Shown: one piece after another, positions 1 to 64,000 of the stretch
Layout: every line of letters starts with the position of its first letter
Position numbering within the stretch: position 1 is the stretch's first letter
Origin: Arenicella xantha
GTDB taxonomy: Bacteria; Pseudomonadota; Gammaproteobacteria; Arenicellales; Arenicellaceae
DNA length: 64,000 nucleotides
Direction of reading: 5' to 3'
Assembly (NCBI RefSeq): GCF_003315245.1
Contig: NZ_QNRT01000001.1
Span: 1,087,457-1,151,456, forward strand
Notes under the pieces: model-generated
Seen by the model: the letters and a program-made list of their open reading frames with translations, nothing else
Databases searched by the model: none
Told to the model about the DNA's origin: nothing
Program-made: the position numbers and the translations under genes

Positions 1-177
1 TAATATCGCTAGTAACAGTGCAGAGTCACCGTCGAGCGCCTGGCCCACACCTCTAATTAAGCAAATACCAATCCGCTGTGCGATGAAGCCAATCACTGCA
101 ATTATCAGAAGTGAGATCGTAATTGTAGTCACAATGATTTCTATGTCTTTGCCAAATTTGGCGTGTGTTTCACTCAC
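1..177 (-). CDS. Partial membrane protein, N-terminal 59 residues
   Basis: The 5' end of a gene that runs off the left edge of the window. The frame opens with GTG directly after an in-frame TAA and stays open for 59 codons. The product begins with about 14 polar residues (SETHAKFGKDIE), followed by one clear membrane segment of roughly 20 residues rich in I, L, T and V, then a loop with a GQALDGD stretch and the start of a second hydrophobic run. The gene points away from the bufferin operon, so the roughly 190 bases between them probably hold two divergent promoters. No strong Shine-Dalgarno is visible before the GTG. The family cannot be recognised from this fragment. Confidence 0.5.
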   Translation of the reverse strand, partial: MSETHAKFGKDIEIIVTTITISLLIIAVIGFIAQRIGICLIRGVGQALDGDSALLLAIL

Positions 178-365
178 TTAGACCGAGGTATTCTGCCGAC
201 TATTACATAAAAAATAGCGCTGTCGCCTTAGCTGATTTTTCAGCTGCGGCTAGTCTAATTCACGGTAGCTCTAACCATCCGTTAAAAACTTTTTGCAAGC
301 AATCGCTGAATACACCGATCTAATAGCTTGCAACATTCATTTCATTATCAATTCGGAGTAAATTC

Positions 366-731
366 ATGAACAAGACTAAACTGGCTCAATTATTACTTAC
401 AGGCGCAGCCATTGCAGCGACGAGCTCTATTTCAGCAAAACCAAATGACCAACTTACCGTTGCCGAAGGTGCTTCTGAAAAAGTTGCGGCTAGCTTGAAT
501 GCTTGGATCGCGACCGGCAAATCACCAAAGGGTAGAAAAGACAAGTGTTATGGCATTGCCTTAGCCGGTGAGAATGATTGCAAAGCAGGTGCTGGCACCT
601 CTTGCGAAGGAACCTCGACTATTGACTTTCAAGGCAACGCTTGGACCTATGCACCAAAAGGTAGCTGTGAATCAATCGTTACTCCAAACGGCCCCGCGTC
701 ATTGGAAGAGCTTGATCGAGATAACGCATAA
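366..731 (+). CDS. bufA: Bufferin-type RiPP precursor (DUF2282)
   Basis: Precursor of a ribosomally made, modified peptide of the DUF2282 (BUF_2282) family, described in other proteobacteria as bufferins that bind copper in the periplasm. Residues 1-24 form a Sec signal peptide (KTKLAQ, then a hydrophobic core, cut near SISA/KP). The mature part carries four cysteines at 61, 72, 80 and 101 in family contexts [19 protein letters not shown] and GSCESI. In characterised bufferins the partner DUF692 enzyme converts cysteines to thiooxazole-type heterocycles; here that is inferred from family. A GGAG ribosome site lies 8 bases before the ATG. It is the first gene of a four-gene operon whose order (precursor, DUF692, DUF2063, DoxX) is the usual one. 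Copper-responsive regulation is likely but no operator was recognised. Confidence 0.9.
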
Positions 732-763
732 CAATCAGCAAAACTGATTGTATAACTAACAAG

Positions 764-1606
764 ATGATAGGTTCCGCCGGCGTCGGTTTTAAGCCCGACT
801 ACTTTGAGGATATTGCTTCTATGCCAGAGAATGATCTCTGGCTAGAGGTACATACTGAAAACTATCTGGTCGACGGCGGCCTGAGACTTGAGCATTTAGA
901 AAAGCTCAGGCAAAACCACCAAATTAGTTTTCATGGCGTTTCGGCATCGCTGGGTAGTGGCAAGGCGCTGGACTCAACGTTCATGGCCTCAATCAAGAAG
1001 TTGATTGATCACTTTCAACCTTGCAGCGTTTCTGAACACGCTGTTTGGTCGCGTTATGCGGGCCAGTATTTTCCGGATCTTCTGCCGTTACCCAGAACGC
1101 AGCAAGCACTATCAAGCTTGGTGGACGGGGTCTCGGCCTATCAAGATGGTATCGCAAGAACCATCTTGCTGGAGAACCCAACCAACTATCTTGATTTTGT
1201 CAGCGAGATGGATGAGCCTGAGTTTTTAGTCGATGTCGCAAACCGTACCGGCTGTGGCTTGTTACTCGACGTCAACAATCTGTACCTGAGTAGTATTAAT
1301 TGCGGCATGGACACGCATAAATATATTGATGCCCTGCCGACCAATCTGGTGGGGGAAATCCACGTAGCTGGTTTTACCCCGGACCCCGAACACGCAACTA
1401 AGCTGTATATCGATAGCCACGCTGAGCCGGTGAGCGAAGACGTTTGGAGTTTGCTTGACTACGCACTTGAACGTCTTGGCCCCTTGCCGGTGTTAGTCGA
1501 ACGTGATGATAATTTGCCGCCATGGGCGGAACTATTCGCTGAACGTGAGCGCGCGCAATCAGTAATCAAAAAACACAGTGGCGGGAAAAAACATGTCACA
1601 GCTTGA
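764..1606 (+). CDS. bufB: DUF692 / MNIO peptide-modifying iron enzyme
   Basis: Multinuclear non-haem iron-dependent oxidase (DUF692, MbnB-like) that modifies cysteines of the bufferin precursor in the cytoplasm before export. The 280-residue length is normal for the family. The TIM-barrel metal-site stretches are all visible in order: LEVHTENY near 27, HGVSASLGS near 57, SEHAVWS near 90, LENPTNYL near 139, LLLDVNNLYLS near 167, EIHVAGF near 199 and VLVERDD near 245. The start MIGSAGVGFKPDYF fits the family beginning. The gene follows the precursor by 32 bases and overlaps the DUF2063 gene, as expected for proteins that act as a complex. No key metal ligand appears to be missing. Confidence 0.9.
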   Translation: MIGSAGVGFKPDYFEDIASMPENDLWLEVHTENYLVDGGLRLEHLEKLRQNHQISFHGVSASLGSGKALDSTFMASIKKLIDHFQPCSVSEHAVWSRYAGQYFPDLLPLPRTQQALSSLVDGVSAYQDGIARTILLENPTNYLDFVSEMDEPEFLVDVANRTGCGLLLDVNNLYLSSINCGMDTHKYIDALPTNLVGEIHVAGFTPDPEHATKLYIDSHAEPVSEDVWSLLDYALERLGPLPVLVERDDNLPPWAELFAERERAQSVIKKHSGGKKHVTA

Positions 1607-2381
1607 CGCCTTTTTTGAGCACTTCGCAACGTATATTTCCACCGGTGATGCATCGGCACTCTCACCGTATTTGTCTGAAACGTCTAACCCTGAGTTTCTT
1701 AAGGTCTACCGAAATGGTGCCTTTAAGGCCGGCGTCGACGCCTTATCTGCCAACTTTCCAACACTAAAAAAGGTGCTAGGAGACGAGCCCTTTAAGTCGC
1801 TTTGCCGAAGCTATATTTCAGAAAACTGGCCAAGCGATACGCGGCTCTCTAGCTATGGCGATGGCCTGAGCGATTACATCAGAAAATGCACCAAACATAG
1901 CTCAGACCCTCACGCATCACGGCAAGTCGATTTTGCGATGCTTGACTATGCATGGTTGAGTTCATTGCTTGCCCGAGATGAGGCGCCACTTAGCGCCCAA
2001 TCTATTCTCGCAATATTGAACGACAACGATACCCAAGGCCTAGACCAATTACAGCTATCAAGCTCGGTTCGGCTAGTTCAACTGTCGGGTAACAATATGC
2101 TTGAATGGGTTCATTTAAAGTTCAACCAAGATGGCAATTTGAACCATGAAAACTCCAAATCCCTATTATTTTGGCGCCAAGACAATGTTGTTCATTATCG
2201 AGTGCTGAACAAATTTGAAGGTCAATTCATCCGCACGCTCGCGGACTCTGGATCAATTTTTGACGCGGCAGAAGCGGCTATTAACGCACAACCAAACGAG
2301 GATGTAAGTGCGCTATTTTCAGCACTTTTAAGTTCTGGTGTATTAACCCAATCATCGACTGAGACACAAGCTATATTATGA
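1593..2381 (+). CDS. bufC: DUF2063 partner protein of the MNIO enzyme
   Basis: DUF2063-family protein, the usual partner of DUF692 enzymes, thought to present the precursor peptide to the iron enzyme. The N-terminal region (residues about 1-90) has the family pattern: FFEHFATYIS, EFLKVYRNGAFKAGVDALSANFPTLKKVLGDE and YISENWPSDTRLSSYGD. The C-terminal half is a less conserved alpha/beta domain ending in a helical stretch. I chose the ATG (MSQLDAF) preceded by a GGGAAAAA stretch; a GTG 15 bases upstream would add five residues. It overlaps the end of the DUF692 gene by 14 bases and the DoxX gene by 4, indicating tight translational coupling. It has no signal peptide, so a cytoplasmic role is likely. 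Confidence 0.85.
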   Translation: MSQLDAFFEHFATYISTGDASALSPYLSETSNPEFLKVYRNGAFKAGVDALSANFPTLKKVLGDEPFKSLCRSYISENWPSDTRLSSYGDGLSDYIRKCTKHSSDPHASRQVDFAMLDYAWLSSLLARDEAPLSAQSILAILNDNDTQGLDQLQLSSSVRLVQLSGNNMLEWVHLKFNQDGNLNHENSKSLLFWRQDNVVHYRVLNKFEGQFIRTLADSGSIFDAAEAAINAQPNEDVSALFSALLSSGVLTQSSTETQAIL

Positions 2382-2920
2382 CGATCATGAGCCGCATTAA
2401 ATCCACCTATCAGCGCCTGACCGAAACCACCGGGCTGATAACTATAGATCTCTCGCAACTCTTTTTACGCCTGTTAGCAGCGAAGGTTTTTCTAAGCTCT
2501 GGGCTTACAAAATGGAACGGACTATTTCAGTTCAACGAAGAAAAATACGACCTATTCATGTATGAGTTCTTTTGCCCCGAGCCTATTCGTGAAGGCGCAT
2601 TGTTACTTTGCAATCCAGAAACTCTCGATTATGAAGAAGGCGCTACGATTGTCAGTATTATCAAAGCCTTCGCGTTAACCGCAGGTGTCATGGAAGTTCT
2701 GCTTCCGGTACTACTGATTGCAGGGCTATTCACCCGCTTTGCCGCAATAGGCCTACTTGCCATGACATTGTTTATTCAATTGGCTGTGTTTCCTGAGTGG
2801 TCTCACTGGTGGAACCCAGCCGCATGGTGGGCCGTTACACTACTTGCCATCGTTGCTACTGGGCCTGGGCGACTATCTCTCGACCGACTATTTGGGCTCG
2901 ACACAGGGAATCGAGTTTAG
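2378..2920 (+). CDS. bufD: DoxX-family membrane protein of bufferin operon
   Basis: Inner-membrane protein of the DoxX family, the common fourth member of bufferin loci; its exact job is unknown. The 180-residue product has four hydrophobic segments: LFLRLLAAKVFLSSGLTKW near 30, AFALTAGVMEVLLPVLLIAGL near 95, FAAIGLLAMTLFIQLAVF near 125 and WWAVTLLAIVATGPG near 150. The KWNG and GLFTRFAAIGLL contexts are typical of the family. The start codon overlaps the DUF2063 stop in an ATGA arrangement, and a second ATG nine bases later is also possible. A role in redox support or in handling the metal-bound peptide at the membrane is only inference from the operon. Confidence 0.8.
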   Translation: MTIMSRIKSTYQRLTETTGLITIDLSQLFLRLLAAKVFLSSGLTKWNGLFQFNEEKYDLFMYEFFCPEPIREGALLLCNPETLDYEEGATIVSIIKAFALTAGVMEVLLPVLLIAGLFTRFAAIGLLAMTLFIQLAVFPEWSHWWNPAAWWAVTLLAIVATGPGRLSLDRLFGLDTGNRV

Positions 2921-2932
2921 GCCATTCTTAGT

Positions 2933-2956
2933 GTTGAGCCACTTAAGTGGCTCAAC
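2933..2956. terminator. Perfect 24-nt palindrome after the bufferin operon
   Basis: GTTGAGCCAC and GTGGCTCAAC form a perfect ten-pair stem closed by TTAA, 12 bases past the DoxX stop and between convergent genes. There is no T-run after it on the plus strand, so it is a weak intrinsic terminator or an mRNA-stabilising hairpin. It would serve the bufferin operon and possibly the opposing secreted-protein gene. Confidence 0.55.
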
Positions 2957-3014
2957 GTCTGAAAAACGCAGTGAAAATAACAGATGGATTTTCTAAAACA
3001 ACTCCGTGTCTAAA

Positions 3015-4295
3015 CTATTCATCAAGAAGCAATTGTAATACTGGCACGGTGGTATTGGTTTTCTTTTGTGCCGGAAGTTGGTAGACCGACACAACGGGTG
3101 AACCCGCATTTGAATTTGCGGTCGCCGACTTCAGCAATAAGAACAATTTGCCCGTATCAGGATCATATGCGCCACCACTAACGGCGCCAGTGATACCTTG
3201 TTCACCATATTGAACATAGCGAGAGTCAAACTCACCATATTCATAAGGTAAAAGTGTTTTCGATGGCGAGCTGGAGAGAATATCTTTTACGTCATACAGC
3301 CAGTAATAAGGCGATGCATCATGCGGATCACGTGGGCATGGGCCACCACATAACCGACCATTAGTCTGGGTTATTTTATAGCCGCCGCCAGAGTTATGCA
3401 TGGCTGACCCACCCAATACCACAAAGGTTCGAGTGCCAGCAGCAATAAATCCAAACCAAGCGCCACTGTTGTGCGTCCACAGCTTGTTATTGAGTGACTC
3501 ATTGTAGCCATCCCAATTGCCCGGCGAGGTCGATAATGGCTTGCTTAAGCTGTAAGACAACCATTCTTTGCTCTGAATATTGCCGGATGTTTTTCCACCA
3601 AAATCAGCAGGGTTAAAGGCAAACAAACTAGGGCCAATGCTTACCCGCGCATTGATCGGCACACCGCCGCCATTACCCGCAAGATATTTACCCTGTAATA
3701 ACGATTGCCATTGCCTTGGTATTGGTGAGATATAGCTTAGCGTTTTTCCGGCGCCGGCAAGATCAAAGAAGCCATTCACCTCGGAATTAGCTAGATCATT
3801 GTGATTTCGCACTACCAACGTCGTGTTGGTGTCCGTCGCCGGCGCATCGTAATAGTCATAGACTTGCAGATACAATTCGCTACCGATTACGGCCATGCCA
3901 CCGAAACTATCCATGCCTTGACTGTTAGCAGTGGATGCACGTGGAAGCAGCGGCGTGAAATCTTGTACGGCCGTAGCATTAGGTAAATTATCCGGATTGC
4001 CCGACTGCCCTAAGGTGTTCGGAATCTTAAATTCACCAGTAGCATCCGTGTAAACGTGAGAATCTATAAAAACCGTTTGAGTACTCTTGTTATAGGCAAT
4101 GCGGCCATTTGCATAGCCCGTGCTCAACCTTTCATCATACGACGTCATCGCATTTTGATAATCTACTTTAAAGGCTCCCACAAAATTGTTTTCAATATGT
4201 GAAATTGATATCAAAGGCAAATCAAGTGGGTCTTCGGCAAAACACGGTTTAACGGTTATTGCTAGAAGCAGGCTAGCTAGTATGGTTAATTTCAT
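3015..4295 (-). CDS. Secreted protein of unknown function, 426 aa
   Basis: Not recognised. Residues 1-20 are a Sec signal peptide (MKLTILASLLLAI, cut near CFA/ED). The mature protein has many short hydrophobic strands ending in aspartate or glycine loops (RIAYNKSTQTVFIDSH, GMAVIGSELYLQVYDYYDA, TFVVLGGSAMHNSGGG, GGAYDPDTGKLFLLLKS), which suggests a beta-propeller of about six or seven blades. A GRLCGGPCPRDPHD segment near residue 315 holds a possible disulfide. An AAGGTGACC ribosome site supports the start. It is transcribed alone. A role as a periplasmic or extracellular surface-binding protein is a guess; nothing in the sequence shows catalysis. Confidence 0.75.
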   Translation of the reverse strand: MKLTILASLLLAITVKPCFAEDPLDLPLISISHIENNFVGAFKVDYQNAMTSYDERLSTGYANGRIAYNKSTQTVFIDSHVYTDATGEFKIPNTLGQSGNPDNLPNATAVQDFTPLLPRASTANSQGMDSFGGMAVIGSELYLQVYDYYDAPATDTNTTLVVRNHNDLANSEVNGFFDLAGAGKTLSYISPIPRQWQSLLQGKYLAGNGGGVPINARVSIGPSLFAFNPADFGGKTSGNIQSKEWLSYSLSKPLSTSPGNWDGYNESLNNKLWTHNSGAWFGFIAAGTRTFVVLGGSAMHNSGGGYKITQTNGRLCGGPCPRDPHDASPYYWLYDVKDILSSSPSKTLLPYEYGEFDSRYVQYGEQGITGAVSGGAYDPDTGKLFLLLKSATANSNAGSPVVSVYQLPAQKKTNTTVPVLQLLLDE

Positions 4296-4798
4296 TGGTC
4301 ACCTTGTCTGAGATAATTCTATCTGTATTAAGTTGAGCAGTGACAGTTCAACTAGTGCGATCAATTTTTATTGATATCGGCATGACTATGACACGCTTGC
4401 GGGTCATTCACGGTCAAATCCATGCTAACAAAAATCACTTCGCGTTACCCGCATAGAACCATTCGATACCATTACCTGGCCAAAACTTGTTTTTTCTGAG
4501 TTGATTTGAAATCGGCTGCGTCCCGTGTTTATTCATTAACCGAGGCGGCCCCTGCGATTAATGCAGGTAATTCCAGCACATACGAATCGACTGATCAGCG
4601 CGGGCATGATCGGCTAGAAATTTGTGCTATTGGCGCGTTTGAATAGGCCAGACCAGAATCTGGATTGATTGCTATTCCGCTGGCCGACGGAAACACTGCA
4701 GTGGTTACAAACTAACCCTCACCCTTCCTCGTAAGTGCTTGTGTTGTTGGGGAGCATCTCAGTCTTGATCTGGCTCCCCAACTTAGTACCCAGCTGGT
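4296..4798. other. Intergenic region with one strong hairpin
   Basis: About 500 bases with no convincing gene on either strand; short open frames here lack ribosome sites and overlap the neighbouring gene end. It holds the promoter of the 426-residue secreted protein at its left edge. At 4746-4782 GTTGGGGAGC pairs perfectly with GCTCCCCAAC around a 17-base loop. That hairpin lies just past the stop of the next minus-strand gene and may act as its 3' end, although no T-run follows it. Confidence 0.5.
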
Positions 4799-5824
4799 TT
4801 ACTGAACGTGCGACAAAACAAGCCGGAACCCTATGTGATTTGCCCGAGACGAGAGAAAATAATTGTTGCGATATCCTGAACGTGTTGCTCTGGCTATGGA
4901 ATTCCAAGCACCACCTCGAATAACGCGGTCATCGCCGCTTGCTGGGCCGCTAGGGTCAGTTACATCACCCGAATAAGGCTCATATGCATCCCAATTCCAT
5001 TCAAATACATTGCCGTGCATGTCGTACAAGCCCCAACTATTAGCTTGCTTTTGTGCAACAGGTTTGGTGCCTTGACCATAGGCCGTAACACCACTAGCGT
5101 TTTCCATCTCATCATTGTAAGAATACCAGCCCATCGCATGTAAATTGCGATTAAAGCCGTCATTCGTTTGGGTGTCTGAATCATCAAACATGATGGGGTT
5201 AGCATAAGCCTTGGTGGTGCCTGCACGAGCGGCGTATTCCCACTCAGCCTCAGTTGCCAAGCGATAACCTGTGCAACTAGTATTCTGCGACACCGTGGTA
5301 ATGGCAAATGCACCACTACCAGGAGTGCCTGAAACACCGGAAAAGGTATAGCAAACACTTCGACCTTCATCCAACGATAAACGGTTTGCGAAATATAACG
5401 CATCATACCAATTTACATTTTCCACTGGATGAGTGTTATCACCAGGGTTGCTAGTAGAGGGGTTTGCCCCCAACGCAGAATCCACGATAACGTCATTCCA
5501 CTGTGCATTGGTGACTTCAGTGATTTGCATCTTAAACGCTTTAGTCAGGGTAACCATATGCTCAGATTCAACCCCGTATCGTCCCGGTTCGTTGACGGGG
5601 CTGCCCATAGTAAAGCTACCCGCTGGCAGTTCATTAAACTGCATGCCTATGCTGTTGGTCACGGTGGTGGCTACTGGGTGTGAAATAGCCGGAATGTCAT
5701 CGCCGGCCATCGGTATCACTACAACTTTGTTGTGTGCCAATGCGGTTTGGCCTATTAGCATCATGATAAGCGCCAGTAAGGCAGTTTGAGTTTTTGCGTG
5801 TATAGCTAACTTTCGTGGTTTCAT
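4799..5824 (-). CDS. Secreted SUMF1/FGE-fold protein
   Basis: Formylglycine-generating-enzyme-fold (FGE-sulfatase, PF03781) protein, exported. I chose the ATG giving MKPRKLAIHAKTQTALLALI, which places a signal peptide at residues 1-31 (cut after ALA). The longer frame would add 46 residues with no export signal. Family landmarks run in order: LPAGSFTMGS, EVTNAQWNDV, HPVENVNWYDALYFANRLS, GYRLATEAEWEYAARAG, GLYDMHGNVFEWNWDAY, RVIRGGAWNS and GFRLV near the C-terminus. The paired active-site cysteines of true formylglycine-generating enzymes are not seen in the TRSGYRNNYF stretch, and no sulfatase gene is nearby. It is therefore probably a structural or binding member of the fold rather than a sulfatase activator. 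Confidence 0.8.
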   Translation of the reverse strand: MKPRKLAIHAKTQTALLALIMMLIGQTALAHNKVVVIPMAGDDIPAISHPVATTVTNSIGMQFNELPAGSFTMGSPVNEPGRYGVESEHMVTLTKAFKMQITEVTNAQWNDVIVDSALGANPSTSNPGDNTHPVENVNWYDALYFANRLSLDEGRSVCYTFSGVSGTPGSGAFAITTVSQNTSCTGYRLATEAEWEYAARAGTTKAYANPIMFDDSDTQTNDGFNRNLHAMGWYSYNDEMENASGVTAYGQGTKPVAQKQANSWGLYDMHGNVFEWNWDAYEPYSGDVTDPSGPASGDDRVIRGGAWNSIARATRSGYRNNYFLSSRANHIGFRLVLSHVQ

Positions 5825-6111
5825 TTTTTCTGCCGTGTAAGGTCGATACTTATTGGTCTTAGGGACAAGCTCGTAACGACGGCATCGTATCACCCGTGCT
5901 CCAAGCAGCCAAAGGGCCAAATAGCCATCCACGGTTAGCGACTGGGCAGAAATCCAGCACATCCGGTTTTATTGCATCAATCGCCTTACTATGCCGACCG
6001 GCTTAGTTTTGATCCAATTCGAGTGGCTGAGCTAGTCATCCATGATGCTCAACCACTGATACATTATTAGCTAGAAAACCAACCTGAGTATTAGTTTGGC
6101 TGCCAATATGA

Positions 6112-6510
6112 CTATATCTTAGGTATATAGAATGATTGCGTGCTATTACCAATCCAAGTGCATTCGCCGCTTTTATCCCATCCAAAGGTAATGAACGAAA
6201 GCTGTGCAATTGAACTGATGGCCTCGACCATCTCAGGCCTCTCGGTAGAGCAGAACACGCTCTCTTTGGTATCCGAGTTTTTCGCTTGGCAAAAGCCGTA
6301 TTCAAACACCTCGTCACCAACTAGCGAGAAGCGCACTCCGCAACCGATAAAACTCTCTTCGTCACTGGAGAATCGAACCGTATACATGTCGCCACCCGCC
6401 CGACTATTTTCGAAATCGATGATCAACTCAGCAGGCTGATATTTGCCCGCAAATACCGAGTTACAAGCAAACAATAACAACAACGCTGCAACAAAATTTC
6501 TCTGTTTCAT
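6112..6510 (-). CDS. Small secreted protein, 132 aa
   Basis: Not recognised. A clear Sec signal peptide covers residues 1-21 (MKQRNFVAALLLLFACNSVFA). The mature part of about 110 residues has four cysteines (contexts FIGCGVRF, YGFCQAK, VFCSTER, GECTWIG) that could form two disulfides in the periplasm. A TAGGAGAGATAA ribosome site directly precedes the ATG, which strongly supports expression. It lies 17 bases downstream of the glycine-rich protein gene on the same strand, so the two are probably co-transcribed. No catalytic motif is visible. Confidence 0.75.
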   Translation of the reverse strand: MKQRNFVAALLLLFACNSVFAGKYQPAELIIDFENSRAGGDMYTVRFSSDEESFIGCGVRFSLVGDEVFEYGFCQAKNSDTKESVFCSTERPEMVEAISSIAQLSFITFGWDKSGECTWIGNSTQSFYIPKI

Positions 6511-6527
6511 TTATCTCTCCTATAAAG

Positions 6528-7319
6528 TTATTCAACTGCTACTTGACCGCAATGCACGATTACGACTAGGCCACTATCGCCATCGTCGCCGTCAAAACCA
6601 TCTTGTTCGACAGAGGCTGGCGCACCACTACCACCTCCATTAGCGCTTCGACCTCCCGTTTCACCATCACCGCCCGCTAATCCATCCAAACCGGTACCCG
6701 CGCCACCACTGCCACCGGCACTCGCATTTTCACCATCACTCGCAGTACCAACTTGGCTACCACCGCCTCCGCCACCGCCGTTGCCGCCGGTCGCGGAAAC
6801 TACGAGCCCGTCTATGTCCACCGAAGACCCGACACCTAAACCGCCGCCTTCGCCACCGTTATAGATGTACGTCTCACCGGGTACTTCAAGGCCACCCGTT
6901 CCACCTGCTCCGCCGGCCCCCACATTGATTTCAATCACCATTCCTGGGGAAACCGCTATGTCGTTCGCGATGACAGTTTCGCCAAACGAGCCGTTTCCGC
7001 CGGCGCCACTTAACGCGCCAATATCTGCTGCACCACTGCCACCGCCGCCACCAGAACCACCAACTACCTGTACGCTAATCAAGTTCACGCCGGCGGGTAT
7101 TTCATATTGCACAGCACCCGCCTCAGCGAAAACTACATCATCGACTTGTTGGCATACAGCAACTATCGGCACCGACGTTTGTGCGTGTGCAGGTAACACC
7201 ATTTCAGTTATCAGCGGTTTGCTCCAACGGGTCGGTAACAGCGAACCCGCGCCTAATACCGTCGAGCCGATCAGAGCCTTCTTTAAGACGGTACGACGAT
7301 TTCCTTTACTTGACTTCAT
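6528..7319 (-). CDS. Tat-exported glycine-rich protein
   Basis: A protein with a twin-arginine signal (GNRRTVLKKALIGSTVLGAG, cut after PAHA near residue 46). A short beta segment follows (QYEIPAGVNLISVQVVGG), typical of the opening of bacterial glycine-rich surface proteins. Most of residues 80-240 is glycine-rich low complexity, with runs such as GGSGGGGGSG, GAGGAGGTGG and GGNGGGGGGG. The C-terminus GDSGLVVIVHCGQVAVE is a final beta strand. A GGAAGGAG ribosome site supports the start. Use of Tat for a repeat protein is notable. The likely role is a surface or matrix component, inferred from composition. It is followed closely by the small secreted protein gene. Confidence 0.75.
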   Translation of the reverse strand: MKSSKGNRRTVLKKALIGSTVLGAGSLLPTRWSKPLITEMVLPAHAQTSVPIVAVCQQVDDVVFAEAGAVQYEIPAGVNLISVQVVGGSGGGGGSGAADIGALSGAGGNGSFGETVIANDIAVSPGMVIEINVGAGGAGGTGGLEVPGETYIYNGGEGGGLGVGSSVDIDGLVVSATGGNGGGGGGGSQVGTASDGENASAGGSGGAGTGLDGLAGGDGETGGRSANGGGSGAPASVEQDGFDGDDGDSGLVVIVHCGQVAVE

Positions 7320-7804
7320 AACAACTCCTTCCGCCTACCGTATGGCAGCGCTATTTAACATGGGCAAAGAAGCAGAATAATCAACAAAGCACCAAATTAA
7401 ATCCGTGCCAATACCTATATTTGGCACCGCAATAGTTTTAAAGACAAACAGCCGCGACATATCTATTTTTCGCCGGATACCATTCGGCGTTGAAACGGTG
7501 CGCTAGTTCCATTGCCTGTTAGGCCAATGGAACTGGTGTCGACACATCGCTAAACTCCCTCTAACGACTCAATAAAAGAGGCCTGACTTACTATTTCACG
7601 ATTAGGGGGGGAACGTAAGCCAGGCCACTTCGCAGCACGGGTAGTCATTTTGAGCAATTCGCTCTTAATGACGTAGTTAACAGTAAGCCAGCCAGGGTAC
7701 GGCGGTAAATCCGTGCTGCCACCTATTTTTGAATTACGCGAACCAAGCGATCAACCAGTAATTTAGCCCTCGAAAATAACCAAGTTGCTTTAATCAGCGC
7801 CAGT
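7320..7804. other. Intergenic region rich in inverted repeats
   Basis: No gene is seen in these 485 bases. AGTTCCATTG and CAATGGAACT form a perfect ten-pair stem at 7505-7534, with CCT/AGG pairing inside the loop. GGCCTGACTTAC at 7580 and GTAAGCCAGGCC ending at 7626 form a second stem with one mismatch. GCAGCACGG near 7632 can pair with CCGTGCTGC near 7707. The block lies between the TonB receptor's 3' end and the promoter of the glycine-rich gene, so it may be a receptor terminator or attenuator, a structured RNA, or the remains of a small mobile element. Confidence 0.5.
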
Positions 7805-10036
7805 TTAGAATTGCTTTAACAATTCAATACCCCAGATTGCTGGGTCATTAACAAAGCCCGAAAAATTATTAAAGTCGATAGCGCCTTCGATGGATCGTTG
7901 GTCAAATATATTGCGGCCAAAAATAGCAAATTCGTATCCACTATCGGCCGACTTATAAGCAGCCCGCAATCCAGTTTCGGTTAGGCCTCGTGATCTAAAT
8001 TCTGCGCTCTCATATAGAAAGAAGTTGATCTCGCTACGATATGCGATATCGGCATACAGATAGATCTCTCCTTGAGCTAACGGCCAGCTGTAATGGGCTG
8101 TGAGGTTGGCGATGTACTTCGGTGCTTGCGGCAAGGGATTACCGTTGATCAGCGCATTACCTGTAACAGGGTTAATCGGGTCACGCACCAAACACGGCGC
8201 ACCACAGGTTCCGACTTCTAATGTGTCGTCGTTAATCTCGGTGTTATTCAGACTCACACCAGCCGTAATGACCGTCTGAGTTCCGACGTTGATGCCACTA
8301 TCGATTTCAAAGCCATAGCCTTCGACAGAATCCGCATTGAGTAATTGATTAAAGTTACCCGCGCCACCAACTGCGGTTAGTTGTTGATCATCGGTCGCAA
8401 AATAGAAACTACTCAGATTCAGATAAGCCTTGCCATCCAGTAGCTCGCTTTTAAGGCCTACCTCAAAGGAGTCAATTGTTTCAGTTTCAGCCACCGTCAC
8501 ACTATCACCAAAGACAATTCTCCCTTGCACATTGGGCGCTCTAAAACTGCGCGCGTAGCGTGCATAGGCGAGGCTCTGCTCATTAACTTTATAACTAAGC
8601 GACAAGTCACCGGATAAAACCGCATCGTCAAGGTCACGTCGAATTGGCGCTAACGCGCCACTGCCAAATGGTCCAACAGAGCGAGACGCGACAAACTCTT
8701 TATGCTCGTCTGACCAACGCAAACCACCATTGATGCTCAGCTTAGAATTAAGCCGCCACTCGGTTGAAGCAAAGAGTGCGTAGGCGGTGGTTTCTTGCTC
8801 TTGATTCGCCAAGCCGTTAATGCGGCCACCGTCCAATGTATCAAAGCTCAAGTTCTCAATCTCTAAATCCTCGAAAAACGCAAACCCTCCGATGGTCGTA
8901 GTTAGGCTGTCAAGCGGATCGAACACATACCGAATCTCCTGTGTAAGCTGCGAATGATCATTGATGTTGTCCGCACTCTCAGCCGAAAACGGTATAAAAC
9001 CCGGCCCTGAAGGCGGCGCAAACGAGGCACCAAAGCCACCGTCAACATCACCGCGAGCTTGCACCTCGACGCTCTCATAACTGGAAATAAAGCTTAAGGT
9101 ACCAGCACTCAACTCGATATCGGTCTTGATGCTGGCTCCGTGATTGTCCACATTGAGGCGTTGTGTGGCGTCTTGAGCGGTTTCAAAAAGCTTGAAGTCT
9201 TCGGTCAATCCACCGATGCCGGGCTCAATAATATTCGCGCGAAAAACGCGAGAACCACCATTAAGTGATCGACTATGTAGATTGAGTAGAACATTGACAT
9301 TATCATTTGGTGCATAGTTAAGCAGCAAGCGACCGGCAAATTCATCGAACTCTTCGAAACCATCTTCTCCGCCATTGAAGGTATTATCTACAAAGTCATC
9401 GCGCTGCTGATACAAGCCCGATACGCGTGCCGTTACGGTGTCACTCAATGCTCCGCTGAGCGCACCTTCAACATCCACAGTATCGAATCGCCCATATGAG
9501 ATTCGCCCATAGCCTTCGGTGTGCTCTGTTGGTTTAGCCGATTCAAACTTGATTGCACCGGCGGGCGTATTACGCCCAAAGAGCGTACCTTGTGGGCCGC
9601 GAAGTATCTCAATACGATCTAAATCAAATACCGGAAAGCCCTTAAGAATGGGGTTTTCAAGCACCACTTCGTCGTAGATCAAACTCACCGGCTGATTTGC
9701 ATTTAAATCGAAATCGGTGTTGCCCAAGCCTCGAATATAGAAGCGTGGGAACGTACGTCCTGACGAGCTTTCGGCATACAGGCTCGGACTGCTCGCCGAC
9801 AAAAATAAGATGTCTTGTGCTGACGATCGTAGCGTGTCGAGCTTTGTTGAACTCAGCACATCAAGCGATAACGGTACATCTTGTACGCGCTGCTCTCGCT
9901 TCTGAGCCGTGACGATAATTTCCTCCAACAGCGCGACGGATGGCTCTTGTGGTTGCGGTGCTTGACCCATGGCAACTGGCAGCCAAAGAATCGTACTAGC
10001 AGTAACAATAAACGAACAAAATTTAGGAGAATACAT
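7805..10036 (-). CDS. TonB-dependent outer membrane receptor
   Basis: Outer-membrane TonB-dependent receptor, about 743 residues. I chose the ATG giving MYSPKFCSFIVTASTILWLP because it yields a signal peptide cut near AMGQA; upstream ATGs would add 34 unlikely residues. A TonB-box-like stretch EEIIVTAQKREQRVQDVPLS follows. The plug domain has FYIRGLGNTDFD, IYDEVVLENP and IEILRGPQGTLFGRNTPAGAI. The rest is beta-barrel with alternating aromatic strands and the terminal WGIELLKQF strand. The architecture fits the large group of proteobacterial receptors importing unknown organic ligands. It lies downstream of the ferredoxin gene on the same strand, so uptake of the aromatic substrate of the neighbouring operon is possible but unproven. 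Confidence 0.9.
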   Translation of the reverse strand: MYSPKFCSFIVTASTILWLPVAMGQAPQPQEPSVALLEEIIVTAQKREQRVQDVPLSLDVLSSTKLDTLRSSAQDILFLSASSPSLYAESSSGRTFPRFYIRGLGNTDFDLNANQPVSLIYDEVVLENPILKGFPVFDLDRIEILRGPQGTLFGRNTPAGAIKFESAKPTEHTEGYGRISYGRFDTVDVEGALSGALSDTVTARVSGLYQQRDDFVDNTFNGGEDGFEEFDEFAGRLLLNYAPNDNVNVLLNLHSRSLNGGSRVFRANIIEPGIGGLTEDFKLFETAQDATQRLNVDNHGASIKTDIELSAGTLSFISSYESVEVQARGDVDGGFGASFAPPSGPGFIPFSAESADNINDHSQLTQEIRYVFDPLDSLTTTIGGFAFFEDLEIENLSFDTLDGGRINGLANQEQETTAYALFASTEWRLNSKLSINGGLRWSDEHKEFVASRSVGPFGSGALAPIRRDLDDAVLSGDLSLSYKVNEQSLAYARYARSFRAPNVQGRIVFGDSVTVAETETIDSFEVGLKSELLDGKAYLNLSSFYFATDDQQLTAVGGAGNFNQLLNADSVEGYGFEIDSGINVGTQTVITAGVSLNNTEINDDTLEVGTCGAPCLVRDPINPVTGNALINGNPLPQAPKYIANLTAHYSWPLAQGEIYLYADIAYRSEINFFLYESAEFRSRGLTETGLRAAYKSADSGYEFAIFGRNIFDQRSIEGAIDFNNFSGFVNDPAIWGIELLKQF

Positions 10037-10288
10037 AAGGCGGAACGGCAGAGGTTGAGTCGATGATGACGTAAGACCCGAGTCTTGCCGTAAACCTTGC
10101 AGTATATTCTTCGATGCCATGAAAAATAGCAATCGCAAGCCTTGAGAGTGGTGCGGATCTTAACCTAGGCGCGGCACTACGCGTGTGATGACCTAATTCT
10201 CAGATAGCACTAATATAGATAACACAGAGCCGTTCGCTCAGAGGCTTCCAACCTGTACTCTATTATTTTCAGGCAAATTTTTTACAGC

Positions 10289-10612
10289 CTAATACTGTGA
10301 TTCCGGCAAATGAATCACTACACCATCAAGCTCTCCAGTCATTTTTAATTGGCAGCTCAGACGGCTTGTGTCACGACATTCGGCCTCGGCGCATTCCAGC
10401 ATATCGACTTCGTCGCCACTGCGTTCAGGAAACTTGTCGGCCCATGCTGGATCCACATAAACATGGCACGTCGCACATGCCATGGCACCACCACACTCCG
10501 CTTGAATGCCATCAATGTCATTAGCAATTGCACCTTCCATAATGCTGTCGCCAACAGGCACGTCAAACGTTTTTGAGGTTCCGTCATGTTCGATATAAGT
10601 TACATTTGGCAT
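10289..10612 (-). CDS. [2Fe-2S] ferredoxin, adrenodoxin type
   Basis: Small electron carrier of 107 residues. Cluster ligands Cys40, Cys46, Cys49 and Cys87 follow the C-x5-C-x2-C-x37-C spacing of vertebrate-type/adrenodoxin-like ferredoxins. GDSIMEGAIANDIDGIQAEC and the acidic GDEVDMLECAEAE partner-recognition region are typical. It lies 36 bases after the reductive-dehalogenase-like gene on the same strand. It is the obvious electron link between the 2-oxoacid:ferredoxin oxidoreductase and the dehalogenase homologue of this operon. It could also serve another oxygenase. No reductase gene is adjacent, which supports reduction by the oxidoreductase; that last point is inference. Confidence 0.9.
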   Translation of the reverse strand: MPNVTYIEHDGTSKTFDVPVGDSIMEGAIANDIDGIQAECGGAMACATCHVYVDPAWADKFPERSGDEVDMLECAEAECRDTSRLSCQLKMTGELDGVVIHLPESQY

Positions 10613-10648
10613 AATAAAATTCTAGTCGGTCAAAGTTCGAAAAAAGGG

Positions 10649-12013
10649 TTAAGGTGTCACTGGCTCGGCTTGTGAACGTTCTTTAGTATTGGCGCGTAAA
10701 TCCTTAACGCGTTGCTGACGTTGGGCTTTTTCTGGGTCGATTGGATGATCCGAAGCGACCTCGATTTTTATATCTTTCAATCCGGCCTTCCTGCCCCACC
10801 AGAGATGAGATGGCAATTGATCATGCAGCCGTAATCGGTCGTCTATTTTCAGCGCTAGCTTACGCAGCGGCGTACCGAGTAACCAACGCAATACTCTAAA
10901 ACGGCGTTGCGAAAAGTCCTTGTTATAAACGCAGGTACGAATGCAGTTAGCGCAATCAGTGCCTTTTGACACCCAGAACTTAAAACATTTCTCGGCGTCA
11001 GTAGTCCACTTAACAATACCCTTAATATTTGAGCGATTAAAGGTATAGTCCGATGGCTCTCCATGGTCAATGGCTTGTGGTGGGCAGTTGTTAGCGCAGC
11101 GCCGACAAATCTGACACGTCTCGGTCACGCCGAAGCGTTGTGGTTTATCAGTTTGCAACGGCATATCAGTCAACACTCGACCAAAACGGACTCGCGGACC
11201 AAACTCTTTAGTAATCACAATACCGCTCCGACCATACTCTCCAAGGCCAGCTTTAATTGCATACGGAATCGCCAGATTAGTGTCATTTTGGCAGGCCACT
11301 GCTTGGTAACCCAAGCTGCGAATGTATTGCGCCACAGCCAATAGAATGACCGCATCGTCGGCATAGCCAATAGCTGGTGCGGTACTCGCGGTGCTTGATG
11401 GCGAGGTACGTATTAATTCGTAGTCCATTGCTTTCGCCAGCACCACCACATTAGTCAGGCCTTCGGGCAATTCTAGCGGTTCATTACTGAGCGTTCTCGC
11501 ACTGAATTTCCCGACATAGTTTAGCCGCTCTTCGTAATCGGTAATACCGACCAAATCCGCGCCGTACAACTTGGCAACTTTCTTGATTTCAACGGAAGCT
11601 TGTACAGGATCTTCAATTGATACGGGGTCTAGTTTAGGCGGTATATGCGGCTTGAAATTGTCCCAGAAGCCATCACGACGATCTTCGGTTTTGTGTCGCT
11701 CGGCGAGCATTTCAGTAACAACCCAGGGGCCATTGCGCAACGCATAATCATGCGCTTCATAGCCATCTGCGTCACGCGATCGCTCAGTCGGTTTAACGAA
11801 CGAGCGAAAGAATTTATACACCATCTTGTTCTGGACTTTCTTATCCCAAAAGCCACGACAGAACATGTCATTGGGCTGATTGAACGGCTCAAATTCGGGT
11901 GTGATGGTGATATTTTCGAAGCCACAAAGTGCTTCGTTTTGTGTCGGCGCGAAATTCTTGGTCGGCTTTAAATTGTCTGGATTAAACTCGTCAGCTGTTT
12001 TCATGTCCGCCAT
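10649..12013 (-). CDS. Cytoplasmic reductive dehalogenase homologue (RdhA-like)
   Basis: Corrinoid/Fe-S protein of the reductive dehalogenase family (related to QueG), 454 residues. The core AGLGEYGRSGIVITKEFGPRVRFGRVLTDMPL (about 255-286, cited as landmarks GEYGRSG, FGPRVRFG and TDMPL) is the RdhA signature. A first 4Fe-4S motif C-x2-C-x2-C-x3-CP sits at Cys300/303/306/310. A second set, Cys343 in EKCFKFW plus Cys354/357/361 in GTDCANCIRTC, matches RdhA except that the usual proline after the last cysteine is valine. There is no Tat signal and no fused reductase domain, so it is cytoplasmic and needs an external donor, probably the downstream ferredoxin. The substrate is unknown. Its place in an isatin/anthranilate-type operon hints at a halogenated aryl substrate (inference). 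Confidence 0.85.
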   Translation of the reverse strand: MADMKTADEFNPDNLKPTKNFAPTQNEALCGFENITITPEFEPFNQPNDMFCRGFWDKKVQNKMVYKFFRSFVKPTERSRDADGYEAHDYALRNGPWVVTEMLAERHKTEDRRDGFWDNFKPHIPPKLDPVSIEDPVQASVEIKKVAKLYGADLVGITDYEERLNYVGKFSARTLSNEPLELPEGLTNVVVLAKAMDYELIRTSPSSTASTAPAIGYADDAVILLAVAQYIRSLGYQAVACQNDTNLAIPYAIKAGLGEYGRSGIVITKEFGPRVRFGRVLTDMPLQTDKPQRFGVTETCQICRRCANNCPPQAIDHGEPSDYTFNRSNIKGIVKWTTDAEKCFKFWVSKGTDCANCIRTCVYNKDFSQRRFRVLRWLLGTPLRKLALKIDDRLRLHDQLPSHLWWGRKAGLKDIKIEVASDHPIDPEKAQRQQRVKDLRANTKERSQAEPVTP

Positions 12014-12132
12014 ATTTACCCACCTTACTAAATGAATTTAACTGCCACGAGCCCTCACCGAAGACACGCATTGCGATAACTGCCCGCTAATCTTTACTCC
12101 CAACTCTCAGACTGTTAACACTGAAACGATAA

Positions 12133-13671
12133 TTAGCCTGCAACTGCCGAGGACATTTCGCTGTTTAGCTGTGCACCCGACTCTTCGGCTAGCGCGGCAT
12201 CACGCAGACGCGTAATCACCTGGCTCGGCTCAGATTTGCTCATGATCTTCGGTAGACTCGCTACAATGCTCGAGTAATTCGCCCAACCACGCTCATGGGT
12301 ATCACCGTAACCTTTAATCAACCGCTGGCATTGCGCTAGCGACACGCCGCTTTGATAATCGCTGCTAGCAGTGCTCGCAACTAGATTTAACCAGTCGTCG
12401 ATACGTGTATGCTCGCGCTTAAAGCGCAACGTGCTACGCCGAATACCTCTAAATTTTGCGGTAACGTAGAGCATGAGAAAGCCGCCTAGCTTTGACGTAT
12501 TGATTTTTCGCTCCTTACAAAAGTAGCTAACCATTGCGCGCAGTGGCGCGACGTTCAATATCATGTTGCCAAACCAACTTGGCATGGTATCGGCAATCTC
12601 TTCCAAGCGCGGATGCATAAACTCAACCACATGCACCACATCACCGGGTTTAGCTTTAACATGGTCTTTATAACGGGTAAAACGCTGCTGCCGGATCTTT
12701 AAATCCGCCACCCGAATGGTGTCTTCATACGACATCCATAATGCAAGGTAACGTGCGACTTCACGCGTTAAGGCAAACTGTTGCGATTCGCCGCCATTCG
12801 CTAGATCCGTGTCTAAAACCTTAATCAATTGCTGTAAATATTCGTCGGCGTAAGCGATATCTTGATAATCAACTAAGCGCTTGATGCCTTCTACGGCAAA
12901 TTCGTGGGCTTGCTCAGGCAATACGCTTTTTATAGTGTTCAACAAAGCTTGCAACTTTGGCTGCGTGGCAGTCGGAAACCTAAACTCCTGCGCAGAGGAT
13001 GTGCTATCGGAAACCGCATGAGTATTGTTTAGCAGCGCTTGCGCTCGTGCATAACCCGCATTAAAACCGGCTAAATTTGATTCAACCGCTTTGCCACCCT
13101 GACGAATCACTTGCTCAAACTGCTCGCGTTCAAATGGCAGCTGATTACTGCCCGCCAATGAACCAAACAAGATAGCACTGATCATGCATCCGGTATCAAT
13201 CGCCGTTTGCTGCATATCAAAGCCAATAAAATTTTTGGCATGCTCACGGGCACCAGCAATGATTAACTCCGAATTTGCGCGGCCGTCGCCAAGCACTTCT
13301 TTCTCGGCTTGCGAATACAGACGATGCGTTGACACAATAAAAGTGGTTTGCTCAGGCGTGACCAATCCACGGGTTACCGCACGACCGGCTTCGACCAGTT
13401 CTCCAGCCACCACGATATCGACATCACCTTCAACCGGCATCAAGGCCATCACCGGCTCTTTGGCGGCCTGCTTAGAGAGTTCTTCAGGAAACAACTCAAT
13501 ATAGTAAATGGTGGAACCGGTTCGCTGCGCAACACCCGGTACAGAAGTGTACTGAGCGTAATATTGATTGCTCTCGGCCAGCGCGACCATCCACGCGGAT
13601 AGAACGCCACCACCTTGTCCACCCATTGCCGCAATCGCCAACTTGATTGGCTGTTTCGTCGTATTTGTCAT
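12133..13671 (-). CDS. Indolepyruvate oxidoreductase beta-type subunit (large)
   Basis: Beta (gamma-domain) subunit of a 2-oxoacid:ferredoxin oxidoreductase. The N-terminal 200 residues carry the CoA/acceptor domain (KLAIAAMGGQGGGVLSAWM, YTSVPGVAQRTGSTIYYIE, MLMPVEGDVDIVVAGELVEAG read as landmarks). The remaining roughly 300 residues are a helical C-terminal region like that of the long proteobacterial IorB proteins (DUF6537-like), well beyond the roughly 190 residues of archaeal IorB. I chose the ATG giving MTNTTKQPIKLAIAAM, 4 bases after the alpha-subunit stop; an upstream start would overlap the alpha gene. It acts with the alpha subunit to decarboxylate an aryl 2-oxoacid, form the acyl-CoA and reduce ferredoxin. 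Confidence 0.85.
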   Translation of the reverse strand: MTNTTKQPIKLAIAAMGGQGGGVLSAWMVALAESNQYYAQYTSVPGVAQRTGSTIYYIELFPEELSKQAAKEPVMALMPVEGDVDIVVAGELVEAGRAVTRGLVTPEQTTFIVSTHRLYSQAEKEVLGDGRANSELIIAGAREHAKNFIGFDMQQTAIDTGCMISAILFGSLAGSNQLPFEREQFEQVIRQGGKAVESNLAGFNAGYARAQALLNNTHAVSDSTSSAQEFRFPTATQPKLQALLNTIKSVLPEQAHEFAVEGIKRLVDYQDIAYADEYLQQLIKVLDTDLANGGESQQFALTREVARYLALWMSYEDTIRVADLKIRQQRFTRYKDHVKAKPGDVVHVVEFMHPRLEEIADTMPSWFGNMILNVAPLRAMVSYFCKERKINTSKLGGFLMLYVTAKFRGIRRSTLRFKREHTRIDDWLNLVASTASSDYQSGVSLAQCQRLIKGYGDTHERGWANYSSIVASLPKIMSKSEPSQVITRLRDAALAEESGAQLNSEMSSAVAG

Positions 13672-13675
13672 CGCC

Positions 13676-15823
13676 TTAATCTTCCATCGCCCATCGCGCA
13701 CGCTTCTTTTCAATGCCGTTTTGTAAAAATCGAATGATGGATTGGCCTACTGAGTATCTAACTCGCTCGAACCAACCAGGGTTACGTACATAGTCTGCTC
13801 TGAAAAATGACGGACACAACACCGCCGCATGCGCAACTTCACCGCACACACCACAACCAACACAACTTTCTTCAACCTTGGCAACCGGGTCTTCTCGCAA
13901 TGGATCAGGGTTATCCGCAATTGACAACGACGGGCAACCAGACAAACGAATACAGGAATGATCACCGGTGCAAACATCGTCATCGATACCAAATTTTTGT
14001 TCGACCACGCGCTTGCCTTGTTTTACTCGCTCTACCCGTAATGGCTTTTCACGACGCGTTTTATTAAGCATGCACTCGCCTTCAGCAATGATCACTTTAG
14101 GGCCGACATGATCGGTCGTCATTGCATCACGTAAGGTTTGTAGGCTTTGCTTAATATTGTAAGTTTGAGTCCGCCTGACCCAACTAACGCCAACGCCTTT
14201 TACCGCGTCAACAATCGGGATTTTATATTGGCGGCTGTTCGCAACTGCCTTTGAAGAAGGTATCCACTGACCGCCGGTTGCCGCCGAATAACCGTTGTCG
14301 ACAATCACCGTAATGCCGTCGTGCTCATTCTCAACTGAATTACCAATTCCGCTGGTTAAGCCGTTGTGCCAAAACCCGCCATCGCCCATCAAACTGATCG
14401 GCCGACGTGTGTGTTTTAAATTTAGTGCCGATGAACTGGCCGCGCCGAGACCGTAGCCAACAATGGTGTTGCCTAAGTTAAATGGCGCGAGCGTAGCAAA
14501 CGAGTGACAACCAATGTCCGCACTCACTTGTAGTGGCCCAACTTCTCGTTGTAGCAACTTCATGGCTGTAAAGAACGGACGCTCCGGACATCCGGTGCAT
14601 AAGCCTGGTGGCCGTGCCGGTACGGTTTTAGCGATACTTTCAATTGGAATACTGATCTCGCGCACCGCCTTTTTAGGTGCTTCAAGCAATTCCGGTTGGG
14701 AGTTTTCGATAAACGCTTTAACGCCTTTGCGTAACACCGCGCCAGTGTATTCACCAGCCTTGAGTAACACGTCTTTACCGTAGACCTTGGTAGCAATATC
14801 AGCTTTACGCAATATGCTATGTAAATTCTGCTCTATGAAATCCGGCTGACCTTCTTCAATCATCAGCACCGCATCTTTGTCACGACAGAAACTCTCAAGC
14901 TCATCATCTACCAGCGGATAAGACACATTCATAACGTACAGAGGAATCGCCGAGTTACCAAAACTGTCAGACAAACCTAAGCCTTGTAGCGCACGAATAA
15001 CCCCGTTGTAGTGACCACCTAAGGTGATAATGCCAACGCGATCAGTTCTTGCACCAGGCATTAATTCGTTCAGCTTAGCCTTACGAATGTAATCGAGCGC
15101 CGCGGGCCATCGGTCATTAATCTTCTCTTGCTCATGACGAAAGGTATGCGGAGGAAGAATAATGGCATCGCCAGCACCAACTGGATTATCGAGTGCATCT
15201 TTGCGACTGAACAAGGCTTTCTTATTGTCCTTTGCAATAAACCGACCATGCATATGACACGCACGAATACGCATTTGATACATCACCGGCGTATGGCTGG
15301 CTTCCGACAAGCGAAAACCATGTTCAACCATCTCAGTCATGGTGTCTAAGTTGGGGCGCGGGTCCATCAGCCACATTTGTGATTTCATTGCAAAAGCGTG
15401 GGTCCGCTCTTGCATAATACTGGCGCCTTCGCCGTAGTCTTCACCAAGGATAATCAGCGCTCCGCCCTTAACCCCTGCCGACGCGATATTCGACAACGCA
15501 TCAGAAGCGACATTAGTGCCAACCGTTGACTTCCACGTCACTGCTCCACGCAAGGGATAATTGATGGATGCCGCCAACATAGCCGCGGCGGTTGCTTCAC
15601 TCGCCGAGCTCTCAAAATGCACATCAAGCTCTTCAAGCACATCATGGGCGTCAGCCAGCACGTCCATCAAATGCGACACCGGCGCACCTTGATAACCGCC
15701 TACATACGAGACCCCAGATTGCAGCAGTGCTTTAGTGACCGCCAAAATGCCTTCACCATGAAACTCGTCGCCATCGCCCAGACGTAACTTTTGTATTTCT
15801 TTGACGAACGAACGCTCAGCCAT
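13676..15823 (-). CDS. Indolepyruvate:ferredoxin oxidoreductase alpha-type subunit
   Basis: Thiamine-diphosphate subunit of a 2-oxoacid:ferredoxin oxidoreductase (IorA-like), 715 residues. The N-terminal pyrimidine-binding domain has SGVSYVGGYQGAPVSHLMDV and FESSASEATAAAMLAAS. The TPP motif SLMGDGGFWHNG...VIVDNGYSAATGGQW lies near 473-515, after the cluster-type CTGCPERPFF. The C-terminus carries ferredoxin-like cysteines: CTGDHSCIRLSGCP near 616 and CVGCGVCGEVAHAAVLCP near 654, the second interrupted by an insertion. The reaction class is aryl 2-oxoacid + CoA -> aryl-CoA + CO2 + reduced ferredoxin. Indolepyruvate is the classic substrate, but next to an isatin-hydrolase-like gene isatinate is equally plausible. 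TAGGAG precedes the start. It sits second in the operon. Confidence 0.88.
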   Translation of the reverse strand: MAERSFVKEIQKLRLGDGDEFHGEGILAVTKALLQSGVSYVGGYQGAPVSHLMDVLADAHDVLEELDVHFESSASEATAAAMLAASINYPLRGAVTWKSTVGTNVASDALSNIASAGVKGGALIILGEDYGEGASIMQERTHAFAMKSQMWLMDPRPNLDTMTEMVEHGFRLSEASHTPVMYQMRIRACHMHGRFIAKDNKKALFSRKDALDNPVGAGDAIILPPHTFRHEQEKINDRWPAALDYIRKAKLNELMPGARTDRVGIITLGGHYNGVIRALQGLGLSDSFGNSAIPLYVMNVSYPLVDDELESFCRDKDAVLMIEEGQPDFIEQNLHSILRKADIATKVYGKDVLLKAGEYTGAVLRKGVKAFIENSQPELLEAPKKAVREISIPIESIAKTVPARPPGLCTGCPERPFFTAMKLLQREVGPLQVSADIGCHSFATLAPFNLGNTIVGYGLGAASSSALNLKHTRRPISLMGDGGFWHNGLTSGIGNSVENEHDGITVIVDNGYSAATGGQWIPSSKAVANSRQYKIPIVDAVKGVGVSWVRRTQTYNIKQSLQTLRDAMTTDHVGPKVIIAEGECMLNKTRREKPLRVERVKQGKRVVEQKFGIDDDVCTGDHSCIRLSGCPSLSIADNPDPLREDPVAKVEESCVGCGVCGEVAHAAVLCPSFFRADYVRNPGWFERVRYSVGQSIIRFLQNGIEKKRARWAMED

Positions 15824-15913
15824 CTAGATGCTCCTACTTAAAGTGATCACAATTACCATACTCGGATTAGTATCTTGCCACTAATATTAAACAGCTTACT
15901 TGTATTACGTGCC

Positions 15914-16717
15914 TCACTGGGCAGGCTCTTGTGCGCGATCTGGCACTAAGGCTAATACACGTAATGGACTACCCGAGCCATTCAAAATTTTCAACGGCGC
16001 GCTAATGATTACAGCGCCAGTCGCTGGCAACTGATCGAGGTTGGTCATGCATTGCAGCCCGTACTTGCCAGACCCCATGAAAAAATAATGATGTGGATAC
16101 GGCGGATCAAAACTAAACGCTTGGCCAGCATCAGTTCCTACCGTTTCACAACCAAAGCCTAAGACATCACGCTCTTCTATCATCCAACGACAAGCCGCTA
16201 CGTCAGGGCCCGGCGAATGTGCGCCGTCTTCTTGCATATTAGTGTAATTATCAGGATCAGCGACTTTACGCCAATCTGAACGCAGGAATACCCAACAGCC
16301 AGCAGGAATAGTACCGTGCTCGGCTTCCCACTTTTGCAGATGCTCAACCGTTAAGATAAAACCTTTATCAGCCGCAACTTCTTTGGAGCAATCGATCACC
16401 ACTACTGGCGCAATCATGTTTTCCACAATGAGTGTGTCAGTCGAACCATTGGGTAAATCTTTACCGGTTACCCAATGACATGGTGCATCAAAATGCGTAC
16501 CAGTATGCTCACTCAAGGTAATGTTTTGCCAGTACCAAGCAGGGCCGTCACCATCATACTTAGAGATAACTTCCGCACTAAATGGCAACGCCTGTTTGAA
16601 CTCTTCCGGCAATTGAATAGTCGGGTATTCAGGGCGTAAGGTCTCAGTAAGATCGACCATCTTAATTCCGCCTTGCGCTATTTCGGTAATCAAACCGTTT
16701 AATACTGTTGCTGACAT
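15914..16717 (-). CDS. Cyclase-family metal hydrolase, isatin-hydrolase-like
   Basis: Cyclase family (PF04199) hydrolase with the metal motif HTGTHFDAPCH (His71, His75, Asp77, His81). Family members with this motif include kynurenine formamidase KynB and isatin hydrolase. The 267-residue length is longer than KynB (about 210) and close to isatin hydrolases. The WYWQNITLSE stretch before the motif could line an aromatic pocket. It is the first gene of the operon with the 2-oxoacid:ferredoxin oxidoreductase, 90 bases upstream of it. Isatin hydrolysis yields isatinate (2-aminophenylglyoxylate), a 2-oxoacid suited to that enzyme. Assignment to isatin rather than another cyclic amide or formamide is inference from length and context. 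A 16-base palindrome lies 70 bases before the start. Confidence 0.8.
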   Translation of the reverse strand: MSATVLNGLITEIAQGGIKMVDLTETLRPEYPTIQLPEEFKQALPFSAEVISKYDGDGPAWYWQNITLSEHTGTHFDAPCHWVTGKDLPNGSTDTLIVENMIAPVVVIDCSKEVAADKGFILTVEHLQKWEAEHGTIPAGCWVFLRSDWRKVADPDNYTNMQEDGAHSPGPDVAACRWMIEERDVLGFGCETVGTDAGQAFSFDPPYPHHYFFMGSGKYGLQCMTNLDQLPATGAVIISAPLKILNGSGSPLRVLALVPDRAQEPAQ

Positions 16718-16786
16718 ACATTATCCTCTTGTGTTGATCTGACTAAATTATTCCGCATCTTCATGCGTTTCTAACTCATTTAAGAA

Positions 16787-16802
16787 AACTCAACGTTGAG
16801 TT
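16787..16802. promoter_or_regulatory. Perfect 16-bp palindrome, likely operator
   Basis: AACTCAACGTTGAGTT is its own reverse complement. It lies 70 bases upstream of the cyclase-family gene that opens the isatin-hydrolase/oxidoreductase operon. A dimeric regulator such as the MarR protein encoded nearby is the obvious candidate ligand. The half-site core CAAC/GTTG also occurs as CAAC-TAA-GTTG at 19948-19958 in the divergent promoter region before the SDR operon. Confidence 0.5.
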
Positions 16803-16835
16803 ATTGCTAATCCTCAATTGGAACTAGCCCATCTA

Positions 16836-16903
16836 CCTATCAAGCGCTGCAGCCTATAACTCGCTGCTGCCTATCAAGCGCTGCTGCCTATAACTCGCTG
16901 CAG
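16836..16903. repeat. Two tandem 34-bp repeats
   Basis: Two adjacent 34-base units beginning CCTATCAAGCGCTGC and containing CCTATAACTCGCTGC, differing at two A/T positions. They lie between the thiolase stop and the cyclase-family promoter. AGCGCT and GCTGCAGC cores make each unit partly self-complementary. There is no spacer diversity, so this is not a CRISPR array. It may be a terminator-like or regulatory repeat. Confidence 0.6.
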
Positions 16904-16951
16904 CGCTAATCGCACTCAGACTTAACACATACTCGATAGTAAGCCGATGTG

Positions 16952-18184
16952 TTACTGACAGCGCTCGATAATCATCGACAAACCCTGACCGACGCCAACG
17001 CACATGGTGCACAAAGCATAGCGGCCGTGTGTTCTTTCAAGTTGCCGCAAAGCGGTATAGACAATGCGTGCACCGGACATACCTAAGGGATGACCGAGTG
17101 CAATACCACCGCCGTTTACATTAACCCGCGGATCGTCATCGGCAATTTCAAGCCCGCGCAATACCGACAAAGCCTGTACTGCGAACGCTTCATTGAGTTC
17201 TATAACATCAATATCCGCCAACGACAGCCCGGCGATATTCAATACTTTGTGAGTCGCAGGCACTGGTCCTATGCCCATAAATTTCGGCTCGACGCCGACG
17301 CTGGCCATGGCCACAATACGACCGCGTGGCGCCAAACCGTATTTTGATATGCCGCTATCGCTGGCTAACAATAGCGCGCAGGCGCCGTCATTAACGCCGG
17401 AGGCATTGCCGGCAGTTACCGAACCGTCAACTCTAAACGGCGTCGACAATTTAGCTAATTTTTCAACGCTGGTATCTGCGCGAATATGCTCATCGTGCTC
17501 AACCTTAAATGGCTCACCACGGCGCTGAACGATCTCGACAGGGACGATTTCATCCGCAAAAAAACCACAGGCTTGCGCTGCACCGGCCTTGTGCTGACTA
17601 GCCGCCGCAAAGGTGTCTTGATCCGCTCGGGAAACGTGGTACTTCTCGGCTAGGTTTTCAGCGGTCTCAGGCATCGATTCAGTACCGTATTGCGCCTGCA
17701 GAGCCTTATTGATAAAACGCCAACCAATCGTGGTATCAAATATCTGCGCGTTACGACTAAATGCCGTGTCGGCTTTGGGCATCACCAATGGCGACCGAGA
17801 CATCGATTCGACGCCTCCCGCCACGATAATTTCGGCCTCGTTTAACTTCAGTGCGCGAGCAGCTTGGCCAACAGCCTCCATGCCCGAACCACACAAACGA
17901 TTTACCGTCACACCGGCAACCGCCACGTCTAAACCAGCCAATAGCGATGCCATGCGCGCCACATTTCGATTGTCTTCGCCGGCCTGATTGGCACAACCTA
18001 GAATTACCTCATCTACTACCGACCAATCAAGATTTGGGTTTCGTGCTTTGAGTTCGCGAATTGGAATAGCCGCAAGGTCATCAGCACGCACACTCGACAG
18101 CGCGCCGCCGTAACGACCGATGGGCGTTCGAATCCCATCACAGATATACGCATTATTGGTAGCAGGTTTGGGCATGACTGACAT
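16952..18184 (-). CDS. 3-oxoacyl-CoA thiolase, PcaF/PaaJ type
   Basis: Thiolase closing a beta-oxidation-type spiral, 410 residues. Catalytic residues are visible: Cys98 in NRLCGSGMEA, the His of GGGIALGHPLGMSG and the second Cys in CTMCVGVGQG. The sequence is very close to the 3-oxoadipyl-CoA thiolase subgroup (YICDGIRTPIGRYGG, CANQAGEDNRNVARM, DTTIGWRFIN), which cleaves 3-oxo dicarboxylyl-CoAs. In this cluster the likely substrate is a C6 or C7 3-oxo dicarboxylyl-CoA such as 3-oxoadipyl- or 3-oxopimelyl-CoA (inference). It starts 3 bases after the thioesterase stop and is the last gene of a three-gene operon with thioesterase and glutaryl-CoA dehydrogenase. Confidence 0.92.
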   Translation of the reverse strand: MSVMPKPATNNAYICDGIRTPIGRYGGALSSVRADDLAAIPIRELKARNPNLDWSVVDEVILGCANQAGEDNRNVARMASLLAGLDVAVAGVTVNRLCGSGMEAVGQAARALKLNEAEIIVAGGVESMSRSPLVMPKADTAFSRNAQIFDTTIGWRFINKALQAQYGTESMPETAENLAEKYHVSRADQDTFAAASQHKAGAAQACGFFADEIVPVEIVQRRGEPFKVEHDEHIRADTSVEKLAKLSTPFRVDGSVTAGNASGVNDGACALLLASDSGISKYGLAPRGRIVAMASVGVEPKFMGIGPVPATHKVLNIAGLSLADIDVIELNEAFAVQALSVLRGLEIADDDPRVNVNGGGIALGHPLGMSGARIVYTALRQLERTHGRYALCTMCVGVGQGLSMIIERCQ

Positions 18185-18187
18185 CGC

Positions 18188-18595
18188 TTATGTTTCTAAC
18201 ATTAATTGCTTCAGCTCAGGTGGAATCTCACTAGCATTAATTCCACCTCCGCCGGTCTTCTCGATATACACCATCGTGAGATTACCTTTAAGGCGTACCT
18301 CATCGTCGCAAACCGCTTCTAACACGATACTGATCGAGCTCCGACCAACCTTCTCGACCGTCAGCGCAAAAGTCAATACATCGCCTAGCCGACTCGGCAG
18401 TTTAAAATCGACATCAATATGAACCACCGGCACACCAGCATTGAGGTCTTCATGTAAACGCTGAAAGTCGTAACCTAATTGCCCTTCACACCACTCTTCA
18501 ATCACTTGATTGAACATTTCGAAGTAACGCGGGTAGAACACCAAGCCGGCAAAATCGACATGGTTAAACCTTACTTTAATATCGGTGTTGAACAT
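18188..18595 (-). CDS. 4HBT-type hotdog acyl-CoA thioesterase
   Basis: Hotdog-fold thioesterase of the 4-hydroxybenzoyl-CoA thioesterase type, 135 residues. The N-terminal signature VRFNHVDFAGLVFYPRYF contains the active-site Asp14, and EEWCEGQLGYDF follows on the long helix. It probably hydrolyses stalled or toxic aryl-CoA esters to free CoA, a common companion of aerobic aryl-CoA pathways. It lies between glutaryl-CoA dehydrogenase (45 bases upstream) and the thiolase (3 bases downstream). An assignment to a specific ester cannot be made from sequence. Confidence 0.88.
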   Translation of the reverse strand: MFNTDIKVRFNHVDFAGLVFYPRYFEMFNQVIEEWCEGQLGYDFQRLHEDLNAGVPVVHIDVDFKLPSRLGDVLTFALTVEKVGRSSISIVLEAVCDDEVRLKGNLTMVYIEKTGGGGINASEIPPELKQLMLET

Positions 18596-18640
18596 TTTAA
18601 TTAGGCTCGCATGTCGGTGTCAGAATCAATCGGCTAAGTG

Positions 18641-19837
18641 CTATTGAAATGCCTGCAGCCCAGTTTGAGCCCGACCAAGAATCAACGCATGGATGTCGTG
18701 TGTGCCCTCATAAGTGTTAACCGCTTCGAGGTTCATTGCGTGGCGAATAATATGATACTCATCAGCCACCCCATTTCCGCCGTGCATATCACGTGCGACG
18801 CGCGCAATATCGAGTGCTTTACCACAGTTGTTGCGCTTCATAAGTGACACCGATTCCGGCCCTGTTGCACCTTGGTCAATAGCGCGACCAACTGCTAATG
18901 CACCGTTTAAACCAAGCGCAATTTCAGTTTGCATGTCTGCCAACTTCTTCTGTATTAATTGGTTCGCAGCGAGCGGTCGACCGAACTGTTTTCGCTCCAT
19001 TGTGTATTGACGTGCAGCGTGCCAGCAAAACTCCGCCGCCCCCATAGAACCCCACGCAATACCGTAGCGCGCTCGGTTAAGACAGCCGAATGGACCGCCT
19101 AATCCAGAGATATTTGGCAGGAGATTTTCTTCTGGAACAAACACTTCATCCATAACGATTTCCCCAGTAATAGATGCTCTTAGAGAGAACTTACCCTCTA
19201 TCTTCGGCGCGCTCAGACCTTCCCAACCTTGTTCCAGAATAAATCCCCGAATCTTCCCATCATCGGTTTTTCCCCACACAACAAACACATCAGCGATCGG
19301 CGAATTTGTGATCCACATTTTCGCGCCGCTCAATTTATAACCGCCGTCCACAGAGCGGGCTCGCGTAATCATCGAGCCTGGATCTGAGCCATGATCTGGC
19401 TCAGTTAAACCAAAACAACCCACATGCTCGCCAGAAGCCAGCTTAGGGAGATATTTATTCCGCTGCTCTTCCGAGCCATACGCATAGATTGGATACATTA
19501 CTAAGCTTGATTGAACACTCATCGCTGAGCGATAACCGGAATCGACACGCTCAACTTCGCGCGCAATCAAACCATAGCTAACGTAATTAAGTCCGGAGCC
19601 GCCATATTGCTCAGGCAATGTGGCACCGAGTAAACCGAGCTCACCGAACTGGGTCATGATCGATCTATCGAAAACCTCATTGCGATTTGCTTCAACGATG
19701 CCAGGCATAAGCTTGTCTTGGCAGAACGCGTGAGCGGTCTCCATAACCATGCGCTCTTCGTCAGACAAATTATTGTTAAAGCACAGAGGGTCTTCCCAAT
19801 TGAAGGTACCTTCTACAGTAGCGATGTTGCCAGTCAC
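18641..19837 (-). CDS. gcdH: Glutaryl-CoA dehydrogenase
   Basis: FAD-dependent decarboxylating dehydrogenase converting glutaryl-CoA to crotonyl-CoA and CO2, 398 residues. The catalytic base sits in the diagnostic [20 protein letters not shown] (Glu near 377). The substrate-carboxylate arginine context [17 protein letters not shown] is conserved, as are [17 protein letters not shown] and [18 protein letters not shown]. It is first in the operon with thioesterase and thiolase and divergent from the SDR/MarR operon. In this setting it would drain glutaryl-CoA formed when a C7 dicarboxylyl-CoA is thiolysed, as in benzoyl-CoA-derived pimelyl-CoA routes. It could equally serve lysine or tryptophan degradation. 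Confidence 0.92.
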
Positions 19838-19947
19838 AGCGATCTCCGAATTACAAATTGATTAGGCACGCGGCCTCAGATGATTAGAATATTCATACAC
19901 AAGATTGTTTATGTCAATAAGTTTCTTACTTAAAACATTTATATTGA

Positions 19948-19971
19948 CAACTAAGTTGGCTAAACCTTAGT
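19948..19971. promoter_or_regulatory. Inverted repeats in divergent gcdH/SDR promoter region
   Basis: CAAC-TAA-GTTG and the overlapping pair ACTAAG/CTTAGT separated by ten bases lie about 30 bases before the SDR start and 110 bases before gcdH. A nearby MarR gene makes this a plausible operator, but the repeats are short. Confidence 0.35.
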
Positions 19972-20002
19972 ATTCCACTGCACACTAAAAATAAAATCGA
20001 CG

Positions 20003-20761
20003 ATGATGAATAATCCATTACAAGGCAAGCACGCAATTATCACTGGTGGTGGTACCGGAATTGGCGCCGCAATAGCGGACACACTGACCGAACTTGGCGC
20101 GCGCGTAACGTTAATGGGGCGGCGCTTAGACGTGTTGAGTGACAAGGCCGACAGCTTGGCTGGAGCCTCCGCAATCGCGGTAGATGTATGTGACGAGGCC
20201 TCAGTAACTAGCGCCTTTGCACAAGCTGGTGACTACGACATTTTAATTAACAATGCCGGTTTAGCGCAGAGCGCGCCAGTCAATAGAACGTCGCTAGCGC
20301 ATTGGGACAAGACCATCAGTGTTAATTTGACGGGAGTTTTTCTCTGCTCAAAACACGCTGTCGATATGTTAAGAAAGAAAGACTATGGACGCATAATTAC
20401 CATTGCCAGCACCGCTGGCTTGACTGGCTACGGCTATGTCAGCGCATACTGTGCGGCCAAACACGGCGCAATTGGCTTTACCAAGGCGCTCGCAAAAGAG
20501 ATGGCCAGAACCGCAACCACCGTGAACGCGGTATGCCCGGGATACACCGAAACCGCCATATTAAGCGACACCATAGCTAACATTGTCAGTAAAACCGGTT
20601 GCACTGAGCAAGCCGCGCGAGATCAGTTATTAGTCGATAACCCGCAGAAAAAATTTATCCAGCCCAATGAAGTCGCGAGCATTACCGCCTCATTATGTTT
20701 GGCGGCAAGCAATTCAATTACTGGGCAAGCCATTGCGGTTGACGGGGGAGAGACGGCTTAG
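20003..20761 (+). CDS. SDR-family NAD(P)-dependent dehydrogenase
   Basis: Short-chain dehydrogenase/reductase of classical length (252 residues). The cofactor motif GGGTGIGAA is near residue 12. NNAG is near 88, the catalytic Ser lies in TIASTAGLTG, and YCAAKHG gives Tyr-x3-Lys. The C-terminus AVDGGETA is typical of FabG-like members. It heads a plus-strand operon with a MarR regulator, a crotonase, an acyl-CoA dehydrogenase and a Rid protein. In aerobic 2-aminobenzoyl-CoA degradation clusters an SDR of this kind is regularly present; a role in reducing the ring ketone made by the monooxygenase/reductase is inference. The exact substrate is not shown by the sequence. Confidence 0.85.
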   Translation: MMNNPLQGKHAIITGGGTGIGAAIADTLTELGARVTLMGRRLDVLSDKADSLAGASAIAVDVCDEASVTSAFAQAGDYDILINNAGLAQSAPVNRTSLAHWDKTISVNLTGVFLCSKHAVDMLRKKDYGRIITIASTAGLTGYGYVSAYCAAKHGAIGFTKALAKEMARTATTVNAVCPGYTETAILSDTIANIVSKTGCTEQAARDQLLVDNPQKKFIQPNEVASITASLCLAASNSITGQAIAVDGGETA

Positions 20762-20837
20762 TGCTAAACAGACTTTTAAATAAGCGGTATCCTAACCGTT
20801 TGATATACCAAAGTTAGATCGACCAGAGGGAAGAATA

Positions 20838-21344
20838 ATGAGTCAAGTAGCCATTCCAAGATCAGCTCGCATAGATTCGAGCAAACTGACAAAGTCGCGT
20901 AGCAAACAAGCGCTCCGCTTATGGCTGCGCCTGTTTTCATGTCAATCGATGATCGAAGACATTATTCGTGTTCGCTTGCGCGACGATCATGGCATTACGC
21001 TTCCTCAATTCGATGTATTAGCCGAGCTTGATAATGCTGACGAACCGTTGACCATGTCGGAATTGTCGCAACACTTAGTAGTATCCAACGGCAATATCAC
21101 TGGCGTTATCGATCGACTGGAACGCGAAAAATTTCTCAAACGCGTACGCTCTGACCAAGACCGCCGAGTTCAGTACATTCAGTTAACCGATAGCGGTCAA
21201 GAGCGTTTCAAAGCGATCGCTGCCGAACATGAAACTTGGGTCGCCGATTTATTTTCAGCACTAGATCGGGACGAAGTTGACCAAATGATCAATACCCTTA
21301 AGAAAACCAAAGAGTCGATTCAGGGCAAATCCAACAAAACTTAA
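20838..21344 (+). CDS. MarR-family transcriptional regulator
   Basis: Winged-helix repressor of 168 residues. The DNA-binding part is visible as [41 protein letters not shown] (landmarks SELSQHL and [11 protein letters not shown]), followed by the wing [20 protein letters not shown]. Such MarR proteins usually sense an aromatic acid or its CoA ester and are commonly found in aryl-CoA catabolic clusters. An AGAGGGAAG ribosome site precedes the start. It sits second in the SDR operon, so it would repress its own synthesis. Candidate targets are the palindromes before the cyclase gene, before the SDR gene and between the monooxygenase and the old-yellow-enzyme gene. Confidence 0.88.
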
Positions 21345-21357
21345 AGACACAACATCC

Positions 21358-22158
21358 ATGAAAGATAAGCCTTCACATTTCAAGCTCGACATCAACGATC
21401 AGGTTGCGACCATCACGATTAATCGTCCTGAGCGCAAAAACCCTTTAACCTTTGAGTCTTACGCTGAACTTCGCGATTACTTTCGCGACTTGGTTTATCG
21501 AGATGACATCAAAGCCGTGGTGTTAACCGGAGCCGGCGGCAACTTCAGCTCAGGTGGTGATGTGCATGAGATCATTGGCCCGCTAACCAGAATGGAAATG
21601 CCCGAACTGTTGGCATTCACCAGAATGACCGGCGACCTAATTAAGGCCATGCGCGCCTGTCCACAACCGATTATTGCCGCGGTCGACGGAATTTGTGTTG
21701 GTGCTGGCGCGATAATGGCAATGGCCAGCGACATTCGGTTGGCAACTCCGTCTGCCAAAACCGCGTTTCTATTCACGCGGGTAGGTTTAGCCGGTTGCGA
21801 CATGGGCGCATGCGCCATATTACCGCGCATTATTGGCCAAGGGCGCGCCTCTGACTTGCTATATACCGGCCGCAATATGAGTGCCGACGAAGGTGAACGA
21901 TGGGGTTATTTCAATCGCATCTGTGATTCTGAATCTTTGCTCGAAGAAGCTACCGCATACGCCAATAGGTTAGTTAGCGGACCCAACTTTGCGCACGGCA
22001 TGACCAAAACAATGCTCCACCAAGAGTGGAATATGAGCATAGACCAAGCGATAGAAGCCGAAGCTCAAGCACAAGCGATCTGCATGAAGACCCAAGATTT
22101 TAAGCGCGCTTATGATGCGTTTGCCAATAAGAAAACGCCCGAATTCAAAGGGGATTAA
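21358..22158 (+). CDS. Crotonase-family protein with Asp in place of hydratase Glu
   Basis: Enoyl-CoA hydratase/isomerase superfamily protein, 266 residues. Oxyanion-hole stretches are [12 protein letters not shown] near 61 and [20 protein letters not shown] near 102. Where hydratases have two catalytic glutamates, this protein reads [19 protein letters not shown], with neither Glu. Instead an Asp sits where MenB and BadI-type ring-closing or ring-opening crotonases and 4-chlorobenzoyl-CoA dehalogenase carry theirs. It lies between MarR and an acyl-CoA dehydrogenase (2-base gap). A hydrolytic ring-cleaving role on the dearomatised 2-oxo-cyclohexane-carboxyl-CoA type intermediate is my inference. 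Confidence 0.83.
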
Positions 22159-22160
22159 CT

Positions 22161-23336
22161 ATGTCTGACAAGTCTTTTTTAGATTGGCCGTTCTTCGATG
22201 CTAAACATAAAACACTCGCGCTAGATCTTGAAAAATGGTGTGACGCCAATCTTGATGATGAACATCCACACGACATTGATCAAGCCTGTCGAGACCTAGT
22301 TGAAAAATTGGCCGCCGGCGGTTGGCTGACCTATGCCGCACCAGTAGCCAACCAATACGGTGAAGTCAAACTAGACGTAAGATCACTCTGTATTATCCGC
22401 GAAACTCTCGCGCGCTATTCAGGGTTGGCAGATTTTTCTTTCGCCATGCAAGGCTTGGGTAGCGGGTCAATCTCGCTCTTCGGCACACCGGCAATAAAAG
22501 ACCACTACCTACCACGTGTTCGCAACGGGCAAAATATTGCCGCATTTGCATTGTCCGAACTCGAAGCCGGTTCTGACGTCGCGGCAATGCAGACCAGCGC
22601 AGTACTCGACGGCGATGAATACATTATCAATGGTAGCAAAACCTGGATATCTAACGGCGGTATTGCTGACCATTATGTAGTGTTCGCGCGCACCGGAGAA
22701 ATGCCTGGATCCAAAGGACTAAGTGCATTTGTAGTTGACGCCGACACTGCCGGGCTGAGCATTGAAGAACGCATCGAAGTCATTGCTCCGCACCCTCTAG
22801 CAACGCTTAAGTTCACCGATATGCGCGTGCCCAAGCAAAACCTATTGGGCAACCCTGGTGAAGGCTTTAGGGTTGCCATGGCCACCTTAGATATTTTTCG
22901 CTCTACGGTCGGTGCGGCATCGATGGGCTTTGCACGCAGAGCGCTCGACGAGAGTTTACACCGAGCCAATACCCGAGAACTATTCGGCGCACCGTTGTTT
23001 GACCTGCAAGCAACGCAGACCAAAATTGCCGATATGGCGGTGGATATCGATGCCAGCGCGCTGTTAATTTATCGCGCAGCGTGGACCAAAGACTGCGTTA
23101 AAGATCGTGTGACTCGCGAAGCGGCAATGGCCAAACTTTACGCCACAGAATCAGCACAGAAATCCATCGACCAAGCGGTTCAGTTATTTGGCGGCATGGG
23201 CGTGAAGAAAGGCTGCATCGTTGAAAGCCTGTATCGTGAAGTACGAGCACTAAGGATTTATGAAGGCGCCTCGGAAGTCCAAAAAACCATTATCGCCAAT
23301 CAAACCAATCAGCTTTTTAAAGCGCAAAGCATTTAG
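22161..23336 (+). CDS. Acyl-CoA dehydrogenase
   Basis: FAD-dependent acyl-CoA dehydrogenase of standard length (391 residues). FAD and substrate motifs are [15 protein letters not shown] near 132 and [26 protein letters not shown] near 156. The catalytic Glu lies in [17 protein letters not shown] near the C-terminus. It belongs to the MarR-linked operon and probably introduces a double bond into an alicyclic or ring-opened acyl-CoA after 2-aminobenzoyl-CoA dearomatisation. Two nucleotides separate it from the crotonase stop. It is not a glutaryl-CoA dehydrogenase, since it lacks the THDIHAL signature found in the other dehydrogenase of this cluster. Confidence 0.9.
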
Positions 23337-23357
23337 ATCTGCAATAGTTAAATAGTT

Positions 23358-23750
23358 ATGAGAAAGATTTTACAACCAGAAGGATGGCGACAACCGAAAG
23401 GCTACTCTAATGGCATATTGGCGCAAGGGCCGATGGTGTTCACCGGTGGAATAATTGGCTGGGACGAGCAAGAAATCATCCAATCCGACCACCTCGCTGA
23501 CCAAGTTCGTCAAGCACTGCTAAACACTGTTGCGGTTTTAAATGAAGCCAATGCCAAACCCGAGCACATCGTCAGAATGACTTGGTATGTAACCGACAAA
23601 CAAGCCTATTTGGAACAAGGCAAGGAAATCGGCCAGCATTATCGTGAAATCTTAGGTAAGAATTTTCCAGCCATGGCGCTAGTACAAGTGTTAGCGCTAG
23701 TTGAAGACAAGGCAAAAGTCGAGATTGAAACGACCGCTGTCATTAGTTAG
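23358..23750 (+). CDS. Rid-family protein without the catalytic Arg
   Basis: YjgF/YER057c/UK114 (Rid) family protein, 130 residues, normal for the family. GYSNGILAQGPMVFTGGIIGWDE and IVRMTWYVTD are family landmarks. At the position where RidA imine deaminases have the substrate-binding arginine (P-A-R-x-x-V-E-V) this protein reads PAMALVQVLAL, so it falls in a Rid subgroup that lacks the canonical residue. It is the last gene of the MarR-linked operon. Since 2-amino-5-oxocyclohexene-carboxyl-CoA is an enamine, help with hydrolysing the amino group is a natural idea, but the missing Arg argues for a different mechanism or only a binding role. Confidence 0.85.
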   Translation: MRKILQPEGWRQPKGYSNGILAQGPMVFTGGIIGWDEQEIIQSDHLADQVRQALLNTVAVLNEANAKPEHIVRMTWYVTDKQAYLEQGKEIGQHYREILGKNFPAMALVQVLALVEDKAKVEIETTAVIS

Positions 23751-23942
23751 TCAAAAGCGTTTTACTAGCCCCCTCAATAAACCCTTAATGCGCCGGCTGC
23801 CAACGGCGTATTAAGCGGGTCAACACCGTCATCCCGAGCTCCTTTATAGCGACGCGCAACATTAATGGCTCGCCGCTCAAGCCCGTAACTTAATTCTATT
23901 CGCTGTTAGCTAAATAGCCAGCCTTGCACGCGCGAGCCGGAC

Positions 23943-23976
23943 AAAAAAAAGCGAGTATCATCCACGCGATACTCGC
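23943..23976 (-). terminator. Intrinsic terminator after the aminobenzoyl-CoA monooxygenase gene
   Basis: GCGAGTATC and GATACTCGC form a perfect nine-pair stem with an eight-base loop. On the minus strand the stem is followed by eight T residues, so it ends the monooxygenase transcript 45 bases past its stop. On the plus strand only a weak A/T stretch follows. Confidence 0.85.
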
Positions 23977-24020
23977 CTAAAAAATAAGTGCAGGAGGATA
24001 TAGCGCACTTAGAACTACCT

Positions 24021-26396
24021 TTAACTCAATTCTTTTCGCCCCAGCGCCAGTGCCAAAGCATCATTCGGCGACGGTGGTTTAGCATTAATGCGCAACTCTC
24101 GCATTTCATCGCTCTCACGCTTAGCCAATAACCCAGCTTGAAACTTACCCGAGGTGTATTGCTCAGGCCAATGCTGCTCACTGTGGCCGTAGCGCGCCGC
24201 TTCTTGCAGCACCATATTTGGATTGGTTAGCAATGGTCGGGCAAACGCCACAAAGTCAGTACGGCCTGCGGCTACCAAGGTGTTGGCTTGATCAATACTT
24301 GAGATATTGCCCGCCACAATGGTGGGAATACCAACCTCATTGCGCACTTGATCGGCAAACGGCACCTGAAACATACGACCGTAAACTGGCTTTTCGGCCT
24401 TAGTCACCTGCCCTGTCGAGACATTGATTACGTCGGCGCCATTGGCTTTAACTAAACGTGCGACTTCGAGCATATCGTCCTCGCTTAACCCATTCTCAAT
24501 CCAATCGGATGCCGAAATACGCACCGAGATTGGTTTATGTGCCGGCCATACTTCGCGCGCGACTCTCAAGCATTCCAGCGGGAACTTCATGCGGGCATGG
24601 ATGTCGCCACCATACTCATCGCTGCGAATATTTGTTACAGGACTAATAAAACTCGAGAGCAAATAGCCATGAGCCATGTGAACTTCGATCATGTCGAACC
24701 CAGCGGCATCAGCATGGCCTACTGAAACCCGATAGTCTTCGAGCACTTGATCCATATCCGCGCGGCTTGCTTCACGTGGCACCACTGAATTTTCTAAATA
24801 CGCAATTGGGCTTGCCGAAATAATGTCCCAGCCGCCCTCTTCCAGCGGTTGATCCATGCCATGTTTTGGCAAACGCGTTGCACCTTTACGTCCAGCATGA
24901 CCTAACTGTGCACAAATTTTTCCTTCGCCGTACTGATGAGTAAAATCGACAATACGCTGCCAATCCTGCGCTTGCTTAGCGGTATACAAACCGGCACAAC
25001 CAGGCGTGATTCGTGCCAGTTCAGAGATACAAATCATCTCAGTCAGGATCAAGCCAACACCGCCAATCGCGCGACCACCGTAATGAACCAAATGCCAATC
25101 GCTAATATCGCCGTCGTGCGCACAGTATTGGCACATCGGGCTCAAGGTGACGCGATTAGGAACGACCATTTCGCCAATCTTATACGGCTGTAAAGCTGGT
25201 GGAGCTGGCCTATCATCGGTTTTCGCTATTGCTAAACCAGTCACCTTGGCATTGTGCTTGGCAAACCAGTCGGTAATGCCATCAATGTATTTTTGGTCGC
25301 GCAAAGCAAGATTGTCATAGGTAATCTTTTTCGAGCGCGTGATCATGCTGAACTCAGTTTGTTCCGGATCGAATTGATTCAAATAACGATCAGCATGCTC
25401 AAACCACTGCAAGCTAACATCGGCCGTGTGTTGCAATATCTCGGTAACTTCGCGACGCGCTGCATCATACGCTGGCAATGTAGCCTCAACTGTTTGGTGC
25501 TGTTTAAACGCCTCAAACAATGCAATGCTGTCTTCCATTGCCATTTTGGTACCAGAACCGATAGAAAAGTGCGCGGTGTGTGCGCAATCACCAATGATAA
25601 TGACGTTGTCATGGTGCCATTTGGCATTCTTAACCACCGGAAAAGTTCTCCAAACCGAGCGATTAGTTAACAATGAATGTCCATCTAAATCTGGCTCGAA
25701 GATCTTTTCCATATAGGCTTTAGAGTCTTCTTCAGACATTTGATCTAGCCCGGCACTTTTCCAAGTTTGGTCAGTTGTCTCGACCAACCAAGTCGCTTTA
25801 CCTTGTTCAAATTGATAAGCATGAACCCAAAACCAGCCATGCTCAGTTTGTCTAAAGATAAACGTGAATGCATCAAGCGGCTTTGACGTTCCTAACCAGC
25901 AAAAACGGTTCGGTCGCATATCAATAGTCGTGCCCAACTGCTCTTTAAATTTCTCTCGCAGCAGGCTAGTAATGCCGTCGGCCGCGACCACTAGATCAGC
26001 ATCGAGTAGCTCGTCAACTTCGGTTATGTCAGTTTCAAAATGTAGGTTCACACCCAGTTCGTCGCATCGCTCGTGAAAGATATTCAACAGCTTGAGGCGC
26101 GACATACCAGCGAAACCGTGTCCACCTGAGACAATATTCTTGTCACCGTCTGGTGTTTCAATAACCGTACGAATTTGGTCCCAATAGGCAAACGAATCGA
26201 CAATTGCCTGAAATGATTTTGCATCATACTCGAGGAAACCGCCCATGGTGTCGTCCGAAAAAACCACACCAAAGCCCCACGTTGCATCACGCGGGCCACG
26301 CTCATACAAATGAATGTCGTGCGAAGGATCATGCTTTTTCATTAATAAAGCAAAGTACAGGCCACCAGGCCCTCCGCCCAAAATATTTATTCTCAC
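24021..26396 (-). CDS. 2-Aminobenzoyl-CoA monooxygenase/reductase (fused flavoprotein)
   Basis: Two flavoenzymes in one chain of 791 residues. Residues 1-390 are an FAD aromatic hydroxylase (GGGPGGLYFALLMKKH at 7, GFGVVFSDD at 42, GDCAHTAHFSIGSGTKMAMEDS near 270). Residues 400-780 are an old-yellow-enzyme reductase (LSPMCQYCAHDGDISDWHLVHYG as landmarks PMCQY and HLVHYG; QLGHAGRKG; EVHMAHGYLLSSF). This is the layout of the 2-aminobenzoyl-CoA monooxygenase/reductase of Azoarcus evansii and of proteins named salicylyl-CoA 5-hydroxylase/oxidoreductase. It hydroxylates C5 of the CoA-bound aromatic ring and reduces it to a non-aromatic amino-oxo-cyclohexene ester. It is a single-gene unit divergent from the second old-yellow-enzyme gene, with a palindrome between them. 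Confidence 0.92.
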   Translation of the reverse strand: MRINILGGGPGGLYFALLMKKHDPSHDIHLYERGPRDATWGFGVVFSDDTMGGFLEYDAKSFQAIVDSFAYWDQIRTVIETPDGDKNIVSGGHGFAGMSRLKLLNIFHERCDELGVNLHFETDITEVDELLDADLVVAADGITSLLREKFKEQLGTTIDMRPNRFCWLGTSKPLDAFTFIFRQTEHGWFWVHAYQFEQGKATWLVETTDQTWKSAGLDQMSEEDSKAYMEKIFEPDLDGHSLLTNRSVWRTFPVVKNAKWHHDNVIIIGDCAHTAHFSIGSGTKMAMEDSIALFEAFKQHQTVEATLPAYDAARREVTEILQHTADVSLQWFEHADRYLNQFDPEQTEFSMITRSKKITYDNLALRDQKYIDGITDWFAKHNAKVTGLAIAKTDDRPAPPALQPYKIGEMVVPNRVTLSPMCQYCAHDGDISDWHLVHYGGRAIGGVGLILTEMICISELARITPGCAGLYTAKQAQDWQRIVDFTHQYGEGKICAQLGHAGRKGATRLPKHGMDQPLEEGGWDIISASPIAYLENSVVPREASRADMDQVLEDYRVSVGHADAAGFDMIEVHMAHGYLLSSFISPVTNIRSDEYGGDIHARMKFPLECLRVAREVWPAHKPISVRISASDWIENGLSEDDMLEVARLVKANGADVINVSTGQVTKAEKPVYGRMFQVPFADQVRNEVGIPTIVAGNISSIDQANTLVAAGRTDFVAFARPLLTNPNMVLQEAARYGHSEQHWPEQYTSGKFQAGLLAKRESDEMRELRINAKPPSPNDALALALGRKELS

Positions 26397-26466
26397 GTTG
26401 TGTTTCTCCGATGAATATAATCGCTAACAAATTATATTTTATGCTTGAACCTTTTAAATGTAAACA

Positions 26467-26488
26467 ATATTTTGTATGATCAAAATAT
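26467..26488. promoter_or_regulatory. Perfect inverted repeat operator in divergent promoter
   Basis: ATATTTTG and CAAAATAT flank the six bases TATGAT. The site lies 71 bases before the monooxygenase/reductase start and 48 bases before the opposing old-yellow-enzyme gene. The position over the promoters and the perfect symmetry fit binding of a dimeric regulator, likely the cluster's MarR protein. Confidence 0.55.
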
Positions 26489-26535
26489 GCGGTACAAGTA
26501 GTCACTCCGCGTCGGCAAAAACAACCAACCTATAG

Positions 26536-28011
26536 ATGCAACTTTATATGTGGAAACCCGAAGAGCGGATTCGCTATCAACCAATAGATTGTCAATGGCC
26601 TACCCAAGAACAAGCAGCAAACTCTCCGGTATTCCAAACCATTGCGATTGGCCCAATTAGGTTAGCGCAAAAGACATGGATTCCAGCAATGGTTCCTTGG
26701 CGCAGCAATGTAGCTGGCGAAGTGACCGAAGATGTAATCCAATGGTACGAGCGATACGCCCAAGGCCAGCCCGGCGCGATCGTCATTGAAGCAACCGGCA
26801 TTCGCGATGTACCGAGTGGCCCATTATTGCGGATTAGCCATGATCGTTATATTGACGGGCTCAGCGAATTAGTTAAACGCGTCAAAGCCGCAAGCAACAA
26901 TCAAACCAAAGTGTTAATTCAAATCATCGATTTCTTGGCCATCAAACGTCGTCCAAATCGTGATGCTTTTCTCACTCGATTTCTCAAAATCACGCCACAG
27001 CATATTGCCAAACTGAATGCCCCAGATCTGAGCGAAGAGGAACTTAGACAACGCCTAATAGCATTGCCTGACGATGAACTAAAGGACGTTCTAAACCAGC
27101 GTGAATACAGTCAACTGAGCCACGGTTACCGAGAATACGTTACCGACCTAGACCTACCACACATCGCCGAACTGCCGGCGGTGCTACCTGATTTGTTCGC
27201 CAGCGCAGCATCTCGAGCAGCCAAAGCAGGTTTTGATGGCATCGAACTGCATTACGCACACGCCTACACAATGGCATCGTTTTTGTCAGCCAAGAACAAC
27301 CGTACCGATGGCTATGGGGGCAGTCGCGAAGCACGTATTAAATTGCCGATCGAAGTCTTTAATAGTGTTCGCAAAGCCGTGGGCCCTGAGGTCGCGGTTG
27401 GCTGTCGCTTCTTGACTAATGAATGTATCGACTCAGGGAGCGACTTAGAAGACGCGTGTTATTACGCGGTCGAATTTGCCAAAGCCGGCATGGATTTTCT
27501 TTCTCTGTCGCGTGGCGGAAAGTTTGACGATGCGAAACAACCTAAGGTAGGCGCAGCTGCCTACCCGTACACCGGACCGAGCGGCTACGAATGTATGCCC
27601 GGACACATATCCGATGAATTCGGTCCATTCGGACGCAATATAGAACCAACCAATGCGGTACGCGCGGCAGTGGTCGCAGCCGGCTATACCACGCCAGTAG
27701 TGTGTGCCGGCGGTATCCATAACTTCGAACAAGCTGAACAACTATTGATAGAGAATCAAGCCGACATCGTTGGTATGGCACGTCAGGCAATGGCAGATCC
27801 AGATTGGTTTCGCAAAGTCAAAAGTGGCAACGGAAATCAAGTTAAGCTATGTGAGTACACCAACTATTGCGAAGGCTTAGATCAAAAGCATAAACAGGTC
27901 ACTTGCCAATTATGGGATCGCGAAAAACTCGACGAGCCTAATATTAGAATGAGCCACGACGGCAAACGTCGCTTAGTAGCACCTACTTGGAATCCGGAAA
28001 CTAAATCATGA
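26536..28011 (+). CDS. Old-yellow-enzyme-family flavin oxidoreductase
   Basis: NADH:flavin oxidoreductase/OYE-family protein, 491 residues. The FMN barrel is shown by PAMVPWRSNVAGEVTED near 54, GAIVIEATGIRDVPSG near 79, GFDGIELHYAHAYTMASFLS near 233, NNRTDGYGG, and CAGGIHNFEQAEQLL with VGMARQAMADPDW near the C-terminal phosphate site. The C-terminus holds CEYTNYC and VTCQLWD cysteines, reminiscent of but not matching the Fe-S motif of dienoyl-CoA reductases. It is longer than simple OYEs because of about 90 residues inserted after the first strands (LITPQHIAKLNAPDLSEEE region). A second ring-reducing step in the aryl-CoA route is likely (inference). It overlaps the next gene by 4 bases. Confidence 0.85.
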   Translation: MQLYMWKPEERIRYQPIDCQWPTQEQAANSPVFQTIAIGPIRLAQKTWIPAMVPWRSNVAGEVTEDVIQWYERYAQGQPGAIVIEATGIRDVPSGPLLRISHDRYIDGLSELVKRVKAASNNQTKVLIQIIDFLAIKRRPNRDAFLTRFLKITPQHIAKLNAPDLSEEELRQRLIALPDDELKDVLNQREYSQLSHGYREYVTDLDLPHIAELPAVLPDLFASAASRAAKAGFDGIELHYAHAYTMASFLSAKNNRTDGYGGSREARIKLPIEVFNSVRKAVGPEVAVGCRFLTNECIDSGSDLEDACYYAVEFAKAGMDFLSLSRGGKFDDAKQPKVGAAAYPYTGPSGYECMPGHISDEFGPFGRNIEPTNAVRAAVVAAGYTTPVVCAGGIHNFEQAEQLLIENQADIVGMARQAMADPDWFRKVKSGNGNQVKLCEYTNYCEGLDQKHKQVTCQLWDREKLDEPNIRMSHDGKRRLVAPTWNPETKS

Positions 28012-28781
28012 GTACCAACACCTTAATCGTCAGCGATGCGTCTAGCAGTACGCTACAGATTCAACTCAACCGACCGCACGCTTATAACGCACTCAACACT
28101 GAGATGCTTTGCGCCATCGGCCAACACTTGCACGACGCCCAACAGCGTACTGAAATCCAATGTGTGGTCATTACCGGTAATGAAAAAGCCTTCGCTGCAG
28201 GTTCTGATGTCACGGAAATACAAGCGATCAACACCGGCAGCTATCCAGAGCGTGAACGCAGCGTAGCGTGGCAGCAAATAAGAAGCTTCCCAAAACCGAT
28301 TATCGCTGCCGTTAATGGTTTTGCTTTCGGAGGTGGTTGTGAGTTGGCTATGCACGCGGATATTTTAATCGCTAGTAACACAGCGCAATTTGCCCAACCC
28401 GAAGTTAAGCTTGGGCTAATGCCAGGCGCTGGCGGCAGCCAATATTTACCGGCTCGAGTTGGCAAAGCGACCGCCATGCTTATGAACCTAACTGGCATGA
28501 AAGTTAGCGCGCAACGGGCACTTGAAATTGGCTTAATTAGTGAACTGGTAGATGCCGATGATGCACTGCCTAGAGCCTTAGAGATCGCCGAACTCATGTC
28601 GAGCATGTCGCAATCCGCGCTGATTGCCAATAAACGCAGTGTCTTGCGCTCCTTCGAGTGTCCGCAACAAGAAGCCTTACTGTTTGAGCGCACACTATTT
28701 CTCGAACAAGCTCGCTCCGACGATGGCATCGAAGGCGTCACTGCCTTCCTCGACAAGAGACAGCCTAATTTCAACGCGTGA
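28008..28781 (+). CDS. Enoyl-CoA hydratase, PaaF type
   Basis: Canonical enoyl-CoA hydratase of 257 residues. Both catalytic glutamates are present: GFAFGGGCELAMHADI and AQFAQPEVKLGLMPGAGGSQYLPARVG. The CoA-binding stretch NEKAFAAGSDVTEIQ is typical of the paa-type hydratases. The start overlaps the old-yellow-enzyme stop in an ATGA arrangement, and the 3-hydroxyacyl-CoA dehydrogenase gene follows. Together these give hydration and oxidation of a ring-opened 2,3-enoyl-CoA before thiolysis by the PcaF-type thiolase encoded in the neighbouring operon. Confidence 0.9.
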   Translation: MSTNTLIVSDASSSTLQIQLNRPHAYNALNTEMLCAIGQHLHDAQQRTEIQCVVITGNEKAFAAGSDVTEIQAINTGSYPERERSVAWQQIRSFPKPIIAAVNGFAFGGGCELAMHADILIASNTAQFAQPEVKLGLMPGAGGSQYLPARVGKATAMLMNLTGMKVSAQRALEIGLISELVDADDALPRALEIAELMSSMSQSALIANKRSVLRSFECPQQEALLFERTLFLEQARSDDGIEGVTAFLDKRQPNFNA

Positions 28782-28866
28782 TCAACGGCTTATCTTTTAA
28801 CCACTTAGCATTTTCTTGTTTAACGGCTATTTGTTTAACAGCTTTTAGCCTAACCTCAATAGCCCA

Positions 28867-30390
28867 ATGACTAATATAATGTCCAAAACAATCAACACCA
28901 ATGCCAATATTGCGGTGATTGGCGCAGGCGTCATGGGCGCAGGTATTGCCCAAGTTGCGGCAAGTAAAGGTTACTCTGTTAAGTTGTGTGACCGCTCCCA
29001 AGACATCTTGGATAAAGCCTACTCAGACCTAACCGCTAGCCTGCAAAAACGCGTCAATAAAGGCAAGATTAGTGACCAAGACATGGCGCGTCTGCTGGCT
29101 AATATTGAACTGGTTGTCGAGCTAGACCAACTCGCAGATTGTGCGCTGGCAATCGAAGTCATTATCGAAAATTTAGAGATCAAACAGTCGCTATTCAAAC
29201 AACTCGAATCAATACTCGCGGCTGACGCGATAATCGCAAGCAATACTTCATCGTTTTCCATTTCAGCGCTGGCCAAGCAGCTCGACCACCCTGAACGATT
29301 TGTTGGCATGCACTTCTTTAACCCTGCGCCGATATTAAAATTGGTAGAAGTAGTCAGCGGACTCAAAACCGACGATCAAGTCGCTGACGCTATCGTCGCA
29401 TTAGCTAAAGAATGGGGCAAACAACCGGTCAAAGTAACGTCGTCGCCCGGTTTTATTGTGAACCGAGTAGCACGCCCCTATTACGCTGAAGCCTTAAAAT
29501 CTCTACAAGAAGGCGCAGCGGATGTAGCCAGCATTGACGCTATCATGCGTGACGCGATGGGCTTCAAACTCGGACCGTTCCAGCTCATCGATTTAATTGG
29601 TCTGGATATTAATCAAGCCGCAACCGAATCGATCTATAACGCCTACTTCCAAGATCCGCGTTTCAGACCATCAGTGCTATTAAATGACATGGTCGACGCC
29701 GGCCTGTTGGGGAGAAAATCTGGTCAGGGCTTTTATGATTATCGTGATGGAGCAAGTCAACAAGAGCCACTTTACTGCCTCGCTAGCGACAAGCCCAGCA
29801 CCTCACACATCGAGGTTTACGGAGACCTCGGGCTAGCCGAGTCTTTGGTCGATCTTGCCCAAGAAGAGAATATCAAAGTATCTCGCATAAGCAGTGAACA
29901 CGCCTATATTAAGCTTGGTGACGCTTGCCTGAAAATGAGCAATGGCTTAACGGCTACTGACCTAGCCGCGCGAAACGAGCAGCCCAACACGGTCCTATTT
30001 GACCTTACTCGTGACTACGCAACATCACCGTTGCTCGCCATCAGTTGCGCGGCCAACGCCAACACCGAGGCCGTTCAACAAGTCATTGATTTTATCCATC
30101 AGCTTGGAAAAAAGGTGATCATGCTCAAGGATGTACCCGGTCTCGTGGTACTACGAACCATGTGCATGTTGGCCAATGAAGCAGCGGACACCACCAACCA
30201 AGGGGTTGCTGATGCAACGTCAATTGACATGGCCATGCAACTGGGAGTGGCATATCCAGTTGGCCCAATTCAATGGGCTGACGCATTTGGATTTAGCAAT
30301 ACCGTATCCGTATTGCAGAATATTCATCACTCTTATGGCGAAGAACGATACCGCTGCTCGCCTTGGTTGAAGACGCAAGCCTTGAGCTAA
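28867..30390 (+). CDS. 3-Hydroxyacyl-CoA dehydrogenase, PaaH/PaaC type
   Basis: NAD-dependent 3-hydroxyacyl-CoA dehydrogenase, 507 residues, the long form typical of phenylacetate and dicarboxylyl-CoA degradation. The NAD fold opens with IAVIGAGVMGAGIAQVAASKGY near 15. Catalytic contexts are IIASNTSSFSISALA, HFFNPAPILKLVEVV (His) and FIVNRVARPYYAEAL (Asn). A second 3HCDH C-terminal domain follows (LVVLRTMCMLANEAADTTNQGVADATSIDMAMQLGVAYPVGP as landmarks LRTMCMLANEA and GVAYPVGPIQWAD). It is the last gene of the plus-strand operon and is followed by a strong terminator. ATG codons at 28867 and 28879 are both possible starts. Confidence 0.9.
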   Translation: MTNIMSKTINTNANIAVIGAGVMGAGIAQVAASKGYSVKLCDRSQDILDKAYSDLTASLQKRVNKGKISDQDMARLLANIELVVELDQLADCALAIEVIIENLEIKQSLFKQLESILAADAIIASNTSSFSISALAKQLDHPERFVGMHFFNPAPILKLVEVVSGLKTDDQVADAIVALAKEWGKQPVKVTSSPGFIVNRVARPYYAEALKSLQEGAADVASIDAIMRDAMGFKLGPFQLIDLIGLDINQAATESIYNAYFQDPRFRPSVLLNDMVDAGLLGRKSGQGFYDYRDGASQQEPLYCLASDKPSTSHIEVYGDLGLAESLVDLAQEENIKVSRISSEHAYIKLGDACLKMSNGLTATDLAARNEQPNTVLFDLTRDYATSPLLAISCAANANTEAVQQVIDFIHQLGKKVIMLKDVPGLVVLRTMCMLANEAADTTNQGVADATSIDMAMQLGVAYPVGPIQWADAFGFSNTVSVLQNIHHSYGEERYRCSPWLKTQALS

Positions 30391-30418
30391 CTCATCCTGC
30401 ACAGACTAAACCAAAAAA

Positions 30419-30466
30419 AGCCCAACTCGAATACTGACTAAGCAGCACCGAGTTGGGCTATTTTTC
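30419..30466. terminator. Bidirectional terminator between convergent genes
   Basis: AGCCCAACTCG and CGAGTTGGGCT form a perfect 11-pair stem with a 19-base loop. A TTTTT run follows on the plus strand and the A-run before it gives TTTTTTT on the minus strand. It ends both the 3-hydroxyacyl-CoA dehydrogenase operon and the opposing Rid gene. Confidence 0.9.
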
Positions 30467-30505
30467 TGAACTACTTCAAACCATGCTCATTCACGAGGGC
30501 TAGGA

Positions 30506-30919
30506 TTAAGACGCCGCGTTAATTTGCGCTGTCGCTTCTATCTCGATCAAGAAATCTGGCATTGCAAGCGCTTGCACGCCAATCCAGGTATTGGCGGCTG
30601 GTGTTACGTCACCCCAAAACTCACCAAGCGCTTGCCCGATGGGCTCGATCAATGATGGATCGTGATTAACCACATAAGTGCGGATTCGCACGATGTCACT
30701 AACGCTGGCGCCAGACTCAGCCAACACCACATTCAAGTTAGCCAACGCTTGACGCGCCTGAGCGCCGACATCACCTTGGCCAACCACATTGTAGTCTTTA
30801 TCCCAAGCAACCTGACCTGAGCAATGAATGGTCACTGCACAGTCAGACTTTACCGCGTGAGAAAAACCGTAGTTCACACTCGCGTAAAGCTCTTCAGGAT
30901 TAATTTTTTCGATGCTCAT
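30506..30919 (-). CDS. Rid-family protein
   Basis: Second YjgF/Rid-family protein, 137 residues. Landmarks are TIHCSGQVAWDKDYNVVGQGDVGAQARQALANL (read as CSGQVAWD and ARQALANL) and IVRIRTYVVNHD. As in the other Rid protein of this cluster, the RidA substrate arginine is not at its usual place (PAANTWIGVQALAMPDFLIEIEATA contexts). It is transcribed on its own, convergent with the beta-oxidation genes. It may be part of the nitrogen-containing aryl-CoA pathway or a general housekeeping Rid protein; the sequence cannot decide. Confidence 0.82.
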   Translation of the reverse strand: MSIEKINPEELYASVNYGFSHAVKSDCAVTIHCSGQVAWDKDYNVVGQGDVGAQARQALANLNVVLAESGASVSDIVRIRTYVVNHDPSLIEPIGQALGEFWGDVTPAANTWIGVQALAMPDFLIEIEATAQINAAS

Positions 30920-30963
30920 AAGCTATGCCTCTTAATAGTTGTCGTTTACCGTAGAATACGATG

Positions 30964-33204
30964 TTATAGATTTTCGTCAAAATAACGCGTGATGGTCGAG
31001 AAAACATGTAAGCGATAGTCGCTAATACCATGCCGCTGATTTGGATATATCAGCATGTCGAACTGCTTATTCGCCTTAATCAATGACTCCGCGAACTGCA
31101 AGGTAAAGGCATACTTAACATTTTCATCGCCAGTACCGTGTACCAGCATTAACTTGCCTTCTAACTTGTCAGCAAAATTGATGAGGTTCATCGCGGCATA
31201 CCCTTCAGGGTTTTCCGCCGGGCTGCCCATCCAACGCTCTACACCAACAGCTTGGTAACGAGTTAGGTCAATTACTGGCGCAACACTAACAGCTACCTTG
31301 AATCGAGGTGCGGCCTTGGTCATAAGCGCTGCGGCTAAGTAACCACCGCCACTCCAACCCCAGAAACCAATTCGTTCGTCATCAATCCACGGCAAGGTCT
31401 TCAGGTAATCCACGCCCTGTATATAGTCGAGAACCGCGTACTTACCGTACTCACCATAAGTTAGGTTTTTAGCTTTCTTGCCGCGACCAGTGGTTGTCCG
31501 GTTATCCATCGCGAAAATCACATAGCCCTGTTGAGCCAAATAACGATGCCACAAATCTTGCGTTGGACCACGTTGTGTTCCCCAGCGGTTCACAACAACC
31601 TGCGAACCGGCATTACCATAGCCGTAACTCACAACCGGGTATTTTTTAGACGGATCAAAATTTGGCGGCTTAATAAAGAAGCCATTTAGCTCAATACCAT
31701 CATCGGTCTTAAACGTAATAAATTCAGTATGCGTTAGCGCGTAATCATTTAATGCTGGCACTGAGTTGCTAACCAGCGTCTGCAATGATTCGCCAGCAGC
31801 GGATACCAACGCTAACGATTGCGGTGTACGCGCATCTGAATGAATTGCGAGTGCGTAACGGGCATCTGGCGAGAGCTGCCAAATGTGCCAACCGGAGCGG
31901 GCAGTCAGTTTTTCTAGTCTAGCGTCGCCAAGATTAACCCTATACACATGCTGGTCGATCAATGAATCTTTCTTGGCGTAAAAATAGACCCAACCATCCG
32001 CTTCGTCGACCCCGAGCACCGCATCAACCGACCAGTTCCCCTTGGTAACAACTTGTTCTTCACCACTCTCAGCTATACGATAAATATGCCGAAAGCCACT
32101 TTTTTCGCTAGTCCAAATCACCGAACCATCAGTCAAAGACTGCAGGTCGTTGGTGATATCGATCCACGCTGGATCAGTATCGGTAAGCACTAGCTTGACT
32201 TCTTTTTTGCCTACCTCCTTATCCGACCCATTACCTACCTCAGCATACCAAAGCTTTAAAGTATCTTGGTCGCGAGCTAAGTGCTGAATATAGACGCCAT
32301 TGGATTTTGCATCCCAATGCATTTGCGGCAAGTAGTCGTCGGGGTCATGCCCAACATCGACCCATTGTGTGTCCGCCGACGCCAAGCTGTACACGCCAAC
32401 TTTATTAACCGAATGTTTCTCACCTGCGTTCGGGTAATGGAACCGTCGAACTTCGCTGTAACTATGCAGTTCATCGATCATTGGATAGAATTTTACATCG
32501 GTAGCATCCATGCGCCAGAACGCAATATGGCTACTATCAGGCGACCAGCGCCAAGCATCCAATGGACCAAATTCACTACTACCATAATCAAACACACCAT
32601 TGAAAATGTCGCCGTTACCGTCCTGAGTTACTGGTTTAACCTTGCCAGAACTGAGGTCCGCAACATAAACATTGTTCTCAAACACGAACCCTGCATGTTT
32701 GCCGTTCGGTGCCAGTTTGACGAGCTGCAATTGCTGGCCTGCTGTGCCTAGTGGGCGTAGACTTTTATCGCTGCTTTGATACACATACCAAGCGGCATAA
32801 CGATAGCCTTGCCAATCGGTAGTGACAGCGCCTTGCAATAAAAACAACTCATTAGCTGGCTGCCAATAAAAATCGGTGAGACGAAAATCGCTTGGTAAAC
32901 CACTAATATCATTTAGCGTCAGCGCGGTAGCGAGCTGCTCTGAGCCAACACTACGTTTGACAATGCGCTGACCATTTTCATCTTGTTCTAAAAATGCATA
33001 TTGATCACCACTCGGCAACCATTTAAGAGCCGTTGGCAGTTGCGATGCAAACTCATCGCTGGCGAAGATTGTTGGCAGATCTAACGCCTTGCCATTTGCG
33101 GCATGGGCAACCGGTATCACAATCGAAACCGTAAAAGCGGCAATCAAGATCAATCGCTGTGCGTTCCGCGCCCGTGCAACGGTCGACGCAACTAGACTAT
33201 ACAT
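30964..33204 (-). CDS. Secreted dipeptidyl-peptidase-IV-like S9 peptidase
   Basis: Serine peptidase of family S9B, 746 residues, with a signal peptide (residues 1-35, cut near VAHAAN). The N-terminal two thirds form the DPP IV beta-propeller (WSPDSSHIAFWRMDATDV, YPNAGEKHSVNKVGVYSL). The C-terminal hydrolase has the nucleophile in GFWGWSGGGYLAAAL near 618, the Asp in LVHGTGDENVKYA and the His in PNQRHGISDY. Family members release X-Pro or related dipeptides from peptide N-termini in the periplasm. The start overlaps the VOC gene stop by 8 bases. Its place in a run of peptidase genes ending at a hydroxyproline operon suggests use of proline- and hydroxyproline-rich peptides (inference). Confidence 0.92.
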   Translation of the reverse strand: MYSLVASTVARARNAQRLILIAAFTVSIVIPVAHAANGKALDLPTIFASDEFASQLPTALKWLPSGDQYAFLEQDENGQRIVKRSVGSEQLATALTLNDISGLPSDFRLTDFYWQPANELFLLQGAVTTDWQGYRYAAWYVYQSSDKSLRPLGTAGQQLQLVKLAPNGKHAGFVFENNVYVADLSSGKVKPVTQDGNGDIFNGVFDYGSSEFGPLDAWRWSPDSSHIAFWRMDATDVKFYPMIDELHSYSEVRRFHYPNAGEKHSVNKVGVYSLASADTQWVDVGHDPDDYLPQMHWDAKSNGVYIQHLARDQDTLKLWYAEVGNGSDKEVGKKEVKLVLTDTDPAWIDITNDLQSLTDGSVIWTSEKSGFRHIYRIAESGEEQVVTKGNWSVDAVLGVDEADGWVYFYAKKDSLIDQHVYRVNLGDARLEKLTARSGWHIWQLSPDARYALAIHSDARTPQSLALVSAAGESLQTLVSNSVPALNDYALTHTEFITFKTDDGIELNGFFIKPPNFDPSKKYPVVSYGYGNAGSQVVVNRWGTQRGPTQDLWHRYLAQQGYVIFAMDNRTTTGRGKKAKNLTYGEYGKYAVLDYIQGVDYLKTLPWIDDERIGFWGWSGGGYLAAALMTKAAPRFKVAVSVAPVIDLTRYQAVGVERWMGSPAENPEGYAAMNLINFADKLEGKLMLVHGTGDENVKYAFTLQFAESLIKANKQFDMLIYPNQRHGISDYRLHVFSTITRYFDENL

Positions 33205-33688
33205 ATTGCACTAGCTCCATTTGATGACCAAAAGGATCTTGCACATACCAAGACAACGAATCTGGAGCGGGACCACCCTCCGATACAATCGGACCTGCTT
33301 GAGCAGTACATCCATTGGCAACTAAGTGATCGATAGCCGCAGTGACGTCGTCCACTTCAAGACAGATATGCCGACATCCGACATCGCAGTTTCTTGGTGG
33401 CGTGGATTTTGCATCGGCTGGACGATCGTATTGAAACAATTCCATACCTAAGTTGTCACACAATTGCAGCATGGCGATATTCAGCCGTGCATCGACAACA
33501 TTGACATGCGCTTCGGTCCAATCACGACCATCTTCCATTCGAGGAATTTCAGCTGCGTCAAACGGCCCCATTTGGTAACTTAAAGTTGCGCCCATCACTT
33601 CAGTATAGAACTTGATAGCGGCGTCGATATTTTCAACCGTAAGCGACACGTGGTCGGCTTTGCGGAAAGTGGGTTTACTGTCAGTCAT
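33197..33688 (-). CDS. VOC-superfamily (glyoxalase-fold) protein
   Basis: Vicinal-oxygen-chelate-fold protein of about 163 residues. Two beta-alpha-beta modules are visible: KADHVSLTVENIDAAIKFYTEVMG (landmarks DHVSLTV and AIKFYTEVMG) and RHICLEVDDVTAAIDHL. Metal-ligand candidates are the His of DHVSLTV, Glu of MELFQYD, His of CRHICLEV and Glu of MELVQYV, so a metal-dependent lyase, epimerase or dioxygenase is possible. I chose the ATG giving MTDSKPTFRK because a GGAGG site lies 8 bases before it. It is translationally coupled to the downstream S9 peptidase. The substrate is not evident. Confidence 0.85.
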   Translation of the reverse strand: MTDSKPTFRKADHVSLTVENIDAAIKFYTEVMGATLSYQMGPFDAAEIPRMEDGRDWTEAHVNVVDARLNIAMLQLCDNLGMELFQYDRPADAKSTPPRNCDVGCRHICLEVDDVTAAIDHLVANGCTAQAGPIVSEGGPAPDSLSWYVQDPFGHQMELVQYV

Positions 33689-33709
33689 GTTTCTGCCTCC
33701 GTTAAACAA

Positions 33710-35026
33710 TTAACCAATAAGCATGGTGTAATAAAGAGGTGCCTTATGCACCGCGAGTATAAGTGAAACCACGAGGCCAATAATCAGCACCGCGTTGCGC
33801 CACCATTCGGCGCGAAATTCTTTCATAACGCTGGTTTTGTTTACGAGTATCAACATGATCACGTAAACCATTGGGATTACCACCACGTTGATTCCCATCA
33901 GCAGCACCACCTTGAGCAAGGCAGGGAATTCCCAGAACGGAGCTAACACCGCTGCTGCTACGACAAACGCAATTACCAAACGATGGTAGTTCTTATTGTC
34001 TTTAGAAAAGCGCCATTTCATGCCGAACATATCGAGCATGAAATAGACGGTAATTTGAGCCGTCACCACCAGCGTTGTCATCGCCGCGATGAACAGACCG
34101 AGTGAGAAGATTATTGGGCTTAAAAATGACAGAGCTTGTGGCAATGCTCCACGCAACACTGTCGATGCTTGGCCGACATCGGCGAAGCTCGCGTGGTTGG
34201 TCAACGAGTGCAGCGCATAACCACCGGCGATCAGCACAAAAATAGCGTAGGCGCCGAAGATAAACCCTAAATTAACGATCGCACCGCGGAAAGCTTCCGC
34301 GAGTTGCGCTCGATTGGCACCGGCATTTGCTGCTAGGTAAGGCATACCTAACAAAGCCCCTGGCGCTATCGCGGCACCGACCATAGCTATGATCGAACTG
34401 GTCGCAATACGCGGTGAGTCGCTACCCGGTACCGGTAAGTCCGCAGGCAAAGAGGGTATAAACCCAGCCAGAATCGCCTCCCACTCAGTAAACGCACGCA
34501 TAGCCACAATAAAGAAGCACAGAAACATCACCACCATCAACAGTGACATAACTCGTTGCATACGCTCATAGCCTTGTGAGAAAACTACCCACAAGATAGC
34601 CAAACCTAACACCAATGACAGACCTACTTCAAAGCTTAGCGATACAGTAGCCGAATCACTAATGCCGGCGGTAGGCAGCCCAACCACCGTACCGAAGGCC
34701 GAAGAAATAACCGACATCTGGCCCATCGCGACCAAGAAATGCACTGGCACATTAATCAATAAGATCAACCATGCCAGCCCAGGATGTATCCGCGCCCTAA
34801 TCAGCGCAAACATACCTTGATCAGGATTCAGCGCACCAATCCGCGATGAACAATCGACCGAAATAACAAAAATCGGCAGCAGCAATAACACCACCCATAG
34901 TAGGTCGTAGCCGAACCACGCGCCGGCCAGAAGAAACGATGCGACTGCACCGCCCCCCATTGCGCCCGCCGCCATGACCGCGGTAGGTCCGACTAGATCT
35001 CGAAATAGTTTGATAATAAAGTTCAT
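33710..35026 (-). CDS. Nramp-related transporter lacking the metal-binding signature
   Basis: Inner-membrane protein of about 438 residues with 11 hydrophobic segments in the Nramp (LeuT-fold) pattern. In canonical Nramp proteins the first helix has D-P-G-N. Here the matching stretch GPTAVMAAGAMGGGAVASFL reads M-G-G-G, so the metal-binding Asp and Asn are absent. The sixth-helix M-P-H motif is GMPYLAANAGANRA, so the His is Tyr. The fold is supported by AGAWFGYDLLWVVLL and NPDQGMFALIRARIHPGLAWL. It probably carries something other than Mn2+ or Fe2+, perhaps an organic solute such as a peptide fragment or amino acid (inference from neighbours). The stop abuts the VOC gene. I chose the ATG giving MNFIIKLFRD. 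Confidence 0.78.
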   Translation of the reverse strand: MNFIIKLFRDLVGPTAVMAAGAMGGGAVASFLLAGAWFGYDLLWVVLLLLPIFVISVDCSSRIGALNPDQGMFALIRARIHPGLAWLILLINVPVHFLVAMGQMSVISSAFGTVVGLPTAGISDSATVSLSFEVGLSLVLGLAILWVVFSQGYERMQRVMSLLMVVMFLCFFIVAMRAFTEWEAILAGFIPSLPADLPVPGSDSPRIATSSIIAMVGAAIAPGALLGMPYLAANAGANRAQLAEAFRGAIVNLGFIFGAYAIFVLIAGGYALHSLTNHASFADVGQASTVLRGALPQALSFLSPIIFSLGLFIAAMTTLVVTAQITVYFMLDMFGMKWRFSKDNKNYHRLVIAFVVAAAVLAPFWEFPALLKVVLLMGINVVVIPMVYVIMLILVNKTSVMKEFRAEWWRNAVLIIGLVVSLILAVHKAPLYYTMLIG

Positions 35027-35110
35027 ACTAATGTAAACCCGCCAGACCACCGCATGTAGCGCTGGACAAAAATGTTATATAAAAAGAACGTTTTCAATTA
35101 CTTTGAAGTT

Positions 35111-35137
35111 CGCGAACCAGTCAATCGACTGGTCGCG
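35111..35137 (-). terminator. Hairpin after the amidohydrolase gene
   Basis: CGCGAACCAGTC and GACTGGTCGCG form an 11-pair stem with one bulged A and a four-base loop, 8 bases past the amidohydrolase stop. There is no clear T-run, so it may be a weak terminator or an mRNA 3'-end stabiliser. Confidence 0.5.
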
Positions 35138-35144
35138 GCCTAAG

Positions 35145-36428
35145 CTATTTGCTATCGCTATCAAGGTAAATCACACCGCCCTTCATCACCATATCCATCG
35201 AACGCAACGCGCTGATATTTTCAGCAGGATTAGCAGATACCATCACGATGTCGGCGTACTTTCCTTCTTCCAAGGTACCAATATCGTTTTCGGCGTTAAG
35301 CATCTTTGCTGTTTCTATCGTTGCCGATCGCAAAGCTTGCAAAGGCGTCATACCGGCCTCGACGTAGTATTCCGCTTCACGAACCGTGGCAGTAGTACCG
35401 TCGTTAGGCTCATTGGGTAATTGATCTGTTCCTAAGCCAATATTCACACCTTCACTGATCGCGGTCTTAAGCGCTTCCCAATGAACTTTACCCATCGAAT
35501 TACGACGCTCTAGATACCAAGGCGGTGAACCAATTTTTTCGAAGAATGGTTGTGTTGCTGGCTGACTCACCACAATGGTTGGAACTAACCAAGTGCCGGC
35601 CTGAGCCATTTTTTTCAGGACTTTGCTATCGAGCATATAACCGTGCTCAATACTGTCAACGCCTGCTTCCACGGCAACCAATGTAGCAGCTGGAGATCCT
35701 GAGTGAGCGGCCACTTTAACGCCAAAACGATGCGCCGCATCAACTACAGCGTTGATTTCTTCAGGTGTCATCAACGCTTCCGCAATCGCGCCACCATCGG
35801 TTGCAATACCGCCGGAGATAAGGATTTTCACCCAATCGGCACCCAAGCTAATTTGCTTGCGCACTTCTTTTACTAACTCGTCTGGCCCATCGGCATAAAC
35901 CACACCAGGTTCAGAACCATGTCCAGCGGTGATAAGTATGGCTTCACCGGCAGTAAAAATACGTGGGCCAACCATCTCACCCTTATTGATAGATTTCTTC
36001 AGGGCAATATCGCCATAACGATCCGCGCCTGGTAAACGAACTGTGGTGACGCCCGCTTGTAGAATTTTCTGGGCATTCGCTGCCATGCGAAGCGCCATTG
36101 CCGCTTCGGTTTCACCCGCTAGCTCCGCCTTCATCTTGCCTGGCAGAATTAGATCCAGATGCACATGCATGTTCATTAGACCAGGGATCAACCACTTACC
36201 ACTTGCGTCTACAACCTTAGCGTCAGCAGGAATCTGAACTTCAGAACGAGATCCGATTTTTTCAATCCGATCACCATTAACTAGAACAACCGAGTTTTGC
36301 AGTGATTTTCCGCCATCCAAATTAACTACTGTGCCACCTACGATGGCAGTTGTCGCAGCACTCACCGACAAACTCAGCAACAGCTGGCCGGTCAGTAAAA
36401 CTGAGATAAATGCGAGTTTCGTCTTCAT
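35145..36428 (-). CDS. Exported amidohydrolase, prolidase-like
   Basis: Amidohydrolase-superfamily metallohydrolase, 427 residues, with a signal peptide (residues 1-24, cut near VSAAT). Metal-site residues are visible: MNMHVHLDL near 86 (HxH), the probable carboxylated Lys in GADWVKILISGG near 198, His in VAAHSGSPAA, His in DSIEHGYML and Asp in IGLGTDQLPN. This subgroup includes bacterial enzymes that split Xaa-Pro dipeptides and related C-terminal residues. With a DPP-IV-like peptidase and two DUF885 proteins around it, hydrolysis of X-Pro or X-Hyp dipeptides in the periplasm is likely (inference). It lies 24 bases after the upstream DUF885 gene on the same strand. Confidence 0.88.
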   Translation of the reverse strand: MKTKLAFISVLLTGQLLLSLSVSAATTAIVGGTVVNLDGGKSLQNSVVLVNGDRIEKIGSRSEVQIPADAKVVDASGKWLIPGLMNMHVHLDLILPGKMKAELAGETEAAMALRMAANAQKILQAGVTTVRLPGADRYGDIALKKSINKGEMVGPRIFTAGEAILITAGHGSEPGVVYADGPDELVKEVRKQISLGADWVKILISGGIATDGGAIAEALMTPEEINAVVDAAHRFGVKVAAHSGSPAATLVAVEAGVDSIEHGYMLDSKVLKKMAQAGTWLVPTIVVSQPATQPFFEKIGSPPWYLERRNSMGKVHWEALKTAISEGVNIGLGTDQLPNEPNDGTTATVREAEYYVEAGMTPLQALRSATIETAKMLNAENDIGTLEEGKYADIVMVSANPAENISALRSMDMVMKGGVIYLDSDSK

Positions 36429-36452
36429 ATTATTACCCTTCTCGTTATAAGT

Positions 36453-38330
36453 TTATGTCTTTGGTGTTGCTGCTTTACTCTTTGCCAAAACCCAAGCTTC
36501 CACCTTGCTACCTAGCAAAGACAGAGGCAACGGGCCATTTTCTAGTACCAGCGCGTGGAATTCGGTGACATCAAAGTCACTGCCCAACTGTTGTTCGGCT
36601 TCCGTTCTTAAATCTCGAATGACTTGCATGCCAATCTTAAACGCAGTTGCTTGACCGGGTACCGCAAGATAGCGGTCGACGGCACGCGCATTATTCTCTT
36701 CAGAACTCGCGGTGTTTTCATTTAGATACCCAATTGCTTCGTCACGACTCCACTGCTTAAGATGCAAACCGCTGTCGACTACCAAGCGGCAAGCACGCCA
36801 CAGTTCACCAGCGAGTCGACCAAACTGAGCATAGTCGTCTTCATACAAACCAAGCTCATCGGCCAATGACTCAGCATACAAAGCCCAACCTTCTGTGAAC
36901 GCGGTATTCGACCACCACACATAATATTTACGTATTTGCGGAATATCGCGCGATAACATCACCGATGACTGCAGATGGTGACCCGGCAAACCTTCATGAA
37001 AAAGTAAGGCTGGCAGGTCATAAGTACCAAGACTGCTCATGTCGTGCATACCAAGGTAAATGGTGCCTACATAGTCATTATCGGGGCTACCGGATTCATA
37101 AAATCCGACCGGTGCTGACTCTTCGCGGAATGCTTCGATACGACGCACTTGCAACGGATGCGGTAAGGCATACGGCAACACGTCGCCTAGTTTTGTTTTG
37201 GCTTTATTGACTAAGTCTTGTGCCATCTGTAAATAGGCTGCACGACCAGCATCGGTATTAGGAAGGTAGAATGCCGAGTCGGTTTTCAAATGGGTAAAGA
37301 ACTCACCTAAATCACCATCAAACTCGACTCGTTTACGAATCTCATCCATCTCACTTTGAATTCGTGCAACTTCAGCCAGCCCCAGCGCATGAATCTCTTC
37401 GGCACTGAAGTCTGCCGTGGTGTATTGGTCAATTAGAAATTCATAGAACTCAGCGCCTTCCGGCAGCGACCAAGCGCCCTGTTGGTTGGCAGCAGTAAGC
37501 TCGACCTGCAAATCTTCGATCAACAATTCATAGCCAGGTACAAAACCAGACTGATACGCCGCCGTAGCCGCTTCCTGCAAAGCTACGCGATCTTTGTCGC
37601 TAAGCTTCACATCAGCTAACTTCTTGTTGAAATCAGCAAGAATCACATTATCAGTATGGTCACCAGCAATGATTGATTTGGCACCGTCGATCAAGCGCTC
37701 AACCACTGCGGCAGGTATTACGATGCCTTGTGCTCGTCGGGCCTGTAAATGCTCAACCAATTGCTGCATCGGCACATTCGCCGCCTGTAAGCGCTGAATA
37801 TAGAATTCCGCACTCGCGCGTGAATCAATCGGATGACTATTTAATAGTGTGCCCGCGATCGTGAGGTGCGGCCCAACAATTTGATTGATCGGATTCAGGT
37901 GAAAGCGCCATCGGTAACGCTCAAGCCGTAGAAGAAGATCCGCCTCAAACGCTAGATAGTTGATACGACCAGCAGCATCTAATGAATCTACATCGATGCC
38001 GTCGCGCAACGCTGCTAGGTCTTGTTGAGTCTCAGAAAATTCTCGATCCCAAGATGCTAACGACAAATCAAACCAGGGATTTTCTGCGGCCTGCGCTCCA
38101 ACTCGCGAGCCAAGTACCGGATCGTCGCCCACCCGCCGCTGATACACGGCTTCCAGCATTTGCTCTAATTTGGCATTATCAGACACTGACGTCGCAACAG
38201 CCACTTCAGGCGTTGCAGCACTTTCATTAATCGCTTGATTAGTCGTCGCTTCGTTACTACAGCTAAACGTACCAACCGCCAAGCTTAGCGCCAGAGTTAA
38301 GCTTCGAGCCGTTTTAAGTTTGAAGACCAT
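36453..38330 (-). CDS. DUF885 lipoprotein, putative metallopeptidase
   Basis: DUF885-family protein of about 625 residues. I chose the ATG giving MVFKLKTARSLTLALSLAVG because it has an AGGAG site and yields a lipoprotein signal ending TFSC, so the mature protein is probably membrane-anchored. A longer frame reaching back to the previous gene would bury this signal. The family core is intact: LLFHEGLPGHHLQSSV (zinc-type HExxPGHH motif) near 470, AFTEGWALYAESLADELGLYED and VPGQATAFKIGMQVIRDLR. DUF885 proteins are suspected peptidases. It sits in tandem with a second, diverged DUF885 gene. Confidence 0.87.
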   Translation of the reverse strand: MVFKLKTARSLTLALSLAVGTFSCSNEATTNQAINESAATPEVAVATSVSDNAKLEQMLEAVYQRRVGDDPVLGSRVGAQAAENPWFDLSLASWDREFSETQQDLAALRDGIDVDSLDAAGRINYLAFEADLLLRLERYRWRFHLNPINQIVGPHLTIAGTLLNSHPIDSRASAEFYIQRLQAANVPMQQLVEHLQARRAQGIVIPAAVVERLIDGAKSIIAGDHTDNVILADFNKKLADVKLSDKDRVALQEAATAAYQSGFVPGYELLIEDLQVELTAANQQGAWSLPEGAEFYEFLIDQYTTADFSAEEIHALGLAEVARIQSEMDEIRKRVEFDGDLGEFFTHLKTDSAFYLPNTDAGRAAYLQMAQDLVNKAKTKLGDVLPYALPHPLQVRRIEAFREESAPVGFYESGSPDNDYVGTIYLGMHDMSSLGTYDLPALLFHEGLPGHHLQSSVMLSRDIPQIRKYYVWWSNTAFTEGWALYAESLADELGLYEDDYAQFGRLAGELWRACRLVVDSGLHLKQWSRDEAIGYLNENTASSEENNARAVDRYLAVPGQATAFKIGMQVIRDLRTEAEQQLGSDFDVTEFHALVLENGPLPLSLLGSKVEAWVLAKSKAATPKT

Positions 38331-38407
38331 GGTTGGAAAGCTCCTGTTTTGGGCACTGTTTTGGGCACTGGTTTTAGTACCGTTTTTAGCACTAGGTAAA
38401 TTACTAA

Positions 38408-40198
38408 TCATAGTAATGGCTCCAGCATGACAGGTGGCACGGGGCCGGCTTGCAACACCGCATCAACCCATGGCTTGGTCTGCGCATCTGGCGAACTGGC
38501 CTTATGCTCGACAAATAACCGTCGAAACTGCTGCGCACCGGTAAAGTAGTCAGTGATTTGCATCGGCGAGTTGACCACGCGTTGCCAAAGGTTCTTGGCG
38601 AACTGAGGTGCTAATAGCCCTTCATCACGCGCAAAACTGAGCACCTGAGATTCACCCCATTGCGCGGTATTTACCTGCACACTAACGTAGGCGCGTGTAG
38701 CATTTTCTAAGCGTTTACGCAGATGCGCTAAACGGGTCAGCGGAGCATCGTCTGCCCAGCCCGCGTCAAGCATAAGCTCTTCGCTAAAACTGCCCCAGCC
38801 TTCAACATATGATCCGTTAGCGAACAGCGAGCGCACTGCCGGAGCTTGGGTCACGGCCACCTTGTATTGCAGATAGTGCCCAGGGAACATTTCATGCGAC
38901 ATGATCATCGTATTGAAATGGGTATTGAACGAACGATAGAAGCCATCTTTAGCCTCTATCGGAGCCGAATCAGACACCGATGGCACATAAAAAATAGTAT
39001 CTGCTTGCGGCGAAAATGGCCCAGTCGGATACACTCCGCCAACCGCAGCACCACTAAAATGGGTTGGCGACAGCGCAATGGTTAATGTCGTCGGCTTGGG
39101 AATCGTGGCCAGCTGATGCTGCTCCACAAAACGCTCGGCAGCATAAGTCAATGTACGAAAACTAGCCAAAAAATCAGCGCTATTATCTTCGCGGTCCTGC
39201 TCCATAGCGTCAATCGCTGCGGCTAGTATTTGTTCGGGCGACCCACTGATCGTGACCGTCTTGAGTGAATTATTAGGTAAACTCTTGAGCCAGCGCTGCG
39301 CCTGCAGAGTCATCAGTGCTCGCACGTCTTGCATTTCTTTGCCTGCTTCGGCTAACAACACCGAAGGCGTGTACTTGCCGGAAGTTCTGCGCGCCAATTT
39401 GGCCGTGTAATGCGCTACCCCAATAGCGGCGCTAGACCCAGCCTTAGGTAAAATCTTATCGCGCAAATGGCCTTCTAAGCGTTCAATCGCGTTAACGGTT
39501 AAGTCAATGTTGTTGCCAATTGAATCGGCATCATCCGGCGTATTGCTTGCTTGTGGCCAGTCCGCGGTCAACGTACGAAGGTTACCGGCGTAAAATTCTC
39601 GCGTGCCCTTTAATGTGCGTATTGCGGTTTCGGTTCTCAGCGCGTTTCCGCCGCTAAGCTGTTGTATTCCTGTATCACATAGCTGCTGTATGCCAATAAG
39701 CCGTGCGACTAAAGCGGCACTACGTTGCTGTGCTGGCAATTGATCTCTGATCAATAGCGATGTCAGTGCTTGTGAAATTTGCTCCGCATACCATTGAGGT
39801 TGCTCGGTAAGCGGCTGGTCCTCGCTCCAATCTGCCAATTCATTTTCGGCTTGGGCAAGTAAAATTTGTAGATCGATTCGCAAGGATTGATTGATCGAAT
39901 CAGTATCAAGTAACGCTTGCGTTTGACTAACCGTCATCTTATTAAACGCCAGCCATTGGTTTTTGCTTAACTCAGTGAAGGTCTCGAAACTTGTCGCCGA
40001 GCTAACGTCGCCGTATGCGAAAGCCGAACTTGGGTAAAATTCAGTCCAAGCTTCTATATAGCTGTCTACTAAATTCTGACCTGAGGCATTAGCCGGCACC
40101 GATGTGCTGCTATTGGCGGTCGTAAAACTGAAAATGAGCACTAGACATAATAAGCCTGAGCGCAAAGTTCGACATAGCGGTTGGTGAGTTTTATTCAT
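38408..40198 (-). CDS. DUF885 secreted protein, putative metallopeptidase
   Basis: Second DUF885-family protein, 596 residues, with a Sec signal peptide (SGLLCLVLIFSFTTANS, about residues 13-30). The motif SHEMFPGHYLQYKVA near 436 matches the HExxPGH core, followed by GSYVEGWGSFSEELMLDAGWAD and TRAYVSVQVNTAQWG. It shares only the family framework with the downstream DUF885 protein, so the pair is old or acquired separately rather than a recent duplication. It is the first gene after the TonB receptor on this strand and probably opens the peptidase operon. Peptidase activity is inferred from the metal motif and neighbours. Confidence 0.87.
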   Translation of the reverse strand: MNKTHQPLCRTLRSGLLCLVLIFSFTTANSSTSVPANASGQNLVDSYIEAWTEFYPSSAFAYGDVSSATSFETFTELSKNQWLAFNKMTVSQTQALLDTDSINQSLRIDLQILLAQAENELADWSEDQPLTEQPQWYAEQISQALTSLLIRDQLPAQQRSAALVARLIGIQQLCDTGIQQLSGGNALRTETAIRTLKGTREFYAGNLRTLTADWPQASNTPDDADSIGNNIDLTVNAIERLEGHLRDKILPKAGSSAAIGVAHYTAKLARRTSGKYTPSVLLAEAGKEMQDVRALMTLQAQRWLKSLPNNSLKTVTISGSPEQILAAAIDAMEQDREDNSADFLASFRTLTYAAERFVEQHQLATIPKPTTLTIALSPTHFSGAAVGGVYPTGPFSPQADTIFYVPSVSDSAPIEAKDGFYRSFNTHFNTMIMSHEMFPGHYLQYKVAVTQAPAVRSLFANGSYVEGWGSFSEELMLDAGWADDAPLTRLAHLRKRLENATRAYVSVQVNTAQWGESQVLSFARDEGLLAPQFAKNLWQRVVNSPMQITDYFTGAQQFRRLFVEHKASSPDAQTKPWVDAVLQAGPVPPVMLEPLL

Positions 40199-40255
40199 TG
40201 AGCCTCCTAGGAAATTTGCTTTCAGACATCATTACATCTTCGTGGCAACAGCAAA

Positions 40256-40295
40256 GTGGGCATTTATCAGAAGCGTGCTTCATCAAAATGCCCAC
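40256..40295 (-). terminator. Terminator-like hairpin after the TonB receptor
   Basis: GTGGGCATTT and AAATGCCCAC form a perfect ten-pair stem whose loop contains a smaller GAAGC/GCTTC hairpin. It starts 8 bases past the receptor stop on the minus strand and is followed by a short TTTG. Confidence 0.6.
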
Positions 40296-40302
40296 ATGCG
40301 GT

Positions 40303-42564
40303 TTAGAAGTTGTAACGAACCTTCATACCGATGCGCTGCACACCTGGCTCAATATACAAACCACCTGAGAATGCTTTTTGATAGGCATTCGTGAAGTAAG
40401 TTTCATCGAACAGATTTTCAACATAGAACGACACACTTAGATTGTCATTTCTTACACCAAAACGTAGGTTCGCAACATCATAGCTTGGTACTTGCCAAGG
40501 GAAACCTGTTTGGATAAGTGCCGAGGTAGACGATTCAATTTCATCACGATACTGATACTCACCGCGCACAAAGGCTTCGTACGATCCAGTCAAAGGAAAG
40601 TTGTACTCAGCATCGGCTGAAAAGGTCATCTTTGGTGAATTTGGAATGGTGCGACCGTCGAGAACGCGATTCTCGCCGTCGATAAAAGCGACAAATTGAT
40701 TGTATTTAGCGTCCAATAAACCAATATTGATGTTAGCCACTAAGCCGTCCATCGGCGCTGCAGTAATCGACAACTCAAGACCTTTAGACTCAGCAGACTC
40801 AGCATTATCAATACCACCAAAGATAATAAAGTCACCGTTCTCATCTAGGCCAGCTTGCTGAAACGTAGTTTGCAGATCAGTCCAGTCCATGTAGAACGCG
40901 GCAACATTTAAACGCAACGCGCGATCAAACATTTCGGCCTTATAGCCAACTTCATAGTTCCACAACTCTTCTGGATCATAAGATTCGCCGCTTGGCAATG
41001 GACTCAACTGAACCCCGCCAGATTTGAAACCCTTAGCCACCGAACCGTACATAGTCGCGCTGTCGCTCACGTCATAACTAACTGCGAAACGTGGTGAAAA
41101 ATCGGTAAAGCTCTCTTCAGTACTTAACTCTTGAGTATATGCACCACCAAATCCAGCAATGTCAGACTTAATCGTCTCTTCACTGTAACGACCACCAAAA
41201 CTGACCAACAATTTGTCAGTGAATGAGTAGTCAACTTGACCAAACAACGCCCAACCGGTTGAGGTTTCACGTGACTCTTCGCTATCGATTATGAAGCCAT
41301 CAGGCAAACCGAAAGGCATGGCCGCACCAACAATAGTTTTGCTGTCGATATAGCCTTCGTCATCGTTATAGAAAGCGCCGACGTTCCAACTCAAATTTGA
41401 GTCGCCAGTGCTTTGCAAGCGAAATTCTTGGGTAAAGCTATCGCGCGGCACGGTGCGAAATTCATTAAAGTAATCGCCGCTACCGCCATCGATATCGCCA
41501 CGTAGGAAATAATCTGATTCTACATAGCCGGTGATACTGCTAAACAACATTGAGTCAAAGTCATAGTCAACCTTGGCGATGTAATATTGGTATTCAGTAC
41601 CAATTTCCTGTGGCGAATTGAAGTTCACTTTATCGTCATTTTCTGGGAAAAAGCCAACGCCGTCTGGATCTGGATCTGCCAGCCCGTCGCCATTTAAATC
41701 AGGGAAGTTAGCGAACAGCGTACCACCAGCAAACGTAGAAAATACGCCGGAAGGAACACCTTCACGCATACCGACAAGCTCATCAGAGTCGGCGAAGTTT
41801 AATGCGACAGAAAGTTTATCGTTAGGAGTCCACAGCACCGACCCTTTAAGGTACTGATAGTCCGAATCATTACCGCCACCAAGAGGATTAATGTTCTCGA
41901 TGTTTCCATCTGAGCTTACATCTTTATAATTGATTCTCGCCGCTAATTGGTCGGAAATAATTGGAATGTTCAATGTGCCTTCTACGTCGAGCGTATTGAA
42001 GCTGCCGTAGTCAACCATCACCGATCCACCGAATTCATCGGCCGTCGGTGCTTTTGACGTCACACTGATACCGCCGCCAAGTGCATTCGCACCAAAATAG
42101 GTCGATTGTGGACCGCGTAGAATCTCGATTCGCTCAATATCCATAATCGGCGGGTTACTACCGCTTGATGATAGATTGAACCCATCAATATAGAAGCCGA
42201 AAGTAGATGTGCGGCGCGCTTGATTAGAACTAACGAAGTTAGTCACTCCGCGCATACTAATCTCTTTACGCGAGCGAGCACCATTGCTAACGAAACTAGC
42301 GTTTGGCGTACGACCAACAAAGTCAGTCACATCACGAAACATGTTGCTTTCAATGTCATTCGAGCTAAATGCCGAGATACTAATAGGCACATCTTGGATG
42401 TTCTGCTCACGATGTTGAGCGGTGACCACAATCTCTTCGATCGCTGATTCTTGCGCTACAGCACTTCCAGAGGCTATTGCAATGGCGACTAATGACAGAG
42501 GCAGGAATTGCTTGTGCGCTTTACCGTGACTGGCTTTTGCGCGATGTCGGGTTCGAGTATTCAT
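40303..42564 (-). CDS. TonB-dependent outer membrane receptor
   Basis: TonB-dependent receptor, 753 residues. A signal peptide spans about residues 18-37 (FLPLSLVAIAIASGSAVAQ). A TonB-box-like EEIVVTAQHREQNIQDVPIS follows. The plug has ISMRGVTNFVSSN, FYIDGFNLSS and IERIEILRGPQSTYFGANALGGGI. An extracellular loop has a calcium-loop-like DLNGDGLADPDPDG near 275. The barrel ends GMKVRYNF. It lies between the LysR regulator and the peptidase operon. By position it would import peptides or hydroxyproline-containing ligands; the ligand cannot be read from the sequence. Confidence 0.9.
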   Translation of the reverse strand: MNTRTRHRAKASHGKAHKQFLPLSLVAIAIASGSAVAQESAIEEIVVTAQHREQNIQDVPISISAFSSNDIESNMFRDVTDFVGRTPNASFVSNGARSRKEISMRGVTNFVSSNQARRTSTFGFYIDGFNLSSSGSNPPIMDIERIEILRGPQSTYFGANALGGGISVTSKAPTADEFGGSVMVDYGSFNTLDVEGTLNIPIISDQLAARINYKDVSSDGNIENINPLGGGNDSDYQYLKGSVLWTPNDKLSVALNFADSDELVGMREGVPSGVFSTFAGGTLFANFPDLNGDGLADPDPDGVGFFPENDDKVNFNSPQEIGTEYQYYIAKVDYDFDSMLFSSITGYVESDYFLRGDIDGGSGDYFNEFRTVPRDSFTQEFRLQSTGDSNLSWNVGAFYNDDEGYIDSKTIVGAAMPFGLPDGFIIDSEESRETSTGWALFGQVDYSFTDKLLVSFGGRYSEETIKSDIAGFGGAYTQELSTEESFTDFSPRFAVSYDVSDSATMYGSVAKGFKSGGVQLSPLPSGESYDPEELWNYEVGYKAEMFDRALRLNVAAFYMDWTDLQTTFQQAGLDENGDFIIFGGIDNAESAESKGLELSITAAPMDGLVANINIGLLDAKYNQFVAFIDGENRVLDGRTIPNSPKMTFSADAEYNFPLTGSYEAFVRGEYQYRDEIESSTSALIQTGFPWQVPSYDVANLRFGVRNDNLSVSFYVENLFDETYFTNAYQKAFSGGLYIEPGVQRIGMKVRYNF

Positions 42565-42705
42565 GACGTATTCTCCACTAATTATTTTTGACAGACCACT
42601 AGACTGTATTGGATAGCAATCTCAAAGTTGTTTCAATAGCACACTATGTTCAACTTCATTGCCTTAAATGCAAACTAAAACATTTTCAGACACTTGCAGG
42701 ATTTT

Positions 42706-43626
42706 TTAATCTTGCGACTCTGCTAGTCCTGTCATACTTTTGAGATAGACCTGAATACAATTCATTAACCGATAGGCCCCCACCGGTAGTTGCCGACCAA
42801 CCCGTGTAATTAGGCTAGTCTGGGTACTGTTTAGAACTTGGTTACTCGATGCCAGTGCAACCAATGTGCCATCTTTGAGTTTGTCGTGTACAACCAGCTC
42901 CGGCAAAATTGAAATGCCTCGGCCAGACAATACAAAGTCCTTAAGCAGCACCAGCGAATTGGTGGTCAACGACGGCTCAAGGAATACCCCCTCTTCCTGC
43001 TCGGCTTCATGAACTATCTGGCGAATTCGATAGCCGTTATCCGGCAAACCAATACTCTCTTGCTGAATGCAGCGCAAGGTTACGTCACCACTATCGCGCA
43101 AACGATGCTGCCCGTGAACGATCACACGCAAAGGTTGCGGAAGCACGAGCCGTGCAGTGATACCAGGCTCACGCGGAATGTCGAATATCAAACCCAGGTG
43201 TGCCAAGTCTTCGCGAATCTGTTTGGAGACATCAATGGTGTTCGACGTGGAAACTTTGATCTCCATACCCGGATACTGCTGCATAAAGTCATCCAGCATG
43301 TCACTAAAGCCTTGGGTAATGAACGCCTCACCGACCGCCAACACAATTTTGCCAGTCCGTACTTTTTTCATCTCTTCTATATGCGAGAGGAATGCCTCCT
43401 CCTGCGAGAGCTTTTCACGGTAGTACTTACACGCAGCTTCACCAGCCTCAGTGAGCCGAATTCGACGCCGACCTTTCTCAATCAACGGTAAACCCAACTC
43501 CATTTCCAGTTGCGCAATTTGGCGGCTGACCGACGAGGTCGCAACATCAAGACTCTCACTGGCTGAGTTCATTGTGCCTAAACGAGCTGATTCATATAAA
43601 TAGCGCAATCGGATATTACTAGGCAT
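42706..43626 (-). CDS. LysR-family transcriptional regulator
   Basis: LysR-type regulator, 306 residues. The N-terminal helix-turn-helix reads RYLYESARLGTMNSASESLDVATSSVSRQIAQLE (landmarks SASESL and SSVSRQIAQLE), followed by the usual linker helix and a LysR substrate-binding domain (GKIVLAVGEAF, GLPDNGYRIRQIV, GRGISILPELVV). It is divergent from the deaminase/dehydrogenase operon with about 160 bases between, the classical arrangement for control of that operon by its substrate, here perhaps hydroxyproline or a pyrroline intermediate. It could also control the TonB receptor downstream on its own strand. Confidence 0.9.
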   Translation of the reverse strand: MPSNIRLRYLYESARLGTMNSASESLDVATSSVSRQIAQLEMELGLPLIEKGRRRIRLTEAGEAACKYYREKLSQEEAFLSHIEEMKKVRTGKIVLAVGEAFITQGFSDMLDDFMQQYPGMEIKVSTSNTIDVSKQIREDLAHLGLIFDIPREPGITARLVLPQPLRVIVHGQHRLRDSGDVTLRCIQQESIGLPDNGYRIRQIVHEAEQEEGVFLEPSLTTNSLVLLKDFVLSGRGISILPELVVHDKLKDGTLVALASSNQVLNSTQTSLITRVGRQLPVGAYRLMNCIQVYLKSMTGLAESQD

Positions 43627-43783
43627 AGATTTTTACCTTTGTTGTGTTTCACATCGGATCCCTAGTTTGCGTTAAAGGCTACAAACTTGTCAATCCATTG
43701 CTATTGCATATCGATTTCTATCCGCTATTGTGTTGTTTTTTAGAACAAGTCGGTTTGCGTCAAAGTTGACAGGAGTAACACTG

Positions 43784-44707
43784 ATGGATCGTGATTCAAT
43801 TGACTGGGGCGGGTATATACCGGCTCTAACAACTCCCTTCTTTGAGGATGAAAGCCTTGATGAGGAAGGAGTTAAAACACTTCACGCCTGGGTACATAGC
43901 AAAGGCGTACATGGTTTTATCGTACTGGGCACACAAGGTGAATGGTTCAATCAAACGACCGCCGAGAAGCGTCGTGTGATGGAAATTGCCGGTGAGCATA
44001 TGCATGGCAAACTGACCCTGATAGCGGGTTGCAACGCGTTTCGGGCACCTGAAGCGCTTGAAAATATACGCTGCGCTGCTGACAATGGGTTTGATGGTAT
44101 CCTACTCACTCCTCCACCGTATATGATGCCGACCGAACGTGAGATCTACGAATTTTATAAAGAAGTAAATGCTGGCAGTGCGCTACCAATATGCATTTAT
44201 AACTGGCCTCCGGGCACCAATGTCGATATGTCTTTAAACCTATTGTCGAAATTGGCGGACTTGGACAAAGTCGTGGCTATTAAGAACTCGACCCCAAATC
44301 CGACGCACTTTGTGAACGTTTTGGCTGCTGTCAAAGATCGCGTAAGAGTATTTGGCGCACCAATGAATGACATGGGAATCTCGTTAGTCACCAAACACGG
44401 CTGCGATGGAACCATGGGCGCTGGCGCCGTTCTGGGTAGCGATCAACCGAATTTCTACAATGCAATTTGGGCCGGAGATTTAGATCGAGCACGTGAGTAC
44501 GGTGCCCGCGATATTCGTATCATGAGTGATTGGTTCAATGCCGATTATACCGGCCGCTTTGGCTCCGCTCAGGCGATCTTCAAAGAAGCACTTAATCAAC
44601 AAGGGCTACCAGGCGGCATTCCACGTCGACCAATATTGCCGCTAGAAGAACAAGATGTTGCCGCAATCCGTAAGACGCTGCTAGATCTGGGCGTTATTAG
44701 CAGCTAA
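43784..44707 (+). CDS. DHDPS-family lyase, probable pyrroline-4-hydroxy-2-carboxylate deaminase
   Basis: Class I aldolase-type enzyme of the dihydrodipicolinate synthase/N-acetylneuraminate lyase family, 307 residues. GTQGEWFNQTTAEKRRVMEIA near 50 and ICIYNWPPGTNVDMS near 142 (proton-relay Tyr) are family landmarks. The Schiff-base Lys sits in VVAIKNSTPNPTHFV near 170. Lysine biosynthesis is unlikely because the gene is followed by a three-part amine dehydrogenase. That pairing matches hydroxyproline operons, where this family removes the ring nitrogen of 1-pyrroline-4-hydroxy-2-carboxylate to give 2-oxoglutarate semialdehyde. The ATG preceded by AGGAG was chosen; an upstream frame would add 18 residues. 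The specific substrate is inferred. Confidence 0.82.
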   Translation: MDRDSIDWGGYIPALTTPFFEDESLDEEGVKTLHAWVHSKGVHGFIVLGTQGEWFNQTTAEKRRVMEIAGEHMHGKLTLIAGCNAFRAPEALENIRCAADNGFDGILLTPPPYMMPTEREIYEFYKEVNAGSALPICIYNWPPGTNVDMSLNLLSKLADLDKVVAIKNSTPNPTHFVNVLAAVKDRVRVFGAPMNDMGISLVTKHGCDGTMGAGAVLGSDQPNFYNAIWAGDLDRAREYGARDIRIMSDWFNADYTGRFGSAQAIFKEALNQQGLPGGIPRRPILPLEEQDVAAIRKTLLDLGVISS

Positions 44708-44709
44708 GC

Positions 44710-45900
44710 GTGACAGACTACGATGCCATAGTCATTGGGGCGGGCCTTACTGGGGTCGCCACCGCTTATCACCTAGCAAAAGGTGGTGCATCGGTCATCG
44801 TACTCGAACGCGACCAAATAAATCGCGGTGCGTCGGGCGCCAACGCCGGCTCACTGCATTTTCAACTAGAACACCGACTGATCGAACACGTCGGTGTTCT
44901 CGATGAAGAACTGTCTTTCTATGCGGCACTCGCTCGCATGGCTATTATTGATTGGCGCGCACTAGAAACTGAACTCGAACAAAACATCGAACTTGAAATG
45001 ACCGGCGGACTAATGCTGGCGGAAACCGCCGAGCAGATGACCAAGCTGGAACTCAAAGGTAAGATCGAAAGTGAGCAAGGCCTCGACGTCAGCTTATTGG
45101 ATCGAGCGGCAGTGTTAAACAAAGCACCGTATCTGAGCGACTCAGTCATTGGCGCGTTGTACTGCGCTGACGAAGGACACTGCAATCCGCGTCTGTTATC
45201 ACATGCGTTTGCACGTAAGGCAAGCGCACTCGGCGTTACGCTACAGATGCAGACTCAGGTTAACGCCCTCAAGCGGACTGGCGATGTTTGGTCAGTGAGC
45301 GCTCAAACCGACGGTGAAGCCGAAACCACGTATACCGCTAAAGTATTAGTCAACGCAGCTGGAGCGTGGTCAACCGAGGTTGCGCGCATGGCTAATCTAC
45401 ACCTTCCGCTGTTCCCGGTTGGACTCATGATTAGTGTCACCGAGAAAGCACCGGCAATCATGCAACATATGATTCAACATGTCGGTCAAAAGCTATCGCT
45501 CAAGCAGGTCGATGACGGCAATTTACTAATCGGTGGCGGTTGGTCAGCAAAGTTACCGCAGCGCAATGGTCAATGGCAGAGCGGTTATCGCGCCGTACTT
45601 GATGTCGATTTATTACAGAAGAACCTGGCCACCGCTTGCCATGTTATGCCGCAACTTGCCGAACTGCATGTTCTACGCAGTTGGACCGGCACCACCGGCA
45701 TCACGCCAGATCAACTGCCGATCATTGGTGGCGTTGATCAAGCGCCAGGCTTTTATGTAGCAGCTGGTGGATCGGGCTTTACCTACGGCCCCACCTACGC
45801 AAAATTATTGGCAGAGCTAATACTGAGTGGCGAAACCAGCTTTCCAATCAGCGCTTACTCGCCTAATCGCTTCGGCCACATGAACATGTTTATGGGGTAA
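44710..45900 (+). CDS. FAD amine oxidoreductase, D-hydroxyproline dehydrogenase beta-type
   Basis: FAD-dependent oxidoreductase of the DAO/glycine-oxidase family, 396 residues, GTG start. The dinucleotide motif is DAIVIGAGLTGVATAYHLAKGG at the N-terminus and ANAGSLHFQLEH follows. The C-terminal TGTTGITPDQLPIIGG and VAAGGSGFTYGPTYAKLLAE form the substrate-proximal FAD site. Combined with the downstream 2Fe-2S subunit and FAD/BFD-type subunit, it matches the three-subunit D-hydroxyproline dehydrogenases and the related HcnABC hydrogen cyanide synthases. The catalytic subunit would oxidise a cyclic D-amino acid. It starts 2 bases after the deaminase stop and overlaps the next gene by one base (TAATG). 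Confidence 0.87.
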   Translation: MTDYDAIVIGAGLTGVATAYHLAKGGASVIVLERDQINRGASGANAGSLHFQLEHRLIEHVGVLDEELSFYAALARMAIIDWRALETELEQNIELEMTGGLMLAETAEQMTKLELKGKIESEQGLDVSLLDRAAVLNKAPYLSDSVIGALYCADEGHCNPRLLSHAFARKASALGVTLQMQTQVNALKRTGDVWSVSAQTDGEAETTYTAKVLVNAAGAWSTEVARMANLHLPLFPVGLMISVTEKAPAIMQHMIQHVGQKLSLKQVDDGNLLIGGGWSAKLPQRNGQWQSGYRAVLDVDLLQKNLATACHVMPQLAELHVLRSWTGTTGITPDQLPIIGGVDQAPGFYVAAGGSGFTYGPTYAKLLAELILSGETSFPISAYSPNRFGHMNMFMG

Positions 45901-46289
45901 TGCAGATGTCATCACGCGCAAATAATAAAGTCTCTCGAGGAGACCCCATTGAGCTGGTCATCGACGGGCAAACGGTGTCCGCCTTTGCCGGAGAAACTAT
46001 CGCGGCGGTGTTGTTATTGCAGGACAAAACTTCCTGCTACCGAACCCGCGGCGACCGACCAAGAATGATGTTTTGTAATATGGGCGTGTGCTTTGAGTGC
46101 CGTGTGCGTGTTACACAGAACGCCGACTCTCGCTGGGTTCTGGCTTGTGTTACACCGGCGCAAGCGAATATGCGCATCGACACTAATGTCGATTTGAGTC
46201 ACTGGATTGCGGGTACTGAGCCCACAATTGATCATGACGTGAACCCCAGCACTGCCAGCACGAAAGGAGGCGAAAATAACGATGTTTGA
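45900..46289 (+). CDS. (2Fe-2S) subunit, HcnA/D-hydroxyproline dehydrogenase gamma-type
   Basis: Small iron-sulfur subunit of 129 residues. IELVIDGQTVSAFAGETIAAVLLL is the ferredoxin-fold start. Cluster cysteines lie in TSCYRT, MMFCNMGVCFECRV and WVLAC, the Fer2_4 pattern seen in HcnA and in the small subunit of multi-subunit amine dehydrogenases. It would pass electrons between the two FAD subunits. The ATG overlaps the preceding stop, and the stop overlaps the start of the next gene by 8 bases, showing tight coupling within the enzyme complex. Confidence 0.87.
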   Translation: MQMSSRANNKVSRGDPIELVIDGQTVSAFAGETIAAVLLLQDKTSCYRTRGDRPRMMFCNMGVCFECRVRVTQNADSRWVLACVTPAQANMRIDTNVDLSHWIAGTEPTIDHDVNPSTASTKGGENNDV

Positions 46290-47715
46290 TCTCGCCATAG
46301 TCGGTGCAGGCCCAGCTGGCATGGCCGCCGCCGAAGTTGCTTGCGAACACGGTATGCGCGTCGTCATTATTGACGAGCAAGATCGAGCCGGTGGTCAAAT
46401 ATTGCGCCGCCCGCCGTCGCAATTCACCGTTCGCAATTGGTTACCGCAGCGCGTCTACCGCCACCTGCATGCGCTCTATGCACGGTTTACTGATTCACCA
46501 AGTCTGACTCATTTAAATAACACCTCGGTACTGGGCATTAGCCAAGCCGAACATGGTTTTACGCTACAAATACTGAGCAGCACACAATCTAAGCAAGGGC
46601 TTCAGCCATTAGATGCAAAACGCATATTGATCGCGACCGGATGTTTTGACATGCCGCTCGCGTTCAAAGGCGCGCAGCTGCCCGGCGTTATGGCGACCGG
46701 CGGCTTACAAGCGTTCTTAAAGTCTCAACAGATTATACCCGGTGACAAATTCTTATTTGTCGGCAGTCATCCGCTGCAACTTATTGTGGCAAACCAGGTG
46801 TTAGCCGCTGGCGGTGACGTGGCCGGCATCATGTTCACGCAACCACTGTCAGCAATGTTGCGTGTGGCCCGAAGTCCGTTAGTATTGTTGCGTCAGCTAC
46901 CGAACATTCTGTTCATCATGGGCGTGGTTATACAATTGCTCGCTAAGCGAGTGCCAATTAAGTTTGGCACTCAATTGATCAGTGCCGAAGGCGAGCATGC
47001 ACTCGAGCGCGTCAAGGTTAAGTCTGCTAAATCTAGCGGCGAACTCCAAAACATTGACTGTGACCGTCTTGGAATCTGCTTTGGCTTTCTAACCAATAAT
47101 GATTTATTGCGTCAAGCAGGTGGCCACTGCGAATGGTCGCAGAGTGCTGGCGGCTGGATTGCTACGCACGACGATGGTATGCGTAGCTCAGTGCCCGGCA
47201 TTTATGTTGCTGGCGAAACCACAGGCGTGGCCGGTGCCAATGTTGCCTATTTCGAAGGTCGGCTTGCCGCCCTCAGTGCAAACTTAGACGCTGAAAAAAT
47301 ATCTACCGCAGCTTATGCAAAAGCCTGCAACACGTTTCGCGGATCATTAACAGCCACTCGAGACTTTGCCGTTTTGTTAGCACAACTGTCCTACCCCGGT
47401 GATGCGCTCATCGCCGGCACCATGGATAACGATGCTTACCTCTGCAAATGCGAAGAAGTGACTGTGGGCTCAGTGGTCAACACCTTAGCCGACAACCCTG
47501 ATGTCACCGACCTCAATGCGCTAAAACTTCTGACTCGCTGCGGCATGGGCCATTGTCAGGGGCGCTACTGTCACTATCAAAGCCGCTTTCTGCTGGCACG
47601 CGAACGCAAGCTAGCACCCGAGATACTGGGCGGATTCACCGCTCGTTTTCCGGCTAGACCAACCAGCATTAAAGACCTATTGGGCACTCAATCGACTGAC
47701 GATTTAGAGTCATGA
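46282..47715 (+). CDS. FAD/NAD(P)-BFD subunit, HcnB/D-hydroxyproline dehydrogenase alpha-type
   Basis: Pyridine-nucleotide-disulfide-type FAD subunit, 477 residues. The N-terminus LAIVGAGPAGMAAAEVACEHGM binds FAD. RILIATGCFDMPLAFKGAQLPGVMATGG and SVPGIYVAGETTGVAGANVAYFEGRLAA are typical of HcnB and opine/hydroxyproline dehydrogenase large subunits. The C-terminal BFD-like [2Fe-2S] domain has YLCKCEEVTVGSV and LTRCGMGHCQGRYC, giving four ligands. It completes the heterotrimer. Hydrogen cyanide synthase is a possible alternative, but the upstream DHDPS-family deaminase favours hydroxyproline or a related imino acid. No epimerase or semialdehyde dehydrogenase follows. Confidence 0.88.
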   Translation: MFDLAIVGAGPAGMAAAEVACEHGMRVVIIDEQDRAGGQILRRPPSQFTVRNWLPQRVYRHLHALYARFTDSPSLTHLNNTSVLGISQAEHGFTLQILSSTQSKQGLQPLDAKRILIATGCFDMPLAFKGAQLPGVMATGGLQAFLKSQQIIPGDKFLFVGSHPLQLIVANQVLAAGGDVAGIMFTQPLSAMLRVARSPLVLLRQLPNILFIMGVVIQLLAKRVPIKFGTQLISAEGEHALERVKVKSAKSSGELQNIDCDRLGICFGFLTNNDLLRQAGGHCEWSQSAGGWIATHDDGMRSSVPGIYVAGETTGVAGANVAYFEGRLAALSANLDAEKISTAAYAKACNTFRGSLTATRDFAVLLAQLSYPGDALIAGTMDNDAYLCKCEEVTVGSVVNTLADNPDVTDLNALKLLTRCGMGHCQGRYCHYQSRFLLARERKLAPEILGGFTARFPARPTSIKDLLGTQSTDDLES

Positions 47716-47887
47716 AACCCAATGATTCGCAATTGGCTATGGCCGACCGTCATAGCGTAAACGTGTAACAGCGCGTGCCACGCCCAATAGCCAGCGTCAG
47801 CACCGCTCACTGAAACAACCGCTTAAAAGCAAACTCACAGTAGCCGCTGTTGGCCACTTTAAATTCAACTTTACGAGGAAATATCTT

Positions 47888-48604
47888 ATGCACCTTTTTA
47901 AACGTAGCTACTCAGTATTATTTTTAGCCTTGTCGCTTCTATGGGCAGGCAGTGCCGCGGCCGAAAAAACCATACTGCCTGAGACCGAAGGTCTTTGGGA
48001 ATACACTGGGCTGATTACCTCGTCTGGCGAATCTCTACCTCTCACCGGCGTTTTCTTAATCAAAGACGGCATATTCTTGCAACAAGGTATCTTCAATGGC
48101 GAGTCATTTGATGACCTTGGATCAATGGCACATGCTGGCACGTGTTGGGCCGGCGGCGCTGGCTTGGTTCTGAAAGCTAATCAAACACTAAGCATGTCAC
48201 CGGTCGATGACGAGAAATTATCATCTGCTGGCGTCACCGATCACGACCTAAAAGCAACTCGTAAAGGTGATGACCTAACGCTCGTATTTGGCGCTGGCAC
48301 CAGCACCATTCAAACTTTCAAACGCATTGGCGACGGCAACGACATGCGCGTTTACCAATTGGCTGATGGCACGCTTGCATTGTCAGACGGTTATTTCGTA
48401 CTTGTAACTGGCAGCGCACAAGGTGCGGTAACGGGCTACGGTAAATTTGACCAAGCTGGTGACGTGCTAACGTTGAATGTAATTCGCTGGTCACAAAGCG
48501 ACGGCATTACGACTCGCAACCTAAAAGACGTTTCCTTGAAAGCGTTCTTTGACGGCAAATCACTCAACCTGCCAGACGGAAAAACATTTAGCGTCATTAA
48601 CTAA
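47888..48604 (+). CDS. Secreted protein of unknown function, first of a tandem pair
   Basis: Not recognised. Sec signal peptide at residues 1-25 (SVLFLALSLLWAGSAAAE). The mature part opens with KTILPETEGLWEYTGLI and has a conserved GSMAHAGTCWAGGAGL block near 76-92, one cysteine, and a C-terminus of beta strands ending LNLPDGKTFSVIN. The pattern suggests a beta-rich lipocalin- or calycin-like fold, but this is only an impression. A close paralogue follows after 135 bases with its own terminator between. CGAGGAAATATC precedes the start in both copies. Confidence 0.72.
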   Translation: MHLFKRSYSVLFLALSLLWAGSAAAEKTILPETEGLWEYTGLITSSGESLPLTGVFLIKDGIFLQQGIFNGESFDDLGSMAHAGTCWAGGAGLVLKANQTLSMSPVDDEKLSSAGVTDHDLKATRKGDDLTLVFGAGTSTIQTFKRIGDGNDMRVYQLADGTLALSDGYFVLVTGSAQGAVTGYGKFDQAGDVLTLNVIRWSQSDGITTRNLKDVSLKAFFDGKSLNLPDGKTFSVIN

Positions 48605-48645
48605 TTAGTTACTGATCAGGCGGTTACGCCTTACTAATGTTGATC

Positions 48646-48680
48646 ATTGGCGGCCAAGTAATTTGGTCGCCAATTTTTTT
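48646..48680 (+). terminator. Intrinsic terminator between tandem paralogues
   Basis: ATTGGCGGCCAA and TTGGTCGCCAAT pair over 12 positions (one G-T wobble) around a short loop, followed by a T-run. It ends the first paralogue's transcript. Confidence 0.85.
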
Positions 48681-48739
48681 AGCCAAATGCCCAAGCAAGC
48701 GCTTGATACTTCGGCCTGAACTATACGAGAAAATATCTT

Positions 48740-49465
48740 ATGCAACTTTTTAAACGCACATACTCAATATTACTCTTAACCCTGTCGCTTTTATCAGCGG
48801 CCAGTGTCGCCGCAGAAAAAACCATATTGCCTGAAACCGAAGGCCTGTGGGAGTACACCAGCCTCGTTACCTCTAAGGGTGAGGATCGGCCGCTGACCGG
48901 TATCTTCTTAATCAAGAACGGCACCTTTCTTCAGCAAAGCATGTATAAAAGTGAACCGTTTGACCAACAAGGCTCAATGGCTCACGCTGGCACCTGCTGG
49001 GCTGGCGGCGCTGGGTTGCGTCTTGCAGCGGATCAAACCCTGCATGTGTACCCTCTTGCCAAAGCTCCAACATCGAAACTCGATTCTGACGGCGCCACCG
49101 AACACGACCTTAAAGTCACCCGAAACGGTGATAACTTAACACTGGTATTTAGTGCTGGCGCAGGAACGGTACAAACCCTCAAGCGTGTTGGCAGCGGCGA
49201 CGATATGCAGGTCTACCAACTGGCTGACGGCAAACTTGCATTGTCGGATGGGTATTTCATTCTGGTATCTGGCAGCCCCCAAGGTTCCGTATCGGGCCAC
49301 GGCAAATATGAGCAAAACGGCAAGGTGTTAACGCTAAACGCCATAAGCTGGTCGCAAAGCGATGGCCTTAACCACCGAAACCTTAAAGACGTGTCCTTTA
49401 AAGCGTTCTTTGATGGCAAGACGCTCAACCTACCAGACGGCAAGACCTTTAACGTGGTCGACTAA
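48740..49465 (+). CDS. Secreted protein of unknown function, second of a tandem pair
   Basis: Paralogue of the preceding gene, 241 residues, clearly derived by tandem duplication: the signal peptide region, ILPETEGLWEYTSLV, GSMAHAGTCWAGGAGL, the QLADGKLALSDGYF block and LNLPDGKTFNVVD are shared. Differences are concentrated in the middle (residues about 55-75 and 92-115), where this copy has an insertion around LAKAPTSKLDS. The two copies have diverged well past a recent duplication, so both are probably kept by selection. Function is unknown. It is followed by a strong terminator. Confidence 0.72.
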   Translation: MQLFKRTYSILLLTLSLLSAASVAAEKTILPETEGLWEYTSLVTSKGEDRPLTGIFLIKNGTFLQQSMYKSEPFDQQGSMAHAGTCWAGGAGLRLAADQTLHVYPLAKAPTSKLDSDGATEHDLKVTRNGDNLTLVFSAGAGTVQTLKRVGSGDDMQVYQLADGKLALSDGYFILVSGSPQGSVSGHGKYEQNGKVLTLNAISWSQSDGLNHRNLKDVSFKAFFDGKTLNLPDGKTFNVVD

Positions 49466-49479
49466 TTAGTGCAAAAACT

Positions 49480-49523
49480 AAGCCGAGTGGTGACTTCAAA
49501 CTTGAAGCTACCACTCGGCTTTT
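49480..49523 (+). terminator. Strong intrinsic terminator
   Basis: AAGCCGAGTGGT and ACCACTCGGCTT form a perfect 12-pair stem, with AGCTTCAAG-type pairing extending into the loop, followed by TTTT. It ends the second paralogue gene and may also stop minus-strand transcripts. Confidence 0.9.
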
Positions 49524-49572
49524 CCATTAACTCACCTTGGCGACTATCGCTTACGCTAATTAGTTAAGCGAC

Positions 49573-49611
49573 TTAATTAGGCTCTTTAATTAAGCCCTTT
49601 AATTAAGCCCT
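49573..49611. repeat. Three 13-bp tandem repeats
   Basis: TTAATTAGGCTCT followed by two copies of TTAATTAAGCCCT, just past the stop of the DJ-1/PfpI-type gene. The TTAATTAA core is palindromic. Likely a slippage-derived repeat. Confidence 0.6.
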
Positions 49612-49615
49612 TCAT

Positions 49616-50287
49616 TTAAACTAAGGCGGCCACCATGGCTTTACCGACAGCATGTGCACTGGCTGGATTTTGCCCAGTGATCAGTTGACCATCAATTACC
49701 AAATGCTCCTGCCATACGTCCACCTTGCTGAAAGACTTCGCTGAAGTGCGTAGCTCGTCTTCAAGCACCAAAGGAATTTTGTCGATGGTCTCAGCCGCCA
49801 CTTCTTCATCGCGTGTGAAGCCCGTTACCTCTTTAGTCGACAATAATTTTTCACCCGAATTTAGAACTACTGGGAGTAAGCCGGCTGGACCATGACAGAC
49901 CGCACCAACGATTGCGCCTTTGTCATATAGCTGAGCAGTTAACGCAGCGACCTCATCGTTAGTAGCAAGGTCTGACAACAAGCCGAAACCACCAGGGTAG
50001 AATACCGCGTCGTAGTCGTCTATGTTGATGTCGCCAGCTTTCTTAGTGGCTTTGATTTTGGCAACAAATGCTGGATCAGCAAGAACACTTTTATGTGCGT
50101 CATCGTCAAAATCATTTTCGCCGTACAGTGGTGCTTCACCACCTGCGATCGTTACTAAATCATACTGAAATTTGGCTTTATCAAACTCAGCTACCGCATG
50201 AGTCAACTCGGCGGCATAGGTGCCGTTCGCTTCGTCGGTCTCACCTAAGGTGGCATGATTGGTCATAAAGATAAGAATTTTTTTCAT
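49616..50287 (-). CDS. DJ-1/PfpI-family protein (Hsp31-like)
   Basis: Class I glutamine-amidotransferase-like protein of the DJ-1/PfpI superfamily, 223 residues. The nucleophile elbow GAVCHGPAGLLPV places Cys131 and His132. Glu17 in LGETDEANGTYAAEL and DAVFYPGGFGLLSDLA complete the pocket typical of the Hsp31/glyoxalase III-like subgroup. The start follows a TGGAGTAATCA ribosome site. Likely roles are methylglyoxal detoxification or protein repair in the cytoplasm. It is a single-gene unit. Confidence 0.88.
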   Translation of the reverse strand: MKKILIFMTNHATLGETDEANGTYAAELTHAVAEFDKAKFQYDLVTIAGGEAPLYGENDFDDDAHKSVLADPAFVAKIKATKKAGDINIDDYDAVFYPGGFGLLSDLATNDEVAALTAQLYDKGAIVGAVCHGPAGLLPVVLNSGEKLLSTKEVTGFTRDEEVAAETIDKIPLVLEDELRTSAKSFSKVDVWQEHLVIDGQLITGQNPASAHAVGKAMVAALV

Positions 50288-50669
50288 TGATTACTCCAGT
50301 TAAAAACTAAATACATTGTCTATGGTAGGAAATAGGAATGTCGACATAGATCTGAGCGCATCAACTTTACATTTTTTACAAAAACCTACTTTCAGTCTAT
50401 TCTGCACGGCAACCAAACCTGTAGGTGTAATGTCGCCGCATCAGGCTTGTATTAGTTGTGACGAAGAACCAGATATCAATACGTTGTTTGAAAATTAGTA
50501 ATGCGTGAGCATTCTAATTTTCTTAACGTTGTTCCAATTTTGTGACCGAGAGAGAGTAACACGCAGCTGCATTTTCTAAATGAAAGGCATTAATTTCCAA
50601 GCTATTCCATCAAATTGACCTTGGCGCCTTCAATAGCAGGCATAAGATAGTTCAAGAAGTATGTCTTAC
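50288..50669. other. Intergenic region with a hairpin
   Basis: No supported gene. A frame from a TTG at 50316 stays open for 60 codons but has no ribosome site and overlaps the promoter of the DJ-1-type gene. At 50490-50522 GAAAATTAG and CTAATTTTC pair perfectly, with an inner ATGC/GCAT stem, forming a 9+4 bp hairpin that could be an operator or a weak terminator. Confidence 0.45.
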
Positions 50670-51194
50670 TTAACTGGGTTGCCGCTTCAATAAACCGTAC
50701 TTCACGGTAGTGAACAACCACCACAGTAGCGCGATACCGAGCAACACAAACTTGATGGTGGCAGAAATGCTAGCTAGCAATCCATAGCGGCTACCCGACT
50801 CACTTAGAATAATTTGTATTAAGGCGTAGTTCTCAATGGCATCGGCTAAGCCGATAGCAACACAAGACCATGCGGCGAACATTGTTAGACGGAACAAGTT
50901 TCGCGGTACACGCGGAGCAATCAGCAACAAACCAATGACGATCAATCCGGGATACAAAAACAAAAATAGATAATCCAAACCCAGGCTTAGCAATGCTAAG
51001 GCTTGACCCTTTGTGCCCCATTGAATTAACGCGGCATCGCAAGACGCGGTATAAGCACACAGCTCAAATGACACAATGCCATGTGGTGTAGTGCTATTTC
51101 TGAGCCCCGAATCGATAACGGTGAGTGCTACCGAAGCAAACACGAAAAGTAGAAGAAATACCCAGAAAGTTCTTTTTAATATTTTTGTATTCAT
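50670..51194 (-). CDS. Four-helix membrane protein of unknown function
   Basis: Not recognised. The 174-residue product has an N-terminal signal-anchor (FWVFLLLFVFASVALTVID), then an extracytoplasmic stretch with two cysteines (FELCAYTASCDAAL). Three more membrane segments follow (LALLSLGLDYLFLFLYPGLIVIGLLL; MFAAWSCVAIGLADAIENY; TIKFVLLGIALLWWLFTTV). An acidic Asp-Ala-Ile-Glu pair lies inside the third helix. It is transcribed alone. Nothing around it explains its role. Confidence 0.65.
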   Translation of the reverse strand: MNTKILKRTFWVFLLLFVFASVALTVIDSGLRNSTTPHGIVSFELCAYTASCDAALIQWGTKGQALALLSLGLDYLFLFLYPGLIVIGLLLIAPRVPRNLFRLTMFAAWSCVAIGLADAIENYALIQIILSESGSRYGLLASISATIKFVLLGIALLWWLFTTVKYGLLKRQPS

Positions 51195-51398
51195 GTCAAT
51201 TCATTGGCTACAATTGTTAGTGTTCTATTCTACTCAACCATTCAAACCCTTCTCGAAGCACCATGCTCCAATAGAGCCGACCAGCAATACGACTCCATCC
51301 AAAGTTGAAAACCGAGACCCAGGCTTAAACTAATTTTTTTCGTAGCGCTTAACCCTGAACGCAACAGTAAATGCTTAACAAATGGAATAGCTAAAGCC

Positions 51399-52730
51399 TC
51401 ATTTACCAACTTGATGTGGCTTGTTTCGTGAAAACAGCCATGACCCGATTGTAAGCAATATATAGAGGCCAATAATAAAAATTAGTTGCTGAGGTTGGTT
51501 GTTGAATTCGTAATACAGAATAAGTACCGCTCCAATTAACAGAGCGAAAAAGGAAACAACGGTGATGAATAATGATGACTTGGTCAAATCACGGATTTTG
51601 AAATTAGCATACGCCATTAGTAGCGACACTAATAGAAACGTCACACTACCAAATTCAAGTATCACCTCTAAACTCCCGGCAAGCACGAGAATAAACGCAA
51701 GGACCGCCATACTAATAATCGCAGCAACAGGAATGTGCTTGCTTCGCTTCGCAAGAATGGCCGGAAAATAGCCATCACCGGCGATAACCGCCATCTGCCT
51801 CGATGCGCCAAATAGAGTCCCACTGATAGCACTACTGGTTGCTAACAGTGCGCCTAATATCACGAGGTCAGTTCCCCAGTGACCGAGCACGTTGCCAGTA
51901 CCCGAAGCAAGTGCATACTCCTTGTTTTGAATGATTTCATCAAAGGGAATAGCCAGTATCGCGCCCAAAGAAATAACGAAATAAATGAGAACAGCGAGAA
52001 ATAGCGCGGAATAAATAGCTTTGGGAATATTCTTCTCTGGTGTTTCCATCTCATTAACGGCATTGATAACAAGTTGGAAACCTTCGTATGCAACAAAGGT
52101 CAGTGACGCGACTATTAAAATTGACAATACACTGACATCAGCGTCGCCCTGTATTAGCTCAGGGATAGTTGATTGACTATTATTGATAAGAACAAACGAG
52201 ATAACTACCAAGATAACTAACTTGGTATAAACCATAATGTCTTCCAATTTACCCATACCTTTCACGCTCCAAATATTGATAAGCGTAAAGGTAAGAATAA
52301 TGAGTCCAGCTACAGCTTTTCGTGCTAACTCACTGTCGGCAAAAGAGAATCCGCTAATCGCGTAAGACGCGAACGTATAGGCATATAACGCCAATGTGCT
52401 GATGTAGCCGAAAATGACCCACCAACCAATTAATGATGCCGCAAAAGAAGAATTGGGGAATGTTCTTTTGTAAAACGAGTACGTTGCGCCCTCATCTTTA
52501 TAGTAAACACCTAACTTGACATAGGAATAGGCGGCAAGACCGGCAATGGCTCCACCAATTACAATCACCAAAGGAGTAAATACACCTACTAGCGCTACTG
52601 AAATCCCTAGAATCGTAAATATCCCACCACCAACCATGCCACCAAGCGCAATAGCAATTAGCTCCGGAACACCGAGAGACTTACTTCTCTTTCTATGAAT
52701 TGAATTACTATGATTATTAGTAAAAAACAT
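51399..52730 (-). CDS. APC-family amino acid permease
   Basis: Amino acid/polyamine/organocation (APC) superfamily transporter, 443 residues and about 12 membrane helices. The first helix has IALGGMVGGGIFTILG, the GGGIF consensus for backbone substrate binding, and VAYEGFQLVINAVNEMETPEKNIPKAI carries the family signature before helix 7. ASSAISGTLFGASRQM follows near 290. The substrate is not clear; a neutral amino acid is the general expectation. It is followed after about 200 bases by the four-helix membrane protein gene on the same strand. Confidence 0.88.
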   Translation of the reverse strand: MFFTNNHSNSIHRKRSKSLGVPELIAIALGGMVGGGIFTILGISVALVGVFTPLVIVIGGAIAGLAAYSYVKLGVYYKDEGATYSFYKRTFPNSSFAASLIGWWVIFGYISTLALYAYTFASYAISGFSFADSELARKAVAGLIILTFTLINIWSVKGMGKLEDIMVYTKLVILVVISFVLINNSQSTIPELIQGDADVSVLSILIVASLTFVAYEGFQLVINAVNEMETPEKNIPKAIYSALFLAVLIYFVISLGAILAIPFDEIIQNKEYALASGTGNVLGHWGTDLVILGALLATSSAISGTLFGASRQMAVIAGDGYFPAILAKRSKHIPVAAIISMAVLAFILVLAGSLEVILEFGSVTFLLVSLLMAYANFKIRDLTKSSLFITVVSFFALLIGAVLILYYEFNNQPQQLIFIIGLYILLTIGSWLFSRNKPHQVGK

Positions 52731-52808
52731 CTACTTCTCTTAGTAGGTGACGCCGCTGCATAAGGCTAGAAGCTTAACAGCGTGGCGCGCAATGAGTAAA
52801 ACGAGCCC

Positions 52809-53207
52809 TTATTGTAGCGCCCATGCGTCGCCACGCGAGATAATCCAGATGATAAAAAATATAAGCATCACCAATACCAGCACAGAGAATTTCAAAACAC
52901 TTAGCAACCAGTAGCGAGCACTGAATTTTAACGCTATTAAAAAGTTGATTCCGAAACCTATAATCAGGCTTACAGCCTCGATATAGCCCGAGAGCGACCG
53001 GCCGGCTAACCACGTTATTTCTCTAGGGAATACGAATGAAGGAAGTGACCATGGAAAGGAAAGAACGACAAAGCCAATCGTGACAACATCAAATACCGAA
53101 CTCCAATAAAACCCTAACAAGTTTAAAGTTTTGTATAGAACAATATATAAAGTCGGAATACTACAGCCAATCAAAAACGTCTTAGTTTTAGAAATATTTT
53201 TAATCAA
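52809..53207 (-). CDS. Small membrane protein, 132 aa
   Basis: Not recognised. The product has four hydrophobic segments: GCSIPTLYIVLYKTLNLLGF, VFDVVTIGFVVLSFPWSLPSF, LSGYIEAVSLIIGFGINFLIAL and LKFSVLVLVMLIFFIIWII. A PREITW loop lies between the second and third. AT content is higher than in the metabolic clusters, as for several neighbours. It is transcribed alone on the minus strand, and its start is supported only by the ATG position. No family assignment is possible by eye. Confidence 0.6.
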   Translation of the reverse strand: MIKNISKTKTFLIGCSIPTLYIVLYKTLNLLGFYWSSVFDVVTIGFVVLSFPWSLPSFVFPREITWLAGRSLSGYIEAVSLIIGFGINFLIALKFSARYWLLSVLKFSVLVLVMLIFFIIWIISRGDAWALQ

Positions 53208-53308
53208 AAGCTTGCCTTATAACACCTCAATGAGAGGCAAATAATTGTTGACTAAAATGTTGGGGAACGAAACATAGCCAACTATATGTCGCCCTATCTA
53301 ATAGCTGG

Positions 53309-53704
53309 TTAGCTACTAAATTCGCTTAATGCTTCAATTGCTAATTCCGCCTTCTCTGCTTGAACGAATATATGATCGTGATAATACGCTGCTACTACAT
53401 TAGCACTGATCCCTTTTTCAGTCAGCTTAGTTGCAACAGCTGCAGTCAAACCAACCGCATCGAGGCTTGAATGAATAGTTAAGGTTATGCCTCTAAACAC
53501 CGATTCAAATGGCAATTTGTTAGCGATTGCGGCTTGTTTTTCAACAAGCAACGTTAAGCCCTCAGCTTCGCGATAAGATGCTAATGGAGACAGTTCTTGA
53601 AAGTCACCATACTCCCCTTGCACCGAGCAGAACACATACTCACCCGGCATTAGTTCCGGTGACATCGACCCGAGTAATTTAGTTAAATTAGTTTCTCCAA
53701 TCAC
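53309..53704 (-). CDS. ACT-domain protein (DUF2241/ACT_3)
   Basis: Small regulatory-type protein of 131 residues made of two ACT-like halves. The first half has GEYVFCSVQGE and EAEGLTLLVEKQAA, and the second has ITLTIHSSLDAVGLTAAVATKLTEKGISANVVAAYYHDHIFV (landmarks LDAVGLTAAVA and YYHDHIFV). The YYHDHIFVQ ending of the second half is characteristic of the DUF2241/ACT_3 group. ACT domains bind amino acids. It is a single-gene unit. Confidence 0.83.
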   Translation of the reverse strand: MIGETNLTKLLGSMSPELMPGEYVFCSVQGEYGDFQELSPLASYREAEGLTLLVEKQAAIANKLPFESVFRGITLTIHSSLDAVGLTAAVATKLTEKGISANVVAAYYHDHIFVQAEKAELAIEALSEFSS

Positions 53705-53748
53705 TGAATTCTCCGTTGTAGCTAATGCTTAGCTTTGTGGTGAAGTTC

Positions 53749-53783
53749 GTAGTCCGCAACAGCACTTTGCTGCGAGTGACTAC
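53749..53783. repeat. Inverted repeat upstream of ACT-domain gene
   Basis: GTAGTC and GACTAC flank a region in which CGCA-type pairing continues, giving an interrupted stem of about ten pairs 45 bases before the ACT-domain gene. It may be an operator or a remnant of a small repeat element. Confidence 0.4.
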
Positions 53784-53882
53784 TCGGTAGTTAATACGTT
53801 TATTGCATGCGGCTTCGCCGAATACGCGCGCTGCAATACCTCGTTAAGAGGAACTCTACCCTGCAAAAAATCTTCCAATGCT

Positions 53883-54041
53883 TTAATGATTAGAAAATCC
53901 GCGAGCTAAAGCTGCTAGATACCAGTAGAAAACTAGGCACATCACACCTATTACAAGAGCGGTTACAATCAATATAGCACCAGCCTTTTTATTTGGTTTG
54001 TGAGTTTCCGATTGACTCAGCTCGTTTTCCTTTTTAATCAC
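53883..54041 (-). CDS. Small single-helix membrane protein, about 52 aa
   Basis: A short gene supported by an AAAGAGGCGGT ribosome site before two consecutive GTG codons; the second (7 bases from AGAGG) was chosen. The product has a polar, lysine-rich N-terminus (IKKENELSQSETHKPNKKAG), then one strong membrane helix of about 23 residues (ILIVTALVIGVMCLVFYWYL), ending ARGFSNH. The charge pattern puts the N-terminus in the cytoplasm. The role is unknown. It could be a small-protein accessory to a membrane complex. Confidence 0.55.
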   Translation of the reverse strand: MIKKENELSQSETHKPNKKAGAILIVTALVIGVMCLVFYWYLAALARGFSNH

Positions 54042-54171
54042 CACACCGCCTCTTTTCAGGGAATTTATTTAATAAAAAGGATACAGCATACGCCGTCTTA
54101 ACTGAATTTGAATACCCTGTAGTTAAAAGTAGAAACATATCCATAAGTTAACTTCTTTCAAACAATGGAAA

Positions 54172-54257
54172 CATAACGCCGCGCTAAGGGGCGTAGCGCT
54201 TGCGCGTTCAGTGTGAGTCGCTTTTTGACCAGTACGGTTTTTGAAAGCCTTGTTGTG
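54172..54257 (-). repeat. Possible degenerate attC-like site
   Basis: Read on the minus strand, this begins ACAACAAGGC and ends GGCGTTATG, the type of ends seen in the two clearer attC sites at 56.0-56.8 kb, and it lies directly past the MarR stop as a cassette site would. The inner arms do not pair well, and an internal GCGCTA/TAGCGC hairpin explains part of the symmetry, so this is only a candidate. Confidence 0.25.
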
Positions 54258-54274
54258 TGTAATTTAGAGTCATT

Positions 54275-54703
54275 TTACTGACCAGTTAAGTTTCTGGTTA
54301 TTTTCTGAGCAACCTTCATAAAGGTATTCAAATCTGCTGCGTCAACACCCCGCGTCATTTGCTCTTCCATGTCATCCGAAATGGCCCGCAACCTTTCTTG
54401 TAAAGCCCTGCCAGCCGAAGTCAGCGTCAAAATCTGACTACGCTTATCACCAGGGTTAGGCTCCTTTTGAACCAAGCCTTGATCAATCAACTGATTAACC
54501 AAGCGAGTAATCTGCGCCTTGTCACGCTTAAAAATGCCTGCAATATCAATTGCAGTACAAGCATCTAATTTGCCAATAACCTTTAAAACCCTTACATGCA
54601 TCGTCGCAATACCCAGGTTTTGAGCCTCCAGTTGGCTACCAAGCTGTTGCTTGATTGCATGAGCTAAATGAAAAGCCGCCTCGACCGTAACTGCATTGAA
54701 CAT
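54275..54703 (-). CDS. MarR-family transcriptional regulator
   Basis: MarR-type repressor, 142 residues. DNA-binding landmarks are KLDACTAIDIAGIFKRDKAQITRLVNQLIDQGLV (AIDIAGIF, AQITRLVNQL) and the wing KEPNPGDKRSQILTLTSAG. It is divergent from the DUF2798/siderophore-interacting-protein pair. The 100-base gap contains two GTTG-N7-CAAC elements inside a large inverted repeat, a very likely binding site. It probably represses itself and the pair. Confidence 0.9.
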   Translation of the reverse strand: MFNAVTVEAAFHLAHAIKQQLGSQLEAQNLGIATMHVRVLKVIGKLDACTAIDIAGIFKRDKAQITRLVNQLIDQGLVQKEPNPGDKRSQILTLTSAGRALQERLRAISDDMEEQMTRGVDAADLNTFMKVAQKITRNLTGQ

Positions 54704-54722
54704 AGTAAAAATCTCAAATCAT

Positions 54723-54771
54723 GTAGTTGACAATAACAACCATATTTAATATAGTTGCTATTATCAACTAT
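54723..54771. promoter_or_regulatory. Large inverted repeat, probable MarR operator
   Basis: Two 18-base arms, GTAGTTGACAATAACAAC and GTTGCTATTATCAACTAT, are inverted copies matching at 15 of 18 positions with a 13-base AT-rich spacer. Each arm is itself GTTG-N7-CAAC. The site fills the divergent promoter between the MarR gene and the DUF2798 gene. Confidence 0.75.
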
Positions 54772-54805
54772 ATGCCGAACAAATTCAATATTTAGAGGAA
54801 AACAC

Positions 54806-55285
54806 ATGTCAGCAGCCCTTGTGGGAACCAATTCACCTAAACGCCCGCTGTATCAGAAAATTTTAGTAATAGCCGGAATGATGAGCCTTGTGGGTGGCAC
54901 ATTGACTGGCATCATGACCTACGTGAATGTCGGTGTTAGGGAAAGTTTCTGGAGTGACTGGCTTTCTTCATTCGCCATTGCCGTGCCGATTATGGCTCCA
55001 GCAGGTTTGCTTTTTATGACCCTCACCGGCAAATTTCTTCTGCAAGTTATGCCCAACGGTCATAAAACTCTCCATCAAATCATTACCGGGTTGTTAATGG
55101 CGTTCTTTATGGAGTCCATTCTAGCCGTAAGTACGACCGCAAATTTACTAGGATTCACAGACATCGTAGCCTTTGTAAGTGCATGGCAACAAGCTTTTAG
55201 TGCAGGGCTACCTTTTGGGTTATGCATGGCATTACTAATGTCACTCGCCCTCAAACCAAAGCTTGATAGATTTATGGCCAGCTAA
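54806..55285 (+). CDS. DUF2798-family membrane protein
   Basis: Membrane protein of 159 residues with two DUF2798-like halves, each a pair of helices: KILVIAGMMSLVGGTLTGIMTY / WLSSFAIAVPIMAPAGLLFM and QIITGLLMAFFMESILAVS / QAFSAGLPFGLCMALLMSLAL. I chose the ATG giving MSAALVGTNS because AGAGGA precedes it; the longer frame starts inside the operator. It is followed 18 bases later by a siderophore-interacting-protein gene, and both are under the divergent MarR. The role is unknown. Confidence 0.82.
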   Translation: MSAALVGTNSPKRPLYQKILVIAGMMSLVGGTLTGIMTYVNVGVRESFWSDWLSSFAIAVPIMAPAGLLFMTLTGKFLLQVMPNGHKTLHQIITGLLMAFFMESILAVSTTANLLGFTDIVAFVSAWQQAFSAGLPFGLCMALLMSLALKPKLDRFMAS

Positions 55286-55303
55286 AGCCAGGAGATTATG
55301 ACT

Positions 55304-56014
55304 ATGATAAAAATGAGAATGACACAAGTTGCCCACATCGAGGATATGGGGCCACATATGAGACGCATTGTCTTACGAGGCGATGATTTAGAAGACTTTC
55401 CAGCCGACAAAGAAAGTGCACATTTTAAAGCCATATTCCCGCAACCAGGGCAGACTAAACCAAAGCTTGGCATATATGCAGGTTTTAAAAAATGGATGCG
55501 TTCCTACACTGTGCGTGCATTTAACAAGCAAACAAAAGAGTTGATGGTAGACTTTGCCGTGAACGATCACGAAGGACTCGGTGCAAATTGGGCTAAGGAT
55601 GCGAAACAAGGTGACTACTTAGGAGTTGCAGGCCCAGGTGACACTAAGTACACAAACTTTCATGCAGACTGGCATTTAATTATGGCAGATCTTACAGCCC
55701 TGCCAGCCGCCGCCGCCATTCTGGAGAAGTTACCCGCATCCGCTGTGGGTACGGCATTTCTTAAAGTTCCCACAGCAAAGGATAAGTTACCTATTGATGC
55801 GCCCCATGGTATAGAAGTGCGATGGCTTATCAATGACGACATGAATAAAAATGTCTTGCTTGAAGGTCTTGAAGATTTGGCATGGAAAGATGGCAACCCT
55901 GCAATATTTGTAGCTGGGGAAGCAGGCCAAACAAAGGCGATAAAAAAACAGATAAAATCAAAGCCAGGCTACATTAGTACGCAAACTTACTTTTCAGGGT
56001 ATTGGAAGATTTAA
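55304..56014 (+). CDS. Siderophore-interacting protein (FAD-binding ferric reductase family)
   Basis: FAD/NAD(P)H-dependent ferric-siderophore reductase family (SIP), 236 residues. MRRIVLRGDDLEDFPADKESAHFKAIFP opens the FAD domain (landmark MRRIVLRG). MRSYTVRAFN is the FAD signature, followed by VDFAVNDHEGLGANWAKDAKQGDYLGVAGPG, then the NAD-binding half with IMADLTALPAAAAIL and FVAGEAGQTKAIKKQIK. It would reduce ferric chelates in the cytoplasm. AGGAG lies 9 bases before the chosen ATG; another ATG 6 bases upstream is too close to it. The stop lies 4 bases before the first attC-like site. Confidence 0.9.
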   Translation: MIKMRMTQVAHIEDMGPHMRRIVLRGDDLEDFPADKESAHFKAIFPQPGQTKPKLGIYAGFKKWMRSYTVRAFNKQTKELMVDFAVNDHEGLGANWAKDAKQGDYLGVAGPGDTKYTNFHADWHLIMADLTALPAAAAILEKLPASAVGTAFLKVPTAKDKLPIDAPHGIEVRWLINDDMNKNVLLEGLEDLAWKDGNPAIFVAGEAGQTKAIKKQIKSKPGYISTQTYFSGYWKI

Positions 56015-56018
56015 ACAA

Positions 56019-56136
56019 GCCGTAACGCCTTGCTCTGTTGCGGCCAAACCGGAGTGGCTTTCATGCTATAGTGCAGCGAAGCGGAACGCACAAAAGTCGC
56101 GTAGGTATGGGCGTCAACAGGAGCAAATTGTTAAGC
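56019..56136 (-). repeat. Integron attC-like recombination site A
   Basis: On the minus strand the site opens GCTTAACAATTTGCTCCTGTTG and closes with CAACAGAGCAAGGCGTTACGG (arms given in part). TTGCTC-TGTTG pairs with CAACAG-AGCAA with a single unpaired extra base, the hallmark of attC folding, and the ends resemble AAC / GCGTTA cores. At 118 bases it fits the attC size range. It overlaps the stop of the HEPN-motif gene, as expected for the site at the end of a gene cassette. Confidence 0.72.
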
Positions 56137-56691
56137 ACCGCTTTGACGCTCCTGCCAAGTAACTGCAAGCACCCCAGATGTGAACTCGCATAGCCCTTTT
56201 AGACATGCCTTTAATTTATCGATGCGAACAAGGCTATCAAAGCCTGGGCGGCTAGACATTTGAAGGGTTGAAGCTGCCAGTTCAATGAAAGAGTCAATAT
56301 CCTTTTCCAATGCAGGGATGTCGAGCTTATGAGCTAAATCGTTGCGAAGTCCGTTGAGCAAATTAATCGAGCCCCAAAATGAGTCATCTGATTGGATTAA
56401 TGGTTTAACTAAAGAACGTAAGAATAGGACTCGTGTCGAAAACTGAAGTCGGTTTGCTTTTCTTATGTGCTGGGGATTACGAACAAGAGACTCGGTCATT
56501 CTTATGACGAGTTGCTCAATGACTAGATGCGCGCGGAGCACGAAAATTGTCACGTCTTCCGATTCGGGAAGCTTTGCTATAAGTTCACGGATATCTGCGT
56601 AGAACTCATCCTCTTGGGGAGTTGTATCGACGATAATTTCTTGAACTTCTTCGTCGCCGATATTGACACTTTGGATTACGAACTTGGTCAT
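56131..56691 (-). CDS. HEPN-motif protein in an integron-like cassette
   Basis: Hypothetical protein of 186 residues, largely helical. Residues 116-121 read RNDLAH, the R-x4-H signature of HEPN domains, in a typical context (GSINLLNGLRNDLAHKL). Many HEPN proteins are RNases of toxin-antitoxin or defence systems, but some are inactive or bind nucleotides. The N-terminal 45 residues are acidic and probably flexible. The gene is bounded by attC-like sites on both sides and is read toward its own site, so it has the layout of a mobile cassette. No antitoxin-like partner is visible within the cassette. Confidence 0.7.
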   Translation of the reverse strand: MTKFVIQSVNIGDEEVQEIIVDTTPQEDEFYADIRELIAKLPESEDVTIFVLRAHLVIEQLVIRMTESLVRNPQHIRKANRLQFSTRVLFLRSLVKPLIQSDDSFWGSINLLNGLRNDLAHKLDIPALEKDIDSFIELAASTLQMSSRPGFDSLVRIDKLKACLKGLCEFTSGVLAVTWQERQSGA

Positions 56692-56700
56692 ATTAATGAT

Positions 56701-56777
56701 GCCTAACGCCGCCAGCAGGGGCCGTAAAACCAGAGCGAAGCGGCGGCTTTTTGGTCCCTCTGGCTGGCTTTGTTAAC
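56701..56777 (-). repeat. Integron attC-like recombination site B
   Basis: On the minus strand it runs from GTTAACAAAGCCAGCCAG to CTGCTGGCGGCGTTAGGC. GCCAGC-CAG pairs with CTG-CTGGC with one unpaired base, and inner GGACC/GGCCCC and AAAAGCC/GGTTTT-type pairs continue the fold. GTTAGGC matches the GTTRRRY core exactly. It overlaps the end of the upstream cassette gene and precedes the HEPN gene start by 10 bases. Confidence 0.8.
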
Positions 56778-56781
56778 TGGA

Positions 56782-57249
56782 TTACCCATCGATCTCGTTA
56801 TACGTGGGTTTACCATCAATAAATCGCGCTGTGAAATAGTGCTTTGCGGCATCTACATAGTAGCCCACAGTCCATTCATTTCTTTCATCCGCGTCCCTTG
56901 GTATCTCTATGCTCATTAACTCGAAGTCGTCTTTCCAGTTACCAGAGAATTGTTTATTTGCCCATTGCTGAAAATCTGGCTCGAATATAGGCCAGCATTT
57001 GCCAAACAATGCTTCAAAGTCAGAAACTGCATTTTTATAAAATGCTACATGCGCTTCAGTTGGGCCAGACAATGGTGCATTAATAAGTATTGTTAATGGC
57101 TCTTTAGCTTCCTTTATTGAAGCCTCTGCTTCCCAGTAGTCATCATCGGCTGGTTTATCTCCGCCCATGAAAAGTATCTTTCCAAAGTATTCATGCTCCA
57201 TTTCAATTGAAGGTTTTCCAAGAATGATTTCCTTAAGTTTTTTCCACAT
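56782..57249 (-). CDS. Hypothetical cassette protein, 155 aa
   Basis: Not recognised. An acidic soluble protein with no signal peptide. It opens WKKLKEIILGKPSIEMEHEYFGKILFMGG, is rich in Trp, Phe and Tyr, and ends ARFIDGKPTYNEIDG. The YFGKILFMGG and PLTILINAP strands suggest an alpha/beta fold of the kind seen in contact-system immunity-type proteins, but this is a guess. It lies on the minus strand with attC-like site B overlapping its 3' end, so it is the first of two cassette genes. Its AT content is higher than the catabolic clusters. Confidence 0.7.
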   Translation of the reverse strand: MWKKLKEIILGKPSIEMEHEYFGKILFMGGDKPADDDYWEAEASIKEAKEPLTILINAPLSGPTEAHVAFYKNAVSDFEALFGKCWPIFEPDFQQWANKQFSGNWKDDFELMSIEIPRDADERNEWTVGYYVDAAKHYFTARFIDGKPTYNEIDG

Positions 57250-57883
57250 ACTTTCAGATCCAGTTAACAGTTTTAATATCCGTCACGATGACTGGATATT
57301 TTTTTGGTGCTTATTTTTATAAGTGTTTGAAAAACATAGATTTAATTGAAAAATATCTCGTCTGCATGGATATTTCGTATCTATTAAGCTATCTCTAACT
57401 AGCTAAAAACTCAAGCAATGATTCATCATGAGCGAATCAATAGTAGTGACTAAATTCAATATGACTCGCTTGTTGAGCGCTATTTTGGCGTGAGGCTTGT
57501 GAGCACTGCAGACAAAAAAAAGCCGCTCGACTGAGCGGCTTTAAAAATAAAAAAGAAGAGAGAGTCATGAAACAAAAATATTCATTCACATTTCATGCTT
57601 GTAACAATATATGAAGCGTTTGAAATTGCGTGCCAATTTTACTTGCTGTTAACTCAATGCAGCATTTTTGTTTGAATTGTTGTGTAGAAAACAACAAGTT
57701 GGTGTTTTTGCTTCAGTATAAGACACGAAAACTTTGCACTTAGCATCGCCCGTTATCCGCAAAACGCTGGCACCACACTCACAAAACAATCATTAAATCC
57801 CCATCTAGTTGAATCGACTCAGTGCTGGCTATGCCATAAGCTAGCTGCATTAGATACACATAACCATTTGCGAGTACAACCAC
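57250..57883. other. 634-base intergenic region beside the cassette genes
   Basis: AT-rich with no long gene and no integrase. It contains a minus-strand terminator at 57518-57542 without an obvious gene feeding it. A very short frame, MKQKYSFTFHACNNI, at 57567-57614 has an AAGAAGAGAGAG ribosome-site-like stretch. GTTAAC near 57266 upstream of the 155-residue cassette gene resembles a bare recombination core. The right end holds the promoter of the exosortase operon. Confidence 0.5.
57518..57542 (-). terminator. Orphan intrinsic terminator
   Basis: AAAGCCGCTC and GAGCGGCTTT form a ten-pair stem with loop GACT. On the minus strand it is followed by a run of eight T residues, so it is directional. 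No minus-strand gene is seen just upstream of it, which suggests a short untranslated RNA or a deleted gene. Confidence 0.8.
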
Positions 57884-58432
57884 ATGGATGACGACTCCCT
57901 AAGTACACAACTACCGGGTAATAGGCTCTCCCTAATGCAACAGAAATATCCGCTGGCCTTACCACTCAGCGCCTTATTACTTACCTATTTTCTGTTAAGG
58001 CTATTTTTTCAACAATATGTGGCAGCCAAAAGCTGGTTTATCTTTCCGTCTGGCATGGTGGTCAATTGGTTTAACGGCACCGGTATCTACATTCACAGCG
58101 AATGGGTATTCAACGTAGACGGTACCCGCTTCGTATTAGGTGCTCCGTGCAGCGGCACGACCTTTTTTAGCTTACTAAGTGCTTACGTAGTGTACCGACT
58201 GCTTACTCATAAGATTTCAGTTAGCTGGCTATTGTTGGTTTATCCAATCGCCATTGCGGTAAATTCAATGCGTGTTTTGTCGTCAATTCCAGCGCACAAC
58301 GCCTTAGTGCACCTCAACCTTACCAGCCTCTCGACCAACGTTCATGTGATTACCGGAACCGTGACTTTTGCAACGTGTTTCTTATTACTGGCGTATTTAA
58401 TCGAAAAAACTAATGCAGGTGCAATGCAATGA
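57884..58432 (+). CDS. xrtK: Exosortase/archaeosortase-family enzyme, exosortase K-like
   Basis: Inner-membrane cysteine transpeptidase of the exosortase family, 182 residues and about five helices. The catalytic triad contexts are all present: Cys in LGAPCSGTTFFSLLSAY near 87, Arg in AVNSMRVLSSIPAHNAL near 128 and His in STNVHVITGTVTFA near 150. This short, lone enzyme with an immediately downstream MSEP-CTERM-type protein is the arrangement defined for exosortase K, which serves a single neighbouring substrate. The stop overlaps the substrate gene start by 4 bases. It is predicted to cut or transfer the substrate at its C-terminal sorting tail. Confidence 0.87.
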   Translation: MDDDSLSTQLPGNRLSLMQQKYPLALPLSALLLTYFLLRLFFQQYVAAKSWFIFPSGMVVNWFNGTGIYIHSEWVFNVDGTRFVLGAPCSGTTFFSLLSAYVVYRLLTHKISVSWLLLVYPIAIAVNSMRVLSSIPAHNALVHLNLTSLSTNVHVITGTVTFATCFLLLAYLIEKTNAGAMQ

Positions 58433-61359
58433 ATACCGTTAAAAACCGCTCAAGCCAACCCCACTTCTGGCCGATTGTTTGGGCCATGATCATTCCTCAA
58501 GTAGCATTATTGTTGGTGAATATTCGCGGCTGGACACTTATTCAAGGGGAAACAGTTCAAAGCGAGCAGTCTGTTGCCATTGCAATTTTGCTTGCTGAGT
58601 TACTGATACTTGCGTTGGTTTGTAGCTATGTTCGAATACGCTCCACACTTAACACCGCTCGCGCGCTTCTGTGGCTTAGTTTGTTGGCGTTGGTGGTACA
58701 CATTAGCTACATGATTTGCGTTCCAATGTTTTTAGAGGACGCCATTCCCAATGCCATTCAGCCCTGGATACTTAACCCTGAGGGCGTTGCATACTGGAAT
58801 ATTTCCCTATTCATGCCAGGTGCATTTTTAGCGCTGTATGTGTTTACAAAGCAATTCTTTGGCAGCTTCACTAAACTTCAAAGCAACCTGATAGTGGTGG
58901 TTACCACCGTAGGTGTTCCCTTGTTTTGGTATCTCTCGATGTCCGTACTGCAACCGGTTTGGCTTGGCCAATATTCGGTGGCGCTGAGTATTGTATTCGC
59001 CACAACCATGGTTGTGGTGTTTCTGGCTGGCATTATCAGGCTGTTTGATTCCTTACTGGCTAACCTTTACCCGAGCGGTTTAACTAGCAACGATTCGACA
59101 TTAAATGACACTGGCGAAAATGACTCTCAATCAAGCAAAAAAGCGATTAACAGCTTTGATTTAAAGTACACCTTATTGGTTACATTGTTGGGCATAGCCG
59201 CACCGCTTGGTGGGCTTTGGCTCAACTTGTACTTACCGTTTCCGGCCGACTTTCAGTCAACTGGCGTGTATGTGTTTACGCTGATCAATGGCTTAGTACT
59301 ATTGATTAAACCGATTGGCATTCACGGCAGCCCGATACGCTTATTTTTGCGCTGCATCACATTGCCGTTTATTGGGTATTTCTTTTTGGTGTTTCTACCC
59401 TTTTTGCCGTTATCACTGATTGCCATTCTTGCCGTCGGTGCCGGCTTTCTAATGCTAACGCCGTTGGCTCTAGGATTATTTCAGGCTCGCATTACGCTCA
59501 CCGAATTTAGCTTGGCCAAACAACGCGTCGGCTCATTCAAAGCTGTTGCAATAGGCGTGCTGGGCCTGGCGGTACTGCCCGGCTATTTCACAACCCAAGC
59601 GCTGCTCGACAAACACGCACTAGACACCAGCTTACGCTACTTTTATTCGCATGATGTTAACGCCACGCCGCTTACCGAATCCCAAATACGGCGCAGCGCT
59701 GACACCCTAGTGCAATTGCGCGATCGCAAGATCGGCATACAGTTACCATTTATATCCGGCGCTTACAATTCTATTGTGTTCGGTAGCTTGGTACTGTCTG
59801 ACAATAAAATTGATCGGATGCATCAACTGTTAACCGGTGAGAAACTTGCCGCCCCGAAACGTTCTTTCTTTGGTCAACCAAGTCGCTCTAGCCGATCATT
59901 CCGACGCAATCGAATAACACCGCCACTACAGCAGGTGGACTTAAGCGAGTTTTCAGTTAAATCTAAGTCTGCAGAGACGGCGACGATTCAAGTCGAATTA
60001 GCAAACCGCTCAAGCCGCACGCATTCCTTGTACGTTGGGGAGCTGACAATTCCCGAAGGCACTTTCGTTACTGGCCTTCGCTTAAAGATTGGAGACACGT
60101 GGGAAACCGGACGCGTATTTGACCGTAAGACCGCAATCTGGGTATTTCAGAAAATCACGGAAGTACGACGCGACCCAGCCCTACTGTATTACACCAGTGC
60201 GACCACCGCCGAACTACGCGTTTACCCGTTCCCCGCGCAGGGAATTCGCGAAGTTGAAATCGACGTTCAAATTCATCCGCATCTTAACGCGCAAATAACA
60301 CTTGGCGATCAGGCTATCGATTTAAATCCATCCATTACAAGCGCTGCAGTGGTGGCTAACGATGGCACCGTGTTAGTTGACTCACCTGCCGATGTGGCGT
60401 TTACCAGAGAAGACTATCTACACTTCATATTGGACTATTCGAGCAAGGCACGCTCGACGAGTCGCCAGTATGCTAAGAGTATCGTTGAAACGATTGAGCA
60501 AACGGGCGTTAAAAAGTACCGAATTTCGGCGGCCAATATAAGCAGCAATTCGAATACAGATGGTGATTGGCTAACCTCTACCGACCTTGACGAGATTACC
60601 GCTTATATCGACGACATCGAGTTAACTCGGGTCGGCGGCTTATGGCTAACTCAAGCATTCGCACGCGAAGCTCGAGCCCGAATCAACACACGAACCACCG
60701 ACGACGTTTCACTCCGCCCAAGGTTTGTGGTGATTAGCCAGACCGACAAACTAGAAACCCCTGACGCCTCAGGTTGGCTATGGCAAATGCCCGATGTAAC
60801 AGATTGGTATGTGCTGCGTAATAACACACTCAGCACGCGCCAATTTAGCCACCACACTAAGAGCTCAGCGTCAGTAATTGCTTTGAAAGATCATTCAACG
60901 ATTTCTATTTTGCCCAGCACTGTGCCTAGCCTTTATAGCATCCGCACAAAAGCACCGATCGAACTCTACAACCCAGCCAAGTCTGAATTCACGCCGATCT
61001 TAACGACATCAGAAACCGCGATCGCTACGCCTAAGTGGGCAAAGTGGGCAGAGTTAGCGCAGTTATGGACTCATTGGCGAACCGTTCGCGAAAACCCAGC
61101 CACACTCGAAAGCGAACGACGCGCCCTGTTAGATCAGAGTCGAGCTTTGAATTTGTTAATACCGACAACGTCGTTGATCGTAGTCGAGAGCGCTTCGCAA
61201 TGGGAGATTTTGGCGCGCAAAGAAAAACAATCAATCAATAATCATAGCGGCCTAGATTTTGAAGAAGAACAACAAACACCAGAACCCGTTTGGTGGTTAT
61301 TATTGGCGGCGTTGCTGATTTTTATCTACCATCGAGACAAGCGAACGCGGCGCGCCTAA
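58429..61359 (+). CDS. MSEP-CTERM-type protein with VIT domain, exosortase substrate
   Basis: Protein of 976 residues. About the first 390 residues contain ten or so membrane helices (MIIPQVALLLVNI, VAIAILLAELLILALV, LFWYLSMSVLQPVWLG, FLVFLPFLPLSLIAILAVGAGFLML among them). Residues about 520-620 form a VIT domain of inter-alpha-trypsin-inhibitor type (GELTIPEGTFVTGLRLKIGDTW, VFQKITEVRRDPALLYY, RVYPFPAQGIREVEI). The C-terminus is a sorting tail: TPEPVWWLLLAALLIFIYHR then a basic KRTRRA end. The tail fits recognition by the exosortase encoded just upstream. The function of the multi-helix plus VIT combination is unknown; a cell-envelope role is inferred. Confidence 0.85.
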   Translation: MNTVKNRSSQPHFWPIVWAMIIPQVALLLVNIRGWTLIQGETVQSEQSVAIAILLAELLILALVCSYVRIRSTLNTARALLWLSLLALVVHISYMICVPMFLEDAIPNAIQPWILNPEGVAYWNISLFMPGAFLALYVFTKQFFGSFTKLQSNLIVVVTTVGVPLFWYLSMSVLQPVWLGQYSVALSIVFATTMVVVFLAGIIRLFDSLLANLYPSGLTSNDSTLNDTGENDSQSSKKAINSFDLKYTLLVTLLGIAAPLGGLWLNLYLPFPADFQSTGVYVFTLINGLVLLIKPIGIHGSPIRLFLRCITLPFIGYFFLVFLPFLPLSLIAILAVGAGFLMLTPLALGLFQARITLTEFSLAKQRVGSFKAVAIGVLGLAVLPGYFTTQALLDKHALDTSLRYFYSHDVNATPLTESQIRRSADTLVQLRDRKIGIQLPFISGAYNSIVFGSLVLSDNKIDRMHQLLTGEKLAAPKRSFFGQPSRSSRSFRRNRITPPLQQVDLSEFSVKSKSAETATIQVELANRSSRTHSLYVGELTIPEGTFVTGLRLKIGDTWETGRVFDRKTAIWVFQKITEVRRDPALLYYTSATTAELRVYPFPAQGIREVEIDVQIHPHLNAQITLGDQAIDLNPSITSAAVVANDGTVLVDSPADVAFTREDYLHFILDYSSKARSTSRQYAKSIVETIEQTGVKKYRISAANISSNSNTDGDWLTSTDLDEITAYIDDIELTRVGGLWLTQAFAREARARINTRTTDDVSLRPRFVVISQTDKLETPDASGWLWQMPDVTDWYVLRNNTLSTRQFSHHTKSSASVIALKDHSTISILPSTVPSLYSIRTKAPIELYNPAKSEFTPILTTSETAIATPKWAKWAELAQLWTHWRTVRENPATLESERRALLDQSRALNLLIPTTSLIVVESASQWEILARKEKQSINNHSGLDFEEEQQTPEPVWWLLLAALLIFIYHRDKRTRRA

Positions 61360-61416
61360 TGCTAGCCGGCATATTGGTTTAACCCGGCGTTGAGCACAGC
61401 ACTATGCACGCCTTGC

Positions 61417-62175
61417 TCAGTGCCCGATGACCAAGTGTGTGAGCAGCCTATTGGCCGAAAAAGGTATGGCTAAAAGATTAGCTCGCTTTGATAAAGACGG
61501 CGGAATGAAACGCACTCTTCCAAGGCTCGGAGACACGGTAATCAGAATCTTTGCTTTCGGATACGTTCGGGCAATTCTAAGAATGAGATTTTCATGTTGC
61601 TCGAACAGAGTTTCGCCGTTCAGTATTATCTGACGTATATCATTGTAGCGACCCGCAGCGCCAAGCAGCTCAGAGATACTGTCGAATAGAACTGGCTTGA
61701 TGACTCGGTCGCGCTTGAGCTGAGAATACACTTCGCGACCGCGTGCTGTGGCGTCAACGATCAGCGCTAGATTCTTTTCACTTGTTGTTGAAGCGTCAGG
61801 AACCGCTGCTTTAGGTGTTCGCTTAGAAGCGTTTAGCGCTTCCTTTATGTCAGTAATATTCCAAGGCTTTGGAAAAATCACCACGTCATCAGCGCCCGAC
61901 ACTTTCTGCCGCAACTCGGTCGTAATCGGTATGCCCGTCAACATAATACGTTTGCTTTTAGGCGAATTCTTTCGGCACCAATTGAGTAACTCATGACCAT
62001 TGCTGCCGGGCATGACTTCGTCAGATATGATCACGTCGAACCCACCATTACTGGCAATAAGAGCTTGTGCTTGCGCAGCTGATTCAGACGTATGAATATC
62101 ATAATCCGAATCAAGCGCCGCACTCAATGCTCGTAAAACTCTCGGTTCATCATCAACCAATAAGACCTTAGCCAT
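61417..62175 (-). CDS. Response regulator with degenerate second receiver-like half
   Basis: Two-component response regulator, 252 residues, with no DNA-binding domain. Residues 1-118 are a receiver with the acidic pair Asp8/Asp9, the phosphorylation site Asp52 in VIISDEVMPG, Thr80 in RIMLTGIP and Lys103 in IFPKPWN. Residues about 130-250 repeat the alternating strand-helix pattern (ALIVDATARGREVYSQL, RQIILNGETLFEQHE, AKILITVSPSLG, ANLLAIPFSANRLLTHLV) but without the phosphoacceptor Asp, so it looks like a pseudo-receiver. It lies 70 bases after the sensor kinase gene with an AGAGAGAG ribosome site and is its natural partner. Confidence 0.88.
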   Translation of the reverse strand: MAKVLLVDDEPRVLRALSAALDSDYDIHTSESAAQAQALIASNGGFDVIISDEVMPGSNGHELLNWCRKNSPKSKRIMLTGIPITTELRQKVSGADDVVIFPKPWNITDIKEALNASKRTPKAAVPDASTTSEKNLALIVDATARGREVYSQLKRDRVIKPVLFDSISELLGAAGRYNDIRQIILNGETLFEQHENLILRIARTYPKAKILITVSPSLGRVRFIPPSLSKRANLLAIPFSANRLLTHLVIGH

Positions 62176-62245
62176 ATCTCTCTCTTTTTATGTTTCGCTT
62201 AAATTTTTTAAACAAACTGATTAGCTTAAACAAGCTTAATAAGGT

Positions 62246-63979
62246 TTAGTCGGCGACGGGAAACGATACCGTCACCGTGGTTCCAGTTCCAACCTCACTA
62301 TCAAAGCGAATGCTACCTTGGTGAGACTGAATAATGCGATCCGCAATCGCTAAGCCCAAGCCAGTACCTTCACCTGCTTGCTTGGTGGTAAAGAACGGTT
62401 CCACAATACGTTTTAATGACTCGGGGTCGATACCACGACCGTTGTCTTGGAATATAGCTTGAACCAAACCATTGCCAAATTTAGTCGTAACTTTAATTTC
62501 ACCGGCATCGGCATCGGTAGCATGCGCCGCGTTACTAATGATATTAGTAAACACACGCACGAGCTGGTCCGGCACACCACTGATGTTAGGGAGTGGCGAA
62601 CCTAGGTTAGTGGTAATGGTACGATTGGCGATGGTCGGCGTGCTGATTTTTAATGAATATTCAATACGTTCATTAATATCAACATTCTCGGTCGGCGCAT
62701 CTGACTCATGACTAAAGCTGGTTAACGAAGCAACAATGCCTTTAATTTCTCGCAAGCCTTCTGAGGCATCGTCGAGCAGTAGATTCATGCTCTCGGGATT
62801 ATGTTTATCACCCAGTTGTCGATACGCTGAAATTTGGTCTTTCAACATGCCACTTAGTGCTGATTTGTCGCGCTGTGGATCAGCTGCATAACTGGCTAAG
62901 GCATCGACCTTAGATAACACTGGCATCAGTCCGCTAAATTTTGCTTTAATGGTTTCTAGGTTTGACAAGGTATAGCCCAACGGCGTATTCACCTCATGTG
63001 CAACGCCCGCTACTAGCTGCCCTAACGAAGCCATTTTCTCAGTTTGTTCGAGTTGCCGCTCTGATACCCGTAGCTCATCGTAGGCAACCTTAACCTCAGC
63101 CGTCTTAGCTTCTACCTCTCGATCAAGGTGTTTATAAAGATTACGTAAGCGGAAGAACAAAAAGCCTAGCAAACCCATCATTACTAGCACATAAGCGATG
63201 ATGTAATAACGCAGTACTTCGCGAGTATTATTATTGTCCAGCTGCCATAGATTCCAAGCATTTGAAATCTCTTCAACCTGCTGACTGCCATTTTTTGAAT
63301 TCAATAATTTACCAAGATATTGATCAGTTTTGGTTTTTGAATCTATCGCTGTCGCGACATGATTGGCAAACTCCAACACCTTGATTCCGACTGCTTCGGG
63401 CATGACCGCTTCAGTCGCTAAAATCTCATTCCGATAATCAATAACATCCGCAATTGGCTTTCGACTGCCCTGCCTAGTGAACTCAAGCATATCGATCACC
63501 ACCTGCTTATACAGGTCACTAACGTCTGTCAGTTCAGCTTGCTGAGCCGACTCCGTGAGCTGCGCTCCAACCAACGGAATATACGTCTCTGAGTTTCTCA
63601 ACACCGAGTTAGACGATTTAAAATCTTCGACTTGGTCGACTTTCACTTCTACCGATGTTTTGAAAGTATTAAACCGCTTCTCCAGTAAACTTCCGGAAAT
63701 CTTTGATTCGTTAAAATGGCTCTCAGACAGTTCTGACACAGCTCGCTCTAAGGCAACCGTACTGCGCACCAACATGTCGTAATTGGTATCAATGTTAGTC
63801 CGACTTCTGAGCGCTAGTTCATTGATATTAGAATCAAGCCCATCTAATTTAAGTAGCTGACTATTAACGTCTTGGTTAGTTAATACATCGTTGGGCAATC
63901 TCGATTCAACATAGAAGAGGCCTGCACCACCGGCGATGGCTATGAGAATGATCACAGCAAACAGTATTGAATTTTTCAT
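62246..63979 (-). CDS. Membrane sensor histidine kinase
   Basis: Sensor kinase of 577 residues. The first helix spans residues 5-24 and the second 257-276. The roughly 230 residues between are nearly all helical with no cysteines, like the double all-helical ligand-binding type of sensor. A coiled coil at about 280-315 (EAKTAEVKVAYDELRVSERQLEQTEK) leads to the H-box LVAGVAHEVNTPLGYTLSNL with His327. ATP-site boxes are FTNIISNAAHATDAD, FQDNGRGIDPESLKRIVEPFFTT and GEGTGLGLAI. AGGGAG precedes the start. It is co-transcribed with the response regulator. The ligand is unknown. Confidence 0.92.
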   Translation of the reverse strand: MKNSILFAVIILIAIAGGAGLFYVESRLPNDVLTNQDVNSQLLKLDGLDSNINELALRSRTNIDTNYDMLVRSTVALERAVSELSESHFNESKISGSLLEKRFNTFKTSVEVKVDQVEDFKSSNSVLRNSETYIPLVGAQLTESAQQAELTDVSDLYKQVVIDMLEFTRQGSRKPIADVIDYRNEILATEAVMPEAVGIKVLEFANHVATAIDSKTKTDQYLGKLLNSKNGSQQVEEISNAWNLWQLDNNNTREVLRYYIIAYVLVMMGLLGFLFFRLRNLYKHLDREVEAKTAEVKVAYDELRVSERQLEQTEKMASLGQLVAGVAHEVNTPLGYTLSNLETIKAKFSGLMPVLSKVDALASYAADPQRDKSALSGMLKDQISAYRQLGDKHNPESMNLLLDDASEGLREIKGIVASLTSFSHESDAPTENVDINERIEYSLKISTPTIANRTITTNLGSPLPNISGVPDQLVRVFTNIISNAAHATDADAGEIKVTTKFGNGLVQAIFQDNGRGIDPESLKRIVEPFFTTKQAGEGTGLGLAIADRIIQSHQGSIRFDSEVGTGTTVTVSFPVAD

Positions 63980-64000
63980 TATTGGCTAACTCCCTGGGGT

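Follow-up and report, generated by a model that had tools for sequence, protein, structure and literature searches.

What could join an isatin hydrolase-like enzyme, an IorAB-type 2-oxoacid oxidoreductase, a relative of the reductive dehalogenases (RdhA) and a ferredoxin in one gene array of Arenicella xantha? Within the window (the whole 64,000-nucleotide stretch of DNA analysed), the five genes that an earlier note had placed in a single operon-like array are indeed arranged in this way, all on the minus strand, and their spacing fits an operon: 36 bases separate the ferredoxin and rdhA-like genes and 119 separate the latter from iorB, iorB and iorA touch, and 90 bases lie between iorA and the hydrolase gene. 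Promoter and terminator scans gave matches no more frequent than those in shuffled sequence. Interpretation of the operon is decided by its neighbour, a 2-aminobenzoyl-CoA (abm) cluster at 20003-26396 that adjoins it and had previously gone unmentioned. Judging from gene content and context, we think it likely that the operon and this divergent neighbour constitute one isatin route, in which IorAB would make 2-aminobenzoyl-CoA from isatinate. The features concerned are as follows.

10289..10612, minus strand: [2Fe-2S] ferredoxin, candidate electron carrier (PF00111)
10649..12013, minus strand: RdhA-like soluble corrinoid/Fe-S protein (TIGR02486 and PF13486 above cut-off)
12133..13713, minus strand: IorB-like beta subunit with DUF6537 (NF006179/PRK08312; POR and DUF6537 domains); the frame opens at a TTG at 13713, and the likely true start, from the N-terminus, is the ATG at 13671
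13676..15823, minus strand: IorA-like alpha subunit, predicted isatinate:acceptor oxidoreductase (2-aminobenzoyl-CoA forming; TPP_enzyme_C, clade placement)
15914..16717, minus strand: isatin hydrolase, Mn-dependent cyclase family PF04199 (PDB matches and active-site residues)
16952..18184, minus strand: 3-oxoadipyl-CoA thiolase, PcaF type (TIGR02430, 676.4 bits, cut-off 597)
18188..18595, minus strand: hot-dog thioesterase, 4HBT (PF13279)
18641..19837, minus strand: acyl-CoA dehydrogenase, glutaryl-CoA dehydrogenase-like (Acyl-CoA_dh domains)
20003..20761, plus strand: SDR of the abm cluster (47-48% to the SDR of both A. evansii clusters)
20838..21344, plus strand: MarR regulator of the abm cluster (42-43% to the A. 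evansii clusters)
21358..22158, plus strand: enoyl-CoA hydratase PRK08258 (497.7 bits, cut-off 330; 65-66% to A. evansii)
22161..23336, plus strand: acyl-CoA dehydrogenase of the abm cluster (59-60% to A. evansii)
23358..23750, plus strand: RidA-type protein (57-59% to A. evansii)
24021..26396, minus strand: ACMR, 2-aminobenzoyl-CoA monooxygenase/reductase (49-50% to both A. evansii copies)
26536..28011, plus strand: separate OYE-type oxidoreductase (homologues in related loci)

The earlier isatin hydrolase-like call for 15914..16717 is upheld by the four solved isatin hydrolases (PDB 5nna, 5nnb, 5nmp and 4j0n), which match the window protein with E values of 1e-80 to 1e-103 (1.1e-103 for 5nna). 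The Mn ligands and neighbouring residues listed for LaIHA in the accessible text of its description (His69, His73, Asp75 and Gln219; His79, His207 and Asp193; PMC6117287) align with H71, H75, D77, Q222, H81, H210 and D196, and on this alignment the product is closely homologous to isatin hydrolase and retains its catalytic residues. If the enzyme were instead a kynurenine formamidase, tryptophan-derived anthranilate would enter the abm cluster and IorAB would be unrelated; the two enzymes share a Pfam family, and the arylformamidase model (TIGR03035) does match weakly, at 28.9 bits. However, the KynB cut-off is 223.05 bits, the solved KynB (4cob) matches at only 8.1e-5, tryptophan dioxygenase gives no match in the window genome, and that genome lacks an orthologue of 2-aminobenzoate-CoA ligase; we have dropped the KynB assignment and consider this explanation highly improbable. 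No isatin-forming enzyme was identified within the window.

The IorAB pair has the subunit architecture and the TPP and Fe-S domains of indolepyruvate:ferredoxin oxidoreductase, and by its domain content is a TPP/Fe-S 2-oxoacid oxidoreductase. IorB passes the cut-off of NF006179 (PRK08312; 639.5 bits, cut-off 348), whereas IorA is under the cut-off in all four NCBIfam families that it matches, including TIGR03336 (indolepyruvate ferredoxin oxidoreductase alpha), where it scores 272.3 bits, far under the equivalog cut-off of 650.9. IorA carries a TPP-binding domain (PF02775, TPP_enzyme_C) and the C-terminal Fe-S ligand motifs CxxDxxC and CxxCxxC, and the motif with Asp replacing one Cys is present in 56 of 56 aligned IorA rows. 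A search of PDB sequences with IorA gave weak matches only, the best being pyruvate:ferredoxin oxidoreductase (0.0033). The window IorA falls in a 42-row clade (support 99/100) that contains every row with an isatin hydrolase no more than 12 kb away.

Both abm clusters of Aromatoleum (Azoarcus) evansii share with the window the ACMR, SDR, MarR, hydratase, acyl-CoA dehydrogenase and RidA genes, although strands and gene order differ and the window cluster has no 2-aminobenzoate-CoA ligase; the RidA gene follows the acyl-CoA dehydrogenase gene after 21 bases with no intervening ligase gene. The window ACMR scores 1027.5 bits with PRK08255 (NF006101), below the cut-off of 1078, in a match spanning residues 1-764 of 791. 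Among the genes between operon and cluster, the PcaF-type thiolase is a probable member of the lower pathway; homologues of the glutaryl-CoA dehydrogenase-like gene (NF045552, 214 bits, under the cut-off of 470) that are 76-81% identical adjoin ACMR or abm genes in four loci (L109, L129, L131 and L137), and homologues of the thioesterase lie in two ACMR clusters (L130, 46%; L123, 33%). The OYE-type oxidoreductase is a possible member, with homologues adjoining isatin hydrolase/IorAB in L047 (62%) and ACMR in L131 (64%).

The missing ligase extends to the genome. Because such a ligase can score below the TIGR02262 cut-off (375.25 bits), we rely mainly on a two-tier orthologue search with the abm-cluster ligase of L026, which itself scores 351.8 bits and shares 58% identity with the ligase in each A. 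evansii cluster; no match to it at E <= 1e-80 is found in the window genome (99.3% complete). The genome has six weaker AMP-forming ligases matching TIGR02262, none above the cut-off and the best at 211.5 bits, and one of these could activate anthranilate. A ligase from a Bradyrhizobium locus (PRK06155) was dropped as a query: at 205.9 of 375.25 bits with TIGR02262 it falls outside the benzoate-CoA ligases, and its matches within the window genome are of just 26-35%.

In the route that we propose, isatin hydrolase would open isatin to isatinate (2-aminophenylglyoxylate), and IorAB would convert isatinate and CoA to 2-aminobenzoyl-CoA and CO2 by oxidative decarboxylation, at no cost in ATP, passing two electrons to ferredoxin or another acceptor; the substrate, product and electron acceptor of IorAB are what we infer here. 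IorAB would thus substitute for the ATP-using 2-aminobenzoate-CoA ligase. ACMR would then hydroxylate and reduce the ring of 2-aminobenzoyl-CoA, with a beta-oxidation finish by the SDR, hydratase, acyl-CoA dehydrogenase, RidA, thiolase and glutaryl-CoA-dehydrogenase-like gene products. There is chemical precedent in the phenylglyoxylate:acceptor oxidoreductase (PadEFGHI) of A. evansii, which converts an arylglyoxylate to an aroyl-CoA by oxidative decarboxylation, although its subunit make-up differs from that of IorAB and the substrate proposed here bears an additional ortho-amino group.

Gene order and co-occurrence across genomes, like the family identities and the lack of a known-ligase orthologue, can be read directly from the sequences. 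Genomes with isatin hydrolase have IorA in 45 of 49 cases and ACMR in 47 of 49, and at least 10 and at least 12, respectively, of the 364 genomes without the hydrolase in a class sample of 369 have these genes; at most three or two candidates per genome, depending on the search, were scored in the class sample, so that its counts are lower bounds, and more were scored for the 49. In the class sample as a whole, IorA occurs in at least 14 genomes, ACMR in at least 16 and both in at least 10 (hypergeometric p 6.6e-13). Among these ACMR genomes, the ligase orthologue is present in 12 of 12 without isatin hydrolase and in one of four with it (Fisher p 0.007), and the three that lack the ligase all carry the hydrolase; both p-values overstate independence, the genomes being related. 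Isatin hydrolase, IorA and ACMR occur together without a ligase orthologue in the window genome, Providencia vermicola (G516), G351, G478, G491, G496, G513 and G517, several of the ligase-less genomes being incomplete MAGs. In P. vermicola, isatin hydrolase, IorAB and ACMR share one stretch with a styrene/indole-monooxygenase-like gene, and in A. evansii, with its two abm clusters, IorA begins 4.3 kb from one of the ACMR genes. IorAB is missing from the fetched stretch of 39 of 80 isatin-hydrolase loci, with IorA elsewhere in the genome for 34 of 38 checked. The absence of a ligase of the known type, here and in some other genomes, supports IorAB as an ATP-free entry, and this part of the earlier reading, that IorAB takes isatinate to 2-aminobenzoyl-CoA, gains support from co-occurrence, abm adjacency and ligase absence. 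Some genomes count against a route through IorAB and ACMR. In G420 (99% complete) isatin hydrolase adjoins IorA, but neither ACMR (at 1e-100) nor a ligase orthologue is present. Two further isatin-hydrolase genomes (G497 and G520) also lack ACMR, and in G446 (71% complete) the hydrolase and ACMR occur but IorA does not.

Isatin-hydrolase-type genes and IorAB homologues also occur together in the auxin-degradation (iad) loci of Variovorax, Achromobacter and Bradyrhizobium (iadA/iadB/iadI), where the same role is predicted for IadA and IadB. The window differs in having RdhA, ferredoxin and the abm cluster alongside, and no Rieske IadDE, IadF or IadG was recognised among its ORFs. The available sections of the iad literature describe iorA/iadA and iorB/iadB as exclusive markers of iad-like operons and assign them no step (PMC9613470). 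In a Variovorax locus-deletion background, C8H7NO3 and C7H7NO accumulate strongly only in iadC-K2 overexpressors, and iadA and iadB are not named in these data as excerpted (PMC12633357). C8H7NO3 is the formula of isatinate, and we count its build-up in these strains, as far as the excerpts go, in favour of IorAB acting on isatinate.

The same experiments bear on a different explanation, in which IorAB uses another 2-oxoacid of the indole/auxin pathway, or several arylglyoxylates, and isatinate goes mainly to free anthranilate, for example through 2-aminobenzaldehyde, for activation by a ligase. In the Variovorax deletion, which spans genes 77-53 (iadA being gene 72 and iadC gene 70; PMC9613470, in part), iadC-K2 brings back anthranilic acid (PMC12633357, in part), so that, on these excerpts, anthranilate arises without iadAB, which would be dispensable for reaching it there. 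The ligase orthologue is kept in 41 of the 49 isatin-hydrolase genomes, and five ACMR genomes in which no isatin hydrolase was detected (G195, G201, G228, G318 and G321) carry an IorA from the clade of the window protein. These points, and the scores of IorA below its family cut-offs, weigh against the route that we propose. Against the free-anthranilate explanation stand the eight genomes, window and P. vermicola included, with hydrolase, IorA and ACMR and no ligase orthologue, although several are the incomplete MAGs noted above and a ligase of another kind could do the work; we consider this explanation rather unlikely.

It also seems unlikely that IorAB has the usual arylpyruvate (indolepyruvate/phenylpyruvate):ferredoxin oxidoreductase activity, turning transaminated amino acids into arylacetyl-CoA, and lies in indole-related loci by chance. 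The names of its best-matching HMM families suggest such an activity, and more distant IorA (50-51%) share stretches in L040 and L041 with a gene resembling a putatively PaaK-like ligase, in keeping with that activity. The window IorA departs from the classical enzyme, however, in its shortfall against the indolepyruvate equivalog, in its separation from the IorA of the L040/L041 type (the same 99/100 node) and in tracking isatin hydrolase and ACMR across genomes.

The RdhA-like protein passes TIGR02486 (175.5 bits, cut-off 160.35) and matches tetrachloroethene dehalogenase (8q4h, E 1.7e-52) well ahead of epoxyqueuosine reductase (1.9e-7). Its Y217, N243 and R276 align with Y246, N272 and R305 of PceA, and eight Fe-S cysteines (two clusters) match those of PceA and NpRdhA, corrinoid binding and dehalogenation being putative; unlike those enzymes it has no fused reductase domain, no RRxF twin-arginine signal within its first 60 residues, and an adjoining isatin operon. 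The earlier proposal that reduced ferredoxin feeds this protein finds no support in conservation: neither RdhA nor the ferredoxin has a match at E <= 1e-10 in 80 related isatin-hydrolase loci. RdhA, also unmatched there at 1e-15, was dropped as a conserved partner, and the gene is a local extra beside the isatin operon. The one ferredoxin relative found (57% identical) adjoins iadDE (Rieske oxygenase) and ACMR in L163. RdhA relatives (E <= 1e-60) occur only in G000, G478 and G496 among 80 chosen genomes; G478 and G496 likewise belong to the isatin-hydrolase genomes that lack a ligase, and their RdhA contigs (3.5 and 9.6 kb fetched) contain no isatin genes, nor do the RdhA neighbourhoods in L042-L044. 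In at least two other loci (L029 and L030) an isatin-hydrolase-like gene is accompanied by an RdhA-like gene of shorter length, and these pairings and the retained dehalogenase residues leave room for ferredoxin-RdhA coupling. We regard as improbable, though worth stating, a debrominating version in which a marine haloisatin (e.g. 6-bromoisatin) is hydrolysed, IorAB yields a halo-2-aminobenzoyl-CoA while reducing ferredoxin, and the very same two electrons are used by RdhA to remove the halogen before ACMR attacks the ring. If true, oxidative decarboxylation and reductive dehalogenation of one molecule would form a closed redox pair inside a bacterium that uses oxygen.

By its gene content, the operon probably turns the product of isatin hydrolase directly into an activated aromatic. 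Isatinate processing is a missing piece of the indole and auxin degradation pathways, which the IorAB step would supply, if true, giving a role to iadA and iadB, the hallmark genes of iad loci; such a way into 2-aminobenzoyl-CoA, linked to ferredoxin and free of ATP cost, would also join two separately described pathways. Because the alternative ligase orthologue was not found in its genome, A. xantha offers a natural test case; if the step is real, it also suggests how Providencia could consume the indole that it makes itself.

Five genes, for isatin hydrolase, IorA, IorB, an RdhA-like protein and a ferredoxin, lie in that order on the minus strand, confirming the earlier note. Because sites from a promoter and terminator scan of the window were not above the level of shuffled sequence, the operon call is based on gene spacing and order. 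The region contains:

7805-10138, minus: TonB-dependent receptor, following the ferredoxin after 150 bases
10289-10612, minus: [2Fe-2S] ferredoxin
10649-12013, minus: RdhA-like (reductive-dehalogenase-like) protein
12133-13713 (likely start 13671), minus: IorB
13676-15823, minus: IorA
15914-16717, minus: isatin hydrolase
16952-19837, minus, upstream of isatin hydrolase: glutaryl-CoA-dehydrogenase-like gene, thioesterase, 3-oxoadipyl-CoA thiolase
20003-23750, plus, divergent from the 16952-19837 genes: SDR, MarR, enoyl-CoA hydratase (PRK08258), acyl-CoA dehydrogenase, RidA (21 bases between the last two)
24021-26396, minus: monooxygenase/OYE fusion (2-aminobenzoyl-CoA monooxygenase/reductase, ACMR)

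The TonB-dependent receptor may also belong to the operon, for substrate or B12 uptake.

The window hydrolase aligns with the sequences of the four structurally solved isatin hydrolases at E-values from 1e-80 to 1e-103, compared with 6e-31 for another cyclase-family protein and 8e-5 for kynurenine formamidase, and all seven LaIHA metal-site and neighbouring residues named in the available part of PMC6117287 have aligned counterparts. Conversion of isatin to isatinate is strongly supported as the first step. A KynB identity was rejected (model score 28.9; cut-off 223.05 bits), and tryptophan dioxygenase has no match in the window genome. IorAB would then convert isatinate and CoA to 2-aminobenzoyl-CoA, CO2 and two electrons, for which the [2Fe-2S] ferredoxin is a candidate acceptor; phenylglyoxylate oxidoreductase is the chemical precedent. 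By homology to Aromatoleum evansii, ACMR would attack the ring and beta-oxidation would follow, chemistry described in the available part of PMC4539516. We found no proposal of the IorAB step in the available parts of the open-licence literature searched.

Every gene type of the A. evansii 2-aminobenzoyl-CoA clusters except the 2-aminobenzoate-CoA ligase is also present in the window cluster. We see two such clusters in A. evansii, consistent with the title 'Two similar gene clusters' in the reference list of PMC4539516; one lies 4.3 kb from IorAB (L193 2729-18790). The window ACMR is 49-50% identical to both copies and scores 1027.5 on PRK08255, slightly under the 1078 cut-off. In the window genome (99.3% complete), no TIGR02262 ligase match scores above 211.5; the cut-off is 375.25, which only one of 14 control genomes passed although 11 gave matches. 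A ligase query from locus L026 had no match in the window genome at 1e-80.

In an evenly drawn class sample of 369 genomes (cut-offs E <= 1e-60 for IorA, <= 1e-100 for ACMR and <= 1e-40 for isatin hydrolase), IorA occurs in 14, ACMR in 16 and both in 10 (hypergeometric p 6.6e-13). Isatin hydrolase occurs in six, or five after removal of G335 (37% identity, E 2.4e-41); four of these five have IorA and four have ACMR, compared with 10/364 and 12/364 of the genomes lacking it. IorA is absent from one isatin-hydrolase genome, G446 (71% complete). Among the best 80 of 587 confirmed isatin-hydrolase matches (loci of 3.4 to 20.8 kb), IorAB lies within the stretch in 41, of which 34 also carry genes of the auxin-degradation (iad) locus; the other seven show no iad genes in view, and three of these include ACMR. 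The genomes searched next belong to 50 of these loci, made up of every locus lacking IorAB in its stretch (39) and 11 that carry it, leaving out L082. IorA (<= 1e-150) is present in 45 of the resulting 49 (34/38 without IorAB nearby, 11/11 with), the four exceptions all being MAGs, and ACMR in 47, in a sample that differs from the class sample in taxonomy, had more candidates per genome scored, and like it counts related genomes as independent. At L046 (1998-5380), a luciferase-like monooxygenase, possibly isatin-forming, stands directly upstream of IorA and of an isatin hydrolase that shares 71% identity with the window hydrolase.

We built a tree from 56 IorA rows, 52 of them distinct. The window IorA falls in a clade of 42 (support 99/100) that contains all rows in which isatin hydrolase, iadD or iadG lies no more than 12 kb away, and also rows from five ACMR genomes without detected isatin hydrolase (G195, G201, G228, G318, G321). 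Outside it are L040 and L041, with a PaaK-like gene nearby, relatives at 37-38%, others, and rows from isatin-hydrolase genomes G480, G482 and G497; three of these last rows form part of a sister group, and both G497 rows (L177) have an ACMR-like match (37%) nearby. The first C-terminal Fe-S motif is CxxDxxC in all 56 rows, including the window's, with Asp where Cys is usual; archaeal ferredoxins offer a comparison.

The earlier note's proposal that IorAB makes 2-aminobenzoyl-CoA from isatinate without ATP is well supported by this genomic context, namely co-occurrence with isatin hydrolase and ACMR and absence of a ligase orthologue from this and some other genomes, and we consider the route from isatin through isatinate and 2-aminobenzoyl-CoA to ACMR probable. 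Our confidence is slightly lowered by G420 (99% complete), in which IorA adjoins isatin hydrolase (L028) but ACMR and the ligase orthologue are absent, and by six weaker AMP-forming ligase matches to TIGR02262 in the window genome, so that anthranilate activation by a different enzyme is conceivable. It is unlikely, in our view, that isatinate goes mainly to free anthranilate, activated by a ligase, with IorAB acting on another 2-oxoacid or on several arylglyoxylates. In the available part of a 2025 preprint (PMC12633357), iadC-K2 restores anthranilic acid in a Variovorax locus-deletion strain, which counts against a need for IadAB in its formation; the main text leaves iadA and iadB unnamed. 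C8H7NO3 and C7H7NO build up strongly only when iadC-K2 is overexpressed in that background, and its authors place both as intermediates before anthranilate. The build-up also fits loss of an isatinate-consuming enzyme, with C7H7NO fitting 2-aminobenzaldehyde. Elsewhere, iad-like loci are recognised by iorA/iadA and iorB/iadB, treated as markers exclusive to them (PMC9613470, in part), and LY1 is among the published data (PMC8383072, in part).

The window RdhA-like protein scores above the RDH and Pfam cut-offs, lacks a twin-arginine signal, and keeps eight cysteines and residues aligned with the catalytic Tyr246, Asn272 and Arg305 of PceA. The suggestion that reduced ferredoxin feeds it fared poorly on conservation, as RdhA has no match within the best 80 of the 587 isatin-hydrolase loci, and its coupling to IorAB and the ferredoxin is speculation, though refuted by none of these results. 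Relatives (42-46%) occur in five other genomes of a 109-genome order sample, and the three neighbourhoods inspected (L042-L044) contain no isatin genes; among 80 chosen genomes they occur only in G478 (44%) and G496 (52%, partial), both ligase-less with isatin hydrolase, on short contigs without isatin genes. The sole ferredoxin relative seen (57%) lies beside iadDE and ACMR in G478, so the window ferredoxin may serve an oxygenase. Mildly in favour of an RdhA-isatin link is a second, separate pairing in the related genomes G351 and G446, where isatin-hydrolase-like genes (52%) neighbour a shorter, 330-aa RdhA-like gene (L029 7263-10083; L030 8371-11202). A zinc-type alcohol dehydrogenase also adjoins the hydrolase-like gene there, and a luciferase-like monooxygenase is nearby. 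A putative debromination role is thinkable, as marine molluscs are known to produce 6-bromoisatin (PMC5658094, in part). RdhA domains also occur within open frames of ~1080 aa at L008, L012 and L010, the last from a congener, and an NRAMP-like transporter of the window (33710-35050) has a 54% relative at L042 15063-16394, one gene from an RdhA relative in G106.

Matches to the L026 ligase in 66 chosen genomes fall into two tiers (the query's own genome aside), 49-61% identity with at least 414 bits versus 34-39% with at most 344 bits, and we took the upper as orthologues. In the class sample, all 12 ACMR genomes without isatin hydrolase have the orthologue, against one of four with it (G309; Fisher p 0.007). 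It is kept in 41 of the 49 isatin-hydrolase genomes and absent from eight (G474, G478, G484, G491, G496, G513, G516, G517), of which six have IorA and all have ACMR; several are MAGs, and G516 is the isolate Providencia vermicola DSM 17385. Here (L123 7370-20775, also L169) the order is SDR, styrene/indole-monooxygenase-like oxygenase, flavin reductase, isatin hydrolase, other genes, IorA, IorB, thioesterase and ACMR, a gene stretch that could explain the indole consumption reported for Providencia.
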